A stretch of DNA of 64,000 nucleotides from Janibacter corallicola NBRC 107790. Lineage in GTDB: Bacteria > Actinomycetota > Actinomycetes > Actinomycetales > Dermatophilaceae. Location: the NCBI RefSeq assembly GCF_001570965.1, contig NZ_BCSR01000001.1:1-64000 (forward strand). The letters run 5' to 3'. The translations under genes and the position numbers were made by a program. The notes under the pieces are model-generated. The model did no database searches and was not told the origin of the DNA. It was given only the letters and a program-made list of their open reading frames with translations. Each line of letters starts with the position of its first letter. The stretch's first letter is position 1. This document shows positions 1 to 64,000 of the stretch, in pieces.

Positions 1-462
1 TGTAACTGGGCATGACCTTGCCGAAGACGGTGTCCAAGAATTGCTTGTTCTCACTGTCCTTGCTGAACTGCTGGCGCCCCGTCTCTTGGATCTGTTCGAT
101 CCCCCATCTCCGCTGCTCCCATGTCACGTCGTCCCTGTCCAACTCACCTTTGAGAATGGACCGGATTTCTCGGTAGGCGTCGTAAACGTGCTCGCCACTG
201 CGCTCGTTTGCGCCCAGCGTGGACTCTTGCGCCGTTTCAATCGCGTCAACGACGCTGCCTGCGAACTCCTTGAAGTTCGGAAACTGCTCGATGACTTGAG
301 CGCCACCTCGGTGTCCATGCCCGGCATCATCGCGGCGAAACGGAGCACCTTGTCCTTCGACACTTCCCGCCACGAGTCGATCCCCAGCGCCCGCTTTATT
401 TCAACTTCATTGCCGTAGCGTATGAACGGATCGTAGCGGGAGACGAGCCAGCACCCGACCAT
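1..462 (-). pseudogene. Frameshifted gene of unknown function, 3' end outside the window
   Basis: The reading frame opens with ATG at 462 and gives a convincing protein start (MVGCWLVSRYDPFIRYG) up to about position 298. Coding then continues in another frame to the window edge, with residues such as VIEQFPNFKEF and WEQRRWGIEQIQETG. Restoring one A in the AAG at about 296-298 joins the halves smoothly as EVALK-VIEQF. The gene is therefore a single-base deletion mutant, a sequencing error or, less likely, a programmed frameshift. Base composition is clearly lower in GC than the neighbours, which suggests an accessory origin. I do not recognise the family. The product looks soluble, charged and helical. 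It lies 44 bp downstream of dnaB on the same strand. Confidence 0.7.
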
Positions 463-506
463 TAAGGACTACACGCGCTCCGAACCCGCACTCGACCTCG
501 GTTTCG

Positions 507-1889
507 TTAGAATCCGCCCGAGTCCTTCGCCATGTTCGAGAACCTGGAGTAGTGCCCCTGGAAGCCCAGCACGATGTCGGCCGTCGGGCCGTTGCGGTGC
601 TTCGCGACGATCAGGTCGGCCTCCCCTTCGCGCTCAGAGTCCGGCTCGCGGTCGCGATGGAGAAGTATAACGACGTCTGCGTCCTGTTCTATACTTCCAC
701 TTTCACGAAGGTCACTCATCGCCGGGCGCTTGTCCGTGCGTTGCTCGGGGCCACGGTTCAGCTGACTGATCGCGATGACCGGGACCTCGAGCTCCTTGGC
801 CAGCAGCTTCAGGGCACGGGAGAACTCCGAGACCTCCTGCTGACGTGACTCGACCTTCTTGCCCGAAGTCATCAGCTGCAGGTAGTCGATGACGACGAGC
901 TTCAGGTTGTGCTGCTGCTTCAGCCGACGCGCCTTGGCCCGGATCTCCATCAGGGCCAGGTTCGGCGAGTCGTCGATGTAGAGCGGGCTGTCACTGATCC
1001 GGCCGACCACGCGGGAGAGCTTCCGCCAGTCCGGGTCGCTCATTTTGCCCCGACGCAGGTGCTGCAGCTGGATGCTCGCCTCCGCCGAGAGAACGCGCAT
1101 CGTGATCTCGCTGCGGCTCATCTCCAGGGAGAAGATCGCGGTCGCCATCTGGTGGTGGATCGCCGCCGCCCGGGCGATGTCCACGCCTAGGGTGCTCTTG
1201 CCCGTCGCGGGCCTCGCCGCCACGACGACCATCTGCCCCGGGTGCAAGCCGTGGGTCAGCTCGTCGAGGTCGTGGAAGCCGGTGGGCACACCCGTCATCT
1301 CGTCGCCACGCCCCGAGGCGACCTCGATCTCGGTCATGGTGTCGTTGAGCGTGTCCCACAGCGGGGCGTAGTCCTCGCCGCCCCGCTTCTCCGCGACGGT
1401 GTAGACCTCGGCCTGGGCCTGATTGACGATCTCCTCGACGTCGCCACCGCCGCCGTAGCCCATCTGGACGATCTTCGTGCCGGCCTCGACGAGCCGGCGC
1501 AGCACCGCGCGCTCGGCGACGATCTGGGCGTAGTAGCCCGCGTTGGCGGCGGTCGGCACCGACTGGATCAGGTCGTGCAGGTACGCCTGCCCGCCGGCGC
1601 GCTGCAGGTCGCCCCGCTTGCCCAGCTCGTCCGCGACGGTGATCGCATCGGCCGGCTCGCCCCGGCTGTAGAGGTCGACGACCGCCTCGTAGATCAGCTC
1701 GTGCGCCGGCCGGTAGAAGTCCTTGGCCCGCACCGTCTCGCCGACGTCGGCGATGGCGTCCTTGCTCAGCAGCATCCCGCCGAGCACGGACTGCTCGGCA
1801 CCGACGTCCTGCGGGGGCAGCCGATCGGGGCCGGAGGAGTAGGAGGGCGCCTCGGAATAGGGCGGGGTCTCCAGCTCACTCGTGGTCAC
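507..1889 (-). CDS. dnaB: Replicative DNA helicase DnaB
   Basis: This is the hexameric 5'-3' helicase that unwinds DNA at the replication fork and contacts the primase. The N-terminal domain starts in the stretch LPPQDVGAEQSVLGG. The RecA-like C-terminal domain carries Walker A (AARPATGKST, lysine near residue 231), Walker B (VVIDYLQL, near 333) and the late motif SQLNRGPEQR. No intein interrupts it. The open frame runs upstream to 2126, but that part has no DnaB similarity and overlaps the DnaA-box cluster. I therefore place the start at GTG 1889, which gives 460 aa, the usual actinobacterial length. No strong ribosome-binding site precedes it. In many actinobacteria dnaB follows rplI closely; here about 33 kb separates them. 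Confidence 0.95.
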   Translation of the reverse strand: MTTSELETPPYSEAPSYSSGPDRLPPQDVGAEQSVLGGMLLSKDAIADVGETVRAKDFYRPAHELIYEAVVDLYSRGEPADAITVADELGKRGDLQRAGGQAYLHDLIQSVPTAANAGYYAQIVAERAVLRRLVEAGTKIVQMGYGGGGDVEEIVNQAQAEVYTVAEKRGGEDYAPLWDTLNDTMTEIEVASGRGDEMTGVPTGFHDLDELTHGLHPGQMVVVAARPATGKSTLGVDIARAAAIHHQMATAIFSLEMSRSEITMRVLSAEASIQLQHLRRGKMSDPDWRKLSRVVGRISDSPLYIDDSPNLALMEIRAKARRLKQQHNLKLVVIDYLQLMTSGKKVESRQQEVSEFSRALKLLAKELEVPVIAISQLNRGPEQRTDKRPAMSDLRESGSIEQDADVVILLHRDREPDSEREGEADLIVAKHRNGPTADIVLGFQGHYSRFSNMAKDSGGF

Positions 1890-1933
1890 TCGAGAGACTG
1901 TGGCACCGCCCACCGACAACGCCCAAATGACGC

Positions 1934-2125
1934 TGTGGAGCGGGTGTGGACAACCTGTGGAGGACGCGCCATGTGGCTGTGCACAGCCCGTGGACATCTC
2001 TGTGGACGGATCGTGGACCTCGGCGCCTCCACCCCACCTGACCTGCGAAAACGTCGCCCACGGCGTGTGGAACCAAAGTTTTTTCGCATCCGGCCGTCCA
2101 CAAGCCGCGACACGCCCGATCCACA
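1934..2125. promoter_or_regulatory. Cluster of DnaA-box-like sites upstream of dnaB
   Basis: The 295-bp gap between dnaB and the DUF2277 gene holds a perfect actinobacterial DnaA box (TGTGGACAA, complement of TTGTCCACA) at 1945-1953. Degenerate copies lie at 1956 (TGTGGAGGA), 1989 (CGTGGACAT), 2001 (TGTGGACGG), 2012 (CGTGGACCT) and 2066 (TGTGGAACC). In the other orientation there are CCGTCCACA at 2094 and CGATCCACA at 2117. A short T-run lies at about 2080. The site likely binds DnaA and may control dnaB expression. It is not argued to be oriC. Confidence 0.55.
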
Positions 2126-2184
2126 AGCGAGGCCATCTCGCAAGTCGGCGGTCACTCCCGGCTCACTCCCCGGACACCGGGAGA

Positions 2185-2460
2185 TCACCCCGCCTGCTGG
2201 TAGCGCTGGCGCGCCCGCTCCTTCGCCTTGGCCGCCTCGACCTCACGGTCCTTCGGGGGCGCGCTCGTCACGAGCTGGTCCAGCAGCCGCTGGGTCACCG
2301 CGGCCACCTCCTCGACGGCCTCGTCGAAGGCCTCCTGGTTGGCCCGGCTCGGCTTGGTGGACCCGCTCACCTTGCGCACGTACTGCAGCGCGGCGGCGCG
2401 CACCTCCTCGCTCGTCGCGGGCGGCTCGAAGTTGTGCAGCTGACGGATGTTTCGGCACAT
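2185..2460 (-). CDS. DUF2277 family protein
   Basis: This is a 91-aa soluble protein whose start (MCRNIRQLHNFEPPAT) and following segment (EVRAAALQYVRKVSG) are hallmarks of the DUF2277 family, widespread in actinobacteria and of unknown function. The start is ATG 2460; the frame is open further upstream but family similarity begins here. The C-terminal third is rich in Lys, Glu and Ala and probably helical. It is divergent from the MFS gene across a 114-bp gap that carries three copies of the CGAAGGGGG word. Nothing in the context points to a specific role. Confidence 0.85.
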   Translation of the reverse strand: MCRNIRQLHNFEPPATSEEVRAAALQYVRKVSGSTKPSRANQEAFDEAVEEVAAVTQRLLDQLVTSAPPKDREVEAAKAKERARQRYQQAG

Positions 2461-2574
2461 GCCCCGAGTCTCCACCGCCGAAGGGGGTCGGCGCACCCCC
2501 TTCGTACCGGGTACCGGCCTCCCCCTTCGACAAACCATTTGGCCGCTGTCGGTGGGGTACCGGAGCATGGGGGC

Positions 2575-4047
2575 ATGTCATCCGCAGCCGCCCCGGAGCA
2601 ACCCACCACTCCGGCAGAGACCACGCTCGTGCTGCGGGTGCTCACCGTCGCCACGTTCGTCGTGATCCTCAACGAGACGATCATGAACAATGCGATCCCG
2701 CGGCTGATGGACCACTTCTCCGTCCCGGCGACGTCCGCGCAGTGGCTGACCACGTCCTTCATGCTCACCATGGCGGTCGTCATCCCGATGACCGGCTGGA
2801 TCATGCAGCGCCTCGCCGTCCGCGGCACCTTCGCCCTCGCGATGGGCCTCTTCACGCTCGGCACGACCATCGCCGCCGCCGCGCCCACCTTCGGGATCCT
2901 CGTCGCCGCCCGCGTCGTGCAGGCCACCGGCACCGCCGTGATGGTCCCGCTGCTCATGACCACGCTGATGACGCTCGTCCCCGTCGCCGACCGCGGCCGG
3001 ACCATGGGCAACCTCTCGCTGGTCATCGCGGTCGCACCCGCGATGGGCCCGGCGGTCTCAGGGATCCTGCTGCGCATGGGCTCCTGGCGGCTGATCTTCC
3101 TCACCGTGCTGCCGATCGCGGCCGTCGCGCTGTGGCTCGGGCTGCGCCGGCTGCCCGACGTCGGCGAGCGCGAGGACAGCCACCTGGACCTGCCCAGCGT
3201 CGCCCTCGCCACCGTCGGCTTCGGTGGCCTGGTCTACGGCCTCTCCGCCATCGGCGGGGGCGGCGCCACCGACGGCGCGCCCGCCCCGGACCCGGTGATC
3301 GACCCGCTCCTCGCGGCCGGAGTCGCCACCGTGGCCCTCGTCGGCTTCGTGCTGCGCCAGCGGACGCTCGTGCGCTCCGGCGACCCGTTGATGGACCTGC
3401 GCACGCTACGGGTGCGCAGCTTCGCGGGGGCCTTCGTGACGATGTGCGTGGGCTTCGCCGGGCTCATCAGCTCGCTGATCCTGCTGCCGATCCACCTGCA
3501 GGACGTCCTCGGCATGACCACCCTCGAAGCCGGTCTGCTGCTCATCCCCGGCGGCCTCGCGATGGGGCTGCTCGGTCCCACCATCGGGCGGCTCTACGAC
3601 CGCTACGGCGCCCGCCCGCTCGTGGTGCCCGGCAGCATCGGCTTCACGCTCTCCCTCGCGCTGCTCGCCCTGCTCGTGCCGACCGCCGGGCAGTGGACGA
3701 TCCTCGTGCTGCACGTGCTCCTCTCGCTCTCCCTGGCACTGCTCTTCACCCCGCTCTTCACCGCCGGGCTCGGCGCCCTGCCCCAGGACCTCTACGCGCA
3801 CGGGTCAGCGCTGCTCGGCTCCTCGCAGCAGGTCTTCGGCGCCGCCGGCACCGCGACGTCCATCGCCGTCATGGCTCTCGTCGCCGGGTCCGACGCCTCC
3901 ACCGAGCAGCTGGCGAAGGGGGCGAGCGCCGCCTTCGCGCTCCTCGCCGCCCTCGGTGCGGTCACCATCCTCACCTGCCTCACCGTGCGCACCCCGCCGC
4001 CGGAGGTCGAGGACCTCGAGGACGCGGCGGTCGCCGCCACGCGCTGA
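2575..4047 (+). CDS. MFS transporter, DHA2 (EmrB/QacA) type
   Basis: This 490-aa integral membrane protein is a predicted proton-driven multidrug exporter. The N-terminal helices contain the early motif VVILNETIMNNAIPRLM and the motif-C-like stretch VIAVAPAMGPAVSG, both typical of the 14-helix DHA2 group. The length fits 14 membrane segments. The start is ATG 2575, just after a purine-rich GGAG; the open frame extends to 1882 only because the dnaB upstream region lacks stops in that frame. It is divergent from DUF2277 and convergent with the YhhN-like gene. The substrate cannot be deduced. Confidence 0.9.
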   Translation: MSSAAAPEQPTTPAETTLVLRVLTVATFVVILNETIMNNAIPRLMDHFSVPATSAQWLTTSFMLTMAVVIPMTGWIMQRLAVRGTFALAMGLFTLGTTIAAAAPTFGILVAARVVQATGTAVMVPLLMTTLMTLVPVADRGRTMGNLSLVIAVAPAMGPAVSGILLRMGSWRLIFLTVLPIAAVALWLGLRRLPDVGEREDSHLDLPSVALATVGFGGLVYGLSAIGGGGATDGAPAPDPVIDPLLAAGVATVALVGFVLRQRTLVRSGDPLMDLRTLRVRSFAGAFVTMCVGFAGLISSLILLPIHLQDVLGMTTLEAGLLLIPGGLAMGLLGPTIGRLYDRYGARPLVVPGSIGFTLSLALLALLVPTAGQWTILVLHVLLSLSLALLFTPLFTAGLGALPQDLYAHGSALLGSSQQVFGAAGTATSIAVMALVAGSDASTEQLAKGASAAFALLAALGAVTILTCLTVRTPPPEVEDLEDAAVAATR

Positions 4048-4115
4048 GGCGGGCGACGCGGCCACGGGTCGAGGTGATCCGGCGCGCCGCAGCACGCCGG
4101 TACACCTCCACCCGC

Positions 4116-4808
4116 TCAGACCTGCGGGTGCAGGTCCGGTCGGTGCTCCGCGGCCGGCTCGTCGGCGTCGAGCCGGTCCCTGCGGGCGACGGCGAGGACG
4201 ATGAACACCTGGGCGAGGGCGTAGGTGAGCATCACCCAGAGGCCGTGCAGCGGCAGGTCGACCTGCAGGAAGGCGTGCATCCCGACCAGCGCGTCCGAGA
4301 CGACGAAGAGCGCCCCACCGATGCCGGCGACCAGGTCGATCCCCGTCGCGAGGACGGCCATCGCCACGACGGCGCTGCCGTACACGACCGAGGCGACGAT
4401 GCCCCCGCCGCCGATGGTGAAGATCGCGAGGACGACCAGCCAGATGAGGACGTAGACCGTGAGGATCGGGATGTCCCTGACGACCGAGCGCGACGCGAAG
4501 GGCAGGAAGGCCGCGATGTAGGCGAACTGCGCCAGCAGGAAGGGCACGACCATGAGGTAGAAGCCGATCTCGCTGCCGTCCGGGGTGAGCCGGGGCAGGG
4601 AGTCCCCCAGCCACGAGAGCACGAGGGCCGCCAGGACGAGTCGGACCAGCCGCGACTTCGGGGTGGGTGTGCCGGCGAGCAGCACCCACGCCAGCGCCGG
4701 GACGATGAGCACCTGGGTGATGTCGGTCAGTGCGCCGCCCGGGGCGCTGGCCTGCCCGAAGAGGTGGACCACCGTGACGACGACGAAGGCGATGAGGCCG
4801 GGCATCAT
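4116..4808 (-). CDS. YhhN/TMEM86 family membrane protein (lysoplasmalogenase-like)
   Basis: This roughly 230-aa protein is almost entirely membrane-embedded, with about eight hydrophobic segments. It contains the family-type stretches WLGDSLPRL and LFVVSDALVGMHAF (Asp in membrane helices). YhhN/TMEM86 relatives hydrolyse the vinyl-ether bond of lysoplasmalogens; whether this one does is unknown. A GGAG precedes the tandem ATG ATG at 4808/4805, so either may be used. The longer open frame to 4892 overlaps the divergent glutathione peroxidase start and is unlikely. The C-terminal tail is hydrophilic (DEPAAEHRPDLHPQV). Confidence 0.8.
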   Translation of the reverse strand: MMPGLIAFVVVTVVHLFGQASAPGGALTDITQVLIVPALAWVLLAGTPTPKSRLVRLVLAALVLSWLGDSLPRLTPDGSEIGFYLMVVPFLLAQFAYIAAFLPFASRSVVRDIPILTVYVLIWLVVLAIFTIGGGGIVASVVYGSAVVAMAVLATGIDLVAGIGGALFVVSDALVGMHAFLQVDLPLHGLWVMLTYALAQVFIVLAVARRDRLDADEPAAEHRPDLHPQV

Positions 4809-4873
4809 GTCTCCGACCCTATGGGAGTCACGCGGTCTGGGCAGCACGTCCGGAGGGGCACTACGGTCGTGGC

Positions 4874-5362
4874 ATGAGCATCCTCGACACACCCATCGCC
4901 CGCCTGGACGGCGCCTCCGGCACCCTGCGCGACCTCACCGGCGGCAAGCCGGCGCTGCTGGTCAACGTCGCCTCCAGGTGCGGCCTGACCCCGCAGTACA
5001 CCGCGCTGGAGGCGCTGCACGAGGAACAGGCCGACAACGGCTTCACCGTCGTCGGCCTGCCCTGCAACCAGTTCGGCGGGCAGGAGCCGGGGACCTCCGA
5101 GGAGATCCAGGAGTTCTGCTCGACGACCTACGGGGTCACCTTCCCGATGTCGGAGAAGATCGAGGTCAACGGCCCCGGCCGGCACGCGGTCTACCAGGCG
5201 CTGGTGGAGACCGCGGACGAAGGGGGCGAGACCGGCGACATCCGGTGGAACTTCGAGAAGTTCGTCATCGACGCCGACGGCACCCCCGTCGCCCGCTTCA
5301 GCCCGCAGGTCACCCCGGATGACGAGCGGGTCCTCGACGCCGTCCGCGGCACGCTGCGCTGA
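4874..5362 (+). CDS. Glutathione peroxidase-family thiol peroxidase
   Basis: This 162-aa cytoplasmic peroxidase has the GPx signature around its peroxidatic cysteine (LLVNVASRCGLTPQY, Cys near residue 36). It also has the second conserved block LPCNQFGGQEPG, with a further cysteine, and the WNFEKF tryptophan/asparagine motif. Bacterial members of this type generally use thioredoxin or mycothiol-linked systems rather than glutathione, since actinobacteria lack glutathione. The start is ATG 4874. It is divergent from the YhhN-like gene and convergent with the PhoX-like gene, with no gap at the stop. Confidence 0.93.
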   Translation: MSILDTPIARLDGASGTLRDLTGGKPALLVNVASRCGLTPQYTALEALHEEQADNGFTVVGLPCNQFGGQEPGTSEEIQEFCSTTYGVTFPMSEKIEVNGPGRHAVYQALVETADEGGETGDIRWNFEKFVIDADGTPVARFSPQVTPDDERVLDAVRGTLR

Positions 5363-6802
5363 TCAGCTCCGGCCCTTCGCCTTCGGGGAGGCGTTCGAGG
5401 GCCGGCCCCACGGCCCGGTGATGGCGAAGGTGCGGCCGGGGTCGCCCTGGATGTTGGCGAAGAGGGTCGTGCCGGCCTCGTTGAAGCACGGCCCGGCCCA
5501 CTCGCTGTCATCGAGCCGGTTCAGCGCCAGCGGGTAGGACTTGCCCTGCTCGGTGACCCCGATGAGGTGGGACTTGCCCTCCCCGTCCTCGGCGAGGATG
5601 AGCCCGCCGTGCGGGGAGACGGTGATGTTGTCCGGACCGTCGACCGCCTCGCTGTCCTCCGGGTCACGGTTGACCCCGAAGATCGTCGTCAGCGTGATGG
5701 TCTGCTTCTTCGGGTCGAGGAACCACACCTGGCCGTCGTGCTCGTTCAGCGAACCGTCCTCGGTCCGGGCGAAGCTGCACACGATGTAGACGCCGCCGTC
5801 GGCGAACCACTGCCCCTCGAGCTTACGGGAGCGGGTGACCTGGCGGTCCTCGAACTGCTTGCGCACCGACATCACGCGAGCGTCGCGGTCGGGCACCTCG
5901 ATCCACTCGACCGTGTACGTCGTGTTCGTCTTCGTGGCCTTGCTCAGGTCGGTGACGTGCGTGCCGTTTCGCTCGCGGGCGACGAGGGCCTCGAGGGTGC
6001 CGATCTGCACGTCCCCGTCGGCGGCGAGCTCGTGGAGCGCGCCCTTGCCCTGCGAGTAGCCGGCCGGCGGGGTCCAGCGGTAGAAGAGACCGCTCGGGCC
6101 CGATGCGTCCTCGGTGAGGTAGATCTGCCCGGTCCTCGGGTCGACCGCGGTGGCCTCGTGGGCGAACCGGCCGAGGAACTTCAGCGGGATCGGCGCCGTG
6201 TCGACGTTGGCCCGCTGGCTCTTCGGGTCGATCTCGAAGACGTACCCGTGGTCCTGCTTGTGGCCGTTGCTCCCGGCGCGCTCCTCGGTCTCCTCGCAGG
6301 TCAGCCACGTGCCCCAGGGCGTGATGCCGCCGGCGCAGTTGTCGACGGTGCCGGCGAGCGACGTGTAGTGCTCGCTGACCTGGTTGTCCTCGGTGACCAC
6401 GAGGGTGGAGGTGCCGCCTCGGCCCCCTTCGTCGTAGACCAGGCCGTCGACGTGCGGGACGACGCCCTCGTCACTGCCACCGATCTCGTGGTTACACACG
6501 ACGGTCGAGCCGCCGTCGGGGCCGGCGAAGCAGCCCATCGCGTCCTGGTTGCCCGCCACCTCGTACCCGCCGACCGTCGTGGTGCCGGACTCGGCGAGCA
6601 CGGTGTAGGAGAAGCCCTCCGGCAGGTCCAGCAGCGGACCCGCGTGGCGCAGCCTCCCGTAGCCGGCGGCCATCCCGGTGGTCCGGGCGGCGCTGGCGTG
6701 CGCGGCGAAGGGGGCCGAGCTCCCGGCGACGACGAGGCCGAGGGCGGCGGCGCCACCCCCGAGCAACGTGCGACGGTCCAGCTGGTTCGGGGTGGTGGAC
6801 AT
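5363..6802 (-). CDS. PhoX-like (DUF839) Tat-exported protein
   Basis: This 479-aa protein has a twin-arginine signal peptide (DRRTLLGGGAAALGLVVAG). The body is of the PhoX/DUF839 beta-propeller type, with blocks VVCNHEIGGSDEG, GGITPWGTWLTCEET, GRFAHEATAVDPRTG and PDNITVSPHGGLILAEDG. PhoX enzymes are calcium/iron-dependent alkaline phosphatases, but the family is broad and the substrate is uncertain. The start is ATG 6802 with an AGGAGA ribosome-binding site six bases upstream; the open frame to 6973 lacks a signal peptide. The C-terminus is short and basic (SNASPKAKGRS). Confidence 0.88.
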   Translation of the reverse strand: MSTTPNQLDRRTLLGGGAAALGLVVAGSSAPFAAHASAARTTGMAAGYGRLRHAGPLLDLPEGFSYTVLAESGTTTVGGYEVAGNQDAMGCFAGPDGGSTVVCNHEIGGSDEGVVPHVDGLVYDEGGRGGTSTLVVTEDNQVSEHYTSLAGTVDNCAGGITPWGTWLTCEETEERAGSNGHKQDHGYVFEIDPKSQRANVDTAPIPLKFLGRFAHEATAVDPRTGQIYLTEDASGPSGLFYRWTPPAGYSQGKGALHELAADGDVQIGTLEALVARERNGTHVTDLSKATKTNTTYTVEWIEVPDRDARVMSVRKQFEDRQVTRSRKLEGQWFADGGVYIVCSFARTEDGSLNEHDGQVWFLDPKKQTITLTTIFGVNRDPEDSEAVDGPDNITVSPHGGLILAEDGEGKSHLIGVTEQGKSYPLALNRLDDSEWAGPCFNEAGTTLFANIQGDPGRTFAITGPWGRPSNASPKAKGRS

Positions 6803-6854
6803 GTTTCTCCTGCTGTCGAACTCACGTGGTCGACCCCAGTCGACGCGCGGACGA

Positions 6855-6892
6855 CTTCGCCGGGACGACCCTGACAGGTCGTCCCGGCGAAG
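6855..6892. terminator. Perfect 16-bp inverted repeat hairpin
   Basis: The arms 6855-6870 and 6877-6892 are perfectly complementary (CTTCGCCGGGACGACC and its complement) around a CTGACA loop. The hairpin lies just after the stop of the truncated AHSA1-like gene on the minus strand and upstream of the PhoX-like gene. No T-run follows on either side, so it may be a U-less terminator or an mRNA-stabilising structure. Confidence 0.65.
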
Positions 6893-6914
6893 CCCGGGTG
6901 AATTCGCGGCGTCC

Positions 6915-7029
6915 TCAGGCGGCGACCAAGGCGTCGATCTGGCCGACCGCGGAGGAGGAGCCCTCGACGACACCCATGTCGAGGACCTGCTGCATGGCCT
7001 CGGCCGACTCCCAGGTCGAGGTGGCGACC
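6915..7029 (-). pseudogene. Truncated C-terminus of an AHSA1/SRPBCC-domain protein
   Basis: Read on the minus strand, this stretch translates to ATSTWESAEAMQQVLDMG followed by VVEGSSSAVGQIDALVAA and a stop at 6915-6917. That is a typical end of an AHSA1-like SRPBCC protein (cf. the family's MGMxEG...GQIDALL ending). No start and no upstream domain exist. Just upstream, at about 7030, the sequence becomes the dispersed intergenic repeat, so the 5' part has been lost or replaced. A perfect hairpin follows the stop. The remaining fragment is 38 codons and cannot form the fold. Confidence 0.7.
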
Positions 7030-7100
7030 CTCGAAGGGCGGTCCCTGAGGTGTGAGCTTGCGCAGCAAGCGAGCCTCGAAGGGCGGTCCCTGGGGCGCGA
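7030..7100. repeat. Dispersed intergenic repeat, copy 1
   Basis: This copy contains the units CTCGAAGGGCGGTCCCTGAG and TGAGCTTGCGCAGCAAGCGA, with a GCTTGC-GCA-GCAAGC mini-hairpin at 7056-7070, followed by a second partial unit. Related copies lie at 15036-15135, 18763-18800 and 23757-23830. It separates a truncated gene from the DUF5701 gene. The rest of the 374-bp gap 6803-7176 holds the hairpin and the pseudogene and no other feature I can support. Confidence 0.7.
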
Positions 7101-7176
7101 ATACCCGCCAGGGCGTGAGCCGAAGGGCGAAGCCCGTCACGGGAAGGAACCCGCCCCCGCCGACGTTCCGCCCCCG

Positions 7177-7803
7177 ATGACTGCTGCCGCCGCCCAGACC
7201 TCTCGCCTCATCGACCTCGGGGTCCCCGACCTCGCCGGCCTCACCGGAGCCGCCTTCACCGACCTCGTCCCCGCCGCCCCGGAGGGCGGTGGCGTACTCG
7301 TGGTGTCCCCTTCGCTCGTGCCGACCGCGGAGCTGGCCCCGCTGCTGACGAAGGGGGACAAGCCCGGCTTCGTCGTCGAGGACCTCACCGACCTCGCCGA
7401 CTTCGTCCCGGCGCCCGGTGAGACGGTGCCCGAGGCGCCCCTCTACTGGATCACCGACGTCGAGCGGGGCGATGGGATGGCGAACTGGTCACCGGCAGAG
7501 GCGCTTCCGGCGATCCGCGAGCGCGGCCGCGTGCCGCTCACCGTGAGCGAGGGGATCAGCTGGCTGCTGCAGGAGCCGGAGCGGCTCGAGCGGGGGCGAT
7601 GCTTCATGACGATCGGCTCCCGCAAGCCCAGGGCGAAAGGTGGCCTGGACGCTCGCACTCCCGCCCTCTGGATCAGCAACGGCACCGGCCGCGACAGCCG
7701 CGCCCGCAAGGGCGCCCCGAAGGTCGGCTGGTGCTGGGCGGGCAACCGGCACACCTGGCTGGGCTTCGCCTCGGCGGGCGCCCGGCGCTGCCCCAGCCCG
7801 TAA
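7177..7803 (+). CDS. DUF5701 family protein
   Basis: This 208-aa soluble protein matches what I recall of DUF5701, an actinobacterial family of unknown function. Typical stretches are LLTKGDKPGFVVEDLTDLADF, PLYWITDVERGD, GRVPLTVSEGISW and the Trp-rich end KVGWCWAGNRHTWLGFASAG. The start is ATG 7177, the only start in frame after the repeat; no ribosome-binding site is evident at the usual distance. The repeat inserted upstream may have replaced its promoter. It is convergent with the MerR gene, with the inverted-end element at 7811-7918 between them. Confidence 0.75.
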   Translation: MTAAAAQTSRLIDLGVPDLAGLTGAAFTDLVPAAPEGGGVLVVSPSLVPTAELAPLLTKGDKPGFVVEDLTDLADFVPAPGETVPEAPLYWITDVERGDGMANWSPAEALPAIRERGRVPLTVSEGISWLLQEPERLERGRCFMTIGSRKPRAKGGLDARTPALWISNGTGRDSRARKGAPKVGWCWAGNRHTWLGFASAGARRCPSP

Positions 7804-7810
7804 CCAGCGT

Positions 7811-7918
7811 AACTCACGGGTACGACGTGCACTTGCCAGTTGCAGCCCTGTCGCAGCCCCGAAGAATCCGGGATCAGCTCAAGGACTACGCATGGAGTGC
7901 CCGTCGTACCCGCGAGTA
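7811..7918. repeat. Inverted-end element A (about 108 bp)
   Basis: Left end 7811-7833 and right end 7895-7918 are inverted copies (20 of 23 positions) sharing GGGTACGACGKGCACT. The interior of about 62 bp contains TTGCAGCCCTGTCGCAG. It sits between the convergent DUF5701 and MerR genes. A sister element is at 15147-15254. No open frame lies inside. Confidence 0.7.
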
Positions 7919-7937
7919 GGTCCCTGGTCCAGCCCGG

Positions 7938-8699
7938 TCAGTCGGCGTGGCGAGCGGCGTTGGCCACGATCGCGTCGTGCAGCCACTGCGCCGCGCCGGG
8001 CTCGATGTCCTCGTAGTGCTCGGTGAAGCGCGGGTCCGAGAGGTACATCTGCGCCAGGCACACCTGGAAGGCGTGGTCGCAGTCGTAGAAGACCTCGATG
8101 CTCGCCCGGTGCCGCTCGGCCAGCTCGGCCCCGCGCTCACCCTCTGCCGGCACGCGCTCGCGCACCGCCGCACCGAGGTCGGACTCGAAGGCCTCCGTCC
8201 CGGCCTTCACCCGCGCCCAGTCCTCCTTGGTCCAGTGTGCGGTCCGCTCCCGGGACTGGCGCCAGGCGTCGGTGTCGCCCCAGCGCCGCTCCGCCTCGTC
8301 CTGGTACTCCTCCTGGTAGCCCTCACCGAAGATCTCCTTCAGGTCCTCCGTGGTGGCCGGTCGGTCATTCATCGCTACCTCCAGTGCGTGATCGATGGAT
8401 TCGGCCAGGTCGCTCAGCTGGCCCAACCTGGCCTCGACCGCATCGCGCTGGCGCCGCAGGTGCTCCACGACCTGCGTGCCGTCGGCCCCCAGCAGCTCAC
8501 GGATCTCCTCCAGCGGGAAGCCCAGCCGGCGGTAGAGCACCACCGTGCCCAGCCGCTCCAGGTCGTCCCCGGTGTAGAGCCGGTAGCCGGCATGGCTGCG
8601 CTCGCTCGGGTGCAGCAGCCCGACCTCGTCGTAGTGGTGCAGCGTCCGCACCGTCACGCCGAAGGTCTCGGCCACCTGACCCACCGTGAGCGCCTCCAT
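7938..8699 (-). CDS. MerR-family regulator with TipAS effector domain
   Basis: This 253-aa transcriptional activator resembles Streptomyces TipA. Residues 1-70 form the winged helix-turn-helix (LTVGQVAETFGVTVRTLHHY, then HAGYRLYTGDDLERL). A coiled-coil follows to about 115, and residues 120-253 are the TipAS drug-binding domain (EIFGEGYQEEYQDEAERRWG, ending LHDAIVANAARHAD). TipAS domains capture thiopeptide or similar ligands and turn on their own promoter. The start at ATG 8699 follows GGAG; upstream ATGs at 8729 and beyond are less likely. It is divergent from the membrane protein/multicopper oxidase pair, which could be its target, though no operator was identified. Confidence 0.88.
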   Translation of the reverse strand: MEALTVGQVAETFGVTVRTLHHYDEVGLLHPSERSHAGYRLYTGDDLERLGTVVLYRRLGFPLEEIRELLGADGTQVVEHLRRQRDAVEARLGQLSDLAESIDHALEVAMNDRPATTEDLKEIFGEGYQEEYQDEAERRWGDTDAWRQSRERTAHWTKEDWARVKAGTEAFESDLGAAVRERVPAEGERGAELAERHRASIEVFYDCDHAFQVCLAQMYLSDPRFTEHYEDIEPGAAQWLHDAIVANAARHAD

Positions 8700-8856
8700 T
8701 GCTCCAGTGTGCTGCGCGATCCCGGTCATGGCACGAGCGTGGGGCCTCACGTCGCGTGAGGGTCAATCCCCCGCGGCACGAAGGGGGCCAGCCCCACCCC
8801 CACGCGGGTGCCCGTCGGATGGTGGGCGGCCCCCTTCGCTCCATAGCGTCGAGACC

Positions 8857-9270
8857 ATGGCCGCACCCGCTCTCACCGCCCCACCGGCGGGCCCCTCGGC
8901 GACCCACCTCGCGACGCTCTGGGTCTTCCGACTGCTGACCCTCGCGCAGGCGACTCTCTTTGCGCTGCAACCGATCTCGATCGGCTCCTTCCTCGACGGG
9001 ACGTGGACTGCCTTCGAGATGCACTCGGTCGTCGGCGGCGTGCTCCTGCTCCCGGTCACGGCAACCGCCCTCGTGGGGCTCGTGCTCGCCGCGCTCAGCC
9101 GGCGGATCGGGCTGGGCCTGGTCTGCCTGCTGCTCCCGGTGCTCACGATCGCCCAGATCGCGATCGGTCACACCCGCGTGCTCGCGGTGCACGTGCCGCT
9201 CGGCGTGCTGCTCGTCGCCCTCGCGCTGTGGCTCGCGATCTGGCCGTGGACGAGGAGCGCCACCCGATGA
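8857..9270 (+). CDS. Small four-helix membrane protein
   Basis: This 137-aa protein has four predicted membrane helices (FRLLTLAQATLFALQPISIG, SVVGGVLLLPVTATALVGLV, GLVCLLLPVLTIAQIAIGH, VPLGVLLVALALWLAIW) and short loops. I do not recognise a named family with confidence. Its stop overlaps the multicopper oxidase start by four bases (ATGA, 9267-9270), so the two are translationally coupled and probably work together in the membrane. The start is ATG 8857; no signal peptide precedes the first helix. Confidence 0.75.
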   Translation: MAAPALTAPPAGPSATHLATLWVFRLLTLAQATLFALQPISIGSFLDGTWTAFEMHSVVGGVLLLPVTATALVGLVLAALSRRIGLGLVCLLLPVLTIAQIAIGHTRVLAVHVPLGVLLVALALWLAIWPWTRSATR

Positions 9271-10751
9271 GCCTGTCCCGCCGCCAGCTCTTCGGGCTGT
9301 CCGGGGGCGTGGTCGCCGGGGTGGCGCTGGGCGCCTGCGGCGTCGCGCTGACGGCACCGGGCGGATCCACCGGGGCCGTGCTGCCGAGCGAGGTCCCGCT
9401 CCCGAAGCCCTTCACCACCGACCTCCCGCCGCTGGCCACCGCGAGGACACGCCCCCTTCGCGGGGGTGGGCGAAAGGGGACCCTGACCACCCGCCGACGG
9501 GGCACGGAGATCCTGCCCGGGCGCACCACGGAGATCGCCGGCTACGACGGCACCTTCCCCGGCCCCCTCCTCGAGGCGACGAAGGGGGAGCCCCTCCACC
9601 TCACGCTGCGCAACGAGCTGGACCACCCGGTCGTGAACCACCTGCACGGCGGCGTGACCCCACCTCGCGACGACGGCTACCCCACCGACCTCGTGGGGCC
9701 GGGCACCTCCCGCGTCTACCGGTACCCGTTGCGGCAGCGGGCGGCCACGCTCTGGTACCACGACCACACGATGGACCTGACCGGTCCCAACGTGTACGCG
9801 GGTCTGGCCGGTGGCTTCGTGCTGCGCGACCCGGCCGAGGAGGATCTCGGGCTGCCGCGCCAGGAACGCGAGCTGACACTCGTGCTGACCGACCGGTCCT
9901 TCGGCGAGGACGCGCAGCTGCTCTACCCGATGACCGAGCACGGCATCGAGCGGCGCTACCACGGCGGGCTGCTCGGTGACTGCATGCTCGTGAACGGTGC
10001 CCCGTGGCCGCGCACCGACGTCGACGCGGCGCGCTACCGGGTGCGGGTCCTCAACGCCTGCAACGCCCGCCGGCTCGAGCTCGCCCTCGACCCCGGCGGC
10101 GAGATCGTCCAGGTCGGCACCGACCAGGGGCTGCTCACCCGGCCCCACCGCCGCCGCTCGCTGACCCTTGCCCCCGCCGAGCGGGCCGATGTCGTCATCG
10201 ACTTCTCGGCCTACCGCGTCGGCCAGCAGGTCACGCTCGTCAACCGCCTCGGCGACGGGGACATGGGGCTGGTCATGCGCTTCGACGTCGCGCGAAGGGG
10301 GAAGGACGACTCCCGTGTCCCCGAACGGCTGTCGGTGATCGACCCGATCGACCCCTCGCGCGTGGTGCGCACGCGCGACTTCCACCTCGCCCTCGGAAAG
10401 CCGATGCCCAGCGGGCACGGGTCGCACTCCGGCGGCGACCGGTCGCTGCCGATGTGGTCGATCAACGGCCAGCCCTACCGCCCGGGGCACGACCTCTTCA
10501 CCGCGGAGCTGGGCACGGTCGAGCGGTGGCGCATCACGACCGACGTGCACCATCCCGTCCACGCCCATCTGGTGCACTTCCAGGTCGAGCAGGACGGCGC
10601 CCCCGCGTGGAAGGACACGGTCGATGTCGGCCCCGCCTCCCGCGCAGAGGTGCTCGTCCCGATCGAGGGCTATCGCGGCCGCTACGTCATGCACTGCCAC
10701 AACCTCGAGCACGAGGACCGGATGATGATGGCCGACTGGTCGGTGGTCTGA
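9267..10751 (+). CDS. Tat-exported multicopper oxidase (CueO/laccase-like)
   Basis: This 494-aa three-cupredoxin oxidase has a Tat/lipoprotein-like signal (SRRQLFGLSGG, then LGACG). All four copper-ligand motifs are present: HLHGG, WYHDH, HPVHAH and HCHNLEHEDRMMM near the C-terminus, with Met as the probable axial T1 ligand. The enzyme couples oxidation of Cu(I) or phenolic substrates to O2 reduction at the cell surface. A Met/His-rich loop (KPMPSGHGSHSGG) resembles the copper-binding insert of cuprous oxidases, which favours a copper-tolerance role. It is coupled to the upstream membrane protein. Confidence 0.92.
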   Translation: MSLSRRQLFGLSGGVVAGVALGACGVALTAPGGSTGAVLPSEVPLPKPFTTDLPPLATARTRPLRGGGRKGTLTTRRRGTEILPGRTTEIAGYDGTFPGPLLEATKGEPLHLTLRNELDHPVVNHLHGGVTPPRDDGYPTDLVGPGTSRVYRYPLRQRAATLWYHDHTMDLTGPNVYAGLAGGFVLRDPAEEDLGLPRQERELTLVLTDRSFGEDAQLLYPMTEHGIERRYHGGLLGDCMLVNGAPWPRTDVDAARYRVRVLNACNARRLELALDPGGEIVQVGTDQGLLTRPHRRRSLTLAPAERADVVIDFSAYRVGQQVTLVNRLGDGDMGLVMRFDVARRGKDDSRVPERLSVIDPIDPSRVVRTRDFHLALGKPMPSGHGSHSGGDRSLPMWSINGQPYRPGHDLFTAELGTVERWRITTDVHHPVHAHLVHFQVEQDGAPAWKDTVDVGPASRAEVLVPIEGYRGRYVMHCHNLEHEDRMMMADWSVV

Positions 10752-10800
10752 GCGGCCGGCCTCTTCCGGTTTGGCCCCCCGAGGGGGGAGGCTGGGAGGC

Positions 10801-11967
10801 ATGACGACGACGCCCGCCCCCGACGCCTCCCGGATGCGCCGCTCCGAGTGCCGCGTGCAGGACCTGGCCGACCTGCTCGCCCGGCAGGAGCAGACCCTCC
10901 CCGAGCACGCCGAACGGCTCGAGCATCAGGTACCGGTCTACTCGGCCGAGGTCCTGCGCGCGGCGAGCGCCACCGAGGAGGGCGCCGAGCGGGTCGAGGT
11001 CGAGCTGGCCGAGGTGCTCGCCGAGGGCGCCGGCATCTTCGTCATCAGCGGCGCGCTCACGGCCGAGGTGATCGACCGTGTCACCGCCGACTTCGAGGAG
11101 ATCATCGCCGCCCAGCGTCGCGAAGGGGGCGCCACCGGTGACCACTTCGCGCCGCCCGGCGCCAACGACCGGGTGTGGAACGCCCTGGAGAAGCTCGCCG
11201 TCGCCCACCCCGAGGACTTCGTCGACTACTACGCCGGCGACCTGCTCGCCCTCGCCGCCCGCGCCTGGCTCGGCCCCGGGTACCAGGTGACCAGCCAGGT
11301 CAACGTCGTCGGCCCCGGCGGCCTCGCGCAGACCGTGCACCGCGACTACCACCTCGGCTTCACCTCGCCGGAGGCCACCGAACGCTACCCGCGGCACGTG
11401 CACGCGCTGTCTCCAGCGCTCACCCTGCAGGGCGCGATCGCCCACTGCGACATGCCGGTCGAGTCCGGTCCGACCCTCTACCTCCCGCACTCGCAGAAGT
11501 ACCCGCAGGGCTACCTCGCCTACTGGCTGGCGGACTTCCAGGAGTACTTCACCGAGCACCACGTCCAACTGCCCCTGACGAAGGGGGACGCCGTCTTCTT
11601 CAACCCGGCCCTCTTCCACGCGGCCGGCTCGAACACGACGAGCGACACCCGGCGGATGGCCAACCTGCTGCAGATCTCCTCCCCCTTCGGCCGGGCCATG
11701 GAGTCGGTCGACCGGGAGCGCATCGTCACCGCGATCTACCCGACGCTCCTCTCCCGCAAGGCCGCCGGCGTCGACGTCGAGCACGCCGTCGCGGCCGCCG
11801 CCGAGGGCTATGCCTTCCCGACCAACCTCGACCGGGACCAGCCGGTCGACGGGATGTCGCCCCCTTCGCAGGCCGACGTGGTGCGCCGCTCGCTGGCCGA
11901 AGGCGCACCGCCCGAGGCGCTCGCCGAGCGCATCGCCGCCCACACCCACGCCCGCCGCACCAGCTGA
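10801..11967 (+). CDS. Phytanoyl-CoA dioxygenase (PhyH)-family protein
   Basis: This 388-aa Fe(II)/2-oxoglutarate-dependent oxygenase-like protein has the HxD pair in QTVHRDYHLG (near residues 180-185) and the distal iron histidine in VFFNPALFHAAGSN, with Arg in the following SDTRRMANLLQ. It has an extra N-terminal helical region of about 75 residues. The start is ATG 10801 with GGGAGG upstream; a short CCCCCCGAGGGGGG hairpin lies just before. It heads a plus-strand operon with an SDR (8-bp gap), a Gfo/Idh dehydrogenase and an FAD reductase, so it probably hydroxylates a small metabolite that is then oxidised. The substrate is unknown. Confidence 0.82.
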   Translation: MTTTPAPDASRMRRSECRVQDLADLLARQEQTLPEHAERLEHQVPVYSAEVLRAASATEEGAERVEVELAEVLAEGAGIFVISGALTAEVIDRVTADFEEIIAAQRREGGATGDHFAPPGANDRVWNALEKLAVAHPEDFVDYYAGDLLALAARAWLGPGYQVTSQVNVVGPGGLAQTVHRDYHLGFTSPEATERYPRHVHALSPALTLQGAIAHCDMPVESGPTLYLPHSQKYPQGYLAYWLADFQEYFTEHHVQLPLTKGDAVFFNPALFHAAGSNTTSDTRRMANLLQISSPFGRAMESVDRERIVTAIYPTLLSRKAAGVDVEHAVAAAAEGYAFPTNLDRDQPVDGMSPPSQADVVRRSLAEGAPPEALAERIAAHTHARRTS

Positions 11968-11975
11968 GGAGAGCC

Positions 11976-12746
11976 ATGGACACGCTGCTCGCCGACCGGA
12001 TCGTCCTCGTCGTCGGCGGCACCTCCGGTGTCGGGGCCGGCGTCGCCCGCGCCGCGGTGCGCGAAGGCGGCACCGTCGTCGTCGCCGGCCGCCACCGGGA
12101 GCGCGCCGAGGCCGTCGCCGCCGACCTCGGCGAACGCGCGAGCGCCGTCGTCGGTGACATCGCCGACCCCCAGCAGGCCAAGGATCTCGTCGCCGCGACC
12201 ATCGAGCGGCACGGGCGCATCGACTGCCTCGTCAACTGCGCCGGCCTCACCGACCGGGGCACCCTGCTGGCGACCGACCCCGAGCTCTTCGACCGGCACA
12301 TCGCGGCCAACCTGCGCGGGCCCTTCTTCACGATGCAGGCCGCGGTCGCGGACATGGTGGGCCGCGGTGAGCCGGGGACGGTGCTGAACATCTCCTCGAT
12401 CAGCTCCCGCGGCGGCCAGCCGTACCTGGCGCCGTACGTGGCCGCGAAGGCCGGGCTGAACGGGCTGACGAAGAACGCCGCCCACGCCCACCGCTTCGAC
12501 CGGGTGCGGATCAACGCGCTCAACATCGGCTGGACCGAGACCGAGGGCGAGGACGCCACCCAGCGCCGCTTCCACGATGCCGGCGGGGACTGGGTCGAGC
12601 GGGCCCGCGAGCGCCTGCCGATGGGCACGCTCGGGCAGGTCGAGCAGATCGCCGACGCCGTCGTGCTGCTCATCTCCGCGCGCTCGGGCGTCGTCACCGG
12701 ATCCGTCATCGACTGGGACCAGCAGGTCATCGGAGGGCAGGACTGA
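11976..12746 (+). CDS. Short-chain dehydrogenase/reductase (SDR)
   Basis: This 256-aa classical SDR has the cofactor motif VVGGTSGVGAGVA (TGxxxGxG variant), NCAG near residue 88, catalytic Ser in LNISSISSRGG and the YxxxK pair in YVAAKAGLNG. It probably oxidises or reduces a hydroxyl group with NAD(P). The C-terminal phrase GSVIDWDQQVIG is common in sugar/polyol-type SDRs. The start is ATG 11976 with GAGGAG upstream. It sits between the PhyH dioxygenase and the Gfo/Idh gene with very short gaps, so it acts in the same pathway. Confidence 0.9.
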   Translation: MDTLLADRIVLVVGGTSGVGAGVARAAVREGGTVVVAGRHRERAEAVAADLGERASAVVGDIADPQQAKDLVAATIERHGRIDCLVNCAGLTDRGTLLATDPELFDRHIAANLRGPFFTMQAAVADMVGRGEPGTVLNISSISSRGGQPYLAPYVAAKAGLNGLTKNAAHAHRFDRVRINALNIGWTETEGEDATQRRFHDAGGDWVERARERLPMGTLGQVEQIADAVVLLISARSGVVTGSVIDWDQQVIGGQD

Positions 12747-12748
12747 GC

Positions 12749-13777
12749 ATGCGCATCGGACTCATCGGACTGGGACGCATCGGCTCCTTCCACGCGACCA
12801 CCCTCGCCGGAATGGAGAGCGTGACCGAGCTCGTCGTCACCGACCCGGTCGCGGCGGCCGTCGACGCCGTGACGCGGCGGCTGCCGTCGGTGCGGGCCGT
12901 GGCGAGCCCCGAGGAGCTGCTCGCGGCCGGGCTCGACGGGGTCGTCATCGCCGCGGCCACACCGGTGCACGCCGACCTCGTGCGCGCGGCCGTGGCGAAG
13001 GGGGTCCCGGCCTTCTGCGAGAAGCCGATCGCCGGGACGGTCGCGGACTCCCTCGCGGTACGCGACGCCGTGGCGGGCTCGGACGTGCCCGTGCAGATCG
13101 GCTACCCCCGCCGGTTCGACCCGGCCTTCGTCGCCGCCCGCGAGGCGGTGGACGCCGGTGACCTCGGACGGGTCACGACGATCCGCTCGACCACCCTGGA
13201 CCCGGCCCCGCCCCCTTCGTCCTACCTCGCGGGCAGCGGCGGGATCTTCCGGGACTGCTCGGTGCACGACTTCGACGCAGTGCGCTGGGTGACGGGTCTG
13301 GAGGTCCTCGAGGTCTACGCGGTCGGCTCGGTCGACCCGGATGCTCCCGCGGAGATGTACGCCGAGCACGGCGACCACACGAGTGCCTCGGTCCTGCTCA
13401 CGCTCGACGGCGGCGCCATCGGGGTCGTCTCGAACACCCGGACCAACGGCCGCGGCTACGACGTGCGGCTGGAGGTGCACGGGGTGGAGGACGCGGTCGC
13501 CGCCGGCCTGGACGAGGGGCTCCCCCTTCGCTCGACGCACCCTGGCGCGACCTGGCCCACGGGCCCGGCGCACGCATTCTTCATGGACCGCCTGGCGGCG
13601 GCCTTCCGTGATGAGCTGGCCGCCTTCACCCGCCTCGCCGCCGGCGAGATCGAGAACCCCTGCACCGTCGACGACGCGATGGGCACCGCGTGGACCGCCG
13701 AGGCGGCGACCCTCTCGGCGGCCGAGCACCGTCCGGTGACGATCGAGGAGGTGCGCTCCCGGGCCGGCGACACCTGA
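12749..13777 (+). CDS. Gfo/Idh/MocA oxidoreductase, IolG-like paralogue
   Basis: This 342-aa NAD(P)-dependent dehydrogenase has the N-terminal Rossmann motif GLIGLGRIGSFHA, EKP near residue 90 and the family block GGIFRDCSVHDFDAVRW, with catalytic Asp/His. It is clearly paralogous to the gene at 27547-28593 (same start MRIGL-GLGRIG-FHA and same GGIFRDCSVHD block), so a cyclitol such as an inositol isomer is a plausible substrate. The start is ATG 12749, two bases after the SDR stop. It is followed 36 bp later by the FAD reductase. Confidence 0.9.
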   Translation: MRIGLIGLGRIGSFHATTLAGMESVTELVVTDPVAAAVDAVTRRLPSVRAVASPEELLAAGLDGVVIAAATPVHADLVRAAVAKGVPAFCEKPIAGTVADSLAVRDAVAGSDVPVQIGYPRRFDPAFVAAREAVDAGDLGRVTTIRSTTLDPAPPPSSYLAGSGGIFRDCSVHDFDAVRWVTGLEVLEVYAVGSVDPDAPAEMYAEHGDHTSASVLLTLDGGAIGVVSNTRTNGRGYDVRLEVHGVEDAVAAGLDEGLPLRSTHPGATWPTGPAHAFFMDRLAAAFRDELAAFTRLAAGEIENPCTVDDAMGTAWTAEAATLSAAEHRPVTIEEVRSRAGDT

Positions 13778-13813
13778 GGTCGAGGTCCCGAGACGGTGTG
13801 CCACCTTGGGGGC

Positions 13814-15025
13814 ATGGATGTCGTCATCATCGGCGGGGGCGAGGCCGGAGCGCGGGTCGCCCACGAGCTGCACACCGCGGGATGGGAGGGCACGGTCACC
13901 CTGGTCGGTGAGGAGTACCGGCCGGTCTACGAGCGGCCGCCGCTGTCCAAGAACGTGCTGCTCGACGAGATCCCCGAGGCCGTCGAACCCTACCGCGGCG
14001 GGCGCCTGGACGTCCCCGGGCTGACCCTGCGGCCCGGCGAGCGCGCCGAGGCGATCGACGTCGGTGCCCGGTCGGTGCGCCTGGCCGGCGGGGAGGATCT
14101 GCGCTTCGACCGGCTCGTCCTGGCGACCGGCGCCCGGGCTCGAACCGTCCCGGGTCTGCCGGGGAACGTGCCGGTGCTGCGCACCTGGGACGAGGCGCTG
14201 GCGCTGCGCTCCGCGCTCACCGGAGGCGGCCACCTGCTCGTCATCGGGGCCGGCATGATCGGCATGGAGGTCGCCGCGAGCGCACGCACCCGCGGCCTGC
14301 AGGTGAGCGTGGTCGAGGTCGCCGACCGGGCGATGGGCCGGGCCGTGCCCGCCCCGGTGGCCGCGGAGATGGTCGCCCGGCACGAGGCCGAGGGGGTGTC
14401 CCTCCGGCTGTCGACGACGGTGGCGTCCCTGACGAGGGAGTCCGGGCAGTGGCGTGCGCGGCTCGAGGACGGCGAGGAGCTGCTCGTGGACCACGTGCTC
14501 GCCTGCGTGGGCACCGCCCCGGACACCGACCTCGCGCGGACGGCCGGGATCGAGGTCGACGACGGGGTCGTCGTCGACCAGCAGATGCGCACGAGTGCCC
14601 CAGGGGTGTGGGCGGTCGGTGACTGCGTGAGCGGGCCGGTCGCGGTGCTGGGCCGCCGGCAGCGACTGGAGTCCTGGCGGATGGCCCACGACCAGGCGGT
14701 GACCGCGGCGGCCTCGATCCGCGGCGAGGAGCCCGAGCACGCGGCGGTGCCGTGGTTCTGGTCCGACCAGTACGACCTCTCACTGCAGGTCTCCGGGATG
14801 GCGGTCGCTGCCAGGACCTGGCTGGAGCGTCCGGAGCCGGACGGCAGCACCCTCCACCTCGGGCTCGACGACGCCGGTCGGGTGGTCTGCGCGGCCGGAG
14901 TGGGGAGGGCCGCGATCGCGAAGGACGTGCGCGCCGCCGAGCGGATCATCTCCTCCGGAGCGGTGCTCGACCCCGCGGAACTGGTGGACCCGACGGTCCG
15001 GCTGAAGGCTCTTGCGCGGCGGTGA
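13814..15025 (+). CDS. FAD/NAD-dependent ferredoxin reductase-type oxidoreductase
   Basis: This 403-aa flavoprotein of the AIF/BphA4 class has an N-terminal FAD motif (VVIIGGGEAGARVAHEL), the family signature YERPPLSKNVL, a central NAD motif (LLVIGAGMIGMEVAASA), the FAD-closing motif GVWAVGDCVSG and a C-terminal reductase domain. Such enzymes pass electrons from NAD(P)H to a ferredoxin or Rieske protein that feeds an oxygenase. No ferredoxin is encoded nearby, and PhyH enzymes normally do not need one, so the partner is unclear. The start is ATG 13814; a GTG 18 bases earlier is less likely. Confidence 0.9.
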   Translation: MDVVIIGGGEAGARVAHELHTAGWEGTVTLVGEEYRPVYERPPLSKNVLLDEIPEAVEPYRGGRLDVPGLTLRPGERAEAIDVGARSVRLAGGEDLRFDRLVLATGARARTVPGLPGNVPVLRTWDEALALRSALTGGGHLLVIGAGMIGMEVAASARTRGLQVSVVEVADRAMGRAVPAPVAAEMVARHEAEGVSLRLSTTVASLTRESGQWRARLEDGEELLVDHVLACVGTAPDTDLARTAGIEVDDGVVVDQQMRTSAPGVWAVGDCVSGPVAVLGRRQRLESWRMAHDQAVTAAASIRGEEPEHAAVPWFWSDQYDLSLQVSGMAVAARTWLERPEPDGSTLHLGLDDAGRVVCAAGVGRAAIAKDVRAAERIISSGAVLDPAELVDPTVRLKALARR

Positions 15026-15035
15026 CCCCACGAGG

Positions 15036-15135
15036 CTCCTCGCTGGCGCCCTTCGAGGCGCTCACGCGGGACGTGGGACCCGAGCCGCGGGCGGCCTCGC
15101 ACCTCAGGGACCGCTGCGTCGCCCCTCGGGGACCG
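15036..15135. repeat. Dispersed intergenic repeat, copy 2
   Basis: This is a degenerate copy in inverted orientation to copies 1 and 4, with GCGCCCTTCGAGGCGCTCAC, GCGGCCTCGCACCTCAGGGA and CGCCCCTCGGGGACC. It follows the FAD reductase stop directly. The rest of the 258-bp gap (15026-15283) is element B. Confidence 0.6.
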
Positions 15136-15146
15136 GTTCCGCTTAC

Positions 15147-15254
15147 CTACGCGCGGGTATGACGGGCACTCGTGCTGCAGACCACTGTCCAGACCCGGTT
15201 TCTCGGGCGACTCGCGGCGCGCCCGACAATGAGTGCACGTCATACCCGCGAGTC
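15147..15254. repeat. Inverted-end element B (about 108 bp)
   Basis: Left end about 15148-15171 and right end 15231-15254 are inverted copies (about 21 of 23). The shared core is GGGTATGACGKGCACTC. The interior has CTGCAGACCACTGTCCAG, similar to element A. As with element A, it lies between convergent genes. Where A has TAC in both arms, B has TAT in both arms, so the arms have changed together. Confidence 0.7.
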
Positions 15255-15283
15255 ACGACCGGTGGCAACCTCGGGAAGCGGTG

Positions 15284-16096
15284 TCAGTCGCTCAGGTGCT
15301 CCCGCACGAAGTCGAGCACGTCCCCGAGCACCTCGTCACGGTTGGTCTCGTTGAAGATCTCGTGCCTCGCGCCGGGGTAGGTCAAGGCGTGCGAGTCCGC
15401 CGCGGCGATCCGTTCCCAGCCCTCGCGGCTCGGGCCCATCGGCACGAGTCCGTCGTCCTCCCCGTGAAGGTACAGCGTGGGGACGGCGAGGCGACCACCC
15501 TCGTCGATGGCGGCCATCGCGGCACTCATCGCCCTGAGCGTGGGGCGCTTGAAACTGCCGTGCCACACCAGCTCGTCCTGGGTGTAGGCCTCCCCCACCC
15601 CTTCGTCGCGGCTGAGCGTGCTGGGGTCGACGGGGGTCTCGGGGATCTCCTCGAGGTCCGCGAGCGCCGTCGGCTCCCAGGAGTGCAGCACCGGCCCGGA
15701 GAGCACCGTGGCAGACAGCTCCTCGGGGTGGAGCTGGGTGTAGCGCGCCGCGATCATCCCGCCCATCGAGTGCCCGATGAGCACGAGCGGCAGACCGGGA
15801 TTCTCCTCGTGGGCACGCTGCACGAGGAGGTGCAGGTCCGCCACGACGTCCTCGAAGTCCTCGATGAGCACCCGCTCGCCCTCGCTGCGCCCGTGCCCGA
15901 GGTGGTCGTGCCCGTAGACGACGGCACCGTCACCGGTGAGCCGGTCGGCGACCCAGGCGTAACGGCCGATGTGCTCACCGTAGCCGTGGACGAGCACCGC
16001 CACCCACGTCGGGGCGCCCGGGGGGCTCCACTGGGACCCGATGAGCAGCCCGGCGTGCCCATGGGTCTCGATGTCCTCGGGTGGGATGGGTGCCAC
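15284..16096 (-). CDS. Alpha/beta hydrolase, monoacylglycerol lipase type
   Basis: This 270-aa serine hydrolase of the S33/Hydrolase_4 group has the oxyanion-hole HGYGEH motif, the block GHDHLGHGRSEGER, nucleophile elbow GHSMGG (near residue 115), acid in YLHGEDDGLVP and His in GARHEIFNE. Members hydrolyse monoacylglycerols or related esters in the cytoplasm. No signal peptide is present. The start is GTG 16096 preceded by AGGAGG at five bases. It is not obviously linked to the flanking inositol genes. Confidence 0.88.
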   Translation of the reverse strand: MAPIPPEDIETHGHAGLLIGSQWSPPGAPTWVAVLVHGYGEHIGRYAWVADRLTGDGAVVYGHDHLGHGRSEGERVLIEDFEDVVADLHLLVQRAHEENPGLPLVLIGHSMGGMIAARYTQLHPEELSATVLSGPVLHSWEPTALADLEEIPETPVDPSTLSRDEGVGEAYTQDELVWHGSFKRPTLRAMSAAMAAIDEGGRLAVPTLYLHGEDDGLVPMGPSREGWERIAAADSHALTYPGARHEIFNETNRDEVLGDVLDFVREHLSD

Positions 16097-16185
16097 GGGG
16101 TCCTCCTGCGCGTCGGTCTCGGCTCCAGTCTGTCAGGCGGTGGGACGAAGGGGGCGCCGCCGCTCCCTTCGCCCCACGACCGTCG

Positions 16186-17694
16186 TCAGTCGTTCTGCGG
16201 GAAGCCCAGGTCCAGCCCGCCGTGGCTCGGGTCCAGCCAGCGCTGGGTGACCGCCTTGGTCCGGGTGAAGAAGTGCACCCCCTCGACGCCGTGGGCGTGG
16301 GTGTCGCCGAAGAGGCTGTTCTTCCACCCGCCGAAGGAGTAATAGGACATCGGCGTGGGGATCGGCACGTTGATGCCCACCATCCCGACCTCCACCTCGT
16401 GCTGGAAGCGCCGCGCCGCGCCGCCGTCGTTGGTGAAGATCGTCGTGCCGTTGCCGTAGGGGTTGTCGTTGATCAGGCCGAGCCCCTCGTCGTAGGAGCC
16501 GACCCGCACGACCGAGAGCACCGGCCCGAAGATCTCGTCGGTGTAGATCGACATCTCCGGCCGGACCCGGTCGAAGAGCGTCGGCTTGAGGAAGAACCCC
16601 GGGCCGAGGTCGTCGGCCCCCTCGCGTCCGTCGATGACGAGTTCGGCGCCCGCCTGGACCCCCTCCTCGACGTAGCCGGTGACCTTGTCCAGGTGGGCCC
16701 GGGTGACGAGCGGGCCCATGTCCGTGCCGGTCATCCCGTCGCCGGTGCGCAGCGTCCTCGTGCGCTCGGCGATCTTGACGACGAGCTCGTCCGCGATGGT
16801 GTCGGTGGCGAGCACGACCGAGATCGCCATGCACCGCTCCCCCGCGGCGCCGTACCCGGCGGAGACCGCGGCGTCGGCGGCGAGGTCGAGGTCGGCGTCG
16901 GGGAGGACGAGCATGTGGTTCTTCGCGCCGCCGAGGGCCTGCACCCGCTTGCCGGCGGCCACGCCCCGCTCGTGGACGTAGCGGGCGATCGGCGTGGAGC
17001 CGACGAAGGAGATCGCCTTGACCTGCGGGTGGTCCAGCAGCGCGTCGACGGCCTCCTTGTCTCCGTGCACGACGTTCATCACCCCGTCGGGCAGGCCGGC
17101 CTCGCGCCACAGGTCGGCGATGAGGTTGACCGCGGTGGGGTCCTTCTCGCTCGGCTTGATGACAACGGCATTGCCGGCGGCGACCGCGATCGGGACGAAC
17201 CACAGCGGCACCATCGCCGGGAAGTTGAAGGGGGAGATGACGCCGACGACACCGAGCGGCTGCTGGATCGAGTAGGCGTCGATGCTCGTCGAGACGTTCT
17301 CGGAGAAGCCGCCCTTGAGCAGGTGCGGGATGCCGCAGGCGAAGTCCACGACCTCCCGGCCGCGGGAGATCTCGGCCTTCGCGTCGTCGTAGGTCTTGCC
17401 GTGCTCGGCGGTGATGACCTTCGCGATCTCATCGGTGCGCTCCTCCAACAGCTGCCGGAAGGCGAAGAGGACCCGGGTCCGTCGCGCGAGGGAGACCGCG
17501 GCCCACTCCCGCGCGGCCGCCGCCGCGTGACCGACCACCTGGTCCACGACCCCCGCGTCCGCCAGGTCGAGACGCCCGGTGACCTCACCGGTGGCCGGGT
17601 TGAAGACCTCGCTCGTGCGCGCGGCCTCCCCCTCCCACGAGGAGTGGCCGAGCAGGTGGGTGATCCGGGCAGTCGCCCCGGTGGTCGTGGACAT
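16186..17694 (-). CDS. iolA: Methylmalonate-semialdehyde dehydrogenase (IolA/MmsA)
   Basis: This 502-aa CoA-acylating aldehyde dehydrogenase oxidises malonic semialdehyde to acetyl-CoA at the end of inositol catabolism (and methylmalonic semialdehyde from valine). Diagnostic features are SPFNFPAMVPLWF, GSTPIARYVHERG, the catalytic cysteine in AAGERCMAISV and the end NPYGNGTTIFTN...SFGGWKNSLFGD. The start is ATG 17694 with AAGGAGA upstream. The gene has its own upstream region with the candidate operator at 17713-17726, shared with the head of the iol operon. Confidence 0.95.
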   Translation of the reverse strand: MSTTTGATARITHLLGHSSWEGEAARTSEVFNPATGEVTGRLDLADAGVVDQVVGHAAAAAREWAAVSLARRTRVLFAFRQLLEERTDEIAKVITAEHGKTYDDAKAEISRGREVVDFACGIPHLLKGGFSENVSTSIDAYSIQQPLGVVGVISPFNFPAMVPLWFVPIAVAAGNAVVIKPSEKDPTAVNLIADLWREAGLPDGVMNVVHGDKEAVDALLDHPQVKAISFVGSTPIARYVHERGVAAGKRVQALGGAKNHMLVLPDADLDLAADAAVSAGYGAAGERCMAISVVLATDTIADELVVKIAERTRTLRTGDGMTGTDMGPLVTRAHLDKVTGYVEEGVQAGAELVIDGREGADDLGPGFFLKPTLFDRVRPEMSIYTDEIFGPVLSVVRVGSYDEGLGLINDNPYGNGTTIFTNDGGAARRFQHEVEVGMVGINVPIPTPMSYYSFGGWKNSLFGDTHAHGVEGVHFFTRTKAVTQRWLDPSHGGLDLGFPQND

Positions 17695-17712
17695 GGGGTC
17701 TCCTTGTGACGT

Positions 17713-17726
17713 CTTTGTCAGGACAT
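17713..17726. promoter_or_regulatory. Candidate inositol-regulator operator, iolA copy
   Basis: The sequence CTTTGTCAGGACAT contains a palindrome (TGTC-AG-GACA, 17716-17725). An identical 14-mer occurs at 28663-28676 between the first iolG gene and the GntR regulator. It lies 19 bp upstream of the iolA start in an AT-rich patch, in a position suited to repression. Confidence 0.6.
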
Positions 17727-17727
17727 A

Positions 17728-18753
17728 TTAACAACGAGCGAGGGGAGCCTGCGGCACCTCGACCCGGGCACCGGTCCGCAGCGACTCCATCCCGGCGGAG
17801 CAGGCCAGGGTCGCGGCCAGCCCGTCCCGGCTGCCCGGACCGACGACGTCCCCTCGGCGGGCCGCGTCGACCCAGGCCTGGACCTCCAGGTCGTAGGCCC
17901 GGGCGAAGCGTTCCCGGTAGTCGGGGACGATCCGCCCGCCCCAGCCGCCACCGGTCTCGTCGACGGCGGTCGTGTAGATGCCGCTGCCGGGTCGCCCGAT
18001 GATCGCGCTGCCACTCTCGCCGACGGCCTCGCAGCGCACCTCGTAGCCGGTGCGACTGTTGACGAAGACCTCGTTGGTCACCACGGCGCCGGAGGCCATC
18101 TCGAAGATCGTGATCTGCGGGTCGGCGACGCCCTCCAGCGCGTGCGAGGTCGGCGCTGGCGCGATGACCTGCACCGCGGTGATCTCCTCACCGAGCAGCC
18201 AGCGGGCGCAGTCGACCTCGTGCACGAGGCTGTCGCGCACGATCATCTCGGAGCGGAAGCGCGGGTTCGGCACGGAGAGGTTGCGGTGGATCTGGTGCAG
18301 CACGAGGGTCCGTCCCCACCGCTGCGAGCCGATCATCGAGCGCAGCTCGGCGTACTCCGGGTCGAAGCGGCGCATGAAGCCGACCTGGATGAGCGGCCGG
18401 GCGAGCTCCTGCTCGGCCCGCACGACCTGCTCGGAGCTCTCGGCGTCCATCGTCAACGGCTTCTCGCAGAGCACCGGGAGCCCTCGCTCCAGACAGGCGA
18501 GCAGCTGCTCGGTGTGCACCGCGCCCGGCGAGGCGAGCAGCACCGCATCGACCCGCTCGTCAGCGACGAGCTCCAGCGGGTCGGCATGGACGCTGATCGC
18601 GTCACCGACGTCCGCGGCGAGCGCCTGCGCCCGCCCCCGGTCCGGGTCAGCCACCGCGACCAGCTCGGCGCCCGCGGTGCGGGTCGCGAGTCGGTGGACG
18701 TGGTCGGCGCCCATGACCCCGACCCCGACGACCCCGACGCGAAGGGGGCTCAC
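17728..18753 (-). CDS. iolG: Inositol 2-dehydrogenase-like Gfo/Idh/MocA protein
   Basis: This 341-aa NAD-dependent dehydrogenase has the cofactor motif GVVGVGVMGADHV, EKPLTMDAES near residue 95 and the catalytic Lys/Asp/His blocks GFMRRFDPEYAEL and VHEVDCARWLLGEE. Of the three Gfo/Idh proteins in the window it is the closest in style to IolG (myo-inositol to scyllo-inosose), but substrate assignment is inference. The start is GTG 18753 preceded by GAAGGGAG. It follows the ABC ATPase gene by 46 bp, with a dispersed repeat in between, and precedes iolA. Confidence 0.85.
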   Translation of the reverse strand: MSPLRVGVVGVGVMGADHVHRLATRTAGAELVAVADPDRGRAQALAADVGDAISVHADPLELVADERVDAVLLASPGAVHTEQLLACLERGLPVLCEKPLTMDAESSEQVVRAEQELARPLIQVGFMRRFDPEYAELRSMIGSQRWGRTLVLHQIHRNLSVPNPRFRSEMIVRDSLVHEVDCARWLLGEEITAVQVIAPAPTSHALEGVADPQITIFEMASGAVVTNEVFVNSRTGYEVRCEAVGESGSAIIGRPGSGIYTTAVDETGGGWGGRIVPDYRERFARAYDLEVQAWVDAARRGDVVGPGSRDGLAATLACSAGMESLRTGARVEVPQAPLARC

Positions 18754-18762
18754 CGTGCGCTC

Positions 18763-18800
18763 CCTTCGAGGCTCCTTCGTCGCACCTCAGGGAGCGGGCT
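18763..18800. repeat. Dispersed intergenic repeat, copy 3 (short)
   Basis: A short copy (CTCCCTTCGAGGCTCCTTCG, then CGCACCTCAGGGAGCGG) lies between the ABC ATPase gene and the Gfo/Idh gene and includes part of the ATPase stop region. Orientation matches copy 2. Confidence 0.5.
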
Positions 18801-19678
18801 CATCCGTCACTCACCTGCGGCTTGCCCGGACCGCTGAGCTCGACCTCCGGGTCGTCCGGGTCGACGGTCTTGCCCGCCTCGACGCCCCGCAGCTCGTGCT
18901 GCAGCTCGTCCAGCTCCTGTCCCCCGGCCATCTCGGCCGTCAGCTGGTCCAGCGTCAGCTCGTCGCGGTGGGCGTCGAGGACGAGCCGGCCGAGCTTGAG
19001 CACGAGGAAGTGGTTCCCCACGAGGTGGGCGTGGTGCGGGTTGTGGGTGATGAAGACGACCCCGAGCCCGGCGTCCCTCGCCTTGGCGATGTAGCGCAGC
19101 ACGACCCCCGACTGCTTGACGCCCAGGGCGGCCGTCGGCTCGTCGAGGATGATGACCTTGGCGCCGAAGTAGATCGCCCGGGCGATGGCGATGCACTGCT
19201 TCTGCCCGCCGGAGAGGCCACCCACCGGGCGGTCCAGGTCCCCGATGTGGATGCCCATCTTCTGCAGCTCCTCGTCGGCGATCCGTTTCATCCGACGGGA
19301 GTCCAGGAAGAGCCCCCTGCGCAGCTCGTTGCCCATGAAGAAGTTGCGCCACACCGACATCAGCGGGGCGAGGGCGAGGTCCTGGTAGACCGTCGCGATC
19401 CCGAGGGCCTGGGCTGCCCGGGGCGAGGCGAGGTGACGCTGGACGCCGCCGACCTCGAAGACCCCTCCGGTGTGCTCGTGCAGCCCGGCCATGATCTTGA
19501 TGAGCGTGGACTTGCCGGCGCCGTTGTCCCCGAGGACGCAGGTGACCTCCCCGGGGTAGACCTCGAGATGGACCCCCTGCAGCGCGTGGACGTTGCCGTA
19601 GGTCTTGCCGACGTCCTTCATCACGACGAGGGGCTGGACGTCCGCCGGTCGGCGGTCGCTGCTGACTGCGGTACTCAT
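18800..19678 (-). CDS. Sugar/inositol ABC transporter ATPase
   Basis: This 292-aa single-domain ABC ATPase has Walker A GDNGAGKST, Q-loop in TVYQDLALAP, signature LSGGQKQ, Walker B KVIILDEPTAAL and the switch histidine in FITHNPHH. Unlike RbsA it has only one nucleotide-binding domain, as in FrcA-type carbohydrate systems. A hydrophilic acidic C-terminal tail of about 40 residues follows. The start at ATG 19678 overlaps the permease stop by four bases, so expression is coupled. Confidence 0.92.
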   Translation of the reverse strand: MSTAVSSDRRPADVQPLVVMKDVGKTYGNVHALQGVHLEVYPGEVTCVLGDNGAGKSTLIKIMAGLHEHTGGVFEVGGVQRHLASPRAAQALGIATVYQDLALAPLMSVWRNFFMGNELRRGLFLDSRRMKRIADEELQKMGIHIGDLDRPVGGLSGGQKQCIAIARAIYFGAKVIILDEPTAALGVKQSGVVLRYIAKARDAGLGVVFITHNPHHAHLVGNHFLVLKLGRLVLDAHRDELTLDQLTAEMAGGQELDELQHELRGVEAGKTVDPDDPEVELSGPGKPQVSDG

Positions 19679-20712
19679 CGTCCACCAGCCTTCTTCTGCA
19701 CGAACGTGTTGACGAGGGTGGCGAGCAGCAGCATCACGCCGAGGAAGGTGTAGAACCAGTCGACGTTCCAGCCCGCGTAGTTGATGCCCATCTGGGTCAT
19801 CCCGAAGATCAGCGCCCCGAGTGCGGCGCCGACGACCGAGCCGTAGCCGCCGGTGAGCAGGCAGCCCCCGACGACGGCGGCGATGATGTAGATGAACTCG
19901 TTGCCGACGCCCTCGGCGGACTGCATCACCTGGTAGGCGAAGAGCAGGTGCATGCCGAGCACCCAGGCGCAGAAGCCGACGAAGACGAAGAGGCCGATCT
20001 TGACCGCCTTGACGGGGACTCCGACCGCGCGGGCGGCCTCGGCGTCGCCACCGACGGCGAAGATCCAGTTCCCGATCCGGCTGCGCTGCAGCACGAGCGT
20101 GGCCAGGACCACGAGCACGACCCAGTAGACGACGAGCGCCTTGATGCTCACCGGGCCGAGGTTCACCTCCCAGGCGAAGACCGACCGGGCCGACTCGTAC
20201 CCGGCCATGTCGGAGATCGTCGGCGTCGAGACGGTCCCGCCGACGAGCCGGGTGACGGCCAGGTTCGCGCCCTGGAGGATGAAGAAGGTGCCCAGGGTGA
20301 CGAGGAAGCTGGGCAACCCGGTGCGCATGAGCAGCCACCCGTTGAAGGCCCCGACGAGCAGCGAGAAGACGAGGGCCGCGAGGACGCCCACCCACACGTT
20401 CAACCCGAAGTTCCACGCCACCAGCGCCGCGGTGATGCCCGAGGCCGTGGCCGCGACGCCGGTGGACAGGTCGAACTCGCCGCCGACCATGAGCAGCGAG
20501 ACCCCGACCGCCATGACCCCGATCGCGGCGGCGGCGTAGAGGATCGTCCCCGTGTTGCCGGCGCTGCGGAAGGACGGCGCGACCGCGAGGAAGAGCACCG
20601 CCACGACGACGGCACCGATGAGGGCGCCGACCTCGGGCCGGGCGAGGACGAGGTTCACCGCCCCCTTCGCCTCGACCCGGTCATCCGTCTCCGGTGTCGC
20701 AGGTGCACTCAT
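19675..20712 (-). CDS. ABC transporter permease, RbsC-like
   Basis: This 345-aa inner-membrane permease has about ten hydrophobic segments, of the ribose/inositol BPD_transp_2 family. Typical stretches are LLMVGGEFDLSTGVAATASG and VFSLLVGAFNGWLLMRTGLP, and the late block GCLLTGGYGSVVGAALGALI. It forms the channel for the substrate delivered by the adjacent binding protein. The start is ATG 20712, eight bases after the binding-protein stop. The neighbouring iol genes make myo-inositol the likely cargo. Confidence 0.92.
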   Translation of the reverse strand: MSAPATPETDDRVEAKGAVNLVLARPEVGALIGAVVVAVLFLAVAPSFRSAGNTGTILYAAAAIGVMAVGVSLLMVGGEFDLSTGVAATASGITAALVAWNFGLNVWVGVLAALVFSLLVGAFNGWLLMRTGLPSFLVTLGTFFILQGANLAVTRLVGGTVSTPTISDMAGYESARSVFAWEVNLGPVSIKALVVYWVVLVVLATLVLQRSRIGNWIFAVGGDAEAARAVGVPVKAVKIGLFVFVGFCAWVLGMHLLFAYQVMQSAEGVGNEFIYIIAAVVGGCLLTGGYGSVVGAALGALIFGMTQMGINYAGWNVDWFYTFLGVMLLLATLVNTFVQKKAGGR

Positions 20713-20719
20713 GACCAGA

Positions 20720-21691
20720 TCACTTCTTCAGCAGCAGATCGACGTTCTTCTCGTCCACGAAGGCGGGCCCGGTCAGGACCGGCTGGCCACCGCCGATCGA
20801 GGCGCCCTTGGTCGCCCGCAGCCACAGCGAGTCCACGGCCTCGTAGCCCTGGACGTAGGGCTGCTGGTCGACCGCCCAGATGATGTCGCCGTCCTTGATC
20901 GCCTGCAGCGCCTCGTCGTTGAGGTCGAAGGTGGCCACCTTCGCGTCGCTGCTGGCCTCGTCCACCGACTTCAGCGCGATCATCGCGAAGGGGGCGCCCA
21001 GCGTGAGCACGTGGGTGATCTTGTTGTCCTCCTGCAGCTTCGCGGTGATCGTGGACTGCACGTTGGCCGAGTCGGTGCCCTTGACGTAGATCTTCTCGAT
21101 CTTGTCGAACTTCTTCGCGGCGCCGGCGCAGCGGGCCTCCAACCCGACGTGACCCTGCTCGTGGATGACGCAGAGGGTCTTGCCGGCCTTCTCCTCGTCG
21201 AGACGCTCGCCGGCGGCCTCGCCCGCCAGCTCGTCGTCCTGACCGAAGAAGGAGAGGACGCCCATGTCCTTCCACTCCCCCATGCCCGCGTTGAGCGCGA
21301 CGACCGGGATGTCGGCGTCGACGGCCTGCTCGACATTGCTCTTCATGGCCTGCGGCTTGGCCAGGGTCACGGCGATGCCGTCGACGCCCTTGTCGGCCGC
21401 CTGCTGGACGAGCCGGGCCTGGTTCGCGCCGTTCGGGTCCGCGGTGTACTGGAGCTTGACGTTGTCCTTCTTGGCCGCGTCCTCGGCGCCCTTGCGGACC
21501 TGGTCCCAGAAGGTGTCGCCGGGAGCGGCGTGGGTGACCATCGCGACGGTGATCTCCTCGGTTCCGGCGCCACCCCCACCGCCGCCCCCGCCCTCGGTCT
21601 CCTGCTTCCCCCCGGTCGACGAGCACGCCGCGAGCGCCAGTGCGGCCACGGCAGCCGTCGTGATGACGGCCGGTCGAGTGAAACGAGACAT
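20720..21691 (-). CDS. Inositol/sugar-binding lipoprotein
   Basis: This 323-aa periplasmic-type binding protein (Peripla_BP_4) is lipid-anchored through the cysteine in ALALAACSSTGG, with a polyglycine linker after it. The mature domain has AAPGDTFWDQVRKGAEDAA, DGIAVTLAKP and the hinge block ATFDLNDEALQAIKDGDI. It captures substrate for the downstream permease and ATPase. The start is ATG 21691, giving a normal lipoprotein signal; the frame to 21763 is not used. It is 79 bp downstream of iolD in the operon. Confidence 0.92.
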   Translation of the reverse strand: MSRFTRPAVITTAAVAALALAACSSTGGKQETEGGGGGGGGAGTEEITVAMVTHAAPGDTFWDQVRKGAEDAAKKDNVKLQYTADPNGANQARLVQQAADKGVDGIAVTLAKPQAMKSNVEQAVDADIPVVALNAGMGEWKDMGVLSFFGQDDELAGEAAGERLDEEKAGKTLCVIHEQGHVGLEARCAGAAKKFDKIEKIYVKGTDSANVQSTITAKLQEDNKITHVLTLGAPFAMIALKSVDEASSDAKVATFDLNDEALQAIKDGDIIWAVDQQPYVQGYEAVDSLWLRATKGASIGGGQPVLTGPAFVDEKNVDLLLKK

Positions 21692-21770
21692 GGTCGGTGC
21701 CTTTCTCTGCGTCCGTCGCGACGCTGCGACGGAACGGTCGGGGACGGTGCCCGGTCCGGGCACCGCTGAT

Positions 21771-23750
21771 TCAGTTGTGAGTGTGGCCCCTCGACCGGTC
21801 GGTCGGGGTGAGGTGGGCCTGTTGGCCCTCCTTGTGTCGGACGTACTCCTCGCGGGCGCAGCGGGTGCTCGCCAGCTCGCTGACCTCGCTGACCGGCACG
21901 TCCCACCAGGACTGCGAGTCCGGGGCGGGCACGCCCGGGTCGGTGCGCACGTGGATGAGCACCGGGCCGCCGTCGGTCGGTGCCCCCTTCGCCTCCCGGA
22001 CGGCCGCGGCGAGGCCCTCCTCGTCGGTCACCTCGATGACGTGGGCTCCGAGGGAGCGGGCATTGGCGGCGAGGTCGACCGGGAGGTGCTCCCCCTCGAG
22101 CCGCCCGGTGCGCGGGTCGCGTGCGCGGTAGGAGGTCCCGAAGCGCTGCGATCCCAGCTCCTGGGAGAGCGAGCCGATGGAGTGGAAGCCGTGGTTCTGC
22201 ACGAGCACGACGATGACCTTGACCCCCTCCTGCACCGCGGTGACGAGCTCGGTCGGCATCATCAGGTAGCCGCCGTCACCGACCATCGCGAAGACGTCCC
22301 GGCTCGGGTCGGCCAGCCGGATCCCGATGGCGGCGGGTATCTCGTAGCCCATGCAGGAGTAGCCGTACTCCACGTGGTAGGCCCGCCGCTCGCGGACCCG
22401 CCAGGTCTTGTGCAGGTCGCCGGGCATCGAGCCGGCCGCGCAGAGGACCACGTCGCGCGGGTCGCTGTGCTCGTTGACCGCCCCGAGGACGCTGCCCTGG
22501 GTGAGCACACCCTCGGCCAGCCGGTCGGTGATCTCGGGCGGAGGGTGGTGGCCGGCCTCCACCCGTGCGTCCCACTCGGCCCAGAGCCGGGTCTGCTCCC
22601 CGCGGTAGTCCTCGGCGACCGACCAGTCCCCGAGCTCCTCGGCGAGGGCCGCGAGCGCCTCGCGGGCGTCGCCGACGACCATCAGACCGGCGTGCTTCGC
22701 CGCGTCGAAGGGGGCGATGTTGAGGTTGACGAAGCGCACCCCGTCCGCGGCGAAGGCGGTCCGGCTCGCGGTCGTGAAGTCCTGGTAGCGGGTGCCGACA
22801 CCGATGACGACGTCGGCCCGGCGGGCGAGCGCGTTGGCGGCGGTGGTTCCGGTGGAGCCGACCGCTCCGACGAGGCGCGGGTGCCCGTGCAGGAGGGAGC
22901 CCTTGCCCGCCTGGGTCTCCGCGACGGGGATGCCGCTCACGGAGGCCAACCGGGAGAGCGCCTCCTCCGCGCCGGAGTGGTGCACCCCGCCGCCGGCGAC
23001 GATCATCGGTCGCTCGGCGGAGCGGATGATGCGCGCGGCCTCGGTGATCCGGCTCGGTTCGGCGGGCGGCCGGGCGACGTGGTGGACCCGCTCCTCGAAG
23101 AGCTCGACCGGCCAGTCGTGGGCCTCGGCCTGGACGTCCTGGGGCAGCGAGATCGTCACCGCGCCGGTCTCCGCCGGGTCGGTGAGCACCCGCACCGCGG
23201 CGAGCAGGATGCTCGGCAGCTGCTCGGGGCGGCGCACCTCGTCGTAGAAGCGGGAGAGCGGCCGGAAGGCGTCGTTGACGACCGCGTCCCCGGCGTGGGG
23301 CGACTCCAGCTCCTGCAGCAGCGGTCCGGCCGCCCGGGTGGCGAAGGTCGAGGAGGGCAGCAGCAGCACCGGCAGCCGGTTGATCGTCGCCAGCGCGGCC
23401 CCGGTGAGCATGTTCGTGCTCCCCGGCCCCACCGACGCGGTGCAGGCCCAGGTCTGGAGCCGGTCCTGCTGGCGGGCATAGGCGACGGCCGTGTGCACCA
23501 TGGCCTGCTCGTTGCGGGCCAGCACGTAGGGCAGGCCGTGACCGAGACGCTCGGTGATCCCGCCCGGGCGCTCCCCGGCGGCCAGCTCCTCCTGCAGCAG
23601 CGCCTGCCCGACACCCGCGACGTTGCCGTGCCCGAAGATCCCCAGGCAGCCGGCGAAGAGTGGCCGGACCTGCCCGTCCCGCTCGCTGCGCTGCTGCCCG
23701 AGGAAGCGCACCACCGCCTGGGCAACGGTGAGCCGCACGGTCCTACTCAT
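21771..23750 (-). CDS. iolD: 3D-(3,5/4)-trihydroxycyclohexane-1,2-dione hydrolase (IolD)
   Basis: This 659-aa thiamine-diphosphate enzyme opens the ring of trihydroxycyclohexanedione to 5-deoxy-glucuronate. The start MSRTVRLTVAQAVVRFLGQQ, the glutamate region NEQAMVHTAVAYARQ, GPGSTNMLTGAA, and the TPP motif MVGDGGYLMMPTELVT...VQNHGF are diagnostic. The start at ATG 23750 overlaps the iolB stop by four bases. The step comes after IolE and before IolB in the pathway. Confidence 0.95.
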   Translation of the reverse strand: MSRTVRLTVAQAVVRFLGQQRSERDGQVRPLFAGCLGIFGHGNVAGVGQALLQEELAAGERPGGITERLGHGLPYVLARNEQAMVHTAVAYARQQDRLQTWACTASVGPGSTNMLTGAALATINRLPVLLLPSSTFATRAAGPLLQELESPHAGDAVVNDAFRPLSRFYDEVRRPEQLPSILLAAVRVLTDPAETGAVTISLPQDVQAEAHDWPVELFEERVHHVARPPAEPSRITEAARIIRSAERPMIVAGGGVHHSGAEEALSRLASVSGIPVAETQAGKGSLLHGHPRLVGAVGSTGTTAANALARRADVVIGVGTRYQDFTTASRTAFAADGVRFVNLNIAPFDAAKHAGLMVVGDAREALAALAEELGDWSVAEDYRGEQTRLWAEWDARVEAGHHPPPEITDRLAEGVLTQGSVLGAVNEHSDPRDVVLCAAGSMPGDLHKTWRVRERRAYHVEYGYSCMGYEIPAAIGIRLADPSRDVFAMVGDGGYLMMPTELVTAVQEGVKVIVVLVQNHGFHSIGSLSQELGSQRFGTSYRARDPRTGRLEGEHLPVDLAANARSLGAHVIEVTDEEGLAAAVREAKGAPTDGGPVLIHVRTDPGVPAPDSQSWWDVPVSEVSELASTRCAREEYVRHKEGQQAHLTPTDRSRGHTHN

Positions 23751-24784
23751 CGTCCACCTCGGTCCCTGAGGTGCGAGCGCCGAGCCGGGTCCTGAGGTGC
23801 GAGCTTGCGAGCCTCGAAGGGCGAAGGGCCGAACGGCAACCTCGGGTCCACGGCCTGACCCCGCCAGTCCTCCCGGACCGCGACGTGGGCCGGGTCGTCG
23901 CAGATGAGCCAGACCCGCTCCTGCCCGGGCCCGGCCATGACGTTGAGGTAGTACAGGTCGGCGTCCGGCGCCGCCATCGCCGGACCGTGCCAGCCGTGCG
24001 GGACGAGGACGACGTCACCGGTGCGCACCTCGACGAGCACGTCGACCTCCCGCTCGTCGGCGGCGTAGACCTGCTGGTAGCCGACCGGCCGCCGGCCGTC
24101 CGCGCGGTCCGTGCCGCGGGTCAGCGGCGCCCGACCGGCGGCGGCGTCGCCGACGGCCTGGGTCTCGAAGTAGTAGATCTCCTCGAGCACCGACTCCTCA
24201 CCGGGCCGGTGGGTGTCGTGCTTGTGCGGCGGGTAGGAGCTCCAGCCCCCGGCGGGGGTGAGCACCTCGCAGACGAGGATCTGCTCGGCGTCCGGCAGCG
24301 TGTCCGGCATGCCGATGCCGCGCACCTCCCGGGAGCAGGTCCCGGCCCCGCGCAGCTCGACCGGCACCTCGCCGGCGGGCAGCAGCACCACCGACCGGTC
24401 GCCCCCGGTGGGGTCCTGCACCCGGGCGCCGCAGACGGCGATGCGGGCGGCCCCCTTCGCCCGGAGCGTCAGCCCCCGGCCGGCCGGGACGTACAGGCTG
24501 TCGGTCGGCCCGGCGAAGACGCTGCCGCGTCCGGCGAGCTCGTGGTCCGTCCCGTCGACGGTCACCACGGCGCCCCCGACGAGCGGGACCACGACGAGCT
24601 CCTCACCCGCCGACCGGTGGGTGAGGCTCGCGCCGTCGGCGAGCGTGGCCACGCGAAGGGAGGTGTGCGCCCAGTCCCGCAGGTCCGGGGTCAGCTCGAC
24701 CGCCCAGTCCCCACCGCGGGGCGCGAAGGGGTGGTACCACCGGTCGTTGTCGGCTCCGGTGCGCGGGGCGTGCCGGTCGGTCAT
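23747..24784 (-). CDS. iolB: 5-deoxy-glucuronate isomerase (IolB)
   Basis: This 345-aa cupin converts 5-deoxy-glucuronate to 2-deoxy-5-keto-gluconate. The diagnostic block SSYPPHKHDTHR (metal His residues), then LEEIYYFETQ and VLVPHGWHGPAMA, is present. At 345 residues it is longer than usual. The last roughly 24 residues (from SPFEARKLAPQDPARR on) are encoded by the dispersed repeat, so the original C-terminus has been replaced or extended. The start is ATG 24784, overlapping the aldolase gene's stop. Confidence 0.93.
   Translation of the reverse strand: MTDRHAPRTGADNDRWYHPFAPRGGDWAVELTPDLRDWAHTSLRVATLADGASLTHRSAGEELVVVPLVGGAVVTVDGTDHELAGRGSVFAGPTDSLYVPAGRGLTLRAKGAARIAVCGARVQDPTGGDRSVVLLPAGEVPVELRGAGTCSREVRGIGMPDTLPDAEQILVCEVLTPAGGWSSYPPHKHDTHRPGEESVLEEIYYFETQAVGDAAAGRAPLTRGTDRADGRRPVGYQQVYAADEREVDVLVEVRTGDVVLVPHGWHGPAMAAPDADLYYLNVMAGPGQERVWLICDDPAHVAVREDWRGQAVDPRLPFGPSPFEARKLAPQDPARRSHLRDRGGR
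23757..23830. repeat. Dispersed intergenic repeat, copy 4, inside the iolB 3' end
   Basis: The unit GTCCCTGAGGTGCGAGC appears twice in tandem, followed by CTTGCGAGCCTCGAAGGGCG. It matches copy 1 most closely. Here it is translated as the C-terminus of IolB. Confidence 0.7.
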
Positions 24785-25686
24785 CGCGAGCCTCCTCCGT
24801 GGACGAGATCGGCGGCGGTGTCGACGGCGGCTGCGACGTCGCCGTCCCTGGGGTGGAGCAACGCCCGGCCCACGACGAGGCCGCGCACCTGCGGCACGGC
24901 GAGAGCGCGCCCCCAGGAGTCATAGGTCTGCTCCGGGTCGCCGGTCGGGTCGCCCCCGAGGAGCACCGTCGGCAGGGTCGTCGCGTCCATGACCCGCTCC
25001 AGCTCCGAGGTGACCGGGACCTTCAGCCAGGTGTGGGCGCTGCTCGCGCCGAGACCGGAAGCGACCGCCATCGAGGCGATGGTGCTGTCCGGGTCGAGCA
25101 GGTTGACCACCCGGCCCTCGCGCCGGGTGCTCCAGAAGGGTTCGACCATCGCCAGCGAGCCCTGTGTCGCCAGGGCGGTGACCGCCCGCCCGCAGGCCTC
25201 GAGGGTCGCGGCGGTGCCCGGGTCGGCCAGGTCGATCCGGGTGAGCATCTTGCCGCCCTCCAGCCCCCGCGCGGCGATCTCCTCGGGGGTGTAGGCGGTG
25301 AAGCGGTCGTCCATCTCGAAGACCGCCCCCTGCAGGCCGGAGCGGTTCATCGACCCGATGACGACCTTGCCCTCGAGAGCCCCCATGAGCAGCAGGTCGT
25401 CGAGCACGTCCGGGGTGCCGAGCACGCCGTCGACCCCCGGACGGGCGAGGGCGGTGGCCAGCCGACGGAGCAGGTCCGAGCGGGAGGCCATGGCACGGGG
25501 TTCGCCGCGCACGCCGAGGGCCCCCCGGGCGGGGTGGTCGGCGGCGACGAGCAGCAGCCGACCGTCCGGGCCCAGCAGCTCACGGCGCTCCCGCGCGGCC
25601 CAGCCGCGGGCGATCGCGCCCGGGTCGCCCGCCCGGATCCCGGTGAGGGAGGCGATGTCCACCTCGACCTGCTGCTGCGCGCTCAC
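24781..25686 (-). CDS. Cgl0159-family (beta/alpha)8 aldolase-like protein
   Basis: This 301-aa TIM-barrel protein has family blocks LLLVAADHPARGALGV, VIGSMNRSGLQGAVFEMDDR and LLGGDPTGDPEQTYDSWG. In Corynebacterium inositol clusters the orthologue follows iolC, as here. It is a plausible 2-deoxy-5-keto-gluconate 6-phosphate aldolase (IolJ role), since no classical iolJ is visible in the cluster; that assignment is inference. The start is GTG 25686, overlapping the iolC stop (GTGA). Confidence 0.85.
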   Translation of the reverse strand: MSAQQQVEVDIASLTGIRAGDPGAIARGWAARERRELLGPDGRLLLVAADHPARGALGVRGEPRAMASRSDLLRRLATALARPGVDGVLGTPDVLDDLLLMGALEGKVVIGSMNRSGLQGAVFEMDDRFTAYTPEEIAARGLEGGKMLTRIDLADPGTAATLEACGRAVTALATQGSLAMVEPFWSTRREGRVVNLLDPDSTIASMAVASGLGASSAHTWLKVPVTSELERVMDATTLPTVLLGGDPTGDPEQTYDSWGRALAVPQVRGLVVGRALLHPRDGDVAAAVDTAADLVHGGGSR

Positions 25687-26645
25687 GCCGTGACCCCCTT
25701 CGCCCGCCACCGGGCCAGGTCGGCCTCGACCTCCGCGGTGGTCGGCATTGCGGTGCTGCACTCCAGCCGGGAGGCGACGATCGCCCCCGCGACGTTGGCG
25801 AACTCCAGCATCTCGCGCAGGCCGGCCCCCCGCAGCAGGCCGTGGACGAGCGCGCCCCCGAAGGCGTCGCCGGCGCCGAGGCCGTTGACGACCTCCACCT
25901 CGTGGGGCGGGACCTCGACCCGCTCCTCGCGGGTGGCGGCGAGGACCCCCTTCGGCCCCTGCTTGACGACGGCCAGCTCCAGACCCCGCTCGAGCAGGGC
26001 GTCGGCGGCGCGGTGCGGGTCCCTCTCGCCGACGGCGACCTCGCACTCCTGCTGGTTGCCGATGGCGATGGTGACCTGCTCCAGCGCCCGGGAGGCCTCG
26101 CGGGTGGCTTCCTCGGGGTGCTCCCAGAACATCGGTCGGTAGTCCAGGTCGAGCACGGTGTGCCGGGCCCGACCCCGCTCGGCCAGGGCGCGGTGGTGGG
26201 TGGCGCGGGAGGGTTCGCGGCACAGCCCGGTCCCGGTGACCCAGAAGACCTCCGCCTCGCGGATCTGCGCCAGCGGCAGGTCGGCCTCGGCGAGCATCAG
26301 GTCCGGCGCCGTCGGGTAGCGGTAGAAGTACAGCGGGAAGTCATCCGGCGGGTGCACCTCGCAGAAGGTCACCGGCGTCGGCGGCCCCTCCCCCGTCAGC
26401 GGCGTGATGTGCTCGACGGCGACGCCGAGCCGCTCGGCCTCGGCCCGCACGTACCGGCCGAACGCGTCGGCCCCGGTCTTGGTCACCAGGGCCGCGTCCA
26501 GCCCGTGCCGCGCGGCCGCGACGGCGACGTTGGTGGCCGAGCCGCCGAGGAACTTCTCGAAGGTGCGCACCTCCTCCAGTGGCACCCCGTGGTCGAGGGG
26601 GTAGATGTCCACGCCGGTCCGCCCCATGGCGATCAGGTCCCGCAT
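25683..26645 (-). CDS. iolC: 5-dehydro-2-deoxygluconokinase (IolC)
   Basis: This 320-aa PfkB/ribokinase-family kinase phosphorylates 2-deoxy-5-keto-gluconate. The N-terminal MGRTGVDIYPLDHGVPLE and the substrate block FEKFLGGSATNVAVAAARHG are characteristic of IolC. The ATP-site/catalytic motif is NGLGAGDAFGGALVHGLL, with Asp as base. The start is ATG 26645, which shares one base with the iolE stop (TGATG). Confidence 0.94.
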   Translation of the reverse strand: MRDLIAMGRTGVDIYPLDHGVPLEEVRTFEKFLGGSATNVAVAAARHGLDAALVTKTGADAFGRYVRAEAERLGVAVEHITPLTGEGPPTPVTFCEVHPPDDFPLYFYRYPTAPDLMLAEADLPLAQIREAEVFWVTGTGLCREPSRATHHRALAERGRARHTVLDLDYRPMFWEHPEEATREASRALEQVTIAIGNQQECEVAVGERDPHRAADALLERGLELAVVKQGPKGVLAATREERVEVPPHEVEVVNGLGAGDAFGGALVHGLLRGAGLREMLEFANVAGAIVASRLECSTAMPTTAEVEADLARWRAKGVTA

Positions 26646-27550
26646 CACGCAGCCACCGCCTCGAGGTACCCCACCGACGTGCGCACGTCCGCGACGGGGT
26701 CCGGTCCTGCGGCGGTCGCCGGGTCGGCCGGGTCCCCCGCGAGGATCGTGTCCTGCTCCAGCACGTACCAGCCGGCGTAACCGGCCTCCTCGAGCGAGTC
26801 GATGATCGCGGCGACGTCGACGTCGCCCGCGCCGAGGGCGACGTACATCCCCGCGGCGACCGCCTCGGTGTAGGGCAGCTCGCCGCGCTGCACCCGCCGG
26901 GCCAGGGCCAGATCGACGTCCTTGAGGTGGACGTGACCGATCCGCTCGGGGTGCCGCCGGGCCAGCGCGACCGGGTCGCCGCCACCGATGAGCAGGTGGC
27001 CGGTGTCCAGGCAGAGCCCGATCCGACTGCCCTCGAGCACCCGCTCGGTCTCCTCCCCGGACTCGACCATCGTGCCGACGTGCGGGTGGAGGGTGGCCAG
27101 CAGTCCGCGGGCGCTCGCGGCCTCGTCGATGCGGTCCAGGTTGCCCAGCAGCGTGGCCCAGCCCGCATCGTCGAGCTCCGGCCGGTCGTCGTAGCCCTCG
27201 GCGCCGGTCGCCGCGGCGAGGACGAGGGTGGAGGCGCCGGCGGCGAGCAACCCGGTCATCGCGGCCTCCACGAGGCGAAGGGGGTCCACCCCCGGGTCGT
27301 GCAGCACGACGGGGACGAACTGGCCGACGGCGGCCAGGCCGTGCGCGGCCAGGGTGGCGGCCTTGGCCTCCGGCGCATCGGGCAGGAAACCCTCCGGCCC
27401 GAACTCGGTCGCGACCAGGCCCAGGCTGCGCATCTGCTCCAGCACGGTCGCCGGCGCGTGCTGCCAGCCCCACCCGGGGACCTCGCAGACCCCCCAGGAG
27501 ATGGGGGCGGCGGCGATCCGCTCCCGCAGCGGTGTCCTCGTGCTGCTCAT
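26645..27550 (-). CDS. iolE: Inosose dehydratase/isomerase-type TIM barrel (IolE-like)
   Basis: This 301-aa AP-endonuclease-2 superfamily protein has APISWGVCEVPGWGWQ near the N-terminus, ATEFGPEGFLP, metal-binding LHPHVGTMVES, GLCLDTGHLLIGG and HVHLKDVDLALARR. It most likely dehydrates scyllo-inosose to the diketo intermediate; an IolI/IolH-type epimerase role cannot be excluded. The start is ATG 27550, overlapping the iolG stop by four bases. The open frame to 27760 is not used. Confidence 0.85.
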   Translation of the reverse strand: MSSTRTPLRERIAAAPISWGVCEVPGWGWQHAPATVLEQMRSLGLVATEFGPEGFLPDAPEAKAATLAAHGLAAVGQFVPVVLHDPGVDPLRLVEAAMTGLLAAGASTLVLAAATGAEGYDDRPELDDAGWATLLGNLDRIDEAASARGLLATLHPHVGTMVESGEETERVLEGSRIGLCLDTGHLLIGGGDPVALARRHPERIGHVHLKDVDLALARRVQRGELPYTEAVAAGMYVALGAGDVDVAAIIDSLEEAGYAGWYVLEQDTILAGDPADPATAAGPDPVADVRTSVGYLEAVAA

Positions 27551-28593
27551 GCGCTCGTCCTCACGCTCGTCGTGGTGGGGATCTCGGCGAGGCCCACCGG
27601 GCGGCCCTCGTGCCGGGAGATCTCGCAGGCCTCGGCGACCCGGAAGGCCTCGAGGGCGTCGGCGACGGTGCACGGACTGGGCCGTGTGCCGGCGGCGACC
27701 TCGAGGAAGGCGGCCAGCTCCGCCTCGTAGGCGGGCTGGAAACGCTCCATGAAGGACCACTTCTGCGGCCCGTGGGGGAAGGCCACGTCCGGCTCGGCGC
27801 TGCGCGCGGCCAGCGAGTGATCCAGCCCGACGGCGATCGTGCCCCGCTCACCCATGACCTCCATGCGCACGTCGTGACCGGCGCCGTTGTGCCGTGTCGT
27901 GGACATGAGCACGAGCGTGTCGTCCTCGAGGGTGAGCAGCGCCGCGCCGGTGTCGACGTCGCCCGCCTCGCGGATGTAGGGCTCCCCCTTGTTGGCGCCC
28001 GTGGCGTAGACGCGGGCGACCTCGCTCCCGGTGACGAAGCGGACCGCGTCGACGTCGTGGACGCTGCAGTCCCGGAAGATGCCGCCGGAGGTCGCGATGA
28101 AGGCCGCCGGCGGGGCGTCCTGGTCGTGGGTGTTGGCCCGGATCGTGTGCACGAAGCCCAGCTCACCGGAGGCCACGGACTCCCGGGCGCGTCGGTAACC
28201 GGCATCGAGACGACGCTGGAAGCCGACGTGCACCGGCACCTCGCTGCCCGCGGCGAGCGCCGCCAGCTCGATGGTCTCGGCCAGGTCGGCGGCCACCGGC
28301 TTCTCGCAGAAGACGGGGACCCCCGCGGCCAGACAGCGCCGGACCCACCCGCCGTGCTCACCCGTGCTCGTCGCGACGACGACGCCCTCCGGCTGCTGCG
28401 CCAGCAGCTCCTCGGCGGACGGGGCGAGGTGGACCCCCTTCGTCGGGTACGCCTCCTGCAACCGCTGGACCACGGCGGCGGCCACCTCCGGCCGGGCGTC
28501 CGTGACGACCAGCTCCTCGACCTCGGGCAGGGCCAGCAGGGTCTCGGCGTGGAAGGCTCCGATCCGGCCGAGGCCGGCCAGTCCGATCCGCAT
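27547..28593 (-). CDS. iolG: Inositol dehydrogenase-type Gfo/Idh/MocA protein, first gene of the iol operon
   Basis: This 348-aa NAD-dependent dehydrogenase has the cofactor motif GLAGLGRIGAFHAETL, EKPVAADLAE near residue 97 and GGIFRDCSVHDVDAVRF. It is the promoter-proximal gene of the coupled series iolG-iolE-iolC-aldolase-iolB-iolD. It is paralogous to the gene at 12749. The start is ATG 28593. A TTGACA-like box lies on the minus strand at 28655-28660, with the palindromic operator candidate just upstream of it. Confidence 0.9.
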   Translation of the reverse strand: MRIGLAGLGRIGAFHAETLLALPEVEELVVTDARPEVAAAVVQRLQEAYPTKGVHLAPSAEELLAQQPEGVVVATSTGEHGGWVRRCLAAGVPVFCEKPVAADLAETIELAALAAGSEVPVHVGFQRRLDAGYRRARESVASGELGFVHTIRANTHDQDAPPAAFIATSGGIFRDCSVHDVDAVRFVTGSEVARVYATGANKGEPYIREAGDVDTGAALLTLEDDTLVLMSTTRHNGAGHDVRMEVMGERGTIAVGLDHSLAARSAEPDVAFPHGPQKWSFMERFQPAYEAELAAFLEVAAGTRPSPCTVADALEAFRVAEACEISRHEGRPVGLAEIPTTTSVRTSA

Positions 28594-28662
28594 CGTGGGG
28601 CGCTCCTTCGCGTCCGGTGAGTGTCCGGATCACTCTCGCCGCATGTTCGGCCCATGTCAATG

Positions 28663-28676
28663 CTTTGTCAGGACAT
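28663..28676. promoter_or_regulatory. Candidate inositol-regulator operator, iolG/gntR copy
   Basis: The 14-mer CTTTGTCAGGACAT (palindrome at 28666-28675) is identical to the site before iolA. It sits in the 137-bp divergent region between iolG and the GntR gene, next to a TTGACA box for iolG. The related GGATGTCCGG follows at about 28687, suggesting a second half-site. Confidence 0.6.
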
Positions 28677-28730
28677 TCGTTACTCCGGATGTCCGGGCCC
28701 CGAGGGTGGGCCCGGGCTATGCTGCGCGAC

Positions 28731-29471
28731 ATGTCGGCGCTGCAGCTCCAGGTGGCCCTGGACCGGGAGTCCCCGGTCCCGCTCTACCACCAGCTCGCCC
28801 GGCAGATGACCGACGCCATCGAGGACGGCCGGCTGCAGTCCGGGGACCCCTTCGAGAACGAGGTGGCCCTCGCCCAGCGGCTCGGGGTCTCCCGACCGAC
28901 GGTGCGCCGGGCGATCGCCCAGATGGTCGACCAGGGCCTGCTCGTGCGCCGCCGGGGCCTCGGCACGACCGTCGCCAACCGCAAGATCCACCGGCGCGCC
29001 GGCCTCACCTCGCTCTTCGACGACCTCGAGGCCGAAGGGAGGGCCCCCCGCACCCGGGTACTCGAGATGGAGGTGCGCGCCGACGAGCGCGCCGCCGCGG
29101 CCCTCGACCTTCCCCCGGGGACGGGACTGCTCTCGATCCGGCGGGTGCGCTCCGCCGGTGGGGTGCCGCTCGCCCTGATGCACAACTGGCTCCCACCGGC
29201 GCACGCCGACATCACGCCCGAGGAGCTGGCCGAGGACGGGCTCTACGCCCTGCTGCGCCGGCGCGGTGTCAAGCCGGCGGTGGCCCGGCAGTCGATCGGC
29301 GCGCGGATGCCGAACCCCGCGGAACGCCGCACCCTGGACCTCGGCGGCGGTCAGCCGGTGCTCACGATGACCCGGATGGCCTTCGACGCCCGGGGGGCGG
29401 CCATCGAGTTCGGCGACCACGCCTACCGGGCCGAGGACTACACGATCGATCTGATGCTCGACGAGCGTTGA
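28731..29471 (+). CDS. GntR/HutC-family regulator, probable inositol-locus repressor
   Basis: This 246-aa regulator has an N-terminal winged helix (PVPLYHQLARQMTDAIEDG, then ENEVALAQRLGVSRPTVRRA) and a C-terminal UTRA effector domain (LLSIRRVRSAGGVPLALMHN, ending EDYTIDLMLD). It is divergent from the iol operon and probably binds the TGTC-AG-GACA sites, with an inositol intermediate as inducer; this is inference. The start is ATG 28731, with an in-frame ATG at 28719 as alternative. Neither has a strong ribosome-binding site. Confidence 0.9.
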   Translation: MSALQLQVALDRESPVPLYHQLARQMTDAIEDGRLQSGDPFENEVALAQRLGVSRPTVRRAIAQMVDQGLLVRRRGLGTTVANRKIHRRAGLTSLFDDLEAEGRAPRTRVLEMEVRADERAAAALDLPPGTGLLSIRRVRSAGGVPLALMHNWLPPAHADITPEELAEDGLYALLRRRGVKPAVARQSIGARMPNPAERRTLDLGGGQPVLTMTRMAFDARGAAIEFGDHAYRAEDYTIDLMLDER

Positions 29472-29477
29472 CGCACA

Positions 29478-30848
29478 ATGGGGTCCATGCCCGAGACCCC
29501 ACCCGGAACGGCGCCCTCCGCCAGCCCCCGAGAGGTCCTCTCGCTGGCGGTCCCGGCCTTCCTCGCGCTCGTCGCCGAGCCGCTCTTCCTCATGGTGGAC
29601 GCCGCCGTCGTCGGCCGGCTCGGGGTGGTCCCCCTCGCGGGGCTCGGGACGGCCAGCTCGGTCATGCTCACCGCGGCGGGGGTCTTCGTCTTCCTCGCCT
29701 ACGGCACGACGAGTGTCGTCGCCCGGCAGTACGGCGCCGGCTCGGTCCGCGGCGCCATCGAGGTCGGCACGGGCGGGGTGTGGCTCGCCGCCGCCCTCGG
29801 CGTGCTCGGCGGTTTCGTCGTCGGAGGCCTCGCGCCCTGGCTGGCCGCGGCCTTCGGCTCCTCGCCCGCTGCGCTGGAGCAGGCGATCACCTACCTGCGC
29901 ATCAGCGCCCTCGGGCTGCCGGCGATGCTCCTCGTCCTCGCCGCGACCGGCATCCTGCGCGGGCTGCAGGACACCCGGACCCCGCTCATCGCCTCCGTCC
30001 TGGGCTTCGGCGGCAACGCCCTGCTCAGCGTGCTGCTCGTCCTCGGCGTCGGGATGGGCATCGCCGGCGCGGCGTGGGGCACCGTCATCGCCCAGTGGGG
30101 CATGGCCCTCGGGCTGCTCGCCGTCGTGCTGCGGGAGGGCCACGCGGTCTCGGCCTCGCTGCGCCCGCACGTGGGCCGGGTCCTGGACGCGGCGCTGGAC
30201 GGCGCCCCGCTGCTCGTGCGCACCCTCGCGCTGCGCGCGATCATCCTGCTGACCGTCGCGGTCGCCGCAGACTTCGGCGACGTGCCGCTCGCGGCCTACC
30301 AGGTGACGACGACGGTCTGGTCGCTGCTCACCTTCGCCCTCGACGCCCTCGCCATCGCCGGGCAGGCCCTCACCGGAGCGGCGCTCGGCAGCGGTGACGC
30401 CGGCCGGGCGCGCGCCGCCACCGGCCTCATGGTGCGGTGGGGTGTCTGGGGCGGGGTCCTCCTCGGGCTCGTCGTCCTCGCCCTCCACCGGGTCCTGCCG
30501 GTGCTCTTCACCCAGGACCCCCAGGTGCGGGCCGGTATCGCGGCGGGCCTGATCGTCATCGCGCTCGCCCAGCCGCTCTCCGGGTACGTCTTCGTCGTCG
30601 ACGGCGTGCTCATCGGGGCCGGTGACGGACGCTGGCTCGCCGGCTCGATGATCCTCGTGCTCCTCGCCTACCTGCCGATCATCTGGCTGACCAGGGTGCT
30701 CGGCGGGGACCACGGCGACTCCGCCGCGGTCTTCGCGCTGTGGCTGGCCTTCACCGGCTTCATGCTCGTGCGCGGCGGCTTCATGGCCTGGCGCATCCGC
30801 GGCGACCGGTGGGCGGTCACCGGCGCGGTACGGCCACGCCGGGCGTGA
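29478..30848 (+). CDS. MATE family efflux transporter (DinF-like)
   Basis: This 456-aa protein has twelve predicted helices and typical MATE blocks: VPAFLALVAEPLFLMVDAAV near the start, ILRGLQDTRTPL and, in the second half, ALDALAIAGQALTGAALGSG. It exports drugs or metabolites using Na+ or H+. In Streptomyces and other actinobacteria a MATE gene lies between rplI and dnaB. Its presence here, 4 kb from rplI but 27 kb from dnaB, marks that ancestral position. The start is 29478 (alternative ATG 29487), six bases after gntR. Confidence 0.92.
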   Translation: MGSMPETPPGTAPSASPREVLSLAVPAFLALVAEPLFLMVDAAVVGRLGVVPLAGLGTASSVMLTAAGVFVFLAYGTTSVVARQYGAGSVRGAIEVGTGGVWLAAALGVLGGFVVGGLAPWLAAAFGSSPAALEQAITYLRISALGLPAMLLVLAATGILRGLQDTRTPLIASVLGFGGNALLSVLLVLGVGMGIAGAAWGTVIAQWGMALGLLAVVLREGHAVSASLRPHVGRVLDAALDGAPLLVRTLALRAIILLTVAVAADFGDVPLAAYQVTTTVWSLLTFALDALAIAGQALTGAALGSGDAGRARAATGLMVRWGVWGGVLLGLVVLALHRVLPVLFTQDPQVRAGIAAGLIVIALAQPLSGYVFVVDGVLIGAGDGRWLAGSMILVLLAYLPIIWLTRVLGGDHGDSAAVFALWLAFTGFMLVRGGFMAWRIRGDRWAVTGAVRPRRA

Positions 30849-30859
30849 CCGGGACCGGG

Positions 30860-31510
30860 TCAGAGCACCGGTTCGCGCACCGTCTCCGCGTAGGAGTACC
30901 AACCCGAGGCGGTCAGCGCGTCGGCCACCCGCTGTCGGCCGGCGGGTCCCTCCGCGTCGATCACCGCCAGCTCGGAGGGACGAAGGGGGGACAGGCACAG
31001 CATGCGCACCACGCCCCCGTCGACCTCGAGCTCCCGCGGGCGGCCGGGCAGCGGCACCCCGAGCAGGGCCCCCATCCGCCCGTCGGCGCTCCACCCCTCC
31101 GGGGCGCCCTGCCCGGAGAGCTCCAGGGAGAGCAGGCCGTGCTCGGCCAGCGCCGCGGGCAGCGTCTCCGCCGCACCGGCGAAGGCCCCCGCGGCCTCCT
31201 CGAGGGCGCCGACGAGCCAGGCGCCGTCGCTGTCCATCCCGTCGACGAGCTCACGCCCCTCGACGTAGAGCTCGACGCCCAGACCGAGCCCTCCGCCGGC
31301 GGGGTCAGGGTCGCTCAGCCCCTCGGTGGTCACGATGCCCGCATGCCGCGTCACGACGTGGCGATAGGCCGAACGACCCGAGGGCCACAGGGACGGCTGG
31401 TCGGCCGTTCCCTGCGCTCCCATCGGGTCGTTCAGCTCGCCGAGGCCCTGCCAGAAGGCCCCTCGACGCTCGCGGACGCGGTCGCTCTGCTCAGAGATGC
31501 TCACGCCCAC
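30860..31510 (-). CDS. Conserved-looking hypothetical protein
   Basis: This 216-aa soluble acidic protein is without signal peptide or membrane segment. I do not recognise it with certainty. The visible features are an N-terminal segment RGAFWQGLGELNDPMG, a central beta-rich part (GLGLGVELYVEG) and the block LLSLELSGQGAPEGWSADG with a short Pro/Gly loop. The layout resembles suppressor-of-fused-like domains, but that is only an impression. The start is GTG 31510 behind GGAGGCAGG. It lies between the MATE and DUF3352 genes. Confidence 0.7.
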   Translation of the reverse strand: MGVSISEQSDRVRERRGAFWQGLGELNDPMGAQGTADQPSLWPSGRSAYRHVVTRHAGIVTTEGLSDPDPAGGGLGLGVELYVEGRELVDGMDSDGAWLVGALEEAAGAFAGAAETLPAALAEHGLLSLELSGQGAPEGWSADGRMGALLGVPLPGRPRELEVDGGVVRMLCLSPLRPSELAVIDAEGPAGRQRVADALTASGWYSYAETVREPVL

Positions 31511-31529
31511 ATCCTGCCTCCCCCGGAGG

Positions 31530-33155
31530 TCACTTCGTGGTCAGGCGCACGGAGAAGTCCGCGTGGTCGTCCTCGCCGGAGGCCGAGAACCCGACGGCGG
31601 AGAGGACCTCCGCGTTGGCACGCTCGTCCGCGTCCATCTCCCCTCCGTAGTTCTCCACGAGCGAGGCGATGTCGACGAAGCCGACCACGCTGGCCTTGTC
31701 CGCGTCCGGGACGGCGTCCTTGAAGGCCTCCGAGTCACCGAGGCCGGAGCCGCTGGCGACCTCCTCGGCGTAACCCTCGTCGTTGGAGACCACGACCCGG
31801 TCCTCGTCGCCGTCCTTGACGAACACCTGCGGGCCGCCGCTGGAGTAGCTGCTGGGGTAGCTGCTCGTGTCCGGACCCTGGATCAGCTCGACCATGTCGT
31901 CGATGGTGGAGCGGTCACCGTTGGTGCGCAGAGCGACCTTGGGGGTGGTGGGGTCCGCACCGACGGACAGCACGGTGTCGCTGCCGAGCGCCTTGGCGAT
32001 GTCCTCCGGCACCTGGAGCCCCGTCTGGGTCTCGATGTCCTGCTGCCAGGACGGGCCCATGACGTCGTCGAGGTTCTTCTCCACCTCGGGCCAGGCGCTC
32101 GTGATCGAGTCGTCCAGGCCCGCGATCCCCAGGGCGGCGGCGGTGTCCTCGGGCAGTGCCTCGACGGAGGTGCCGTCACCGCTGGGGACGGACTCCTCGG
32201 GCAGGCCGTTCATCCGGCCGGCCAGCTCCACCGTGGGCCCGTCGAAGCGCAGCGCCATGGCGATGCGGCCCTCGGTGCTCGCCGAGCTCATCGCGGGGTC
32301 CAGCTCCTTGGCCTTGCTCATGTCGAACCAGGCGCTCGCGATGCCGTCCTCACCGAGGTCGTCCATGTCCTGGGAGAACTCCTCGTCGTCGGCCAGGCTG
32401 CCCTCCTCGGCTCCCGTGACGGCGTCGTCCACGACCGACTGCTCCTCACCGCACAGGGCGAAGTCGTCCTGGACGCTGCAGTACCCGTCCCCGTCGGTCA
32501 TCTTCGACAGCCCCTCCTCAGCCGCCTCCTTGTCCTCGCTGGCGAGGACAATCACCGGCTGCGGACCGCTGCCGTCGTCGGAGGGCAGCGCAGCGACGGC
32601 GAAACGCTTGCCGAGCCACGGCTCGACGTCCTTCTCGTAGTCGACGTCCTCGAGGCCTCCCTCTTCCTGGATGCTCTCGAAGATCTGCTTGCGCAGGTCG
32701 TCGTCCTCGTCGAGCGTCCCGATCTCGTCCTTGAAGGCGGGGAACTTGTTGGCGAACCGGACCATGTCCACCTTCTGGTCCGCCGAGGGGTCGAGGTCGA
32801 CCTTGACGTAGCCGATGGTCTCGGCCGGCAGCGCGGTCTCGGGCTGCGGGCCGCCCCCGCCGAGCTTGGAGTAGGCGAAGAGCCCGCCCCCGCCGCACAG
32901 CGCGAGGGCGAACGCACCCGCGACACCGAGGGCGACCCAGGTCTTGGTGCGCGACTTCTTCGGCGGGGTGGAGGGGTAGCCCCACTCCTGCGCCGGGCCG
33001 GCGTTCTGCGGCGCGGCCGGCTGACCCTGCGGCGGGCCGTACCCGGGGGGAGGCGGCGGCTGCGCGCCGCCCTGGCTGGGCGGACCGTACCCCGGAGGGG
33101 GCGGCGACTGGCCGCCCGGCTGGTTGGACTGCGGACCCTGCGGTGGCGTGCTCAT
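31530..33155 (-). CDS. DUF3352-type membrane-anchored extracellular protein
   Basis: This 541-aa protein has a Pro/Gly/Gln-rich cytoplasmic N-terminus (residues 1-65, with repeated PPPPGYGPP), one membrane helix (TWVALGVAGAFALALCGGGG) and a large external domain of the DUF3352 type (PAETIGYVKVDLDPSADQK, RFANKFPAFKDEIG). Acidic Ser/Asp-rich segments are frequent. The family is common in high-GC actinobacteria and its function is unknown. The start is ATG 33155. The gene is monocistronic, upstream of the OmpA/lipoprotein pair on the same strand. Confidence 0.82.
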   Translation of the reverse strand: MSTPPQGPQSNQPGGQSPPPPGYGPPSQGGAQPPPPPGYGPPQGQPAAPQNAGPAQEWGYPSTPPKKSRTKTWVALGVAGAFALALCGGGGLFAYSKLGGGGPQPETALPAETIGYVKVDLDPSADQKVDMVRFANKFPAFKDEIGTLDEDDDLRKQIFESIQEEGGLEDVDYEKDVEPWLGKRFAVAALPSDDGSGPQPVIVLASEDKEAAEEGLSKMTDGDGYCSVQDDFALCGEEQSVVDDAVTGAEEGSLADDEEFSQDMDDLGEDGIASAWFDMSKAKELDPAMSSASTEGRIAMALRFDGPTVELAGRMNGLPEESVPSGDGTSVEALPEDTAAALGIAGLDDSITSAWPEVEKNLDDVMGPSWQQDIETQTGLQVPEDIAKALGSDTVLSVGADPTTPKVALRTNGDRSTIDDMVELIQGPDTSSYPSSYSSGGPQVFVKDGDEDRVVVSNDEGYAEEVASGSGLGDSEAFKDAVPDADKASVVGFVDIASLVENYGGEMDADERANAEVLSAVGFSASGEDDHADFSVRLTTK

Positions 33156-33270
33156 GGCGGAATGTCTCCCCTGTCAATCTCAGCTGTTGTGACGTGAACC
33201 CTATGCCCGGCCGATGGCGGCCGACATGGTGACTACTACCCAAGGGGGCGGCGCCCCCCGTCTGTGCCGA

Positions 33271-33876
33271 TCACCCGGCGTACCTGATCTCCACCCGGCG
33301 GTTCTTCATCCGACCCTCCGGGTTGTCCTCCCCTCCCTTCGTGTTGGCCGCGACCGGGTCGCTCTCGCCCCTGCCCTCGACGGTGAGGTCCAGGCCGGCG
33401 CGCTCCTTCGTGATGGCCGCGGCCACGGCATCGGCACGCTCCCGCGAGAGCTTCTGGTTCGACTGCTCGGATCCGACCGAATCGGTGTGGCCGACGACGG
33501 TCACCTCGGCGCCGTCGGGGACCGCCTGCACGGCCTTGACGACCGCGCGGGCCGCCGTGGGCGTCAGCTTGGCGTCCGCGAAGCGGAAGAGGACGTCGGT
33601 GTCGAGGCTGACGACGGTCTCCCCGCCCTCGGTCTCGACCTCGGGCGTGAAGGTGGAGATCTTCGGGACGTCGATGGCCTTGATCTCCGGCACGTCGATC
33701 GCCTTCCGATGGCTCGCCACCTCGCTGTCACTGACGTGGGGCAGGTCCTCGACGGTGAGGTCACCGTCCGCGGCCCGGGCTCCGGTGGCCAGCACGGCCA
33801 CGAGCGGGAGCGTGAGGGCGGAGGCGATGGCGGTGCGCAGCCGCGGCCGAAGGGTGTGGTGGCTCATGGTCATCAC
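33271..33876 (-). CDS. Exported OmpA-family protein
   Basis: This 201-aa protein has an N-terminal signal peptide (ASALTLPLVAVLATGARA), a roughly 60-residue linker region and a C-terminal OmpA/MotB peptidoglycan-binding domain. The domain shows VLFRFADAKLTPTAARAV, VVGHTDSVGSEQSNQKLSRE and the closing MKNRRVEIRY. The start GTG 33876 overlaps the upstream lipoprotein stop (GTGA); ATG 33873 is also possible. It is the smallest of three OmpA proteins in the window and, like the others, is paired with a lipoprotein. Confidence 0.88.
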   Translation of the reverse strand: MMTMSHHTLRPRLRTAIASALTLPLVAVLATGARAADGDLTVEDLPHVSDSEVASHRKAIDVPEIKAIDVPKISTFTPEVETEGGETVVSLDTDVLFRFADAKLTPTAARAVVKAVQAVPDGAEVTVVGHTDSVGSEQSNQKLSRERADAVAAAITKERAGLDLTVEGRGESDPVAANTKGGEDNPEGRMKNRRVEIRYAG

Positions 33877-34454
33877 TCCGGCATCGGGACGTCCACGATC
33901 TCCGGCCGTTCCGAGATCAGCTGGAGGTCCATCGTGTCCACACCCTGGCGGGGCAGCGGGAAGGCCGTGAAGACGTAGACCGGCTTCCCGAGCGGGGCCT
34001 CGACGGAGATGTCATTGCTGGTGAGGTCCGTGACGTTGGTGTACTTCTCCATGTTCGTGAAGTCCACGAAGGTCGGCGCGAAGGTGTGCTCCCCCAGCAG
34101 CTCGAAGGCCGAGGTCTCCTCGGTGCCGCGCCCCTGCCCCGTCAGCCGGAAGGTGGCGACCATGACGTTCTCGTCCCGGCTCAGCTCGACGAGCTCGACC
34201 TTCGTGGAGTCCACGTCGTCGTTCTCGACGTGCAGGGTCGTGCTGGCGATGGCCTTCGGCGGGTCCTCCGGGTCGATGCCGGCGTCCTTGGCACCGCTGG
34301 CCTCAGCGGCCTCCCCGTCGCCTCCCGTCGCGGCGTTCTGGGCGGACTGGGCCGAGTCACTGCCCGAGGCCTGGTCCGTGCCACCGAGCGAGCAGCCGGT
34401 GAGTGCCACGGCCGCGGCTGCCGAGAGCGCGATGGCGCTGATGCGAATCGACAC
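33873..34454 (-). CDS. Lipoprotein paired with OmpA protein
   Basis: This 193-aa lipoprotein has the lipobox AVALTGCSLGG, an acidic Ser/Asp/Glu linker to about residue 60 and a beta-rich domain with STTLHVENDDVDSTKVELVE and the ending ERPEIVDVPMPE. Its layout matches the lipoproteins at 46043 and 52988, although sequence similarity is weak and it lacks their CxC motif. The start is GTG 34454 with AGGAGG. It is translated just before, and coupled to, the OmpA gene, the reverse order of the other two pairs. Confidence 0.82.
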   Translation of the reverse strand: MSIRISAIALSAAAAVALTGCSLGGTDQASGSDSAQSAQNAATGGDGEAAEASGAKDAGIDPEDPPKAIASTTLHVENDDVDSTKVELVELSRDENVMVATFRLTGQGRGTEETSAFELLGEHTFAPTFVDFTNMEKYTNVTDLTSNDISVEAPLGKPVYVFTAFPLPRQGVDTMDLQLISERPEIVDVPMPE

Positions 34455-34548
34455 GGTGTCCCTCCTGGAATGTCTGTGCTACTGCAAATGCAGGATTTAC
34501 GATAGCAAACCTGGTGCCTCACGCAACCCCTGGCCCGAAAAAACATGA

Positions 34549-34594
34549 CGAAGGGGGCAGGCCCGCCGACGAGCCGGTGGGCCTGCCCCCTTCG
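34549..34594 (-). terminator. Intrinsic terminator of the rpsF-ssb-rpsR-rplI operon
   Basis: Perfect 16-bp arms (34549-34564 and 34579-34594) surround a 14-base loop. On the minus strand they are followed by TCATGTTTTTTCGG, a proper T-run. It lies 30 bp after the rplI stop. Both arms contain the over-represented CGAAGGGGG word. Confidence 0.9.
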
Positions 34595-34623
34595 ATCGGC
34601 CCCGGTGGACGGGGCCGGCCGGA

Positions 34624-35070
34624 TCAGCCGGCGACGACCTCGAGGGCCACGGTGGCCTGCACCTCAGGGTGCAGGCGCACGAGCGCCTGGGCCGGGCCGA
34701 CGTTCTTGATCGGCGTCGGGATCTCGATGGTACGGCGGTCCACCTCGGGACCACCACCGGTCTTGATCGCCTCGGCGACCTCACGGCTGGTGACGGCGCC
34801 GAAGAGGCGGCCGCTCTCGCCGGCGTGGGCGCTGACGGTGACCGTCTCGGCCTCGAGGTTGCCCTTGAGGGACTGCGCCTCCTCGAGGGACTTCACGGCG
34901 CGCGCGGCGCGGCCGGCGGCGATCGCGTCGACCTGCTTCTGCGCCCCCTTCGTCCACTGCGTGGCCAGGCCACGGCGGTAGAGGAAGTTGCGGGCGTAGC
35001 CCCGCTTGACGTCGACGACGTCGCCGGCGGTGCCGAGACCGCTGACCTCGTGGGTGAGGATGACCTTCAT
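34624..35070 (-). CDS. rplI: 50S ribosomal protein L9
   Basis: This 148-aa ribosomal protein begins with the canonical [20 protein letters not shown] and [16 protein letters not shown] (23S rRNA-binding N-domain). A long connecting helix and a C-domain ending [15 protein letters not shown] follow. It is the last gene of the S6-SSB-S18-L9 operon and is followed by a strong terminator. The start is ATG 35070. Confidence 0.98.
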
Positions 35071-35102
35071 TTCACGTGCTCCTGTCTCTGCTCGTCCGCG
35101 GA

Positions 35103-35339
35103 TCAGCGGTTGGAGGAGGAGTAGGGCAGCAGGGCCATCTCCCGGGCGTTCTTGACGGCATTGGCGATCCGGCGCTGCTCCTGCACGGAGACGCCGGTGA
35201 CGCGACGGGCGCGGATCTTGCCGCGGTCCGAGATGAACTTCCGCAGCAGGGCCGCGTCCTTGTAGTCGATCGTCTCGACCTTCGCCGCCTTCAGCGGGTT
35301 GGCCTTCTTCTTGGGCTTGCGCACAACGGGCTTGGCCAT
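35103..35339 (-). CDS. rpsR: 30S ribosomal protein S18 (cysteine-free form)
   Basis: This 78-aa protein has the S18 core [17 protein letters not shown] and [20 protein letters not shown]. It contains no cysteine, so it is the zinc-independent form; many actinobacteria also carry a zinc-binding paralogue elsewhere. It pairs with S6 on the platform of the small subunit. The start is ATG 35339 after AAGGAGAGC; the open frame beyond is not used. Confidence 0.97.
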
Positions 35340-35434
35340 CGTGGTGCTCTCCTTCGTGTCTTGCGAGAGCCCGAGGTCAGTGCCTCGGGATGGGTGTCTT
35401 GACTGGTGCCCGGCTGACCGGGCGGAGCGATCGA

Positions 35435-36007
35435 TCAGAAGGGGGGCTCGTCGTAGCTGGGGGCGTTGCCCCAGCCACCGCCGGGCTGGCCACCGCCCTG
35501 GGGTGCCTGCTGGCCGCCGAAGCCGCCGCCCTGGCCGCCCTGGGGACCGCCGGTCGCCCACGGGTCGCTCTGCTGGCCGCCGAAGCCGCCGCCCTGGGGC
35601 TGGCCGCCCCAGCCGCCGCCCTGGCCTCCACCACCGCCGCGCTGGGTCTTGGTGACCTTCGCGGTGGCGTAGCGCAGGGACGGTGCGACCTCGTCGGCCT
35701 GCATCTCCATGACGGTGCGCTTCTGACCGGTCTCCTTGTCCTCCCAGGACCGGGAGACGAGGCGGCCGGTCACGACGACGCGCGTCCCACGCACGAGCGA
35801 CTCGGCCGCGTTCTCCGCGGCCTCACGCCACACGGAGCAGCGCATGAAGAGCGTCTCCGCGTCCTTCCACTCGTTGTTCTGCCGGTCGAAGTACCGCGGG
35901 GTCGAGGCCACCGTGAAGTTCGCGACGGCCGCGCCGGACGGGGTGAACCGCAGCTCGGGGTCGGCAGTGAGGTTGCCGACGACGGTGATGGGGGTATCGC
36001 CTGCCAT
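35435..36007 (-). CDS. ssb: Single-stranded DNA-binding protein
   Basis: This 190-aa SSB has an OB-fold in residues 1-115 ([41 protein letters not shown]) and a long Gly/Gln-rich tail with repeats such as GGGFGGQQ. The acidic tip SYDEPPF recruits partner proteins. It binds exposed single strands during replication and repair. The start is ATG 36007. It lies between rpsF and rpsR, the standard order. Confidence 0.97.
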
Positions 36008-36081
36008 GGGAATCCTTCTCGATCGTGGATCGTCTCAGGTGAGGTCGCCGGCGGTCACCGGCGACCCGGGGAAGGGACGTC

Positions 36082-36369
36082 TCAGGCGTCCACGCGCATG
36101 AGCTTGGTCCGCACGATCTGCTCGGACAGGCCGAGCTGACGGTCCAGCTCCTTGCTCGTGGCCGGCTCGCAGGTCAGGTCGGCGACCGCGTAGAGGCCCT
36201 CGTCCTTCTTGTTGATCGGGTAGGCCAGGCGACGCCGGCCCCAGTGGTCGACCTTGTCCACGGTTCCGCCGTCCTTGGTGACGACGGCGAGGAACTTCTC
36301 GAAGAGCTGCTGGACGCCACGCTCGTCGTTGTCGGCGTCGAAGATGACCATGAGCTCGTAATTACGCAT
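36082..36369 (-). CDS. rpsF: 30S ribosomal protein S6
   Basis: This 95-aa S6 has [20 protein letters not shown] at the start, [16 protein letters not shown] in the middle and [17 protein letters not shown] at the end. It binds S18 and 16S rRNA and opens the operon. The start is ATG 36369, with AAGGAGG 14 bases upstream on the minus strand. The 5' leader contains the hairpin at 36400-36418. Confidence 0.98.
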
Positions 36370-36399
36370 GCTGATAACCCGCCTCCTTCGGTCTGTGCG

Positions 36400-36418
36400 G
36401 TCACGGTCTCTCCGTGAC
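36400..36418 (-). promoter_or_regulatory. Leader hairpin upstream of rpsF
   Basis: A GTCACGG/CCGTGAC stem with a five-base loop lies in the presumed 5' leader. rpsF leaders in many bacteria bind the S6:S18 complex for feedback control. The position fits, but I could not confirm the consensus structure. I see nothing else in the 169-bp gap to 36538. Confidence 0.4.
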
Positions 36419-36538
36419 AGGAGGGTTGTGCATGAACCCGGCGGGTCCGCATCGGGTGATGCGTGGACACCGGGCCGCGGGCAGGATATCCGCTGCGCTC
36501 CCTTCCCGCCAAAGCGTGCCGCGGCGGCAGGCCCCCCG

Positions 36539-37864
36539 TCAGGTCGTGGCCCTGGCCTGTGGACGGTCCTTGATCGGGAGCGCGGGTTGTGGACGGTTGG
36601 GCGGGGGGTTGTCGACCGGGGTGTACCAGATGCTCCACATGAGCAGCCCCCAGGCGATGGTCCTCCCGATGATGGCGACGGCGTACCAGGAAGGGGGCAG
36701 ACCCTTGTCCGGGTCGGAGTCGAAACCGATGTAGAGCCACAGCGCGGCTGCGTGGCCGGCCTCGATCACCACGAAACCCAGGTGGGTGCGCCACGAGACC
36801 CCCGCGAGGATCGCGAGCGGCAACACCCACAGCGCCGCCTGGACGGGCACCGAGGGGCTCGTCAGCGCGACGAGCGGCACCGCGAAGGCCGCCACCTGCG
36901 CCCACGTCGCCGGACGCCAGGCCCGCGCCGCCATGATGATGACCGCCCAGATGGCCCAGCTCCACCCGATGAGGGAGAAGATCGGCGCGATGCGGTCCGG
37001 CAGCGGGTGCCCGACGAGCTCGGGGATGAAGAGCAGCGAGCCGTACCCCGGCTTCGAGTCCCACCAGGTCAGGAGCGGACCGCTGATCGCGTGCGGCTGC
37101 ACGACGGCCACGAGCAGGAGCCCGGCCGCGGCGGTGGCGGCGGCCACGACGGCGGTGCGCACGGCCCCGCCGAGGTCGCCCCCGCGCCTGGCGGAGACGA
37201 GCAGCGCCAGGCCGACGACGAGCACCCAGGCATGGCCCAGCAGCGCCAGCCCGAGCACCACCCCGGCGGTGGCGCTCCGGTGCCGTCCGCGGGCGAGCAT
37301 CGCCGCGATGACGAGGGTGACCACGAGCAGGTCCGGGGAGAGCAGCGTCGCGACGACATGGACCGGGCTGAGCGCCAGCTGCGTGGCCAGGTCCAGCCGG
37401 CGGGGCCGCAGCAGCCCGACGCACCGGACGATCAGCGCCGCGCAGACCGCGAGCACGATCGCCCACAGCAGGAAGTACACCCGGGTCTGCGCCAGCCAGC
37501 CCCCGTCGGGGACCATCCCACCGAGGAGGGCCATGAGTCCGGAGAGCAGCGGCATCTGCTCGGTGAGGGCCGCCCCGTCGAGCCATCCCGTGAGGCCACC
37601 GGTGAGGCCGGCCAGCTGGTACTGGGCGGGCAGGTCGGAGAAGCACATCCGCCAGAACTGCTCGTCGCCGTTCCAACCGTGGGCGATGCAGTGGCCCTGC
37701 CGCAGCACGGCGATCCCCATGGGCACCACCGTCATCGCCACGACGAAGGGGAGCAGCCGGCCCACCGACCGCTCCCGGGGCGAGGCGTGACGACCGAGCG
37801 GACCGCCGATGAGGGCATCGGCGTCCGGCGGCAGCAGGTCCGGGGGCACCGACTCCTTGGGCAC
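36539..37864 (-). CDS. GT87-like polytopic membrane protein
   Basis: This 441-aa protein has about ten hydrophobic segments. It resembles the GT87-type mannosyltransferase-like proteins that in mycobacteria sit beside ponA1 (Rv0051 position). Visible features are an early loop [40 protein letters not shown] and late [19 protein letters not shown]. It probably transfers a polyprenyl-linked sugar on the outer face of the membrane; the substrate is not known. The start GTG 37864 overlaps the PBP stop by one base. Confidence 0.75.
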
Positions 37865-40197
37865 TACCGCTCCTCCGACCGGTTCGTCCTGGCCTCGTCC
37901 GACGCCGGTGGCGGCGTCGTCAGTGTCGTCGTCGGTGTCGTGGGACGCGTCTGCGTGGGCGCGGGCGGGCTGGTGCTGCTCGACGTGGGGGGCGGCGTCG
38001 TGGTCGGGCTCGTCGAGGTGCTCGAGGTGCTCGTCGGCTGCTTCGTGCTGCTCGAGGAGGAGCTGCTGCTCGTGCTGGTCGTGGTCCTCGTGGTCCTCGA
38101 GGAGCTGGAGGTCGAGGACTTCGTCGTGCTCGTCCGGGTGCTCGTGCGCGTGGTCGGCTCACCAGTCGTCGTCGGCTCGGGGGTCGTGCTCGTCGGCAGC
38201 GGCGTCGGGGCGTCCGGTGGCGTGGAGCTGCGCGAGCTGGAGGTGACGTGCCCGGCCGGCGGCAGCTCCTTGACGGGCTCGCCCTCGAGCGCGCCGATCA
38301 TGAAGTCGGTCCAGATGTCGGCCGGGATGGTCCCTCCGGTCACCTCGGCATAACCGCCGAGGTCCTCCAGCTGGTTGGCCTCCACGAGGCGCCCGTCGCC
38401 CTTGTACATCCCGACGGCCGCGGAGAGCTGGCCGGGGGTGAAGCCGTCGAACCAGGCGGCGTAGTTGCCCGAGGTGGTGCCGGTCTTGCCGCCGACGGGA
38501 CGGTCCAGCTCCGCCACGGTCGGGTAGCCGGTCCCGCCCGGGGAGTCCACCCGGCTCATCGCCTGGATGGTGTCCCGGGCCACGTCCTGGGGGTAGACCC
38601 GCTCGACGTCCGGCTCGACCTCGTAGTCGAAGTCCCCCTCCACCGAGCTGATGTAGTACGGCTCGGCGTGACGTCCCTGGGCCGCGATCGTCGCGTAGGC
38701 CCCGGCCATGTCGATGACCCGGACCGCGTCGGTGCCGAAGACGTTCGTCGGGTCGCTCGAGAGCGGGATCCGCTTGTCGCCGTTCCACGCCTTGACCCCG
38801 GAGACCTTGGCGACCTCGGCGCTCTGCTTCGGGCCCACGGCGAGGTTGAGTCGGGCGAAGTAGGTGTTGATCGAGCGCTTCGTCGCCTCCCGCATGTCCA
38901 CGGGCCCGTAATCCTGGTTGCCGTAGTTGACGATGCCACCCTCGCGCTGGATCTGCGTGGCGCCGGGGCCGTCATAGACGAAGGCGCTGTCGTAGTAGGG
39001 GCTGTCACCGCTGAAGGTCGTCGAGAGCGGCATCCCGTCCCGCAGCGCGGCGATGATCGTGAAGGGCTTCATCGTCGAGCCGGCCTGCATCTTGCCGTCG
39101 ACGGCGGCGTTGAAGTAGCCCGAGCGGCCCTGCCCGTACGCCGCGCCGCCGTACATCGCCCGCACCGCCCCGTCACCGGGCTCGACCGCGGCCAGGCCGA
39201 TGTGCACGTCCTTGGCGGCGGAGCCCTCGGGGCGGGCATCGTCGACGGCCTTGGCCGCGGCCTGCTGGGCGTCCTGGTCGATGGTCGTGACGATCTTGAA
39301 GCCGCCACGGGCGATGTCGGCCTCGGACAGGCCGACCTTGGTGCGCAGCTCCTCCCGGACCTCCTCGGTGACGAAGCCGATGTCATCGGAGCTGGAGTGC
39401 TGCCGGCGCGGCTCGTCGACCTTCGGGAAGGTCTGCCGGTCCCGCTCCGCGGCGGTCATCCACCCCTGCTCGACCATGCCGTCGAGCACGTAGTTCCACC
39501 GGTCCTCCGCCCGCTTGCGCTGCGCGTCGCCGAGGGACGGGTCGTAGAGGGAGGGGCCGTTGACGACGCTGGCGAGGAAGGCACCCTCGGAGACGGTCAG
39601 CTGGTCGACGTCCTTGCCGAAGTAGGCCTGCGAGGCGGTCTGGACGCCGTCGGCACCACGCCCGAAGTAGATCGTGTTCAGGTAGTTGGCCAGGATCTCG
39701 TCCTTGCTCAGCTGCTGGTCGATCTTGACCGAGATGAGCACCTCCTTGGCCTTGCGGACCAGCGTCTGGTCCTGGCTGAGGAAGTAGTTCTTCACGTACT
39801 GCTGGGTGATCGTCGAGCCGCCCTGCTGCGGTCCGCCGCTCACGGCGACCTTGACCGCCCGCAGGATGCCCGTCGGCGAGACCCCCTCGTTCTCGTAGAA
39901 GGAGCGGTCCTCGGCGGAGAGGAAGGCCCGCTGCACGGGCACCGGCACCTGATCCAGGTCGACCGACTCCCGGTTCACCGTGGCGATGCGGTCCATCTCG
40001 GTCTCGCCGTCGGCGTAGTAGAGGATCGAGGCCTGGGCCACCGCCCGGTCGTTGGGCTTCGGGATGTCGATGAGGACGTAGGCGATGACGACCGCCACGA
40101 CCCCGATGAGCACCAGCCACAGCAGCCCCCACAGGCCCTTGCGCACCACCGCACGCACGCCACCGCGGCGCGGCCGCGTGCGCTTTCTCGGGGACAT
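37864..40197 (-). CDS. Class A penicillin-binding protein (PonA-like)
   Basis: This 777-aa bifunctional peptidoglycan synthase has a short basic N-terminus, one membrane helix and a GT51 transglycosylase domain (SAEDRSFYENEGVSPTG, glutamate near residue 95; GGSTITQQYVKNYF). The transpeptidase domain has AGSTMKPF (Ser near 374), KRSINTYF and GGKTGTTSG (Lys near 571). From about residue 650 to the end is a low-complexity Ser/Thr/Pro tail that may span the wall. The start is ATG 40197. It is divergent from the PadR gene. Confidence 0.95.
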   Translation of the reverse strand: MSPRKRTRPRRGGVRAVVRKGLWGLLWLVLIGVVAVVIAYVLIDIPKPNDRAVAQASILYYADGETEMDRIATVNRESVDLDQVPVPVQRAFLSAEDRSFYENEGVSPTGILRAVKVAVSGGPQQGGSTITQQYVKNYFLSQDQTLVRKAKEVLISVKIDQQLSKDEILANYLNTIYFGRGADGVQTASQAYFGKDVDQLTVSEGAFLASVVNGPSLYDPSLGDAQRKRAEDRWNYVLDGMVEQGWMTAAERDRQTFPKVDEPRRQHSSSDDIGFVTEEVREELRTKVGLSEADIARGGFKIVTTIDQDAQQAAAKAVDDARPEGSAAKDVHIGLAAVEPGDGAVRAMYGGAAYGQGRSGYFNAAVDGKMQAGSTMKPFTIIAALRDGMPLSTTFSGDSPYYDSAFVYDGPGATQIQREGGIVNYGNQDYGPVDMREATKRSINTYFARLNLAVGPKQSAEVAKVSGVKAWNGDKRIPLSSDPTNVFGTDAVRVIDMAGAYATIAAQGRHAEPYYISSVEGDFDYEVEPDVERVYPQDVARDTIQAMSRVDSPGGTGYPTVAELDRPVGGKTGTTSGNYAAWFDGFTPGQLSAAVGMYKGDGRLVEANQLEDLGGYAEVTGGTIPADIWTDFMIGALEGEPVKELPPAGHVTSSSRSSTPPDAPTPLPTSTTPEPTTTGEPTTRTSTRTSTTKSSTSSSSRTTRTTTSTSSSSSSSSTKQPTSTSSTSTSPTTTPPPTSSSTSPPAPTQTRPTTPTTTLTTPPPASDEARTNRSEER

Positions 40198-40272
40198 GGG
40201 CACCTCGGGTGGATCGGGCGGGAAGCAGCCCCCAGTATGACCTCTGTGGATGCACCTCGTGGGGGTCGCACC

Positions 40273-40291
40273 ATATATCGGTTCGATACAT
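40273..40291. promoter_or_regulatory. Inverted repeat, candidate PadR operator
   Basis: ATATATCG-GTT-CGATACAT forms a 7-of-8 inverted repeat in an AT-rich patch of the 138-bp region between the divergent PBP and PadR genes. A TAGAGT -10 candidate follows at about 40295. Autoregulation by PadR would fit. Confidence 0.5.
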
Positions 40292-40335
40292 CGGTAGAGT
40301 CCTCGGCGTAACCGAGGATCACGAAGGGAGTTCAC

Positions 40336-40956
40336 GTGCGTCGTCGCGAGATGCTCGAGTTCGCCGTCCTCGGGTTGCTGCACGAGAGCCCCATGCACGG
40401 GTATGAGCTGCGTCGCCAGCTCAACAGCCGGTTGGGGGCCTTCCGGGCCCTCTCCTTCGGCACCCTCTACCCGTGCCTGGCCCGGTTGCAGTCCCAGGGT
40501 CTGGTCAGCCCCACCCAGGACTCCGCGGGCCGGGCCACCGGCCGGCGGCAGCGGATCACCTACCGGCTCACCGACGAGGGCCGCGCGGCCTTCGCCGACC
40601 GGGTCGACCGGGTCGATCCGGGCAGCTGGGAGGACGACGCCTTCGACGTGCGGGTGGCCTTCTTCGCCCGCACCGAGCGTGAGGTCCGCCTGCGCATCCT
40701 CGAGGGGCGCCGCGCGCGTCTCGTGGAGCGGATGGCCGTCATGCGTGAGGACCGGGCCGGCCTGGGGGTCATCGACTCCTGGACCGCCGCCCTCCACGCC
40801 CACGGTGAGGACGAGACCATGGCCGCGGTGCGGTGGCTCGATGAGCTGATCGCGGCCGAACGCAGCGGTCCGTCCGCGCGGCCCGGCACTCTCACCGACC
40901 CCAACCACCCCGCCTTCAACCCACCGGACCAGTCCGGCAGCAAGGAGAACCCATGA
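40336..40956 (+). CDS. PadR-family transcriptional regulator
   Basis: This 206-aa regulator has an N-terminal winged helix ([20 protein letters not shown], then [18 protein letters not shown], then [14 protein letters not shown]) and a C-terminal Vir_act_alpha-type helical dimer domain. Mycobacteria have a PadR gene in the same place (Rv0047c) next to ino1. The start is GTG 40336 behind AAGGGAG. Its stop overlaps the ino1 start by four bases, so it is co-transcribed with inositol phosphate synthesis and may control it. Confidence 0.92.
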
Positions 40957-42044
40957 GTAGCATCCGCGTCGCGATCGTCGGCGTCGGCAACTGCGCGAGC
41001 TCGCTCGTGCAGGGCGTCGAGTACTACAAGGACGCCGACCCCGCCGGCACCGTCCCGGGTCTGATGCACGTGACCTTCGGCGACTACCACGTCTCCGACG
41101 TGCAGTTCGTCGCCGCCTTCGACGTCGACGACAAGAAGGTGGGCAAGGACCTCTCGGAGGCGATCAACGCCAGCGAGAACAACACGATCAAGATCTGCGA
41201 CGTCCCCACGAAGGGGGTCGAGGTCCAGCGAGGGCACACCCTCGACGGCATCGGCAGGTACTACGCCGACACCATCGACGAGTCCTCGCAGCCGCCCGTC
41301 GACGTGGTGCAGGCCCTCAAGGACGCCGAGGTCGACGTCCTCGTCTCCTACCTGCCGGTCGGCTCCGAGGAGGCGGACAAGTTCTACGCCCAGTGCGCCA
41401 TCGACGCCGGCGTGGCCTTCGTCAACGCGCTGCCGGTCTTCATCGCCTCCGACCCGGAGTGGGCCCAGAAGTTCCAGGACGCCGGCGTCCCGATCGTCGG
41501 TGACGACATCAAGAGCCAGGTCGGCGCGACGATCACCCACCGCGTCATGGCCCGGCTCTTCGAGGACCGCGGCGTCGTGCTGGACCGCACCTACCAGCTC
41601 AACGTCGGCGGCAACATGGACTTCAAGAACATGCTCGAGCGCGAGCGCCTCGAGTCCAAGAAGGTCTCCAAGACCCAGTCGGTGACCTCCAACCTCTCCG
41701 GCAGCCTCGCCGGCAAGAAGGAGGACCGCAACGTCCACATCGGCCCCTCGGACTACGTCCAGTGGCTCGATGACCGCAAGTGGGCCTACGTGCGGCTCGA
41801 GGGCCGGGCCTTCGGCGACGTCCCGCTGAACCTGGAGTACAAGCTCGAGGTCTGGGACTCCCCGAACAGCGCCGGCATCATCATCGACGCCGTGCGCGCG
41901 GCCAAGATCGGCAAGGACCGCGGCATCGGCGGCCCGCTCGTCTCGGCCAGCTCCTACCTGATGAAGTCCCCGCCGGAGCAGCGCGAGGACTCCGAGGGCC
42001 GGCGCCGCCTCGAGGCCTTCATCGCCGGCACCGAGGAGCGCTGA
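40953..42044 (+). CDS. ino1: Inositol-3-phosphate synthase
   Basis: This 363-aa enzyme converts glucose 6-phosphate to inositol 3-phosphate for phosphatidylinositol and mycothiol. It has the NAD motif [20 protein letters not shown], the block [36 protein letters not shown] and [11 protein letters not shown], all typical of the actinobacterial short form. The start is ATG 40953 with AAGGAGA upstream. The window thus encodes both synthesis and breakdown of inositol. Confidence 0.97.
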
Positions 42045-42087
42045 GACCCGCCACGTCGTGACTCGTGCCACGGATAGGATGCGTGGC

Positions 42088-42306
42088 ATGAGTCACAGCG
42101 TGGAGTCGGAGCTGGTCGCCAACGTCCTCACGGTGCACGTGAGCACCGGGCAGTCGGTGACCGCCGGCGACGAGCTGGTCCTGCTGGAGTCGATGAAGAT
42201 GGAGATCCCCGTCCTCGCGGAGTTCGCGGGGACGGTCACCGAGGTCAAGGTGACCGACGGTGACGTCGTCCAGGAGGGCGAGGTCCTCCTCGTCCTGGAC
42301 GACTAG
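42088..42306 (+). CDS. Small biotin-attachment (TB7.3-type) protein
   Basis: This 72-aa single-domain biotin/lipoyl carrier has the acceptor motif LLESMKMEIPV (Lys is the biotin site) and the flanking beta-hairpins VSTGQSVTAGDE and VTDGDVVQEGEVLLVL. Mycobacterial TB7.3 (Rv3221c) has the same size and layout. No carboxylase gene is adjacent, so the partner acyl-CoA carboxylase must lie elsewhere. The start is ATG 42088. It is convergent with the FHA gene (2-bp gap). Confidence 0.9.
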   Translation: MSHSVESELVANVLTVHVSTGQSVTAGDELVLLESMKMEIPVLAEFAGTVTEVKVTDGDVVQEGEVLLVLDD

Positions 42307-42308
42307 CG

Positions 42309-43337
42309 TCACTCCTGGCCGGCGACCTCGAGCACGAGGGAGACCCGGTCGGCGAGCGTGATCGTCGCGCCCGGCCCGATCGCGACCTCCTGACCGGCCT
42401 GCAGCGCCTCCGGCGTCCCGCCGGGGGCCGTGACGAAGGTGCCGTTCGTCGACCCGAGATCGCGCACGAGCACCCGCCACCCGTCGAGCACGACCTCGGC
42501 GTGGGTGCGGGAGATCTCGTTCTCCGGGCTGGAGATCCGGATCAGGTGCGGCTCCGAGGTGGCGTCCTCGCCGGCCTTCGGCGCGCGCCCGAGCCGGACG
42601 TCGCGGTCGAGCGTGACCGACTCCCCCGTGGAGAGGTGGAGGACCCCGAGGGACGGCCGGGCCGTCATCTGGGCCTGCTGCTCGGGGACCGCCTCGCGGC
42701 AGACCCGGCAGTTGCTGGCGTCCGGCGGGTTGGGGTGACCCTGGGAGCAGGAGACGGCCAGCACCATCGGCCCGGCCGGCAGATCGCCGGTGTCGTGGTG
42801 CGGTTCCTCCGCGCCCTGCTCGGGCTGGGGCTCCTCCTCGGCCCCTGGGACCAACAGCGGGCTGATCAGGTGGCCGTCGTGGAACTGGGGGTGCTCCGGG
42901 TAGGCGGCCTCGGACTGCTCCTCCGGGGCCTGGTCGTCCTCCGCGGCGTGCTCCGGGTGGCCGGCCGGGACCTCGGGTTCACCGCCCACCAGGGTGACCG
43001 ACGCGACCCCGTCGTCGATGTCCTCCTCGCTCCACGGGCCGCGAGCGGGGGCAGCGACCTCACGCTCGGCCTGCCCCGCCACGCGGGCGAGGGCGCTGCC
43101 GCGGACGAGGAGCCGGCGGCTCCCTTCGTCGGCGATCGCGAAGTCCGGCGCGCGGCGGACACCACCGGTCGTCAGCTCGTCGGTGACCACGTCCACCGGG
43201 TCGTCCTCGGGCGCGGCCTCCAGGGCGGAGATGAGCCGGTCACGAAGGGCGTCATCCCCCTTCGCCAGGACGGACAGCCCACCCCGGGTGACCTCGATCC
43301 AGCCGACTCCGGCCTCGATCCTCGTCTCCATGCTCAC
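42309..43337 (-). CDS. FHA-domain protein with zinc-ribbon
   Basis: This 342-aa cytoplasmic protein has an N-terminal roughly 100-residue domain of unknown type, a Glu/Pro/His-rich linker, a zinc-ribbon (CSQGHPNPPDASNCRVC) and a C-terminal FHA domain (RLGRAPKAG, ENEISRTHAEVVLDG, RDLGSTNGTFV). FHA domains bind phosphothreonine. Translation is coupled to the PP2C phosphatase upstream (GTGA overlap at 43334-43337; ATG 43331 is an alternative start), so it probably belongs to a Ser/Thr kinase circuit whose kinase is not in this window. Confidence 0.88.
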   Translation of the reverse strand: MSMETRIEAGVGWIEVTRGGLSVLAKGDDALRDRLISALEAAPEDDPVDVVTDELTTGGVRRAPDFAIADEGSRRLLVRGSALARVAGQAEREVAAPARGPWSEEDIDDGVASVTLVGGEPEVPAGHPEHAAEDDQAPEEQSEAAYPEHPQFHDGHLISPLLVPGAEEEPQPEQGAEEPHHDTGDLPAGPMVLAVSCSQGHPNPPDASNCRVCREAVPEQQAQMTARPSLGVLHLSTGESVTLDRDVRLGRAPKAGEDATSEPHLIRISSPENEISRTHAEVVLDGWRVLVRDLGSTNGTFVTAPGGTPEALQAGQEVAIGPGATITLADRVSLVLEVAGQE

Positions 43338-44125
43338 TCCTCCCGGGTCCGGCCCTCGGGCGCCGGACCGGCCCCCTCGTCGAGGTCCACGACCACGACC
43401 GTCACGTTGTCACGCCCCCCGGCCTCGACGGCCGCGCGGACAAGGGCGTCCGCCGCCGCCTGCGGGTCGGGGTGCTCCTGCAGGATGTCACGGATGTCGC
43501 CGTCCTCGACCTCACCGGTGAGCCCGTCGCTGCACAGCAGGAAACGTTCACCCGGGAGCAACGGGAGGACCCAGGAGTCGGCGAGGTGGGCGTGCTGGGT
43601 CCCCAGGGACCGGGTGACGATGTTGCGGGCCGGGTGCACCCTCGCCTCCTCGGCGGTGATCACCCCCGCCTCGGTGAGCTCCTGGACCTCGGAGTGGTCG
43701 ACGGTCACCTGGGTCAGCTCACCGCCCTGGAGGTGGTAGGTCCGGGAGTCCCCCACGTTGACCACCACCCAGTCCTCGCGCTCGCCGTCGCGGACGCGCA
43801 CCAGTCCGGTCGCAGTCGTCCCCATGCCCCAGCGCTCTTCGTGCTGGGCCGCGGACTCCAGGACGCGGCAGTTGGCCTCGAGCAGCTGGGAGATCACCTT
43901 TTCGCGGCTGGGGGCGGACCCGACGAGCTCGCGCATGGCCTCGATGACGATCCCGCTCGCGACCTCACCGGCGGCGTGGCCGCCCATGCCGTCGGCGACG
44001 AGGAAGACCTCGCCCTCGGCGAGCGCGGCGTCCTCGTTGTGCGGGCGCACCCGACCCACGTCGGTGGCGAGCCCGGACCGCACGGTGGGGCCGGGCTCGT
44101 GGTTCGTCTGCGGCATCGCACTCAT
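43334..44125 (-). CDS. PP2C-family Ser/Thr protein phosphatase
   Basis: This 263-aa metal-dependent phosphatase has all the aspartate motifs: GRVRPHNEDA, FLVADGMGGHAAGE, VVNVGDSRTYHL, LLCSDGLTGEVEDG and GGRDNVTVVVVD. There is no membrane segment, unlike PstP. It removes phosphates put on by Hanks-type kinases and is coupled with the FHA protein. The start is ATG 44125 with GGAGG eight bases upstream; the open frame to 44275 is not used. Confidence 0.93.
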   Translation of the reverse strand: MSAMPQTNHEPGPTVRSGLATDVGRVRPHNEDAALAEGEVFLVADGMGGHAAGEVASGIVIEAMRELVGSAPSREKVISQLLEANCRVLESAAQHEERWGMGTTATGLVRVRDGEREDWVVVNVGDSRTYHLQGGELTQVTVDHSEVQELTEAGVITAEEARVHPARNIVTRSLGTQHAHLADSWVLPLLPGERFLLCSDGLTGEVEDGDIRDILQEHPDPQAAADALVRAAVEAGGRDNVTVVVVDLDEGAGPAPEGRTREE

Positions 44126-44219
44126 CTCATCATTCCTCCGTGCCGACACGGTGTACCACCATGTCGGCACCTCGATGGGCCCCGGCGGGCACCTGGGTCT
44201 CCGGACGCGTCCGTGGCGA

Positions 44220-44792
44220 TCAAGCCTGCCACCTCGCCGACGCAGTGCGTGGGGCGTCCCGGAGCAACAGCACACCGACGACGGCGCCGCCGAGGCCCAA
44301 GAGGATGAAGAGCGGACCTGCGACCAGGACGGACGGCGTCACGAAGCCGATCGAACTGCCGAAGGTCCGCGGCTCGCCCACGGCCACCGTCGCCGAGTCG
44401 GGCAGGCCCGGGCACTCCATGCCGGGCCCGTCGTCGGCAAGGGAGACCTCGACGAGCGGGTACCAGGTCATCCCCTCGACGGTGACCTCCTCGCCGGTGG
44501 CGAAGAACAGGTCGTCGATCCGCAGGGTGTCGCCAGCGGCCTGTCCGGTGAGCCGGCACCCCGGGTCGGTGTCGAGGCCGGCGACGTCGACGTCGGCGTA
44601 CACCGGGACGGAGTCACGCAGAAGGCCTCCCTGCGGGATGGTCACGACCTGACCACCGGCCACGGTCAGCTCAGGAGCGGAGCGGGCCTCGACCAGCATC
44701 CACGCCCCCGCCGCGAGGGCCAGGACACCGGCGATCAGCGCGCAGCAGCTGCCCAGGAGCAACACCGTTCCGACATACCGCCCGGCCCTCAC
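44220..44792 (-). CDS. Two-helix membrane protein of unknown function
   Basis: This 190-aa protein has one helix near the N-terminus (GTVLLLGSCCALIAGVLALA) and one near the C-terminus (SVLVAGPLFILLGLGGAVVG). The roughly 100-residue external domain between them contains two cysteines (PGCRLTG, MECPGL) that could form a disulfide. I do not recognise the family. The start is GTG 44792. It lies at the border between the core-like region and the duplicated surface-protein region. Confidence 0.7.
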   Translation of the reverse strand: MRAGRYVGTVLLLGSCCALIAGVLALAAGAWMLVEARSAPELTVAGGQVVTIPQGGLLRDSVPVYADVDVAGLDTDPGCRLTGQAAGDTLRIDDLFFATGEEVTVEGMTWYPLVEVSLADDGPGMECPGLPDSATVAVGEPRTFGSSIGFVTPSVLVAGPLFILLGLGGAVVGVLLLRDAPRTASARWQA

Positions 44793-44923
44793 GATCCTCT
44801 CCCTCCGTCCGCCGGTCCCTCCTACCAGCGTGTGCCCGGTGCATCAGCTGAAGGCCCTCGCATTGGGATGGTAGGTGAACGGGCGGGGGCGCGCATGAGC
44901 TCGCGGGCCCGGATCCACCGACG

Positions 44924-44952
44924 CTGCACGTGACGGGGCGGCCGCATACCCT
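44924..44952 (+). promoter_or_regulatory. Candidate leaderless promoter of OmpA-like gene 1
   Basis: A CTGCAC box and a TACCCT -10 element are 17 bp apart. The -10 ends exactly 8 bp before the ATG at 44961, and no ribosome-binding site is present. The same spacing occurs before OmpA-like gene 2. Confidence 0.5.
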
Positions 44953-44960
44953 GTCTTCCC

Positions 44961-46046
44961 ATGCGACATCAGGGATCGATGTGTGCCCGATTGGCCGTGC
45001 TGGGGATGGTGACATCCGGCTTGGTGCTGGGTGGTGGGCCGGCTCGGGCGGCGCAGGAGCCGAAGGTGCCGATCCTCGGGCAGGGACTCAGCAGCTCGGA
45101 CACCGCGACGAAGACCGACGTCAGCAAGGGGCTGGTCACGCTGCACGGCGTCCGGCGTGCCGAAGGGGCGACCGTCGTCTACTGGTCGTTGGGGTGGACT
45201 CCCGACACCACCGACAGCGAAAATGCCTCCTTGGTGGGGACCTGGGGGTACAACGCGGGCTTGGCGTGGCACAGCGAAGTCCACCAGCTGGGCGACGTGG
45301 CGGTCATCGACTCTCGGGCGATGAAGGCCTACACCCCGATCATCGGCCCGGACGACACGTGCAAGTGCAGTGACTCGTCGTACGCGCTCCCCGCTGACCC
45401 CAAGCCGGGCAAGGCCTACGTGATGCACGCGGTGCTCCCAGAGCTGCCCGAGGGCATTGACGAGGCGACGGTCAAGGTCGCCGGCAAGGTCTTCACCGAC
45501 GTGCCCGTCGAGGACGGGCTCATGACCCCCGCCAAGCCCAAGGACGAACCGATCCTCGTCGGGAAGGGCTGGCCCAAGGTCAACCCGGCAGGCATCGACA
45601 AGGTCAAGAACCTCGAGAAGTTCATCTACCCGGTCTCCAAGAACTCGCAGATCCTCGACTCCGCCGTCGCCACCCGCGAGGAGGGTGCCCAGACCCAGAT
45701 CGACATCGCCGCCGACGTCCTCTTCAACGTCGACAAGGCCACCCTCACCGGCAAGGCGAAGAAGGAGATCAAGACCGCAGCCGACCAGATCCGCAAGGCC
45801 AAACCCCAGGGAAAGGTCACCGTCACCGGCCACACCGACTCCGACGGGGCCAAGGACTACAACCAGGACCTGTCCGAGCGCCGCGCCGAGTCCGTCGCCA
45901 AGGAGATCAAGCCCCTCCTGCCGAAGGGAGTCACGGTCACCACCGAGGGCAAGGGCGAGAGCGAGCCCATCGCCTCCAACGAGACCGATTCAGGCAAGGC
46001 CAAGAACCGCCGCGTGACCATCACCGTCCCCGGAGGCGAGCAGTGA
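44961..46046 (+). CDS. Exported OmpA-family protein 1
   Basis: This 361-aa protein has a signal peptide to about residue 30 (ending GGPARA-AQEP), a roughly 210-residue N-terminal domain I do not recognise and an OmpA/MotB domain from about 245 (IDIAADVLFNVDKATLTGKA, TVTGHTDSDGAKDYNQDLSE, KAKNRRVTITV). A CKC motif lies at residues 134-136. It is paralogous over its whole length to the gene at 51909. It probably binds peptidoglycan outside the membrane. Its stop overlaps the lipoprotein start (GTGA). No ribosome-binding site is visible; see the promoter. Confidence 0.88.
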   Translation: MRHQGSMCARLAVLGMVTSGLVLGGGPARAAQEPKVPILGQGLSSSDTATKTDVSKGLVTLHGVRRAEGATVVYWSLGWTPDTTDSENASLVGTWGYNAGLAWHSEVHQLGDVAVIDSRAMKAYTPIIGPDDTCKCSDSSYALPADPKPGKAYVMHAVLPELPEGIDEATVKVAGKVFTDVPVEDGLMTPAKPKDEPILVGKGWPKVNPAGIDKVKNLEKFIYPVSKNSQILDSAVATREEGAQTQIDIAADVLFNVDKATLTGKAKKEIKTAADQIRKAKPQGKVTVTGHTDSDGAKDYNQDLSERRAESVAKEIKPLLPKGVTVTTEGKGESEPIASNETDSGKAKNRRVTITVPGGEQ

Positions 46047-46140
46047 CCCACACCATCACCCGCGCCACCCGCCTGACCGCCACCGCTGCCGCCGCCCTGC
46101 TGACCATCAGCGCCCTGACCGCCTGCAGCGACGACTCCCA
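45660..46140 (+). repeat. Duplicated segment, copy 1 (OmpA 3' end to lipoprotein 5' end)
   Basis: This segment is nearly identical to 52605-53095, for example across the shared stretches GAGATCAAGCCCCTCCTGCC and AAGAACCGCCGCGTGACCAT. Flanking parts of both genes have diverged much more, so this is either recent gene conversion or selection on the OmpA domain and signal peptide. Confidence 0.75.
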
Positions 46141-46645
46141 GGACCCACCGGCGAGCAGCCAGAGCTCCCAGGACGACAACGACAAGAGCAGCGACAAGGA
46201 CGAGGCCTCCGGCAAAGACGCCCCCGGCACCGACCAGTCAAAAGCCGTCTTCGACGCCTACACCCCGCCCAAGCCCGTCGGCTCCGCCACGAACAAGGAC
46301 GGCGTCACATTCGACGTCTTCGCCGTGAAGGACACCGACGGCCTCACCGACCTGACCTTCCAGGTCACGAGCCCGGAGAGCGCCTCCGTGGAACTGGCGG
46401 GCTGGGACTGGTCCCAGTACCCGACACTCGCAACCAAGGGCAGCCAGACCGCGCTGCAACCCCTGACCGTCAACCGCCTGTTCCGCAGCGACATCGAAAA
46501 AACCTGCATCTGCAGCGGACAGCTGCACATCTCACAGGCGCCGAAGGTCCAGCACGTCCTCTACGAACAGCTGCCCGATGACGTGGACGAGGTGAAGGTC
46601 CGGTACTCGGGCTTCGCCCCCATCACGGTCAAGGTCACCGACTGA
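46043..46645 (+). CDS. Lipoprotein paired with OmpA protein 1
   Basis: This 200-aa lipoprotein has the lipobox ISALTACSDDSQ, a Ser/Asp/Lys linker to about residue 65 and a beta-rich domain (TFDVFAVKDTDGLTDLTFQV) with a CIC motif at residues 155-157. The ending is LPDDVDEVKVRYSGFAPITV. The close paralogue is at 52988. It is coupled to OmpA protein 1, and both partners carry a CxC(S/T) motif, which hints at a shared metal or disulfide site. It is convergent with the lipoprotein/giant-pilin unit. Confidence 0.85.
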   Translation: MTHTITRATRLTATAAAALLTISALTACSDDSQDPPASSQSSQDDNDKSSDKDEASGKDAPGTDQSKAVFDAYTPPKPVGSATNKDGVTFDVFAVKDTDGLTDLTFQVTSPESASVELAGWDWSQYPTLATKGSQTALQPLTVNRLFRSDIEKTCICSGQLHISQAPKVQHVLYEQLPDDVDEVKVRYSGFAPITVKVTD

Positions 46646-46678
46646 CTCCTGCGCGAGTCATCCAGGACCAGCGGCACC

Positions 46679-47260
46679 TCACGACTCGTCCACCGGCTTG
46701 CCGTCCGTGTCGAGCACCACGTCCGAGTGCTCGTACTCCAGCGAGTCCTTCACGTGGGTGATCAGGTCATCATCCGCCTCCGTCCCGGAGACGGTCACGA
46801 TGACGGTGGTCGGGGGCTGACTTTGGCCCACGGCGATCCACGCCCCCGTGGCCGGCTTCCCTTCGTCCTTGTAGCTGAACTCCTGGAACAGAGCCGTATC
46901 GGCGCCCTCGACCTCGATGTCCTGGACCTTGCCCGGGGTGAAGCCCTCCATCTGCCTGTTCGCCGCGAACTGCATGTTGCCCAGCGCGGATGAGAGGATG
47001 CGGGAGTTGTCGTACGGGTCGGCGACCTGCACGCTGACCCCGTCATCTCTGACTGCCAGGTTCCACTTCTCGCTGGCGCCCTCACCCTCCGTGAAGCCTT
47101 GGGGCACCTCCAGCGTCAGCCGGTCTCCCTCAAGCCGCTTCCACCCGTCGCTCGGGGCATCCGAGCACGCCGACACCGCGCCGGCACTGACGAGGAAAGC
47201 GGCGAGCGCGGCGGCGGCCCGGACTCGGGGGGCTCGCATAGTCACATCTTCCTCACTCAC
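46679..47260 (-). CDS. Lipoprotein coupled to pilin-headed protein 1
   Basis: This 193-aa lipoprotein has the lipobox SAGAVSACSDAPS and a beta-rich domain with DRLTLEVPQGFTEGEG and EVEGADTALFQEFSYKDEG, ending LEYEHSDVVLDTDGKPVDES. It resembles the lipoproteins at 54009 (EVEGADTSMRGDFTYTDDG) and, more distantly, 49612. GTG 47260 overlaps the pilin-headed gene's stop (GTGA), as in the other module. The function is unknown; it is a likely surface partner of the protein encoded just before it. Confidence 0.83.
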   Translation of the reverse strand: MSEEDVTMRAPRVRAAAALAAFLVSAGAVSACSDAPSDGWKRLEGDRLTLEVPQGFTEGEGASEKWNLAVRDDGVSVQVADPYDNSRILSSALGNMQFAANRQMEGFTPGKVQDIEVEGADTALFQEFSYKDEGKPATGAWIAVGQSQPPTTVIVTVSGTEADDDLITHVKDSLEYEHSDVVLDTDGKPVDES

Positions 47261-48744
47261 GGTAGGCAGTCGGTGTCGGGGACCATCTCGCGGCTCCCCC
47301 CGGAGGGTGCCCCAAGATACGCGGCGTAGACGGCATCCGAGCTGCTGGAGGACCCCGAGAAGTCGAACCCCAGCTTGAGGCCCACCTTTACCTCGGCAGC
47401 CAGCCCCGCGGTGTCAGTCACCCCTTCCCGGGTGATCGCCGAGACGGTGGCGCGCTCGTACATCAGCTGACTGAACGGGTCCGAGCCCCTGTGGGCAGGG
47501 TTGACCGCCCCCATCGGGACAGTCCCTGGCCACTCGTAGCCGCTGCCGTCACCGCCCATCCAGTTCTGGACGACGTCCACATCCTCGTCGTAACCGGGAG
47601 CGTCCGGGTCGAGGGTGAGCTTGGTCTCCGTCACCGTGGCCGTGGTGTCCTGTGACGATGCGAAGACCGAGCCGGACCCGGAGTTCGCGTCGTCATCGGT
47701 GCCGTCCTTGGCCCCCGCATCGAGGCTGGTCCCGCCGTTGATCGCCCCCTTGCTCGTCGTGACGATGGCGACCTCGATGATGCGGCCCTGGGCGTCCTCG
47801 GTGATGGCCATACTCATCCCCTCCGTGTCACCCAGGCCCATGTCCCCGGACCAGATGTCCGAGGAGACACTCGGAGTGATCGACATGTCCACCGTGTAGG
47901 TCTTCGTGTCGTCCTCACCGGTCTCGGTCCCGTTCGTGTTCGTCGTCCTGACCCAGTGGGCGTCCGCAGCCACCGAGCCCGCGACGGCGTTCGCCTGCAG
48001 GTTGGACCCGGTCCCGTCGTCATTACCTGTCAGGTCGACCCCGAGCTGGCCCTGCCCTTCGCCGGCGACTCCGACGTCGACGGAGGTCGAGTCCGGAGGC
48101 GGCAGCGGGTCAAGGGGATCGATGACGTCTGCCACCAGTCCGCCGTGGCCAGGCATGCGGTAGGCGCGGTCGCGCATCCGGTGATCGCGCAGCAGGTCCT
48201 CGAAGTTCTCGGCGGCCTTGCGATTCTCGGCCGGGTCACCGTCATCGAACGTCCAGGTGTCGCCGGAGCCAAGGGTGACACCACCGCCGAAGTCGACGGA
48301 CCCCCCGAGCTCGACGCCTCCACCCGTCCGGAGCTCGGCCCCGGCACCTCCGGAAGCACCCAGCCCCGCCCCGTCGGTGGCCGTGAGGGTCACGCTGCCG
48401 TCGCTCATCTCCTTGCGCACCAAGCCCGCGTCCTCCCCGATGTCGATGAATCCGATCGAGACGGTCGAGTTGTAGCCTTCGCCCGACTGACTCACGGTGC
48501 AGGCTCCTGGTTGGAAGTCCGAGTCCTTCGGCGGGGCGGTGCGGTCCCCCTCGCCGCCCCCTGCACAACCGAGATCGGTGTCCAGGATCGTGCCGACGGC
48601 CCGGCACGTGGCGGCCCGAACGTCGGCCCCCCTGGGAGAGAGCGCCACGAAGACGGCACCCGCCACGAGGGCGGCGATGACGATGATGGCGACGTACTCG
48701 AGGCCCGACGCACCGCGCTCGGTGGTGTGCCCTCGCCCCTGCAT
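47257..48744 (-). CDS. Giant Flp-type pilin-headed protein 1
   Basis: This 495-aa protein has a first 35 residues that are a prepilin: leader MQGRGHTTERG, processing site G11-ASGLEY and one hydrophobic helix (VAIIVIAALVAGAVFVAL). A large extracellular region follows with CRAVGTILDTDLGC, PGACTVSQSG, IGFIDIGEDAGLVRKEMSDG, the block MSMAITEDAQGRIIEVAIV and an ending DTDCLP with a cysteine three residues from the end. Flp pilins are normally 50-80 aa. It is homologous along its length to the protein at 54542. The start is ATG 48744; the frame to 48888 is not used. Confidence 0.85.
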   Translation of the reverse strand: MQGRGHTTERGASGLEYVAIIVIAALVAGAVFVALSPRGADVRAATCRAVGTILDTDLGCAGGGEGDRTAPPKDSDFQPGACTVSQSGEGYNSTVSIGFIDIGEDAGLVRKEMSDGSVTLTATDGAGLGASGGAGAELRTGGGVELGGSVDFGGGVTLGSGDTWTFDDGDPAENRKAAENFEDLLRDHRMRDRAYRMPGHGGLVADVIDPLDPLPPPDSTSVDVGVAGEGQGQLGVDLTGNDDGTGSNLQANAVAGSVAADAHWVRTTNTNGTETGEDDTKTYTVDMSITPSVSSDIWSGDMGLGDTEGMSMAITEDAQGRIIEVAIVTTSKGAINGGTSLDAGAKDGTDDDANSGSGSVFASSQDTTATVTETKLTLDPDAPGYDEDVDVVQNWMGGDGSGYEWPGTVPMGAVNPAHRGSDPFSQLMYERATVSAITREGVTDTAGLAAEVKVGLKLGFDFSGSSSSSDAVYAAYLGAPSGGSREMVPDTDCLP

Positions 48745-48995
48745 GTGTCCCCTCCGAATCGCCCGCCGACGGTCGGCGATGTCTCGTCCGCACAGACTAC
48801 GAAAGGAGGCCCCGAAAACCGAAGGGACCACGGGCCCTCCCCGGACCCAAGCCGGTGGGCCCACGGACCCACCGGGGAGGCGCGACATGAGCCGGACCTG
48901 GTTGCCTTCGTCCCACGAGGCACGTGAGCGCCGCGCAATCGGTGACCACCGGTGACGCCCTCCAGGACGGCAACGTCACCGGTCGACCTGCAGAA

Positions 48996-49403
48996 TTAAC
49001 GCAGCCGCTGAGTCTCGTCGCGTGCCGGTCTAGCGCGCAGCCACCGGATGACGAAGACCATCACGCCTGCGGCGACGAGGGTGCCGAGCATCTGGGGGAT
49101 CGCGCGCGACCAATCCTCGGGGATGTCCGAGTACAAGAGCAGCGACACCACGAAAGCCACGACCGAGGCCGACACAGTCGACGGGGCGAACCAGCCACTG
49201 GCCGCGCCGATCGCGGCCCCGATGAGGGAGTAGCCGACGATGAACTGGGTCGTCAGGGTGGACGTGTCTTCGATGGCCAGGATCACGGACACGACGGCGA
49301 ACAACGTGATCAAGCCCGCGACGATGGCCGCCACGAGTGCCACCGCCACTCTCACGACGCCCCCTTCCTCATCCGCCGGCTTTTCGTCCTCGTCCACCTG
49401 CAC
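48996..49403 (-). CDS. Small four-helix membrane protein with a lipoprotein-derived N-terminal tail
   Basis: This 135-aa protein has four hydrophobic helices (VALVAAIVAGLITLFAVVSV, SLIGAAIGAASGWFAP, VSASVVAFVVSLLL, LVAAGVMVFVIRWL). The start is GTG 49403. The hydrophilic N-terminus and the codons just upstream read EYEHSEVQVDEDEKPADEE in the same frame, strikingly like the end of the lipoprotein at 46679. It seems to be the membrane-protein member of a partly deleted third module. The corresponding gene in the intact module is 53614-54003. Confidence 0.7.
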   Translation of the reverse strand: MQVDEDEKPADEEGGVVRVAVALVAAIVAGLITLFAVVSVILAIEDTSTLTTQFIVGYSLIGAAIGAASGWFAPSTVSASVVAFVVSLLLYSDIPEDWSRAIPQMLGTLVAAGVMVFVIRWLRARPARDETQRLR

Positions 49404-49436
49404 CTCCGAGTGCTCGTACTCACGGCTTCCCCCACC

Positions 49437-49612
49437 TCACGGGGTGCACTTGTGTAGGGCCCATCGCTCAGGTACCGCCTGCCGGTGTTCCAAGATACTG
49501 GGGGAGACGACCGCTGCATCGCTGGCGGACCCGGAGTAGTCGAACTCGACCTTGAGAGGCGCCGCCATCTCGGCGCCGAGCGCTCCGCCGAGTCCCCTGA
49601 CGCGTCCTCGGT
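49437..49612 (-). pseudogene. Remnant of a third pilin-headed protein (C-terminus)
   Basis: On the minus strand this reads GLGGALGAEMAAPLKVEFDY, then SGSASDAAVVSPSILEHRQ, ending LHKCTP and stop at 49437. It aligns with the end of the 495-aa protein (GLAAEVKVGLKLGFDFSG ... TDCLP) and with nearby nucleotide identity at 47350. The penultimate-region cysteine is kept. No upstream coding part exists; the lipoprotein at 49612 ends right before it. It is probably left by a deletion between repeated modules. Confidence 0.72.
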
Positions 49613-50322
49613 CAGACTACTTTGAAGGTCGACATCACCTGGGCGAGCTTTTTCTTCTCGAGGGTCCCCTCGGGCGCGACGGCGAGGACATTGATGATGA
49701 GGTCGGGGTCAACCTGCACCATCAGTTGCCACGTCTCCTGAGTCCCGCCGTGGCCTCCACGAATCGGGCTCATCCACTGGACGAGCACCGCAGGTTTCTC
49801 CACACCCGGCCAGGTCAGCTGCGAGCGCACCGGCGGTTTCTCGTTCTCAACCGCCTTGCTCTCCACCAGCACCTGGGAAAGTGGCATGACACCGGCCGTT
49901 GGCTTGACGTCGCGCACCACCGCCACTCGGGCCGGGTCTGAGGCCTTCCCCGAGGCACCCGGGGCGTCGAAGAGGTACATCGTCGTCCCGTTGGAGGCCT
50001 TCTCCGTGTCCTCCCGGAAGGAACCGGGCACGCCGATGGTGAATCCCTCGCCCTCGACCGTGCGCCACCGCGTCGGTACGTCGGACGGTTCGAGGGAGGC
50101 GGTGGGAGTCTCCGTGGGGGTGAGCTCTCCATCGGCCGAGCCCCCACTCGGGCTTGCAGCGTCGCCGTCACCCGAGTCGCTTGACCCATCTGATTCACTC
50201 GAACCGCCCGAGGCGTCGGAGCCGGAACCGTCGGAGCAGCCCGTCACGACACCGGTGAGCGCCACGCCAGCCGCGGCGAGCACCGCCCGCCGGGGACGAT
50301 CGGTCACGTCGCTGAAGTCCAT
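49612..50322 (-). CDS. Lipoprotein of the pilin-module type
   Basis: This 236-aa lipoprotein has the lipobox GVALTGVVTGCSDGSG, a long Ser/Asp/Gly linker to about residue 75 and a domain with GEGFTIGVPGSFREDTEKAS, QLTWPGVEKPAVLVQWMSP and the end LAQVMSTFKVV. The fold type resembles LpqN-like lipoproteins. It is related in layout to those at 46679 and 54009 but is not coupled to an intact pilin gene; only the remnant follows. The start is ATG 50322, with weak ribosome binding. It lies 53 bp from the cca stop. Confidence 0.78.
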   Translation of the reverse strand: MDFSDVTDRPRRAVLAAAGVALTGVVTGCSDGSGSDASGGSSESDGSSDSGDGDAASPSGGSADGELTPTETPTASLEPSDVPTRWRTVEGEGFTIGVPGSFREDTEKASNGTTMYLFDAPGASGKASDPARVAVVRDVKPTAGVMPLSQVLVESKAVENEKPPVRSQLTWPGVEKPAVLVQWMSPIRGGHGGTQETWQLMVQVDPDLIINVLAVAPEGTLEKKKLAQVMSTFKVV

Positions 50323-50374
50323 ACGGTCAACCCTGCCATTTCTGCAGTGGGAGTGGCCGTTCACGTTGTCCTCC

Positions 50375-51832
50375 CTACTCGGCCTCGCCACCCCACCAGC
50401 TCCACAGCCGCTCCGCGGCTGCCTCCTTGCCGATCGGCCCCTCGTCGAGACGCACCTGCAGCAGGTACTTGTAGGCCCGGCCGAGCTGCGGACCCGGCTC
50501 GATCCCCAGGACCTCGCCGATCTCGTGCCCGTCGAGCTCCGGACGGACCCTGTCCATCTCCTCCTGCTCGGCCAGCACCTCGATCCGCTCCTCGAGGTCG
50601 TCATAGGCGCGCCGCAGCCGGGCGGCCTTGCGCTGGTTGCGGGTGGTGCAGTCCGCCCGGGTGAGCCGGTGCAGCCGCTGCAGCAGCGGGCCGGCGTCGG
50701 TGACGTAACGGCGCACCGCGGAGTCGGTCCACTGACCGTCGCCGTACCCGTGGAAGCGCAGGTGCAGCTCGACGAGGCGGGCGACGGACTTGGTCGTCTC
50801 CTTGTCGAAGCGCAGGGCCTTGAGGCGCTTGGCGGTCAGCTTCGCGCCCACGACGTCGTGGTGGTGGAAGGAGACACCGCCGCCGGCCTCGAAGCGCCGG
50901 GTGCGCGGCTTGCCGACGTCGTGCATGAGGGCCGCGAGCCGGAGAACCAGGTCCGGGCGCGGGACGGGGTGGTCCTCGGCCCCGGCCGGGCCCTCCAGGT
51001 CGATCGCCTGCTGCAGCACGGTCAGCGAGTGCTCGTAGACGTCCTTGTGCCGATGGTGCTCGTCGATCTCCAGCCGAAGGGCGGGCAGCTCCGGAAGCAT
51101 CCGCTCGGCCAGACCGGTGTCCACGAGCAGCCGCAGCCCGGCGACGGGGTCCTCGCCGAGCACGAGCTTGGTCAGCTCGTCCCGGATCCGCTCGGCCGAG
51201 ACGATCTCGAGGCTGTCGGCGGCAGCGGTCATCGCCTCGACCACCTCGGGCGAGGGCGTGAGCCCCAGCTGGGCGACGAAGCGGGCGGCCCGCATCATCC
51301 GCAGCGGGTCGTCGCTGAAGGAGACCTCGGGGGCCGAGGGGGTGCGCAGCCGCTTCGCGGCCAGATCCAGCAGGCCACCGTGGGGGTCGACGAGCTCGAG
51401 GTCGGGCAGACGCAGCGCCATCGCGTTGACCGTGAAGTCCCGCCGCACCAGGTCATCGTCGAGGTTGTCCCCGAAGGCGACGACCGGCTTGCGGGTGGTC
51501 CGGTCGTAGGCATCGGCCCGGTAGGTGGTGACCTCGACGATGTCGTCGCCCTTGCGGGCGCCGATGGTGCCGAACTCCCGGCCCATGTCCCAGGTCGCAT
51601 CGCCCCACTCGGCGAGGATCGCCTCGGTCTCCTCGGGGCGGGCGGAGGTCGTCAGGTCCAGGTCCCCACTCGTCCGCTCGAGGAAGGCGTCACGGACCGG
51701 CCCACCCACGAGGGCCAGCTCGTGGCCCCCCTTCGCGAAGGCCGTGCCGAGGTCGCCGAGCAGCGGGATCACCGGGGCCAGATGGGCCACCGCGCCACGG
51801 AGGATCTCGGGGGGCAGTGCAGGGGTGGACAT
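50375..51832 (-). CDS. cca: CCA tRNA nucleotidyltransferase
   Basis: This 485-aa enzyme adds or repairs the 3' CCA of tRNAs. The class II polymerase head has ELALVGGPVRDAFLERTSGD followed by LDLTT (catalytic Asp pair), the RRDFTVNAMAL block and DDPLRMMRAARF. An HD domain follows (LAALMHDVGKPRTR, FHHHDVVGAKL). The same type is PcnA (Rv3907c) in mycobacteria, also near the origin. The start is ATG 51832. It separates the two duplicated surface modules and has the only clear core function in that stretch. Confidence 0.95.
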   Translation of the reverse strand: MSTPALPPEILRGAVAHLAPVIPLLGDLGTAFAKGGHELALVGGPVRDAFLERTSGDLDLTTSARPEETEAILAEWGDATWDMGREFGTIGARKGDDIVEVTTYRADAYDRTTRKPVVAFGDNLDDDLVRRDFTVNAMALRLPDLELVDPHGGLLDLAAKRLRTPSAPEVSFSDDPLRMMRAARFVAQLGLTPSPEVVEAMTAAADSLEIVSAERIRDELTKLVLGEDPVAGLRLLVDTGLAERMLPELPALRLEIDEHHRHKDVYEHSLTVLQQAIDLEGPAGAEDHPVPRPDLVLRLAALMHDVGKPRTRRFEAGGGVSFHHHDVVGAKLTAKRLKALRFDKETTKSVARLVELHLRFHGYGDGQWTDSAVRRYVTDAGPLLQRLHRLTRADCTTRNQRKAARLRRAYDDLEERIEVLAEQEEMDRVRPELDGHEIGEVLGIEPGPQLGRAYKYLLQVRLDEGPIGKEAAAERLWSWWGGEAE

Positions 51833-51871
51833 GGGGACACAGAGTACGCGGCCGACCCACGCGGTCAGTTC

Positions 51872-51900
51872 CTGCGCTGCGAGGTCTGGATGTATATCGT
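51872..51900 (+). promoter_or_regulatory. Candidate leaderless promoter of OmpA-like gene 2
   Basis: CTGCGC and TATCGT are 17 bp apart, and the -10 ends 8 bp before the ATG at 51909, the same geometry as before OmpA-like gene 1. No ribosome-binding site. It lies in the 76-bp divergent gap from cca. Confidence 0.5.
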
Positions 51901-51908
51901 GTCGTGCC

Positions 51909-52991
51909 ATGCGACATCAGGGAACGACGATCGCACGACTTGCCGTGCTCACCGCCGTGACCGGCGGCCTCGTCCTCGGAGGAGGTCCGGCTCAGGCAGC
52001 GCCGGAGCCCGAGGTACCGATCCTCGGTCAGGGTGTGGGGCGCTCGAAGCTCGGTCCCGGGCCCGTCCTCGTATCCCTGCACGGAGTCCGCCGGGCCGGC
52101 GACGCCACCGTCGTCTACTGGTCCACCGGCTACGCCCCCGACGCCAGGACCGGGGACAACGTCGACATCACGACGTCTTTCGGGGGCGCAACGGTCGCCG
52201 CCTCCCGCGACAACCTCGACCCGACGGCCGACACCTCCGACGTGGCCGTCGTCGACATGAAGGGGCAGAAAGCCTACACCACGGTCTTCGGGCCGAAGGA
52301 CACCTGCCTCTGCAGCGACTCCTCCGCTGTCCTCCCCTACCAGCCCGAGGCGGGCAAGGCGTACGTGATGTACGCCGTGTTGCCCAAGCTGCCCGACAAC
52401 CTGAATACGGCGACAGTCAAGGTCGCGGGGAAGGTCTTCCCCCACGTCCCGATCGAGGACGGCGAGATGACGCCGGAGAAGCCCCGGAACGGGCCGACCC
52501 TCGTTGGGAAGGGCTGGCCCAAGGCCGACCCCGAGCGCGTCGACAAGGTCAAGAACGTCGAGAAGTTCATCTACCCCGTTTCGGAGAACTCCAAGATCCT
52601 CGACTCCGCTGTCGCGACCCGCGACGAAGGGGACCAGACCCAGATCGACATCGCCGCCGACGTCCTCTTCAAGTTCGACAAGGCCAGCCTGTCCAGCAAG
52701 GCCAAGAGCGAGATTAAGACCGCCGCCGTACAGATCCGCAAGGCAGAGGCCGAGGGCACCATCACGATCACCGGTCACACCGACTCCGACGGCGCCGATG
52801 GCTACAACCAGAAGCTGTCCGAGCGCCGTGCCGAGTCCGTCGCCAAGGAGATCAAGCCCCTCCTGCCGAAGGGAGTCGACGTCACCACCGAGGGCAAGGG
52901 CGAAAGCGAGCCCATCGCCTCCAACGACTCCGATGAGGGCAAGGCCAAGAACCGCCGCGTGACCATCACCGTCCCCGGAGGCAACAAGTGA
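51909..52991 (+). CDS. Exported OmpA-family protein 2
   Basis: This 360-aa paralogue of protein 1 has the same start MRHQG, signal peptide ending GGPAQA, an unrecognised N-terminal domain with CLC at residues 133-135, and a C-terminal OmpA domain (VLFKFDKASLSSKAKSEIKT, TITGHTDSDGADGYNQKLSE, KAKNRRVTITV). The last roughly 130 codons are nearly identical at DNA level to copy 1, whereas the first 200 residues have diverged. It is coupled to the next lipoprotein gene by a GTGA overlap. Confidence 0.88.
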   Translation: MRHQGTTIARLAVLTAVTGGLVLGGGPAQAAPEPEVPILGQGVGRSKLGPGPVLVSLHGVRRAGDATVVYWSTGYAPDARTGDNVDITTSFGGATVAASRDNLDPTADTSDVAVVDMKGQKAYTTVFGPKDTCLCSDSSAVLPYQPEAGKAYVMYAVLPKLPDNLNTATVKVAGKVFPHVPIEDGEMTPEKPRNGPTLVGKGWPKADPERVDKVKNVEKFIYPVSENSKILDSAVATRDEGDQTQIDIAADVLFKFDKASLSSKAKSEIKTAAVQIRKAEAEGTITITGHTDSDGADGYNQKLSERRAESVAKEIKPLLPKGVDVTTEGKGESEPIASNDSDEGKAKNRRVTITVPGGNK

Positions 52992-53095
52992 CCCCCACCC
53001 CCCGCGCCACCCGCCTCGCCGCCACGGCCGCCGCGGCACTACTGGCCATCGGTGGCCTGGCCGCCTGCACCGACGACTCGCAAGACCCACCGTCG
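52605..53095 (+). repeat. Duplicated segment, copy 2
   Basis: This is the partner of 45660-46140. Similarity begins in the OmpA domain and stops after the lipobox codons of the second lipoprotein gene. Confidence 0.75.
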
Positions 53096-53599
53096 AGTAA
53101 CCAGGACTCCGGCGACAGCTCCACGAACGACAGTCAAGACGACGCACCCGGAACCGACCAGTCCAAGGCTGTTTTCGACGCCTACAGCACGCCGAAGCCG
53201 CTCGCGTCCACCACGAACAAGGAAGGCATGACCTTCGACGTGCTCGAGGTGAAGGACACTCCCGACGGGACGCTGCTGAGCTTCCGGATGACGGACGACG
53301 ACATCACCCAGCTCGATCTGGCGGGGACGGAGTGGGCCAGCTACCCCGTACTCGCCGACAAGGACTCCGGGACGGCCTACCAGCCCATCACCCTCCAACA
53401 GACCGCCTTCGCGGGCGAGGATGAGCAACGCATCTGCCTCTGTACGGCCCGGGTGCTCGCCAGGGAGGACGCCATGCCCCAGTACGTCCTCTACGAGTCA
53501 CTCCCCGACGACCTGGACAAGGTCCAGGTCCGCTACGAGGCAACCAACTCCATCGTGGGTCGCGGGTTCGAGCCGGTCACGGTCAACGTGAGCCGCTGA
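52988..53599 (+). CDS. Lipoprotein paired with OmpA protein 2
   Basis: This 203-aa lipoprotein has the lipobox IGGLAACTDDSQ, a Ser/Asp linker, the shared block APGTDQSKAVFDAY, and a domain with GMTFDVLEVKDTPDG and a CLC motif at residues 150-152. It is paralogous to the lipoprotein at 46043. The first 40 codons match that copy closely at DNA level, and the rest has diverged. It is convergent with the membrane-protein end of the pilin module. Confidence 0.85.
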   Translation: MTPTPRATRLAATAAAALLAIGGLAACTDDSQDPPSSNQDSGDSSTNDSQDDAPGTDQSKAVFDAYSTPKPLASTTNKEGMTFDVLEVKDTPDGTLLSFRMTDDDITQLDLAGTEWASYPVLADKDSGTAYQPITLQQTAFAGEDEQRICLCTARVLAREDAMPQYVLYESLPDDLDKVQVRYEATNSIVGRGFEPVTVNVSR

Positions 53600-53613
53600 G
53601 GCGGCTCTAGGGC

Positions 53614-54003
53614 TCAGCGGAGCCGTCCGGCAGGGTCCCGTCGTGTCCGCGCGAGCACTCGTGATGATCCCAGGGCGAGGACTCCGTGCACCACGGTCAG
53701 CAGGATGGCCACCACCACCCAGCCAAGCACGACCTGCAGCACACGGCCTGAAGGAGTCGCGGGACTCATCCACAAGCCCACCACGACCGCAGTCAGCGCG
53801 GCCGAAGACCCAGCAGTGCCGAACCGCGTCAACGGCGTGTCGTGCGGTCGGGCACCGGCGGCGAACAGCCCAGCGACCACGGCGGCCGGCACCGACGAGA
53901 CGAGTGGGATGACCAAGAAGGTCCGTTGCACCAGGAGCATCACGATCACTCCCAGCACGACGGTGACGACAATGGTGCCCGTACGGCTGCGCAGTTGGGT
54001 CAT
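53614..54003 (-). CDS. Small four-helix membrane protein at the end of the Tad/pilin operon
   Basis: This 129-aa protein has four hydrophobic helices (TIVVTVVLGVIVMLLV, VPAAVVAGLFAAGA, SSAALTAVVVGLWM, VLGWVVVAILLTVVHGVLAL) and a basic C-terminus. The start is ATG 54003, five bases after the lipoprotein stop. It corresponds in position and topology to the protein at 48996, so the module is pilin-headed protein, lipoprotein, membrane protein. The function is unknown. Confidence 0.75.
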   Translation of the reverse strand: MTQLRSRTGTIVVTVVLGVIVMLLVQRTFLVIPLVSSVPAAVVAGLFAAGARPHDTPLTRFGTAGSSAALTAVVVGLWMSPATPSGRVLQVVLGWVVVAILLTVVHGVLALGSSRVLARTRRDPAGRLR

Positions 54004-54008
54004 CAAGG

Positions 54009-54545
54009 CTACTCGTTCGTGCTCTTCTCGAACTGCAGGCTCTCGATGATCGAGGTGACCGCGGCGGCGTCCAAGGACTTCCCGGTCAACGCGATCACAG
54101 CGGTGGACGGATCCGGCCATTGCCCAGCGATGACCCAGCACCCCTCCTTCGCCACTCCATCATCGGTGTAGGTGAAGTCGCCCCGCATGGATGTGTCGGC
54201 CCCCTCCACCTCAATGTCAGGCTGGTGCACACCCTGGCTCTGGTAGTCCTGTAGACCGAGCGTCGCCGGCAGGTCCAGCCGTCCGTAGGCGGCCGAGGCG
54301 GTCGGGTCGTCGCTGAACGTCCCCGAGATCTGCAGCTCGAGTCCATCACCGACAAACTTCTTGTCCCACTTGCCGCTGGCCTTCTTCTCCGTCCACCCCT
54401 TCGGGACGGTCACGGTCAGATGCCCCACCGTGACCTTCTGCCCGCTGCCGCCATCCGAGCAAGCAGTCAGCGCAAGGGCAGCGCTCGCCATGAGCAACCC
54501 CCTTCGTCCCAGCGCCTTACTCGATCCTCTCGACATCTGCATCAC
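54009..54545 (-). CDS. Lipoprotein coupled to pilin-headed protein 2
   Basis: This 178-aa lipoprotein has a Tat-like or basic start (GRRGLLMASAALALTACSDG, with lipobox). The domain has GHLTVTVPKGWTEKKASGKW and DIEVEGADTSMRGDFTYTDD, ending SIIESLQFEKS. It is related to the lipoprotein at 46679. GTG 54545 (or ATG 54542) overlaps the stop of the pilin-headed gene. Coupled translation suggests a stoichiometric complex with that protein. Confidence 0.83.
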   Translation of the reverse strand: MMQMSRGSSKALGRRGLLMASAALALTACSDGGSGQKVTVGHLTVTVPKGWTEKKASGKWDKKFVGDGLELQISGTFSDDPTASAAYGRLDLPATLGLQDYQSQGVHQPDIEVEGADTSMRGDFTYTDDGVAKEGCWVIAGQWPDPSTAVIALTGKSLDAAAVTSIIESLQFEKSTNE

Positions 54546-56008
54546 TCTACGCAGTCGGTGTAGTCCAGCACGGGCCGCGTGCCGTCGGGCCGCGGGGCTC
54601 CCAGATAGGTGGCCTCGGTGGCCGTGGTCTCCTCGGAGGCCATGCTGAAGTCCGCCCCGAGCGCCAGGCCGAACTTGACGTTGAGACCGAACTGCTGGGT
54701 GTCACTCACATGGTCGTAGGCAATGCTCGTGCTCGTCGCCTGCTCGTACAGCATCTGGCCGAAAGGGTCGTCCGGGGCGACGGTCGACGGGTCCAGCGCA
54801 TTCATCGGCAGGACGCCGGGCCATTCGTGGTTGCCATTCCCACCGAGCCAGTCGGTGACCGTCTTCTGCTCCTGCGCGTTCTCGGGGTCGACGGGCAGCG
54901 TCGTCTCCTCCACCACCATGTCGCCCTCGGTCGTGCCCGAACCGGCACTCCCGCCACCGGCCTTCTTCCCTTTGCCCTTGCCCTTGCTCGCTCCACCATC
55001 GGCACCGGCCCCGTCGCTGTCAGTCACCTCTGAAGTCGTGGTGATCTTGACCTCGGTGACACGGCCCTTGGCGTCCTTGGTGATCGACATCGACATGCCC
55101 TGGACCGATCCCGTACCGCCGGTCTTGAGACCAATCTGGCCGGTCAGCTCGGAGTTCAGCTGCAGGTCCGTGACATAAGTTCTCGTGTCATCCGACTCGT
55201 CATCGGCAGTTCCCTTGTTGTCGCTTGTCGTGACCCACTTGCCCGAGGGTTTGATCGAGGCAGCGACACCCTGCGTTGTCATCTCCGCCTCGGTCATCGG
55301 AGACTTACCGCCCGTGGCGGAGATCCCCAGGTCGCCGTTCACCTCACCGGTGACCTTTACGCCACTGAAGGTTGTCGAGGGGACAGGCGGGGGATCCGCA
55401 CCCGTCGTCGGCCTCGGCATGCAGATTCCACCGCCGCACGCCGGGTGCTTCATGGCCCACTGGTCGTAGAGATAGTCGTCCAGCTGCTCCCGGAACTGCT
55501 CGGCCTGATCGGCATCCTTGAAGGACCAAGTACTCCCATAATCGAACTCGACACCCCCACCGAAGTCCACACGAGCTCCCGCCGAGCCGGATCCCCATGA
55601 GGCGTCGGCCCCGAACCCGCCAGTGGCGCCCAGAGAACCACCATCCGTCGCGGTCATGGTGACGCTTCCATCGCTGTACTCGGTCACGACGAAGCCGGCG
55701 TTCTCACCAATCTCGATAAAGCCGATCTTGACGACCGAGCTCGTCTTCTCGCCCTTCTTGTGCACGGTGCACTTGTCAGGTTCGAAGTCTGCGTCATCGG
55801 GCGGCGCCGACCCGTCGTCCTTGGCTGCGCACCCCAAGTCCGTCTGCAGGATGGTCCCCACGGCCCGGCACACGGCCCCGCGTACGTCGTTACCCGCTGG
55901 GCTGATGGCCAAGAAGACGGCGCCGGCAATCATCGCGGCAATGATGATCATGCCGACGTACTCGGGCGCGCTGGCCCCACTTTCGGGCTTGCGCGAAGCA
56001 CCCTTCAC
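54542..56008 (-). CDS. Giant Flp-type pilin-headed protein 2
   Basis: This 488-aa protein has the leader MKGASRKPESG and processing site G11-ASAPEY, at exactly the same residue as in protein 1. The helix YVGMIIIAAMIAGAVFLAI and a large extracellular domain follow. It shares CRAVGTILQTDLGC, PDKCTVHKKG, IGFIEIGENAGFVVTEYSDG, GMSMSITKDAKGRVTEV and an ending YTDCVE, so four cysteines are conserved. It lies directly after the TadG-like gene in the Tad operon, which supports processing and export through that machinery. The start is GTG 56008. Confidence 0.86.
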   Translation of the reverse strand: MKGASRKPESGASAPEYVGMIIIAAMIAGAVFLAISPAGNDVRGAVCRAVGTILQTDLGCAAKDDGSAPPDDADFEPDKCTVHKKGEKTSSVVKIGFIEIGENAGFVVTEYSDGSVTMTATDGGSLGATGGFGADASWGSGSAGARVDFGGGVEFDYGSTWSFKDADQAEQFREQLDDYLYDQWAMKHPACGGGICMPRPTTGADPPPVPSTTFSGVKVTGEVNGDLGISATGGKSPMTEAEMTTQGVAASIKPSGKWVTTSDNKGTADDESDDTRTYVTDLQLNSELTGQIGLKTGGTGSVQGMSMSITKDAKGRVTEVKITTTSEVTDSDGAGADGGASKGKGKGKKAGGGSAGSGTTEGDMVVEETTLPVDPENAQEQKTVTDWLGGNGNHEWPGVLPMNALDPSTVAPDDPFGQMLYEQATSTSIAYDHVSDTQQFGLNVKFGLALGADFSMASEETTATEATYLGAPRPDGTRPVLDYTDCVE

Positions 56009-56035
56009 TGCGGTTCCCCCCCGCTGATGGCCGAC

Positions 56036-56707
56036 TCAGTCCACGAGAGAGGGCTCGTGGTCGCCGAGCGCGATGTCGCCGGCGTCGATCTTGATGTCAC
56101 CGTCGTCTCCCGGCCAGATCACCGGGATGTCGAGGTCACCGCACGCAACCTCGTCCTCCTCCGGTGGTTCCTTCGTCGGCGAGGGGGAGCGCTTCGAGGG
56201 TGACGGCTTCGTCGGAGAGGGCCTCGAAGTGGACGACGAGGGACTGGGCGTCGGAGGCTCCAACGGTTCGCAAGGGCCAAGGGCCACACCGAGTTGCGCC
56301 ACCGCCTGACGTTCCTCGTGCTCCCCCGACTCGAGGCGGTCATGGCTGCGCACCGTGACGTGGACCTCGTCATTGGCCGGGTAGTAGCAGTAGCTCACGA
56401 GGTTCGCGCCGTTCCGGTCGGCGAACTGGCTCGCCTTCTCCTGACCCAACCCACACGGGATCTCGCGTCCGTTCTTGATGGCGCTGACGATCTGACCGGG
56501 CGCCTCGTGCAGCACCGCCTGGGCACCGGCCAGTGCCGCCGCATCCGCACTCCGCTGCAGCTCACCGGCCTCATCGGTGGCCTTGCTCAGCCGGATACCG
56601 ACCGTCATGGCAAAGGCCAGCAACAGGACGGACACCAGGACGACCACTGCGGTCGCCACCTGTCCGGTCTCCCGATCGTCCCGCTCCATCTCCCACTCCC
56701 GACTCAT
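56036..56707 (-). CDS. TadG/TadE-like pilus assembly protein
   Basis: This 223-aa protein has an N-terminal helix (VATAVVVLVSVLLLAFAMTV) and the family block SADAAALAGAQAVLHEAPGQ. A beta domain with cysteines (YCYYPANDEVHV) follows, then a Ser/Pro/Thr-Lys tail with SPSSSTSRPSPTKPSPS and an acidic end. Rv3655-type TadG-like proteins have this architecture. The preceding residues (DRETGQVAT) lack the glutamate at position 5 of a strict prepilin site, so processing is uncertain. The start is ATG 56707, with 56689 as alternative. Confidence 0.82.
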   Translation of the reverse strand: MSREWEMERDDRETGQVATAVVVLVSVLLLAFAMTVGIRLSKATDEAGELQRSADAAALAGAQAVLHEAPGQIVSAIKNGREIPCGLGQEKASQFADRNGANLVSYCYYPANDEVHVTVRSHDRLESGEHEERQAVAQLGVALGPCEPLEPPTPSPSSSTSRPSPTKPSPSKRSPSPTKEPPEEDEVACGDLDIPVIWPGDDGDIKIDAGDIALGDHEPSLVD

Positions 56708-56771
56708 TGCGAAAGTCGGGGTCAGGACGCCCTGAATCGTCCCGACCCCGACCTCGATCAGAGCTTGTCGA

Positions 56772-56990
56772 TCACTTGCCGCTGCCCGTGAGGATCTTGG
56801 AGATCGCGCTCGACACCTTCTCCCCGATCGCCTGGTCCTTGACCGCGGTCCACACGGCACCGACGATCAGGGCGGCGATCAGGATCATGCCGACGTACTC
56901 GAGGGCCGAGGCTCCACGGCTCCGGTCACCCATGCGCTCACCGAGCACGTGCATCGTGGTCGTGTACTTGGCTGCCATCCGTGCGGTCAT
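56772..56990 (-). CDS. flp: Flp-family major pilin
   Basis: This 72-aa prepilin has a hydrophilic leader, processing site G26-ASALEY and the hydrophobic helix VGMILIAALIVGAVWTAVKD, then a short tail ending ISKILTGSGK. It is the structural subunit of the Tad pilus. An AAGGAG spaced seven bases from ATG 56990 decides that start over ATG 56996. It lies between the response regulator and the TadG-like gene. Confidence 0.92.
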   Translation of the reverse strand: MTARMAAKYTTTMHVLGERMGDRSRGASALEYVGMILIAALIVGAVWTAVKDQAIGEKVSSAISKILTGSGK

Positions 56991-57117
56991 TGTCATGCTC
57001 CTTGCTTCTTGGTCTGTGGTCGCGACCCCTCCGGGCCCTTCCCCTGCTGACACCCATGAATTTACGGAACTCGAACGCACAGTCGCAGGGCCCGAAGGCC
57101 CATTCCCGGGCCCAAGT

Positions 57118-57798
57118 TCAGCGTGGGCCCCTGGGCCCACGCCTGTCCCGCCAGAGAACGATCGCCTCGGCCCGAGTGCTCGTTCCCAGCGCCGCGAAGA
57201 TCGCGTTGATGTGGTTCTTGACGGTCTTCTCGGCCACGAAGAGCTCCCCTGCGATCTGACCGTTGCTGCGGCCCGCAGCCACGAGATCCATCACCTCCAC
57301 CTGTCGGGCACTCAAGCCCGGAACATCGGCAGGTGACGTTGCTCCCTCCACGACAGGGGGTTGTGCCGGACTGGCCACACCGCCACCGCGCAGGGCCGAC
57401 AGCGCCGGCCCGCTGAAGGCGCCGCCGCCGCCGACGCACTGCCGGATCATCGAGGCCAAGGTGTCCGCGTCGAAGGTTCCGTGGACGAGATATCCCGACG
57501 CTCCCTCACGGAGAGCCCCCTGGATCGTGGCCGGTTCGTCGCTGAAGGTCAGCATGATCACTGTGGCTCGACTGCTCAGCTCGGCCACGACGGACAGCCC
57601 ATCCCTTCCGGGCATGCGTACGTCCAGGAGGACGCAGTCGGCCCGGTGGGTTGCGACCGTGCAGAGAGCCTCGTCCGCGCTGCCTGCCTCGGCGACGACG
57701 CTCAGGTGCTCCTCCACGTCCAGGAGTGCCCGCAGGCCCGCTCGCACGATCGGGCTGTCGTCGACGATGACGACCCCGATCTCGTTCGTTCGACTCAT
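57118..57798 (-). CDS. NarL/LuxR-type response regulator
   Basis: This 226-aa regulator has a receiver domain (GVVIVDDSPIVRAGLRALLD, phosphorylated Asp in VLLDVRMPGRDG) and a C-terminal LuxR helix-turn-helix (LSARQVEVMDLVAAGRSNGQ, then VAEKTVKNHINAIF). The start ATG 57798 overlaps the kinase stop by four bases. Its place inside the Tad operon, just upstream of flp, suggests control of pilus genes. Confidence 0.93.
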   Translation of the reverse strand: MSRTNEIGVVIVDDSPIVRAGLRALLDVEEHLSVVAEAGSADEALCTVATHRADCVLLDVRMPGRDGLSVVAELSSRATVIMLTFSDEPATIQGALREGASGYLVHGTFDADTLASMIRQCVGGGGAFSGPALSALRGGGVASPAQPPVVEGATSPADVPGLSARQVEVMDLVAAGRSNGQIAGELFVAEKTVKNHINAIFAALGTSTRAEAIVLWRDRRGPRGPR

Positions 57799-58958
57799 GA
57801 CTCGATCAGCCCTTCCCTATGGACTCGCAGGATCACGCGAGTTCCCCGGCCGGGTGAGGAGTCAACATCCGTCGTACCACCGACACGGGCCATCCGCTCC
57901 CGGATCCCGCTGAGACCGTAGTGCCCGGCCGCCCGGGCCCGCTCGCCTTCCTCAGGCGCCATACCCGTGCCGTCGTCGGCCACCGTGACGAGCAGCCGGT
58001 CGCCGTCCTGAACCTCCATGGTCAGCCGGGTCTGACACCGTCCGGCGTGTCTGTGCACATTCTCGAGGGCCTCGGTCACGCAGGCGAGCACCTCGTATCG
58101 GATGGCCTCGTCGGCAGTGTCCACGCCGTCCGGGATGTCCAGCGTCAGATCACGGCCGGTGCGCCTCTCCCACGCGAGTGCTACCTGCACCAATGACACC
58201 GAGAGTGGTTCCTCCGAGGTGCGCTCCCGCAACGAACCCATGACGACCCGCAGCTCGTGGACGGCCTGGGTACCAGCAGACTGCAACTCCCGTGCAGTCT
58301 CGACCGCCCGTGGCGCATCCCGCTCGATGAGAGTCGGCAGAGCGGCAGCCGTCAGGACGAGCCCTTGGATCGTCTTGGCCAGAGAGTCGTGCAGCGTGCG
58401 CGCGAGCGTCGTCCGCTCGCCCACGGCGGCGTTACTCGCCACCGCATCGTGGACCACGCGTTGCGCGGCTGCCTCGCTCTCCACCGTCCGACGGATCGTC
58501 AGCCCCAGATACCACAGCGAGACGTAGACGAAGGGGAGCACGATCACCGATATGAAGAGCTGCTCCTGGGGCAGGGCCTTCGACGTCAGGGACAAGAGGT
58601 ACAGCCCCACGAGGCTCACCGTCACCAGCACCCCCGCCCAGAGGTCGACCCACAACCCGAGGAGCAGAGCACTGGGTAGAAGGACCAACACGTAAGGACT
58701 GTCGACGCCGCTCAACGCCGCGGGTGCCGTGACGATGAACAGGTCGAGCAGGGCCAGACTCGGGTGCCGCTGGACGACGTGCAGCAACTCGCGACGAGTG
58801 AGACCGGCGTAGGACGTTACGCCGGCCACGCAGATGCCGACGGCGATAGCCGGCCCAAGCGGTCGGCCCACGGATGCCAGCAGGATCATCAGCAGGCCCG
58901 CGAGCCGGACCACGAGTGCGGCCTTGGTGATCGTGGTCAGGACGTGCGAGTAGCCCAT
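57795..58958 (-). CDS. Membrane sensor histidine kinase (HisKA_3 type)
   Basis: This 387-aa kinase has about six N-terminal helices (a MASE-like sensor without a large external domain), a HisKA_3 dimerisation helix with the phospho-His in LARTLHDSLAKT, and a HATPase domain (EALENVHRHAGR, VTVADDGTGMAP, GHYGLSGIRERM). It partners the response regulator it overlaps. The start is ATG 58958; the frame to 58997 overlaps TadC and is unlikely. Confidence 0.92.
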   Translation of the reverse strand: MGYSHVLTTITKAALVVRLAGLLMILLASVGRPLGPAIAVGICVAGVTSYAGLTRRELLHVVQRHPSLALLDLFIVTAPAALSGVDSPYVLVLLPSALLLGLWVDLWAGVLVTVSLVGLYLLSLTSKALPQEQLFISVIVLPFVYVSLWYLGLTIRRTVESEAAAQRVVHDAVASNAAVGERTTLARTLHDSLAKTIQGLVLTAAALPTLIERDAPRAVETARELQSAGTQAVHELRVVMGSLRERTSEEPLSVSLVQVALAWERRTGRDLTLDIPDGVDTADEAIRYEVLACVTEALENVHRHAGRCQTRLTMEVQDGDRLLVTVADDGTGMAPEEGERARAAGHYGLSGIRERMARVGGTTDVDSSPGRGTRVILRVHREGLIES

Positions 58959-58962
58959 TCCA

Positions 58963-59871
58963 TCAGCCACCGAGCACCGATCCCAGCTGGTCGGCACCGA
59001 AGGCGATGAACATTCCGGTCCCGAGGAGGATGATGCACCCGGGCACCATGACGACGGTCACGATGAAGGTCGCCTGCGGCTCGGCCTTGGCCGCCGCCTG
59101 TCGCAACCGTTGCGCATCGGCCCGACGGATGTCACCCGCAATCTGGTTCAGAGTGTCCACCAGTGGTGCACCCAGCTCCTCCGATTGGAGATAGGCCGTG
59201 ATGAACTCCTCCATCGGCTCGGATCCGGTCCTGGCCCGGAGGTCGAGAAAGGCGGAGCGCAACGATGCCCCGTTGTTCATCTGGTGCAGCGTGTGCCGGA
59301 TCTCCGCAGCCAGAGGGCCGCCGAAACGATCAGATACCGTGGCCAGGGCGGACCGGAAGCCGAGCCCGGCGCTGACCGTGACCGCGAGGACGTCGAGGAA
59401 ATCAGGCAGGTCGCGGTCAATCTGCTCTGTCCTCTTCCTCGCCTTGGCGGAAAGGTTCGCCAAGGGGAGGATCACGACAGCCACTGCGGCGAGCAGCAGG
59501 AAGATCCAGCGACCCTGCAGGACGAAAATCAGGACGGCTGGGCTGAGGATGATCAGCCAGCGCATAGCCCCGGCCGTGAGCGTGTCCACGCTCATGCCGT
59601 CCGGGCGGCCGGCGAGGTCGATCTGGCGCTGCAGCATGCCGACGATGCGGTCGGGCAGGGCCCTGCGCAGGCGGACGCCCAGCCGGTCTGCTGTTCGACC
59701 CAGCAGGCTCTGGCCTTCGGCGCGTTCGCGCTCGATCCCTGTGAGCAGCTCCAGGTCCGAGGCCTGGAGCTGGTCGGCAGGGTCGCTTCGCAGCAGGTGG
59801 TAACCACGGAAGAAGATGACCACCGCGAGGACGGCGACGATCCCCGGGATGGCCCCGATGAGCACGCTCAT
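58963..59871 (-). CDS. tadC: Tad secretion membrane protein TadC
   Basis: This 302-aa T2SSF-domain protein has an N-terminal helix, a cytoplasmic helical region, two central helices and the conserved block DLPDFLDVLAVTVSAGLGF, then PLVDTLNQIAGDIRRADAQR and a final helix pair. It forms the platform for the TadA ATPase with TadB. The start ATG 59871 overlaps the TadB stop by four bases. Confidence 0.92.
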   Translation of the reverse strand: MSVLIGAIPGIVAVLAVVIFFRGYHLLRSDPADQLQASDLELLTGIERERAEGQSLLGRTADRLGVRLRRALPDRIVGMLQRQIDLAGRPDGMSVDTLTAGAMRWLIILSPAVLIFVLQGRWIFLLLAAVAVVILPLANLSAKARKRTEQIDRDLPDFLDVLAVTVSAGLGFRSALATVSDRFGGPLAAEIRHTLHQMNNGASLRSAFLDLRARTGSEPMEEFITAYLQSEELGAPLVDTLNQIAGDIRRADAQRLRQAAAKAEPQATFIVTVVMVPGCIILLGTGMFIAFGADQLGSVLGG

Positions 59872-60791
59872 ACGTCCACCTTGGACATGCGTCTCATCAG
59901 GACGAAGCCCCCGATGAACAGAGTGGCAGACACGGCCAGTCCCACCTGGCCCACGATGTCAGTGGTCATCTTCTCCACCGTCCCCGGCTTGAGGCCGTTG
60001 AGCAGGAGCAGCATGAGCCCACCCAGGAGAAGGACCATGTGGGAGGTTGCCGTGACCTGCGCAAGGGTCGTCTGGACCTCGCGGCGGGTTTCCTTGCGCT
60101 GGTCCAGCGTGCCGGCGATGTCCTGCAGCGCGCTGACCAAGGATCCACCGCTGCGGGAGGACACGACGAGGGTGGAGACGAGCACGTTCGTCTCGCGCGT
60201 GCCGATCCGCGACTGCAGCTCGTCGAGCGCCGAGGACAGCGGCGCACCGAACTTGGTCCGAGTCGCGACGCGGGTGAGCTCACTGCGGGCGGGCTCACTG
60301 ATCTCGTCCGCGGTGATCGCCAGAGCCGTGGGGAGGGACAGGCCGGCGTAGCTCGCATTGGCGAGGATGCGGGCCACCTCCGGCAGCTGCCGCACGAAGG
60401 CCTCCCGGCGGCGACTCTGCTCACGGTTCAGATACCACCGCACGGCGGCATACCCCCCCAGGACCCCGAGCAGGGCAAGGACCGGCGCGAACAGGTGCCA
60501 GATGACGTACGTCGCGACGACGGCGACGGTTACGCCACCGATGAAGAGCACCACGGGTCGCTGATTGACCCCGGCGATGTCGAGCTCACGCTCCAGCCAT
60601 CGGCCGACTCGTGTGCCGCGGAACCGCCGGTCCAGCTGCTCGATCGAGGACTCGCGTTCCTCGGTGAAGGCATCCCTGCCGGCCGCGGACACGGCCGTGC
60701 GCCGCTCGGCAGTCCCGAGCAGGAACTCGCGACCTGCCAGGAGCACGAGCAGGACGGTGGCGATGCTGCCGAGGAGGATCAGTGCCGTCAT
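59868..60791 (-). CDS. tadB: Tad secretion membrane protein TadB
   Basis: This 307-aa T2SSF-domain protein has helices at the N-terminus, about 90-140 and the C-terminus. The conserved cytoplasmic part includes RQLPEVARILANASYAGLSL and VSSRSGGSLVSALQDIAGTL. It is the second platform protein of the Tad machine. The start ATG 60791 overlaps the TadA stop by four bases. Confidence 0.92.
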   Translation of the reverse strand: MTALILLGSIATVLLVLLAGREFLLGTAERRTAVSAAGRDAFTEERESSIEQLDRRFRGTRVGRWLERELDIAGVNQRPVVLFIGGVTVAVVATYVIWHLFAPVLALLGVLGGYAAVRWYLNREQSRRREAFVRQLPEVARILANASYAGLSLPTALAITADEISEPARSELTRVATRTKFGAPLSSALDELQSRIGTRETNVLVSTLVVSSRSGGSLVSALQDIAGTLDQRKETRREVQTTLAQVTATSHMVLLLGGLMLLLLNGLKPGTVEKMTTDIVGQVGLAVSATLFIGGFVLMRRMSKVDV

Positions 60792-62134
60792 GTCGACGAC
60801 ATCCCTCCCGTTGCCTGAGGGCCCTCGAACAGCCTGGTGTCGACATGACCGAAGCGCAGCCGCTCCAGCAGGCCGTCAGGGACCTCGTGGGTGACGAATC
60901 GACCCTCCACCCCGTGCTCATCGACGTACAGCGGGTCGTAGCTCATCACCGGGACGAGGTCGTAGTCCTGCTCCCGGCTGCTGCGCACCCAGGAGACCTC
61001 GGTGACCTTGCGGCTACGGTCGCGTTGCCGCCCGAGCTGCACCACCACATCGATCGCCGAGTTGACCTGGTCCCGCAGCGCCCGGAAGGGTACCTCCACA
61101 TCGCTCATCGAGGCCAGTGTCTGGAGACGGTAGAGCGCATCATCCGGTGAGTTGGCGTGCACCGTGGTCAGCGAGCCGTCGTGGCCGGTGTTCATCGCCT
61201 GCAACATGTCCAGAGCCTCCCCACCGCGGCACTCGCCGACGATGATCCGGTCCGGTCGCATCCGAAGGGAGTTGCGCACCAGATCGCGGATAGTGACCTG
61301 GCCCCTACCCTCGACATTGGGCGGACGCGTCTCCAGACGCACCGTGTGCGGCTGGTCGAGGCTGAGTTCAGCAGCGTCCTCGATGGTGACGATGCGCTCG
61401 TCCCGGCCGATGAAGCTGGAGACGGCGTTGAGCAGAGTCGTCTTGCCCGATCCGGTCCCACCGGACACCACGACGTTGAGGCGCGCCTCCACGCAGGCCT
61501 CGAGCAACTGGGCAGTGCGCTCGTCCAGGCTGCCGTACTCGCTGATCAGGGTCTGCAGCGAGATCGACCGAGGGAAGAGCCGGATCGTCACGGTGGGTCC
61601 ACCCAGCGAGAGTGGCGGAAGGATGACGTTGACCCGCGCGCCACGCGGCAGACGACTGTCCGCCGGGAGTCGGGCGTCGACCATCGGGCTGGATTCGTCC
61701 ACTCGACGGTTCACCGTCGAGACGATCCGGTCGATGGTCTGGAGCAATTGCTCCTCACTGCTGAAGGGGGCCGGCCATCGCTCGACCTGACCCGCACGCT
61801 CCACGTAGATCGTGTCGTGCCCGTTGATCATGATCTCGCTGATGCTCGGGTCGGCGAGAATGGGCTCCAGGACGCCGAGGCCAACGGCCTCGTCCACGAC
61901 GCGCCGGATGAGCTGGTTCCGCTCGCTGGCCGAGACGACGACGCCCTCGCGTGAGATCAGGTGCGCGATGACGCGCTCCAAGCGGGCGCGCCGCTGATTG
62001 GCATCGAGCTTGCTCAGCTCGTGCAGATCGACTTCCTCCAGCAGGAGCCGACGGAAGAGCGCAACCTGGGACTCGTCCTCGGTGGTCCCCGAGATGCTGT
62101 CACCTTGGGCGAAGGACTCAAAGGTGCGTGCCAT
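60788..62134 (-). CDS. tadA: Tad pilus assembly ATPase TadA (CpaF)
   Basis: This 448-aa secretion ATPase of the VirB11/PulE superfamily has an N-terminal domain with SISEIMINGHDTIYVERAG, Walker A VSGGTGSGKTTLLNAV, the Asp-box region IVTIEDAAELSLDQPH, Walker B-like RIIVGECRGGEALDML and the His box HDGSLTTVHANSP. It energises pilin export. The start is ATG 62134, which overlaps the TadE stop; a TTG one codon upstream is unlikely. Confidence 0.95.
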   Translation of the reverse strand: MARTFESFAQGDSISGTTEDESQVALFRRLLLEEVDLHELSKLDANQRRARLERVIAHLISREGVVVSASERNQLIRRVVDEAVGLGVLEPILADPSISEIMINGHDTIYVERAGQVERWPAPFSSEEQLLQTIDRIVSTVNRRVDESSPMVDARLPADSRLPRGARVNVILPPLSLGGPTVTIRLFPRSISLQTLISEYGSLDERTAQLLEACVEARLNVVVSGGTGSGKTTLLNAVSSFIGRDERIVTIEDAAELSLDQPHTVRLETRPPNVEGRGQVTIRDLVRNSLRMRPDRIIVGECRGGEALDMLQAMNTGHDGSLTTVHANSPDDALYRLQTLASMSDVEVPFRALRDQVNSAIDVVVQLGRQRDRSRKVTEVSWVRSSREQDYDLVPVMSYDPLYVDEHGVEGRFVTHEVPDGLLERLRFGHVDTRLFEGPQATGGMSST

Positions 62135-62481
62135 CAACCCACCGCCGGCATCTCGGAGGTCCGGCTGACCTCGCCGATCTTCAGACCCGCGATGGAGGGC
62201 ACTTCGACTGTCACGGTGACCCGCCGCCCATCACCGGGTCGACTCGTACTCACCGAATCGACGTCCAGGATGCCGGGAAGGGCCCGGTCCGCGGCGGCGC
62301 CCGGGTCCTGACCCAGACTCGCGGCGCGGGCCGCGTCCCGAGCCGCCTGACCCGTCGCGGCCATGGCCCACCCGGCGACCCCGACCTGAAGGGCGATGAG
62401 CGCCGACAGGATGAGAATCGGTACCAGTGACGCCGTCTCCAGCGCTGCCGCTCCCCGCTCACTCCTGCGCTGCCTGCTCAC
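62134..62481 (-). CDS. TadE-like minor pseudopilin
   Basis: This 115-aa protein has leader SRQRRSERG with a prepilin site G10-AAALET, the helix ASLVPILILSALIALQVGVA and a short external beta domain (GRRVTVTVEVPSIAGLKIGE). TadE proteins are processed by the prepilin peptidase and join or prime the pilus. The start is GTG 62481, overlapping the CpaE-TadE stop (GTGA). Confidence 0.9.
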   Translation of the reverse strand: MSRQRRSERGAAALETASLVPILILSALIALQVGVAGWAMAATGQAARDAARAASLGQDPGAAADRALPGILDVDSVSTSRPGDGRRVTVTVEVPSIAGLKIGEVSRTSEMPAVG

Positions 62482-64000
62482 GCCGGCTCCTCGACGACGG
62501 AGCGCGTCGTCGTCAGGCTGTCCGGGACGCCGGGGACGGCGCTGAAGGACATCGGCACCCGCATGGTCACGGAGATCTCGTCAGGGTCGTGGGCCGTCAC
62601 GGACAACTTCTCGAAGGGGGTCGGGACCGCATCGTGGGCCACGTGCGTGGCCCTGCCGGCATCCTGCGAGATCGAGTACTCCCGGGCCGCCTCGGCCGTG
62701 GCCTGACCCGAGTAGATGAAGGTCAACCCGATGACCGCGATCTGCCAGCAGAGGACAGCCAGCAGGAGGACGAGGGGGATCATCGCCGCGTTCTCGAGGG
62801 CGACGGCCCCGCGCTCGGTAGCCGGTACCTCCACCGACTCCTGCGGGGCGCCCGCACCGTGCTGGTCCGTGCTCTCGCCGGAAGACGAGGAGTTCGATGA
62901 TGACGCCTTGTCCATGGTCTTCTTGCGTCGGAGGAGTCCTCGACGCGCATTGGAGGGTTCAGGCTTACCTCCCCCACGCCCGGAGTCGACCCCCTGCTTG
63001 CCGTGGCGCCCCCTGTGTCCACCCAGTCCGAGGTCGACCCGGATCTCCCGCATGAGTTTCCACCACGCTTGCTCGGTGACCGACCGCGGGTCGCGGTCGT
63101 TCATCGCCGGCTCCAGCGCCCGTGGGGCGTCGGGGACGTGGGTGTCCAGGACCCGGGCCACGGTCAGCTGTCCGACTGAGGAGGCAGGGAAGATGCTCCC
63201 CTTCGTCGCCCGGTTGACGACCACGGAGCACTCGGCCTCTTCTGCCACGCCGAGCTTCTCCCACGCCTGCATCCGACGCCGCATCGCTCGCACCGAGAGC
63301 ACATCCGGAGTGGAGACGACCAACCGGTGCTCGGCCAGCTCCAATACAGCGGCCTGGGTGGGCGTGATGTGGCCACCACCGTCGACGACCACGAGGTCGA
63401 ACTCGCGACGCAGCAGGTCGAGGATCGCCCGCATCGCCTCCGGCGTCACATCCTCGGCCTCGCGCACGTCCACCGGAGCGAGCAGGAGGTGCAGACCGCT
63501 CTCGTGGTGCACCAGGGCATCGCCCACGGTCCGGGCCGACATGTCGTCCGCCACCCGCGCGACGGTCGCAATGGACACCGACTGCCGGACGTCGAGGATC
63601 CCGCTGACATCCCCCTTCTCGACGTCGGCATCGATGAGGCAGACCCGACTGTCTGGGTTCTCCGCCAGCGCGTTGAGCGCCAGGTGGGTGGCGAGGGTCG
63701 TCGTGCCCACGCCCCCCTTCGCGCCGACGACCGCCAGGAGGGCACCCCGACGACCGGTCGAGACCGCCGCTCCCTCGAGGACCGAGCGCATGGCATCGGA
63801 CCAACCACTCGCATTGTCGATCTGCTGGGCGACGTCCTCGTAGGCGAAGGGGTATCCGACCACACCGCGAGCACCCGACTCCAGGGCCCGGACCAATTTG
63901 GCCTGGGTGCGTGGCTCGGCGATCTCCAGCACGGACGTGCCCGGGTGGTGCGCTGTGATGTCACGGATCGTCCGCAGCCCCATCTCCTCGTGCGCGAAGA
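62478..64000 (-). CDS. CpaE/TadZ-like ATPase fused to a TadE-like pseudopilin (5' end outside the window)
   Basis: At least 501 aa; the frame is open to the window edge, so the start lies beyond. The first visible part is receiver-like (ATG at 63983). A MinD/CpaE-type ATPase follows with deviant Walker A VVGAKGGVGTTTLATHLAL, CLIDADVEKGDVSG and DLVVVDGGGHITPTQ. A Ser/Gly-rich linker (about residues 340-385) joins it to a TadE module: ATERG-AVALEN and helix AAMIPLVLLLAVLCWQIAVI, then a roughly 75-residue external domain. The two are normally separate genes. An internal ATG at 62915 could start the TadE part alone, but no stop separates them. Confidence 0.88.
   Translation of the reverse strand, partial: FAHEEMGLRTIRDITAHHPGTSVLEIAEPRTQAKLVRALESGARGVVGYPFAYEDVAQQIDNASGWSDAMRSVLEGAAVSTGRRGALLAVVGAKGGVGTTTLATHLALNALAENPDSRVCLIDADVEKGDVSGILDVRQSVSIATVARVADDMSARTVGDALVHHESGLHLLLAPVDVREAEDVTPEAMRAILDLLRREFDLVVVDGGGHITPTQAAVLELAEHRLVVSTPDVLSVRAMRRRMQAWEKLGVAEEAECSVVVNRATKGSIFPASSVGQLTVARVLDTHVPDAPRALEPAMNDRDPRSVTEQAWWKLMREIRVDLGLGGHRGRHGKQGVDSGRGGGKPEPSNARRGLLRRKKTMDKASSSNSSSSGESTDQHGAGAPQESVEVPATERGAVALENAAMIPLVLLLAVLCWQIAVIGLTFIYSGQATAEAAREYSISQDAGRATHVAHDAVPTPFEKLSVTAHDPDEISVTMRVPMSFSAVPGVPDSLTTTRSVVEEPA

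What the first reader, a model, noticed from the sequence alone, without database searches (positions are those of the whole stretch)
44961..56008. Duplicated surface module built on giant Flp-type pilins
Two 488-495-aa proteins begin with a strict prepilin processing site (GxxxxEY with Gly at residue 11 in both) and a pilin helix, then carry a roughly 450-residue external domain with four conserved cysteines. Each is coupled by a GTGA overlap to a lipoprotein, with a small membrane protein after it in one intact copy and one decayed copy. Each intact copy faces an OmpA/lipoprotein pair. One copy is the tail of the Tad operon itself. Flp pilins are normally 50-80 aa, so these look like pilus-borne or membrane-anchored giant pilins with wall-binding partners.
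Basis: partly seen in the sequence, partly recalled or inferred. Interest (0 to 1): 0.85.

Follow-up and report, generated by a model that had tools for sequence, protein, structure and literature searches.

The report
Tad-pilin proteins carrying effector-like domains
Two very large pilin-like proteins in an actinobacterium belong to a wider set in which a pilus-subunit leader carries enzymes, toxins or, as here, an unknown domain with its own partner lipoprotein, which suggests that these pili may carry weapons or tools rather than only stick to surfaces.

Summary
The giant pilins are real. A (54542-56008, 488 aa) and B (47257-48744, 495 aa) have a GxxxxEY prepilin site with Gly11, a pilin helix and four cysteines; each is GTGA-coupled to a lipoprotein. 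A lies at the tail of a Tad gene run. The "decayed copy" was not confirmed.

The leader is a carrier. Of 113 leader-bearing ORFs examined, 66 initially lacked the A/B domain (27 genomes; 63 after a recheck); Pfam finds in them pretoxin-HINT plus toxins, SGNH hydrolases (one in this genome), NlpC/P60, Tox-REase-5, Colicin D and others. The A/B domain matches nothing in Pfam, NCBIfam or PDB sequences. Three examined relatives sit behind non-pilin N-termini, one beside an EssC/EccC-like ATPase, and lack the cysteines that 43 of 43 pilin-borne copies keep. Pilin-borne copies co-occur with one TadC clade (10 of 10 genomes in the family, 22 of 22 in the class sample). The partner lipoprotein has a PsbP/Mog1-type predicted fold, shared by LpqN, T6SS immunity proteins and Eag chaperones.

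Best reading: a Tad-pilin-borne effector module with a cognate lipoprotein, probably immunity. Cleavage, assembly and toxicity are untested. Print holds a passing mention of Flp pilins with a toxin domain; my searches found no described system.

The parts
54542..56008 (-). Giant Flp-type prepilin A, 488 aa: leader to Gly11, pilin helix, C47-C60 loop, ~410-aa ectodomain with C80 and C486 at its ends
47257..48744 (-). Giant Flp-type prepilin B, 495 aa, same layout; 43-46% identical to A
54009..54545 (-). Partner lipoprotein of A, GTGA overlap, PsbP/Mog1-type fold predicted
46679..47260 (-). Partner lipoprotein of B, GTGA overlap; 33% identical to the partner of A
53614..54003 (-). Small membrane-type protein (by eye) behind lipoprotein A; start uncertain
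49612..50331 (-). Third, diverged lipoprotein without a giant pilin (orphan partner candidate); start uncertain; BLAST to lipoprotein B E 0.003-0.004 over 52 aa
48996..49403 (-). Small membrane-type protein behind the third lipoprotein; BLAST E 3e-5 to 3e-8 with the gene that follows the giant pilin-lipoprotein pair in congener G138 (L084)
51909..52991 (+). Secreted-type protein with OmpA domain, facing copy A
52988..53599 (+). Lipoprotein GTGA-coupled to the OmpA protein (copy A side)
44961..46046 (+). Secreted-type protein with OmpA domain, facing copy B; 67% identical to the other
46043..46645 (+). Lipoprotein GTGA-coupled to the OmpA protein (copy B side); 47% identical to the other
56036..56698 (-). 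Tad/TadG-like protein (PF13400 above cut-off), directly upstream of A; start uncertain
56772..57002 (-). Short Flp-type pilin (46 residues after Gly); no Pfam family above cut-off; start uncertain
57118..58997 (-). Response regulator (57118-57798) and sensor kinase (57795-58997), named from sequence, inside the Tad run
   Evidence: similar genes beside Tad genes in many relatives
58963..59871 (-). TadC (T2SSF; DUF5936)
59868..60791 (-). TadB (T2SSF)
60788..62137 (-). TadA/CpaF ATPase (T2SSE)
62134..62481 (-). TadE
62478..64000 (-). TadZ-like; runs on to contig position 64151; beyond the window follow CpaB, the SGNH pilin (67380-68474), its lipoprotein (68471-69250) and the leader peptidase (about 69302-70195)

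Best explanation
A and B are modular Tad-type prepilins. Shown by sequence: a Flp-type leader and helix, a short C47-C60 loop, then a glycine-rich ectodomain with cysteines at both ends (C80, C486). Inferred: the Tad leader peptidase cuts after Gly11, the helix is taken up by the TadA/B/C machine of this Tad subtype as a minor pilin, and the ectodomain is shown at the cell surface or pilus tip, sealed by a C80-C486 disulphide. The ectodomain is best read as an effector-type module, because relatives of it occur behind non-pilin N-termini and because the same leader carries toxins, hydrolases and peptidases elsewhere. The overlapping lipoprotein gene encodes its cognate partner, most likely an immunity protein that guards the producer's own envelope, less likely an export chaperone. 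What the ectodomain does to a target is not shown; its lack of conserved catalytic-type residues fits a binding or pore-type action more than an enzyme.
For: Leader: same motif as the short Flp of the same run. Tad tie: 22 of 22 class-sample genomes with a pilin-borne domain lie in the 69 of 394 with the TadC clade (Fisher p 1e-18), and 10 of 10 within 11 of 149 in the family (p 1e-14) (genomes are related, so p is nominal); within 30 kb of that TadC in 16 of the 22, 42 kb in one, far in one, other contigs in four. Carrier: of 113 leader-bearing ORFs with at least 120 residues after Gly, 47 hold the A/B domain and 66 did not at the first cut; three of the 66 are distant A/B relatives on recheck. 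In the 66 (27 genomes) Pfam finds PT-HINT 21, NLPC_P60 8, GDSL 8, Tox-REase-5 5, Abhydrolase_8 3, Peptidase_C2 3, Toxin-deaminase 3, Colicin_D 2, Ntox24 2, and single M23, ADP-ribosyltransferase and bacterial RNase A matches. Module swap: G235 (L092) and G512 (L093) carry the domain (E 1e-23, 2e-20) behind another N-terminus; beside the one in L093 is a protein matching EssC at 2e-171, under the equivalog cut-off. Cysteines: 43 of 43 pilin-borne copies, 0 of the 3 examined copies with another N-terminus. Partner: a lipoprotein of this family downstream of 23 of 43 copies, 21 of them clear; in four loci compared, both close pilin pairs have close lipoproteins (59%/58%, 65%/52%) and all four crossed pairs are low in both (37-43%/29-34%). 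Partner fold: PsbP Z 13.8; LpqN 10.7; by entry titles also EagT6 10.1, TplEi 9.6, Tle4-Tli4 8.9, Tse3-Tsi3 8.4. A deaminase-bearing relative is followed by a SUKH-like gene (E 4.5e-5, 0.9 bit under the cut-off).
Against: The A/B domain matches no known toxin, family or PDB sequence, and its structure model failed (pLDDT 43.6). 20 of 43 copies have no such lipoprotein downstream; in two of these, L007 and L059, one lies upstream, others have small membrane-type genes instead. The lipoprotein profile was grown within these same loci, so its count is not blind. Co-variation of neighbours is also expected from common descent. The PsbP-like fold is widespread and shows no function; the best matches are photosystem PsbP. 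The WXG-like reading of the L092/L093 N-termini is mine; Pfam and NCBIfam did not recognise it, and the L092 ATPase was not scanned. Three genomes with weaker leaderless matches (G248, G327, G485) lie outside the TadC clade. A leaderless ORF in G036 (L086 4262), probably a broken pilin copy, keeps the C-terminal cysteine. NlpC/P60 pilins may be housekeeping for wall passage.
Confidence: 0.5

Rival explanations
1. A and B are adhesive or priming minor pilins at the tip of the Tad pilus (like PilB/PilC of Streptococcus sanguinis T4P or the TadG/KilN tip proteins); the lipoprotein helps fold, dock or retain them.
For: Modular pilins with adhesive modules are known (PMC8179133, passages); Tad tips with variable domains are known (PMC12075869, abstract and passages). 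A lies at the tail of the Tad run; the lipoprotein fold also resembles Eag chaperones, which by entry title bind effector N-termini. No conserved catalytic-type residues.
Against: Relatives of the domain occur behind non-pilin N-termini, one beside an EssC/EccC-like ATPase, which a pilus tip part would not need. Several copies in a row in some genomes: four in L075, two full plus a leaderless one in L086.
Confidence: 0.3
2. The prepilin leader only serves as a membrane anchor and export signal; A and B are membrane-tethered surface proteins never built into a filament.
For: Some leader-bearing ORFs lie far from Tad genes (G267 has 13 of the 66 other passengers, all on contigs other than that of its TadC). 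An ectodomain of this size would disturb a filament body.
Against: Association with one TadC clade, 22 of 22 and 10 of 10 genomes. The helix resembles the short Flp of the same run.
Confidence: 0.15
3. An ordinary large secreted protein family in which the leader match is a chance feature of GC-rich open frames.
For: GC-rich genomes give long spurious open frames; some long ORFs in the survey are short Flp pilins read from a far upstream start (L150, L159).
Against: Four-cysteine layout in 43 of 43, leader-profile matches, and Pfam domains in frame behind the leader.
Confidence: 0.03

Closest known systems
Kil system tip complexes of Myxococcus xanthus (Tad pilus; PMC12075869: outline, abstract and passages seen)
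   Same: A Tad pilus works with minor pilins that expose variable domains; used in contact-dependent killing.
   Different: Diderm predator with a T3SS*; tips are complexes of several minor pilins. Here actinobacteria, one pilin with a long grafted domain and a partner lipoprotein. No sequence comparison with Kil proteins was made.
Modular type IV pilins, e.g. PilB of Streptococcus sanguinis (PMC8179133: passages seen)
   Same: A pilin module with a large unrelated module grafted on; 264 architectures reported there.
   Different: That survey used the IPR012902 module; 'Flp' does not occur in that text. Here the module is Flp/Tad-type and many passengers are toxins or hydrolases.
Polymorphic toxin systems (Zhang et al. 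2012, PMC3482391: passages seen)
   Same: Shared N-terminal trafficking part, exchangeable C-terminal toxins, HINT domain, SUKH immunity.
   Different: 'pilin', 'pilus' and 'Flp' have 0 occurrences in the held 300,000 of 357,715 characters (4 'tad' hits not viewed one by one). The A/B domain is no Pfam toxin domain.
ARC toxin domain with Flp pilins (PMC12605009: one passage and legend seen)
   Same: A published, passing statement that a toxin domain occurs with 'Flp pilins'.
   Different: One phrase in a list; no Tad link, partner or survey in the passage seen.
Type VII secretion loci (EssC/EccC)
   Same: A relative of the A/B domain lies beside an EssC/EccC-like ATPase (L093; L092 looks alike).
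   Different: There without pilin leader and without the ectodomain cysteines.
PsbP/Mog1/LpqN-fold proteins, incl. T6SS immunity proteins and Eag chaperones (PDB titles)
   Same: Predicted fold of the partner lipoprotein.
   Different: Sequence identity 7-17% for the chains named; a shared fold does not show function.

Membership tests
Flp (Tad, type IVc) pilin | GxxxxE prepilin site followed by a hydrophobic helix | tested here: met
   477 and 484 residues after Gly
Flp (Tad, type IVc) pilin | Match to a Pfam Flp model | tested here: inconclusive
   No match for A or B, but none for the short pilin of the same run either
Flp (Tad, type IVc) pilin | Encoded with Tad machinery and an A24 leader peptidase | tested here: met
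   T2SSE, T2SSF x2, TadE, RcpC/CpaB, Tad, Peptidase_A24
Flp (Tad, type IVc) pilin | Leader cleavage and polymerisation | not testable with these tools
   needs experiment
Modular pilin | Pilin module plus a separable extra module | tested here: met
   Same leader on unrelated domains; same domain behind other N-termini
Modular pilin | Incorporation into the filament or tip | not testable with these tools
   needs experiment
Polymorphic toxin / effector system | One trafficking N-terminus with many exchangeable toxin C-termini | tested here: met
   For the leader family as a whole, not for A/B:
Polymorphic toxin / effector system | Effector domain shared between trafficking routes | tested here: inconclusive
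   A/B domain behind other N-termini in L092, L093, L054; EssC/EccC-like neighbour scanned in L093 only; the N-termini themselves not recognised by Pfam or NCBIfam
Polymorphic toxin / effector system | Adjacent cognate partner that co-varies | tested here: met
   Downstream of 23 of 43 copies, 21 clear; close and crossed pairs behave alike in four loci; common descent would give the same
Polymorphic toxin / effector system | A/B domain is a known toxin domain | tested here: not met
   No Pfam, NCBIfam or PDB-sequence match
Polymorphic toxin / effector system | Toxicity and neutralisation by the partner | not testable with these tools
   needs experiment
PsbP/Mog1-type fold (partner lipoprotein) | Structural match over most of the domain | tested here: met
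   Model pLDDT 75.2; Z 13.8, rmsd 2.8, 135 aligned to 2xb3, model residues 33-173
Kil tip minor pilins (KilL/M/N) | Sequence or structural relation | not tested
   no Kil sequence was compared

The most novel reading that the evidence does not exclude
Actinobacteria with one Tad subtype use Flp-type prepilins as a delivery or display route for polymorphic effectors: toxins, lipases, peptidoglycan hydrolases and the unknown A/B domain ride on the pilus, each with a partner placed where the effector would act (in the cases looked at: a cytosolic SUKH-like gene for a deaminase, lipoproteins for A/B and for the SGNH hydrolase). The A/B domain would be a new envelope-acting effector class shared by Tad and type VII routes.
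Probability: 0.42. Interest if true: 0.9.

Novelty: new variant of a known kind. Interest (0 to 1): 0.8.

Why it matters
Tad pili are mostly discussed as adhesion devices (my recollection of the field). A pilin leader that carries HINT-linked toxins, wall hydrolases and lipases would add a trafficking route for polymorphic toxins, link Tad pili of actinobacteria to contact-dependent antagonism as in Myxococcus, and give a ready list of effector-partner pairs to test. A domain shared between Tad and type VII loci would tie two secretion fields together.

Tried and rejected
Structure of A from 7 sequences gave pLDDT 43.6; no fold search was run on it. PDB sequence search with the A/B profile: 0 matches at E up to 10. 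PADLOC on the 66 passengers: three PDC-M17A models on 5 members and single weak hits, not followed. 'Wall-binding lipoprotein' was dropped after the fold match. 'Recent duplication' was dropped for A/B. The membrane proteins of A and of the third unit did not match each other convincingly. A count of all large leader ORFs against Tad (42 of 42) is not used, because some of those ORFs are short Flp pilins in long open frames (L150, L159). The 24 of 24 was split: G235 and G512 have only copies with another N-terminus, which leaves 22 pilin-borne. The family match of G128 falls on its short pilin; it has an SGNH pilin elsewhere (L087 5833) and no A/B domain. Duplicate loci L094 (= L005) and L081 (= L006), two copies each, were dropped before the counts of 43. 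Three of the 66 'other' passengers (L078 9278, L091 9830, L096 13775) are distant A/B relatives with filters off or a wider profile. Three further leaderless matches (G512 C177, G327, G485) were not examined. Of the 66 passengers 13 come from one genome, G267, and the loci were chosen for large ORFs, so frequencies are not population rates; the match list was capped. ORFs were called by my own scripts; starts are uncertain. Paper searches made. One search (pilin, polymorphic toxin, Tad, actinobacteria) gave 0 papers; (polymorphic toxin, prepilin) gave one, a Kil paper (listing only); one search gave PMC12605009. Preprints and most subscription journals are not held. PMC11217815 (passages) reports Tad genes beside T7SSg (Acetivibrio, Paenibacillus) and T7SSh loci and leaves the link open.

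Full report
WHAT IS THERE. The two proteins are as described. A (54542-56008, minus, 488 aa) and B (47257-48744, minus, 495 aa) have Gly at residue 11, the motif GASAPEY/GASGLEY and a long hydrophobic helix. Each overlaps a lipoprotein gene by GTGA. A, its lipoprotein and a small membrane-type gene end a same-strand run of Tad genes: Pfam finds T2SSE (TadA), T2SSF twice (TadB, TadC, the latter with DUF5936), TadE, RcpC/CpaB, the Tad/TadG-like model and, outside the window at about 69302-70195 of the contig, a Peptidase_A24 leader peptidase. A short Flp-type pilin with 46 residues after Gly lies in the same run; Pfam does not recognise it, so the lack of a Pfam Flp match for A and B says nothing. 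The OmpA/lipoprotein pairs face the modules as stated. The small membrane-type gene behind lipoprotein A is open; the other one (48996-49403) is open too, but stands behind a third lipoprotein (49612-50331), upstream of B, and resembles the gene that follows the pilin-lipoprotein pair in a congener. I read this as a partner pair without a pilin, not as a decayed copy.

THE DOMAIN. Pfam, NCBIfam and PDB sequences give no match. In 43 non-redundant pilin-borne relatives, Gly11 is invariant and Glu16 95% (partly by construction, as a leader profile helped to pick them). Every one has four cysteines in the same order: two 7-18 residues apart after the helix, a third 9-42 residues on (80 in L096), and one within the last 12 residues. 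Other conserved positions are mostly glycines, with S112-D113-G114; none looks like a catalytic set. The structure model was poor (pLDDT 43.6), so no fold is claimed.

THE LEADER IS A CARRIER. In the same genome, contig position 67380-68474 encodes the same kind of leader on an SGNH/GDSL hydrolase (PF13472, 1.8e-20), GTGA-coupled behind another lipoprotein. I built a profile of the first 60 residues (A3) and searched 394 class genomes: 232 have a match at E 0.01 or better, short Flp pilins included. In the regions fetched, 142 ORFs match, 113 with at least 120 residues after Gly; 47 carry the A/B domain and 66 did not at the first cut; three of the 66 are distant A/B relatives on recheck. In the 66, from 27 genomes, Pfam finds PT-HINT in 21, NLPC_P60 in 8, GDSL in 8, Tox-REase-5 in 5, Abhydrolase_8, Peptidase_C2 and Toxin-deaminase in 3 each, Colicin_D and Ntox24 in 2 each, and single M23, ADP-ribosyltransferase and bacterial RNase A matches. 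One deaminase case has a SUKH-like gene about 10 nt behind it (E 4.5e-5, just under the cut-off). A/B-type copies lie within about 4 kb of HINT-bearing leader proteins in L061, L066 and L070.

THE DOMAIN MOVES. In G235 (L092) and G512 (L093) the A/B-type domain (E 1e-23 and 2e-20) follows a helical N-terminus that I read as WXG-like, although Pfam and NCBIfam do not call it so. The neighbour in L093 matches EssC at 2e-171 and EccCa at 1e-129, under the equivalog cut-offs, and FtsK_SpoIIIE at 3e-58; the neighbour in L092 looks alike but was not scanned. A WXG100-like 82-aa gene in L092 is weak (E 0.03). L054 (G248, E 5.5e-7) is a third case, without a type VII neighbour in the stretch held. None of the three has a cysteine in the domain. 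This is what one expects if the cysteines form a disulphide in Sec-exported, pilin-borne copies only. A leaderless ORF in G036 keeps the C-terminal cysteine, but looks like a broken pilin copy.

TIE TO TAD. TadC of the window finds 11 of 149 family genomes at 53% identity or more; they include all 10 with full-length A/B relatives. The eleventh, G128, has a short pilin and an SGNH pilin. Two more genomes with TadC at 45-46% (G018, G070) have no match. In the class sample there is a gap in TadC E-values between 3e-42 and 2.8e-30; 69 of 394 lie above it and hold all 24 genomes with an A/B match at E 1e-9 or better, of which 22 are pilin-borne. Three genomes with weaker, leaderless matches (G248, G327, G485) lie outside that clade. 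Of the 22, 16 have the domain within 30 kb of that TadC, one at 42 kb (G376), one far away (G278), four on other contigs. Relatedness makes the p-values nominal.

THE PARTNER. A profile of the lipoprotein, grown over four rounds in the fetched loci, finds it downstream of 23 of 43 copies; two of the 23 (behind L069 7915 and L086 7687) are the lipoprotein that goes with an SGNH pilin, so 21 are clear. In L007 and L059 one lies upstream. In four loci compared, the two close pilin pairs have close lipoproteins and the four crossed pairs are low in both. The model (pLDDT 75.2) matches PsbP (Z 13.8, rmsd 2.8, 135 aligned), LpqN (10.7) and, by entry titles, chains of EagT6-Tse6 (10.1), TplEi (9.6), Tle4-Tli4 (8.9) and Tse3-Tsi3 (8.4) complexes. 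The fold is shared by immunity proteins and by chaperones, so it supports both partner readings and proves neither.

READING. The most economical account is a Tad-pilin-borne effector module with a cognate envelope partner. Shown: leader, domain conservation, carrier nature, presence behind other N-termini, Tad tie, neighbour co-variation. Inferred: cleavage, assembly, disulphide, effector action, immunity. The chief rival is a tip adhesin or priming pilin; it explains the Tad tie but not the copies without leader. In print, modular pilins, Tad tips and polymorphic toxins are known, and one phrase mentions Flp pilins with a toxin domain. My searches (listed in Tried and rejected) found no paper that describes the system.

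Noticed in passing
contig C1 67380-68474 and 68471-69250 (L028 7381-9251), just outside the window: Flp-type leader fused to an SGNH/GDSL hydrolase, GTGA-coupled to a lipoprotein with a sub-threshold PknH_C match; a similar lipoprotein hit lies beside an SGNH pilin in L069, L084, L086 and L087.
   Followed up: partly
L127-L137, L060, L089 (genome G267): One genome holds at least 13 leader-bearing passengers without the A/B domain, plus two A/B copies, on many contigs: an expanded repertoire.
   Followed up: partly
L073 8000, L074 6376, L076 15375, L078 11999, L091 8818: Leader fused to NlpC/P60-type hydrolases near Tad genes (L073 tested; the rest by likeness); possibly tools for passing the pilus through the wall.
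   Followed up: partly
window 44961-46645 and 51909-53599; L065, L073, L074, L078, L091: OmpA-domain proteins recur beside actinobacterial Tad genes; their N-terminal part and the coupled lipoprotein look related by eye.
   Followed up: no
window 57118-58997: A response regulator and sensor kinase sit in the Tad run between TadC and the short pilin, and similar genes recur beside Tad genes in many relatives.
   Followed up: no
L086 4262 (G036): An ORF with the A/B domain but no recognisable leader next to two full copies; probably a broken copy.
   Followed up: no
L092 9337-11058, L093 5040-6773, L054 1015-2364: A/B-type domain behind non-pilin helical N-termini, in L093 beside an EssC/EccC-like ATPase: a possible unnamed type VII effector domain.
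   Followed up: partly
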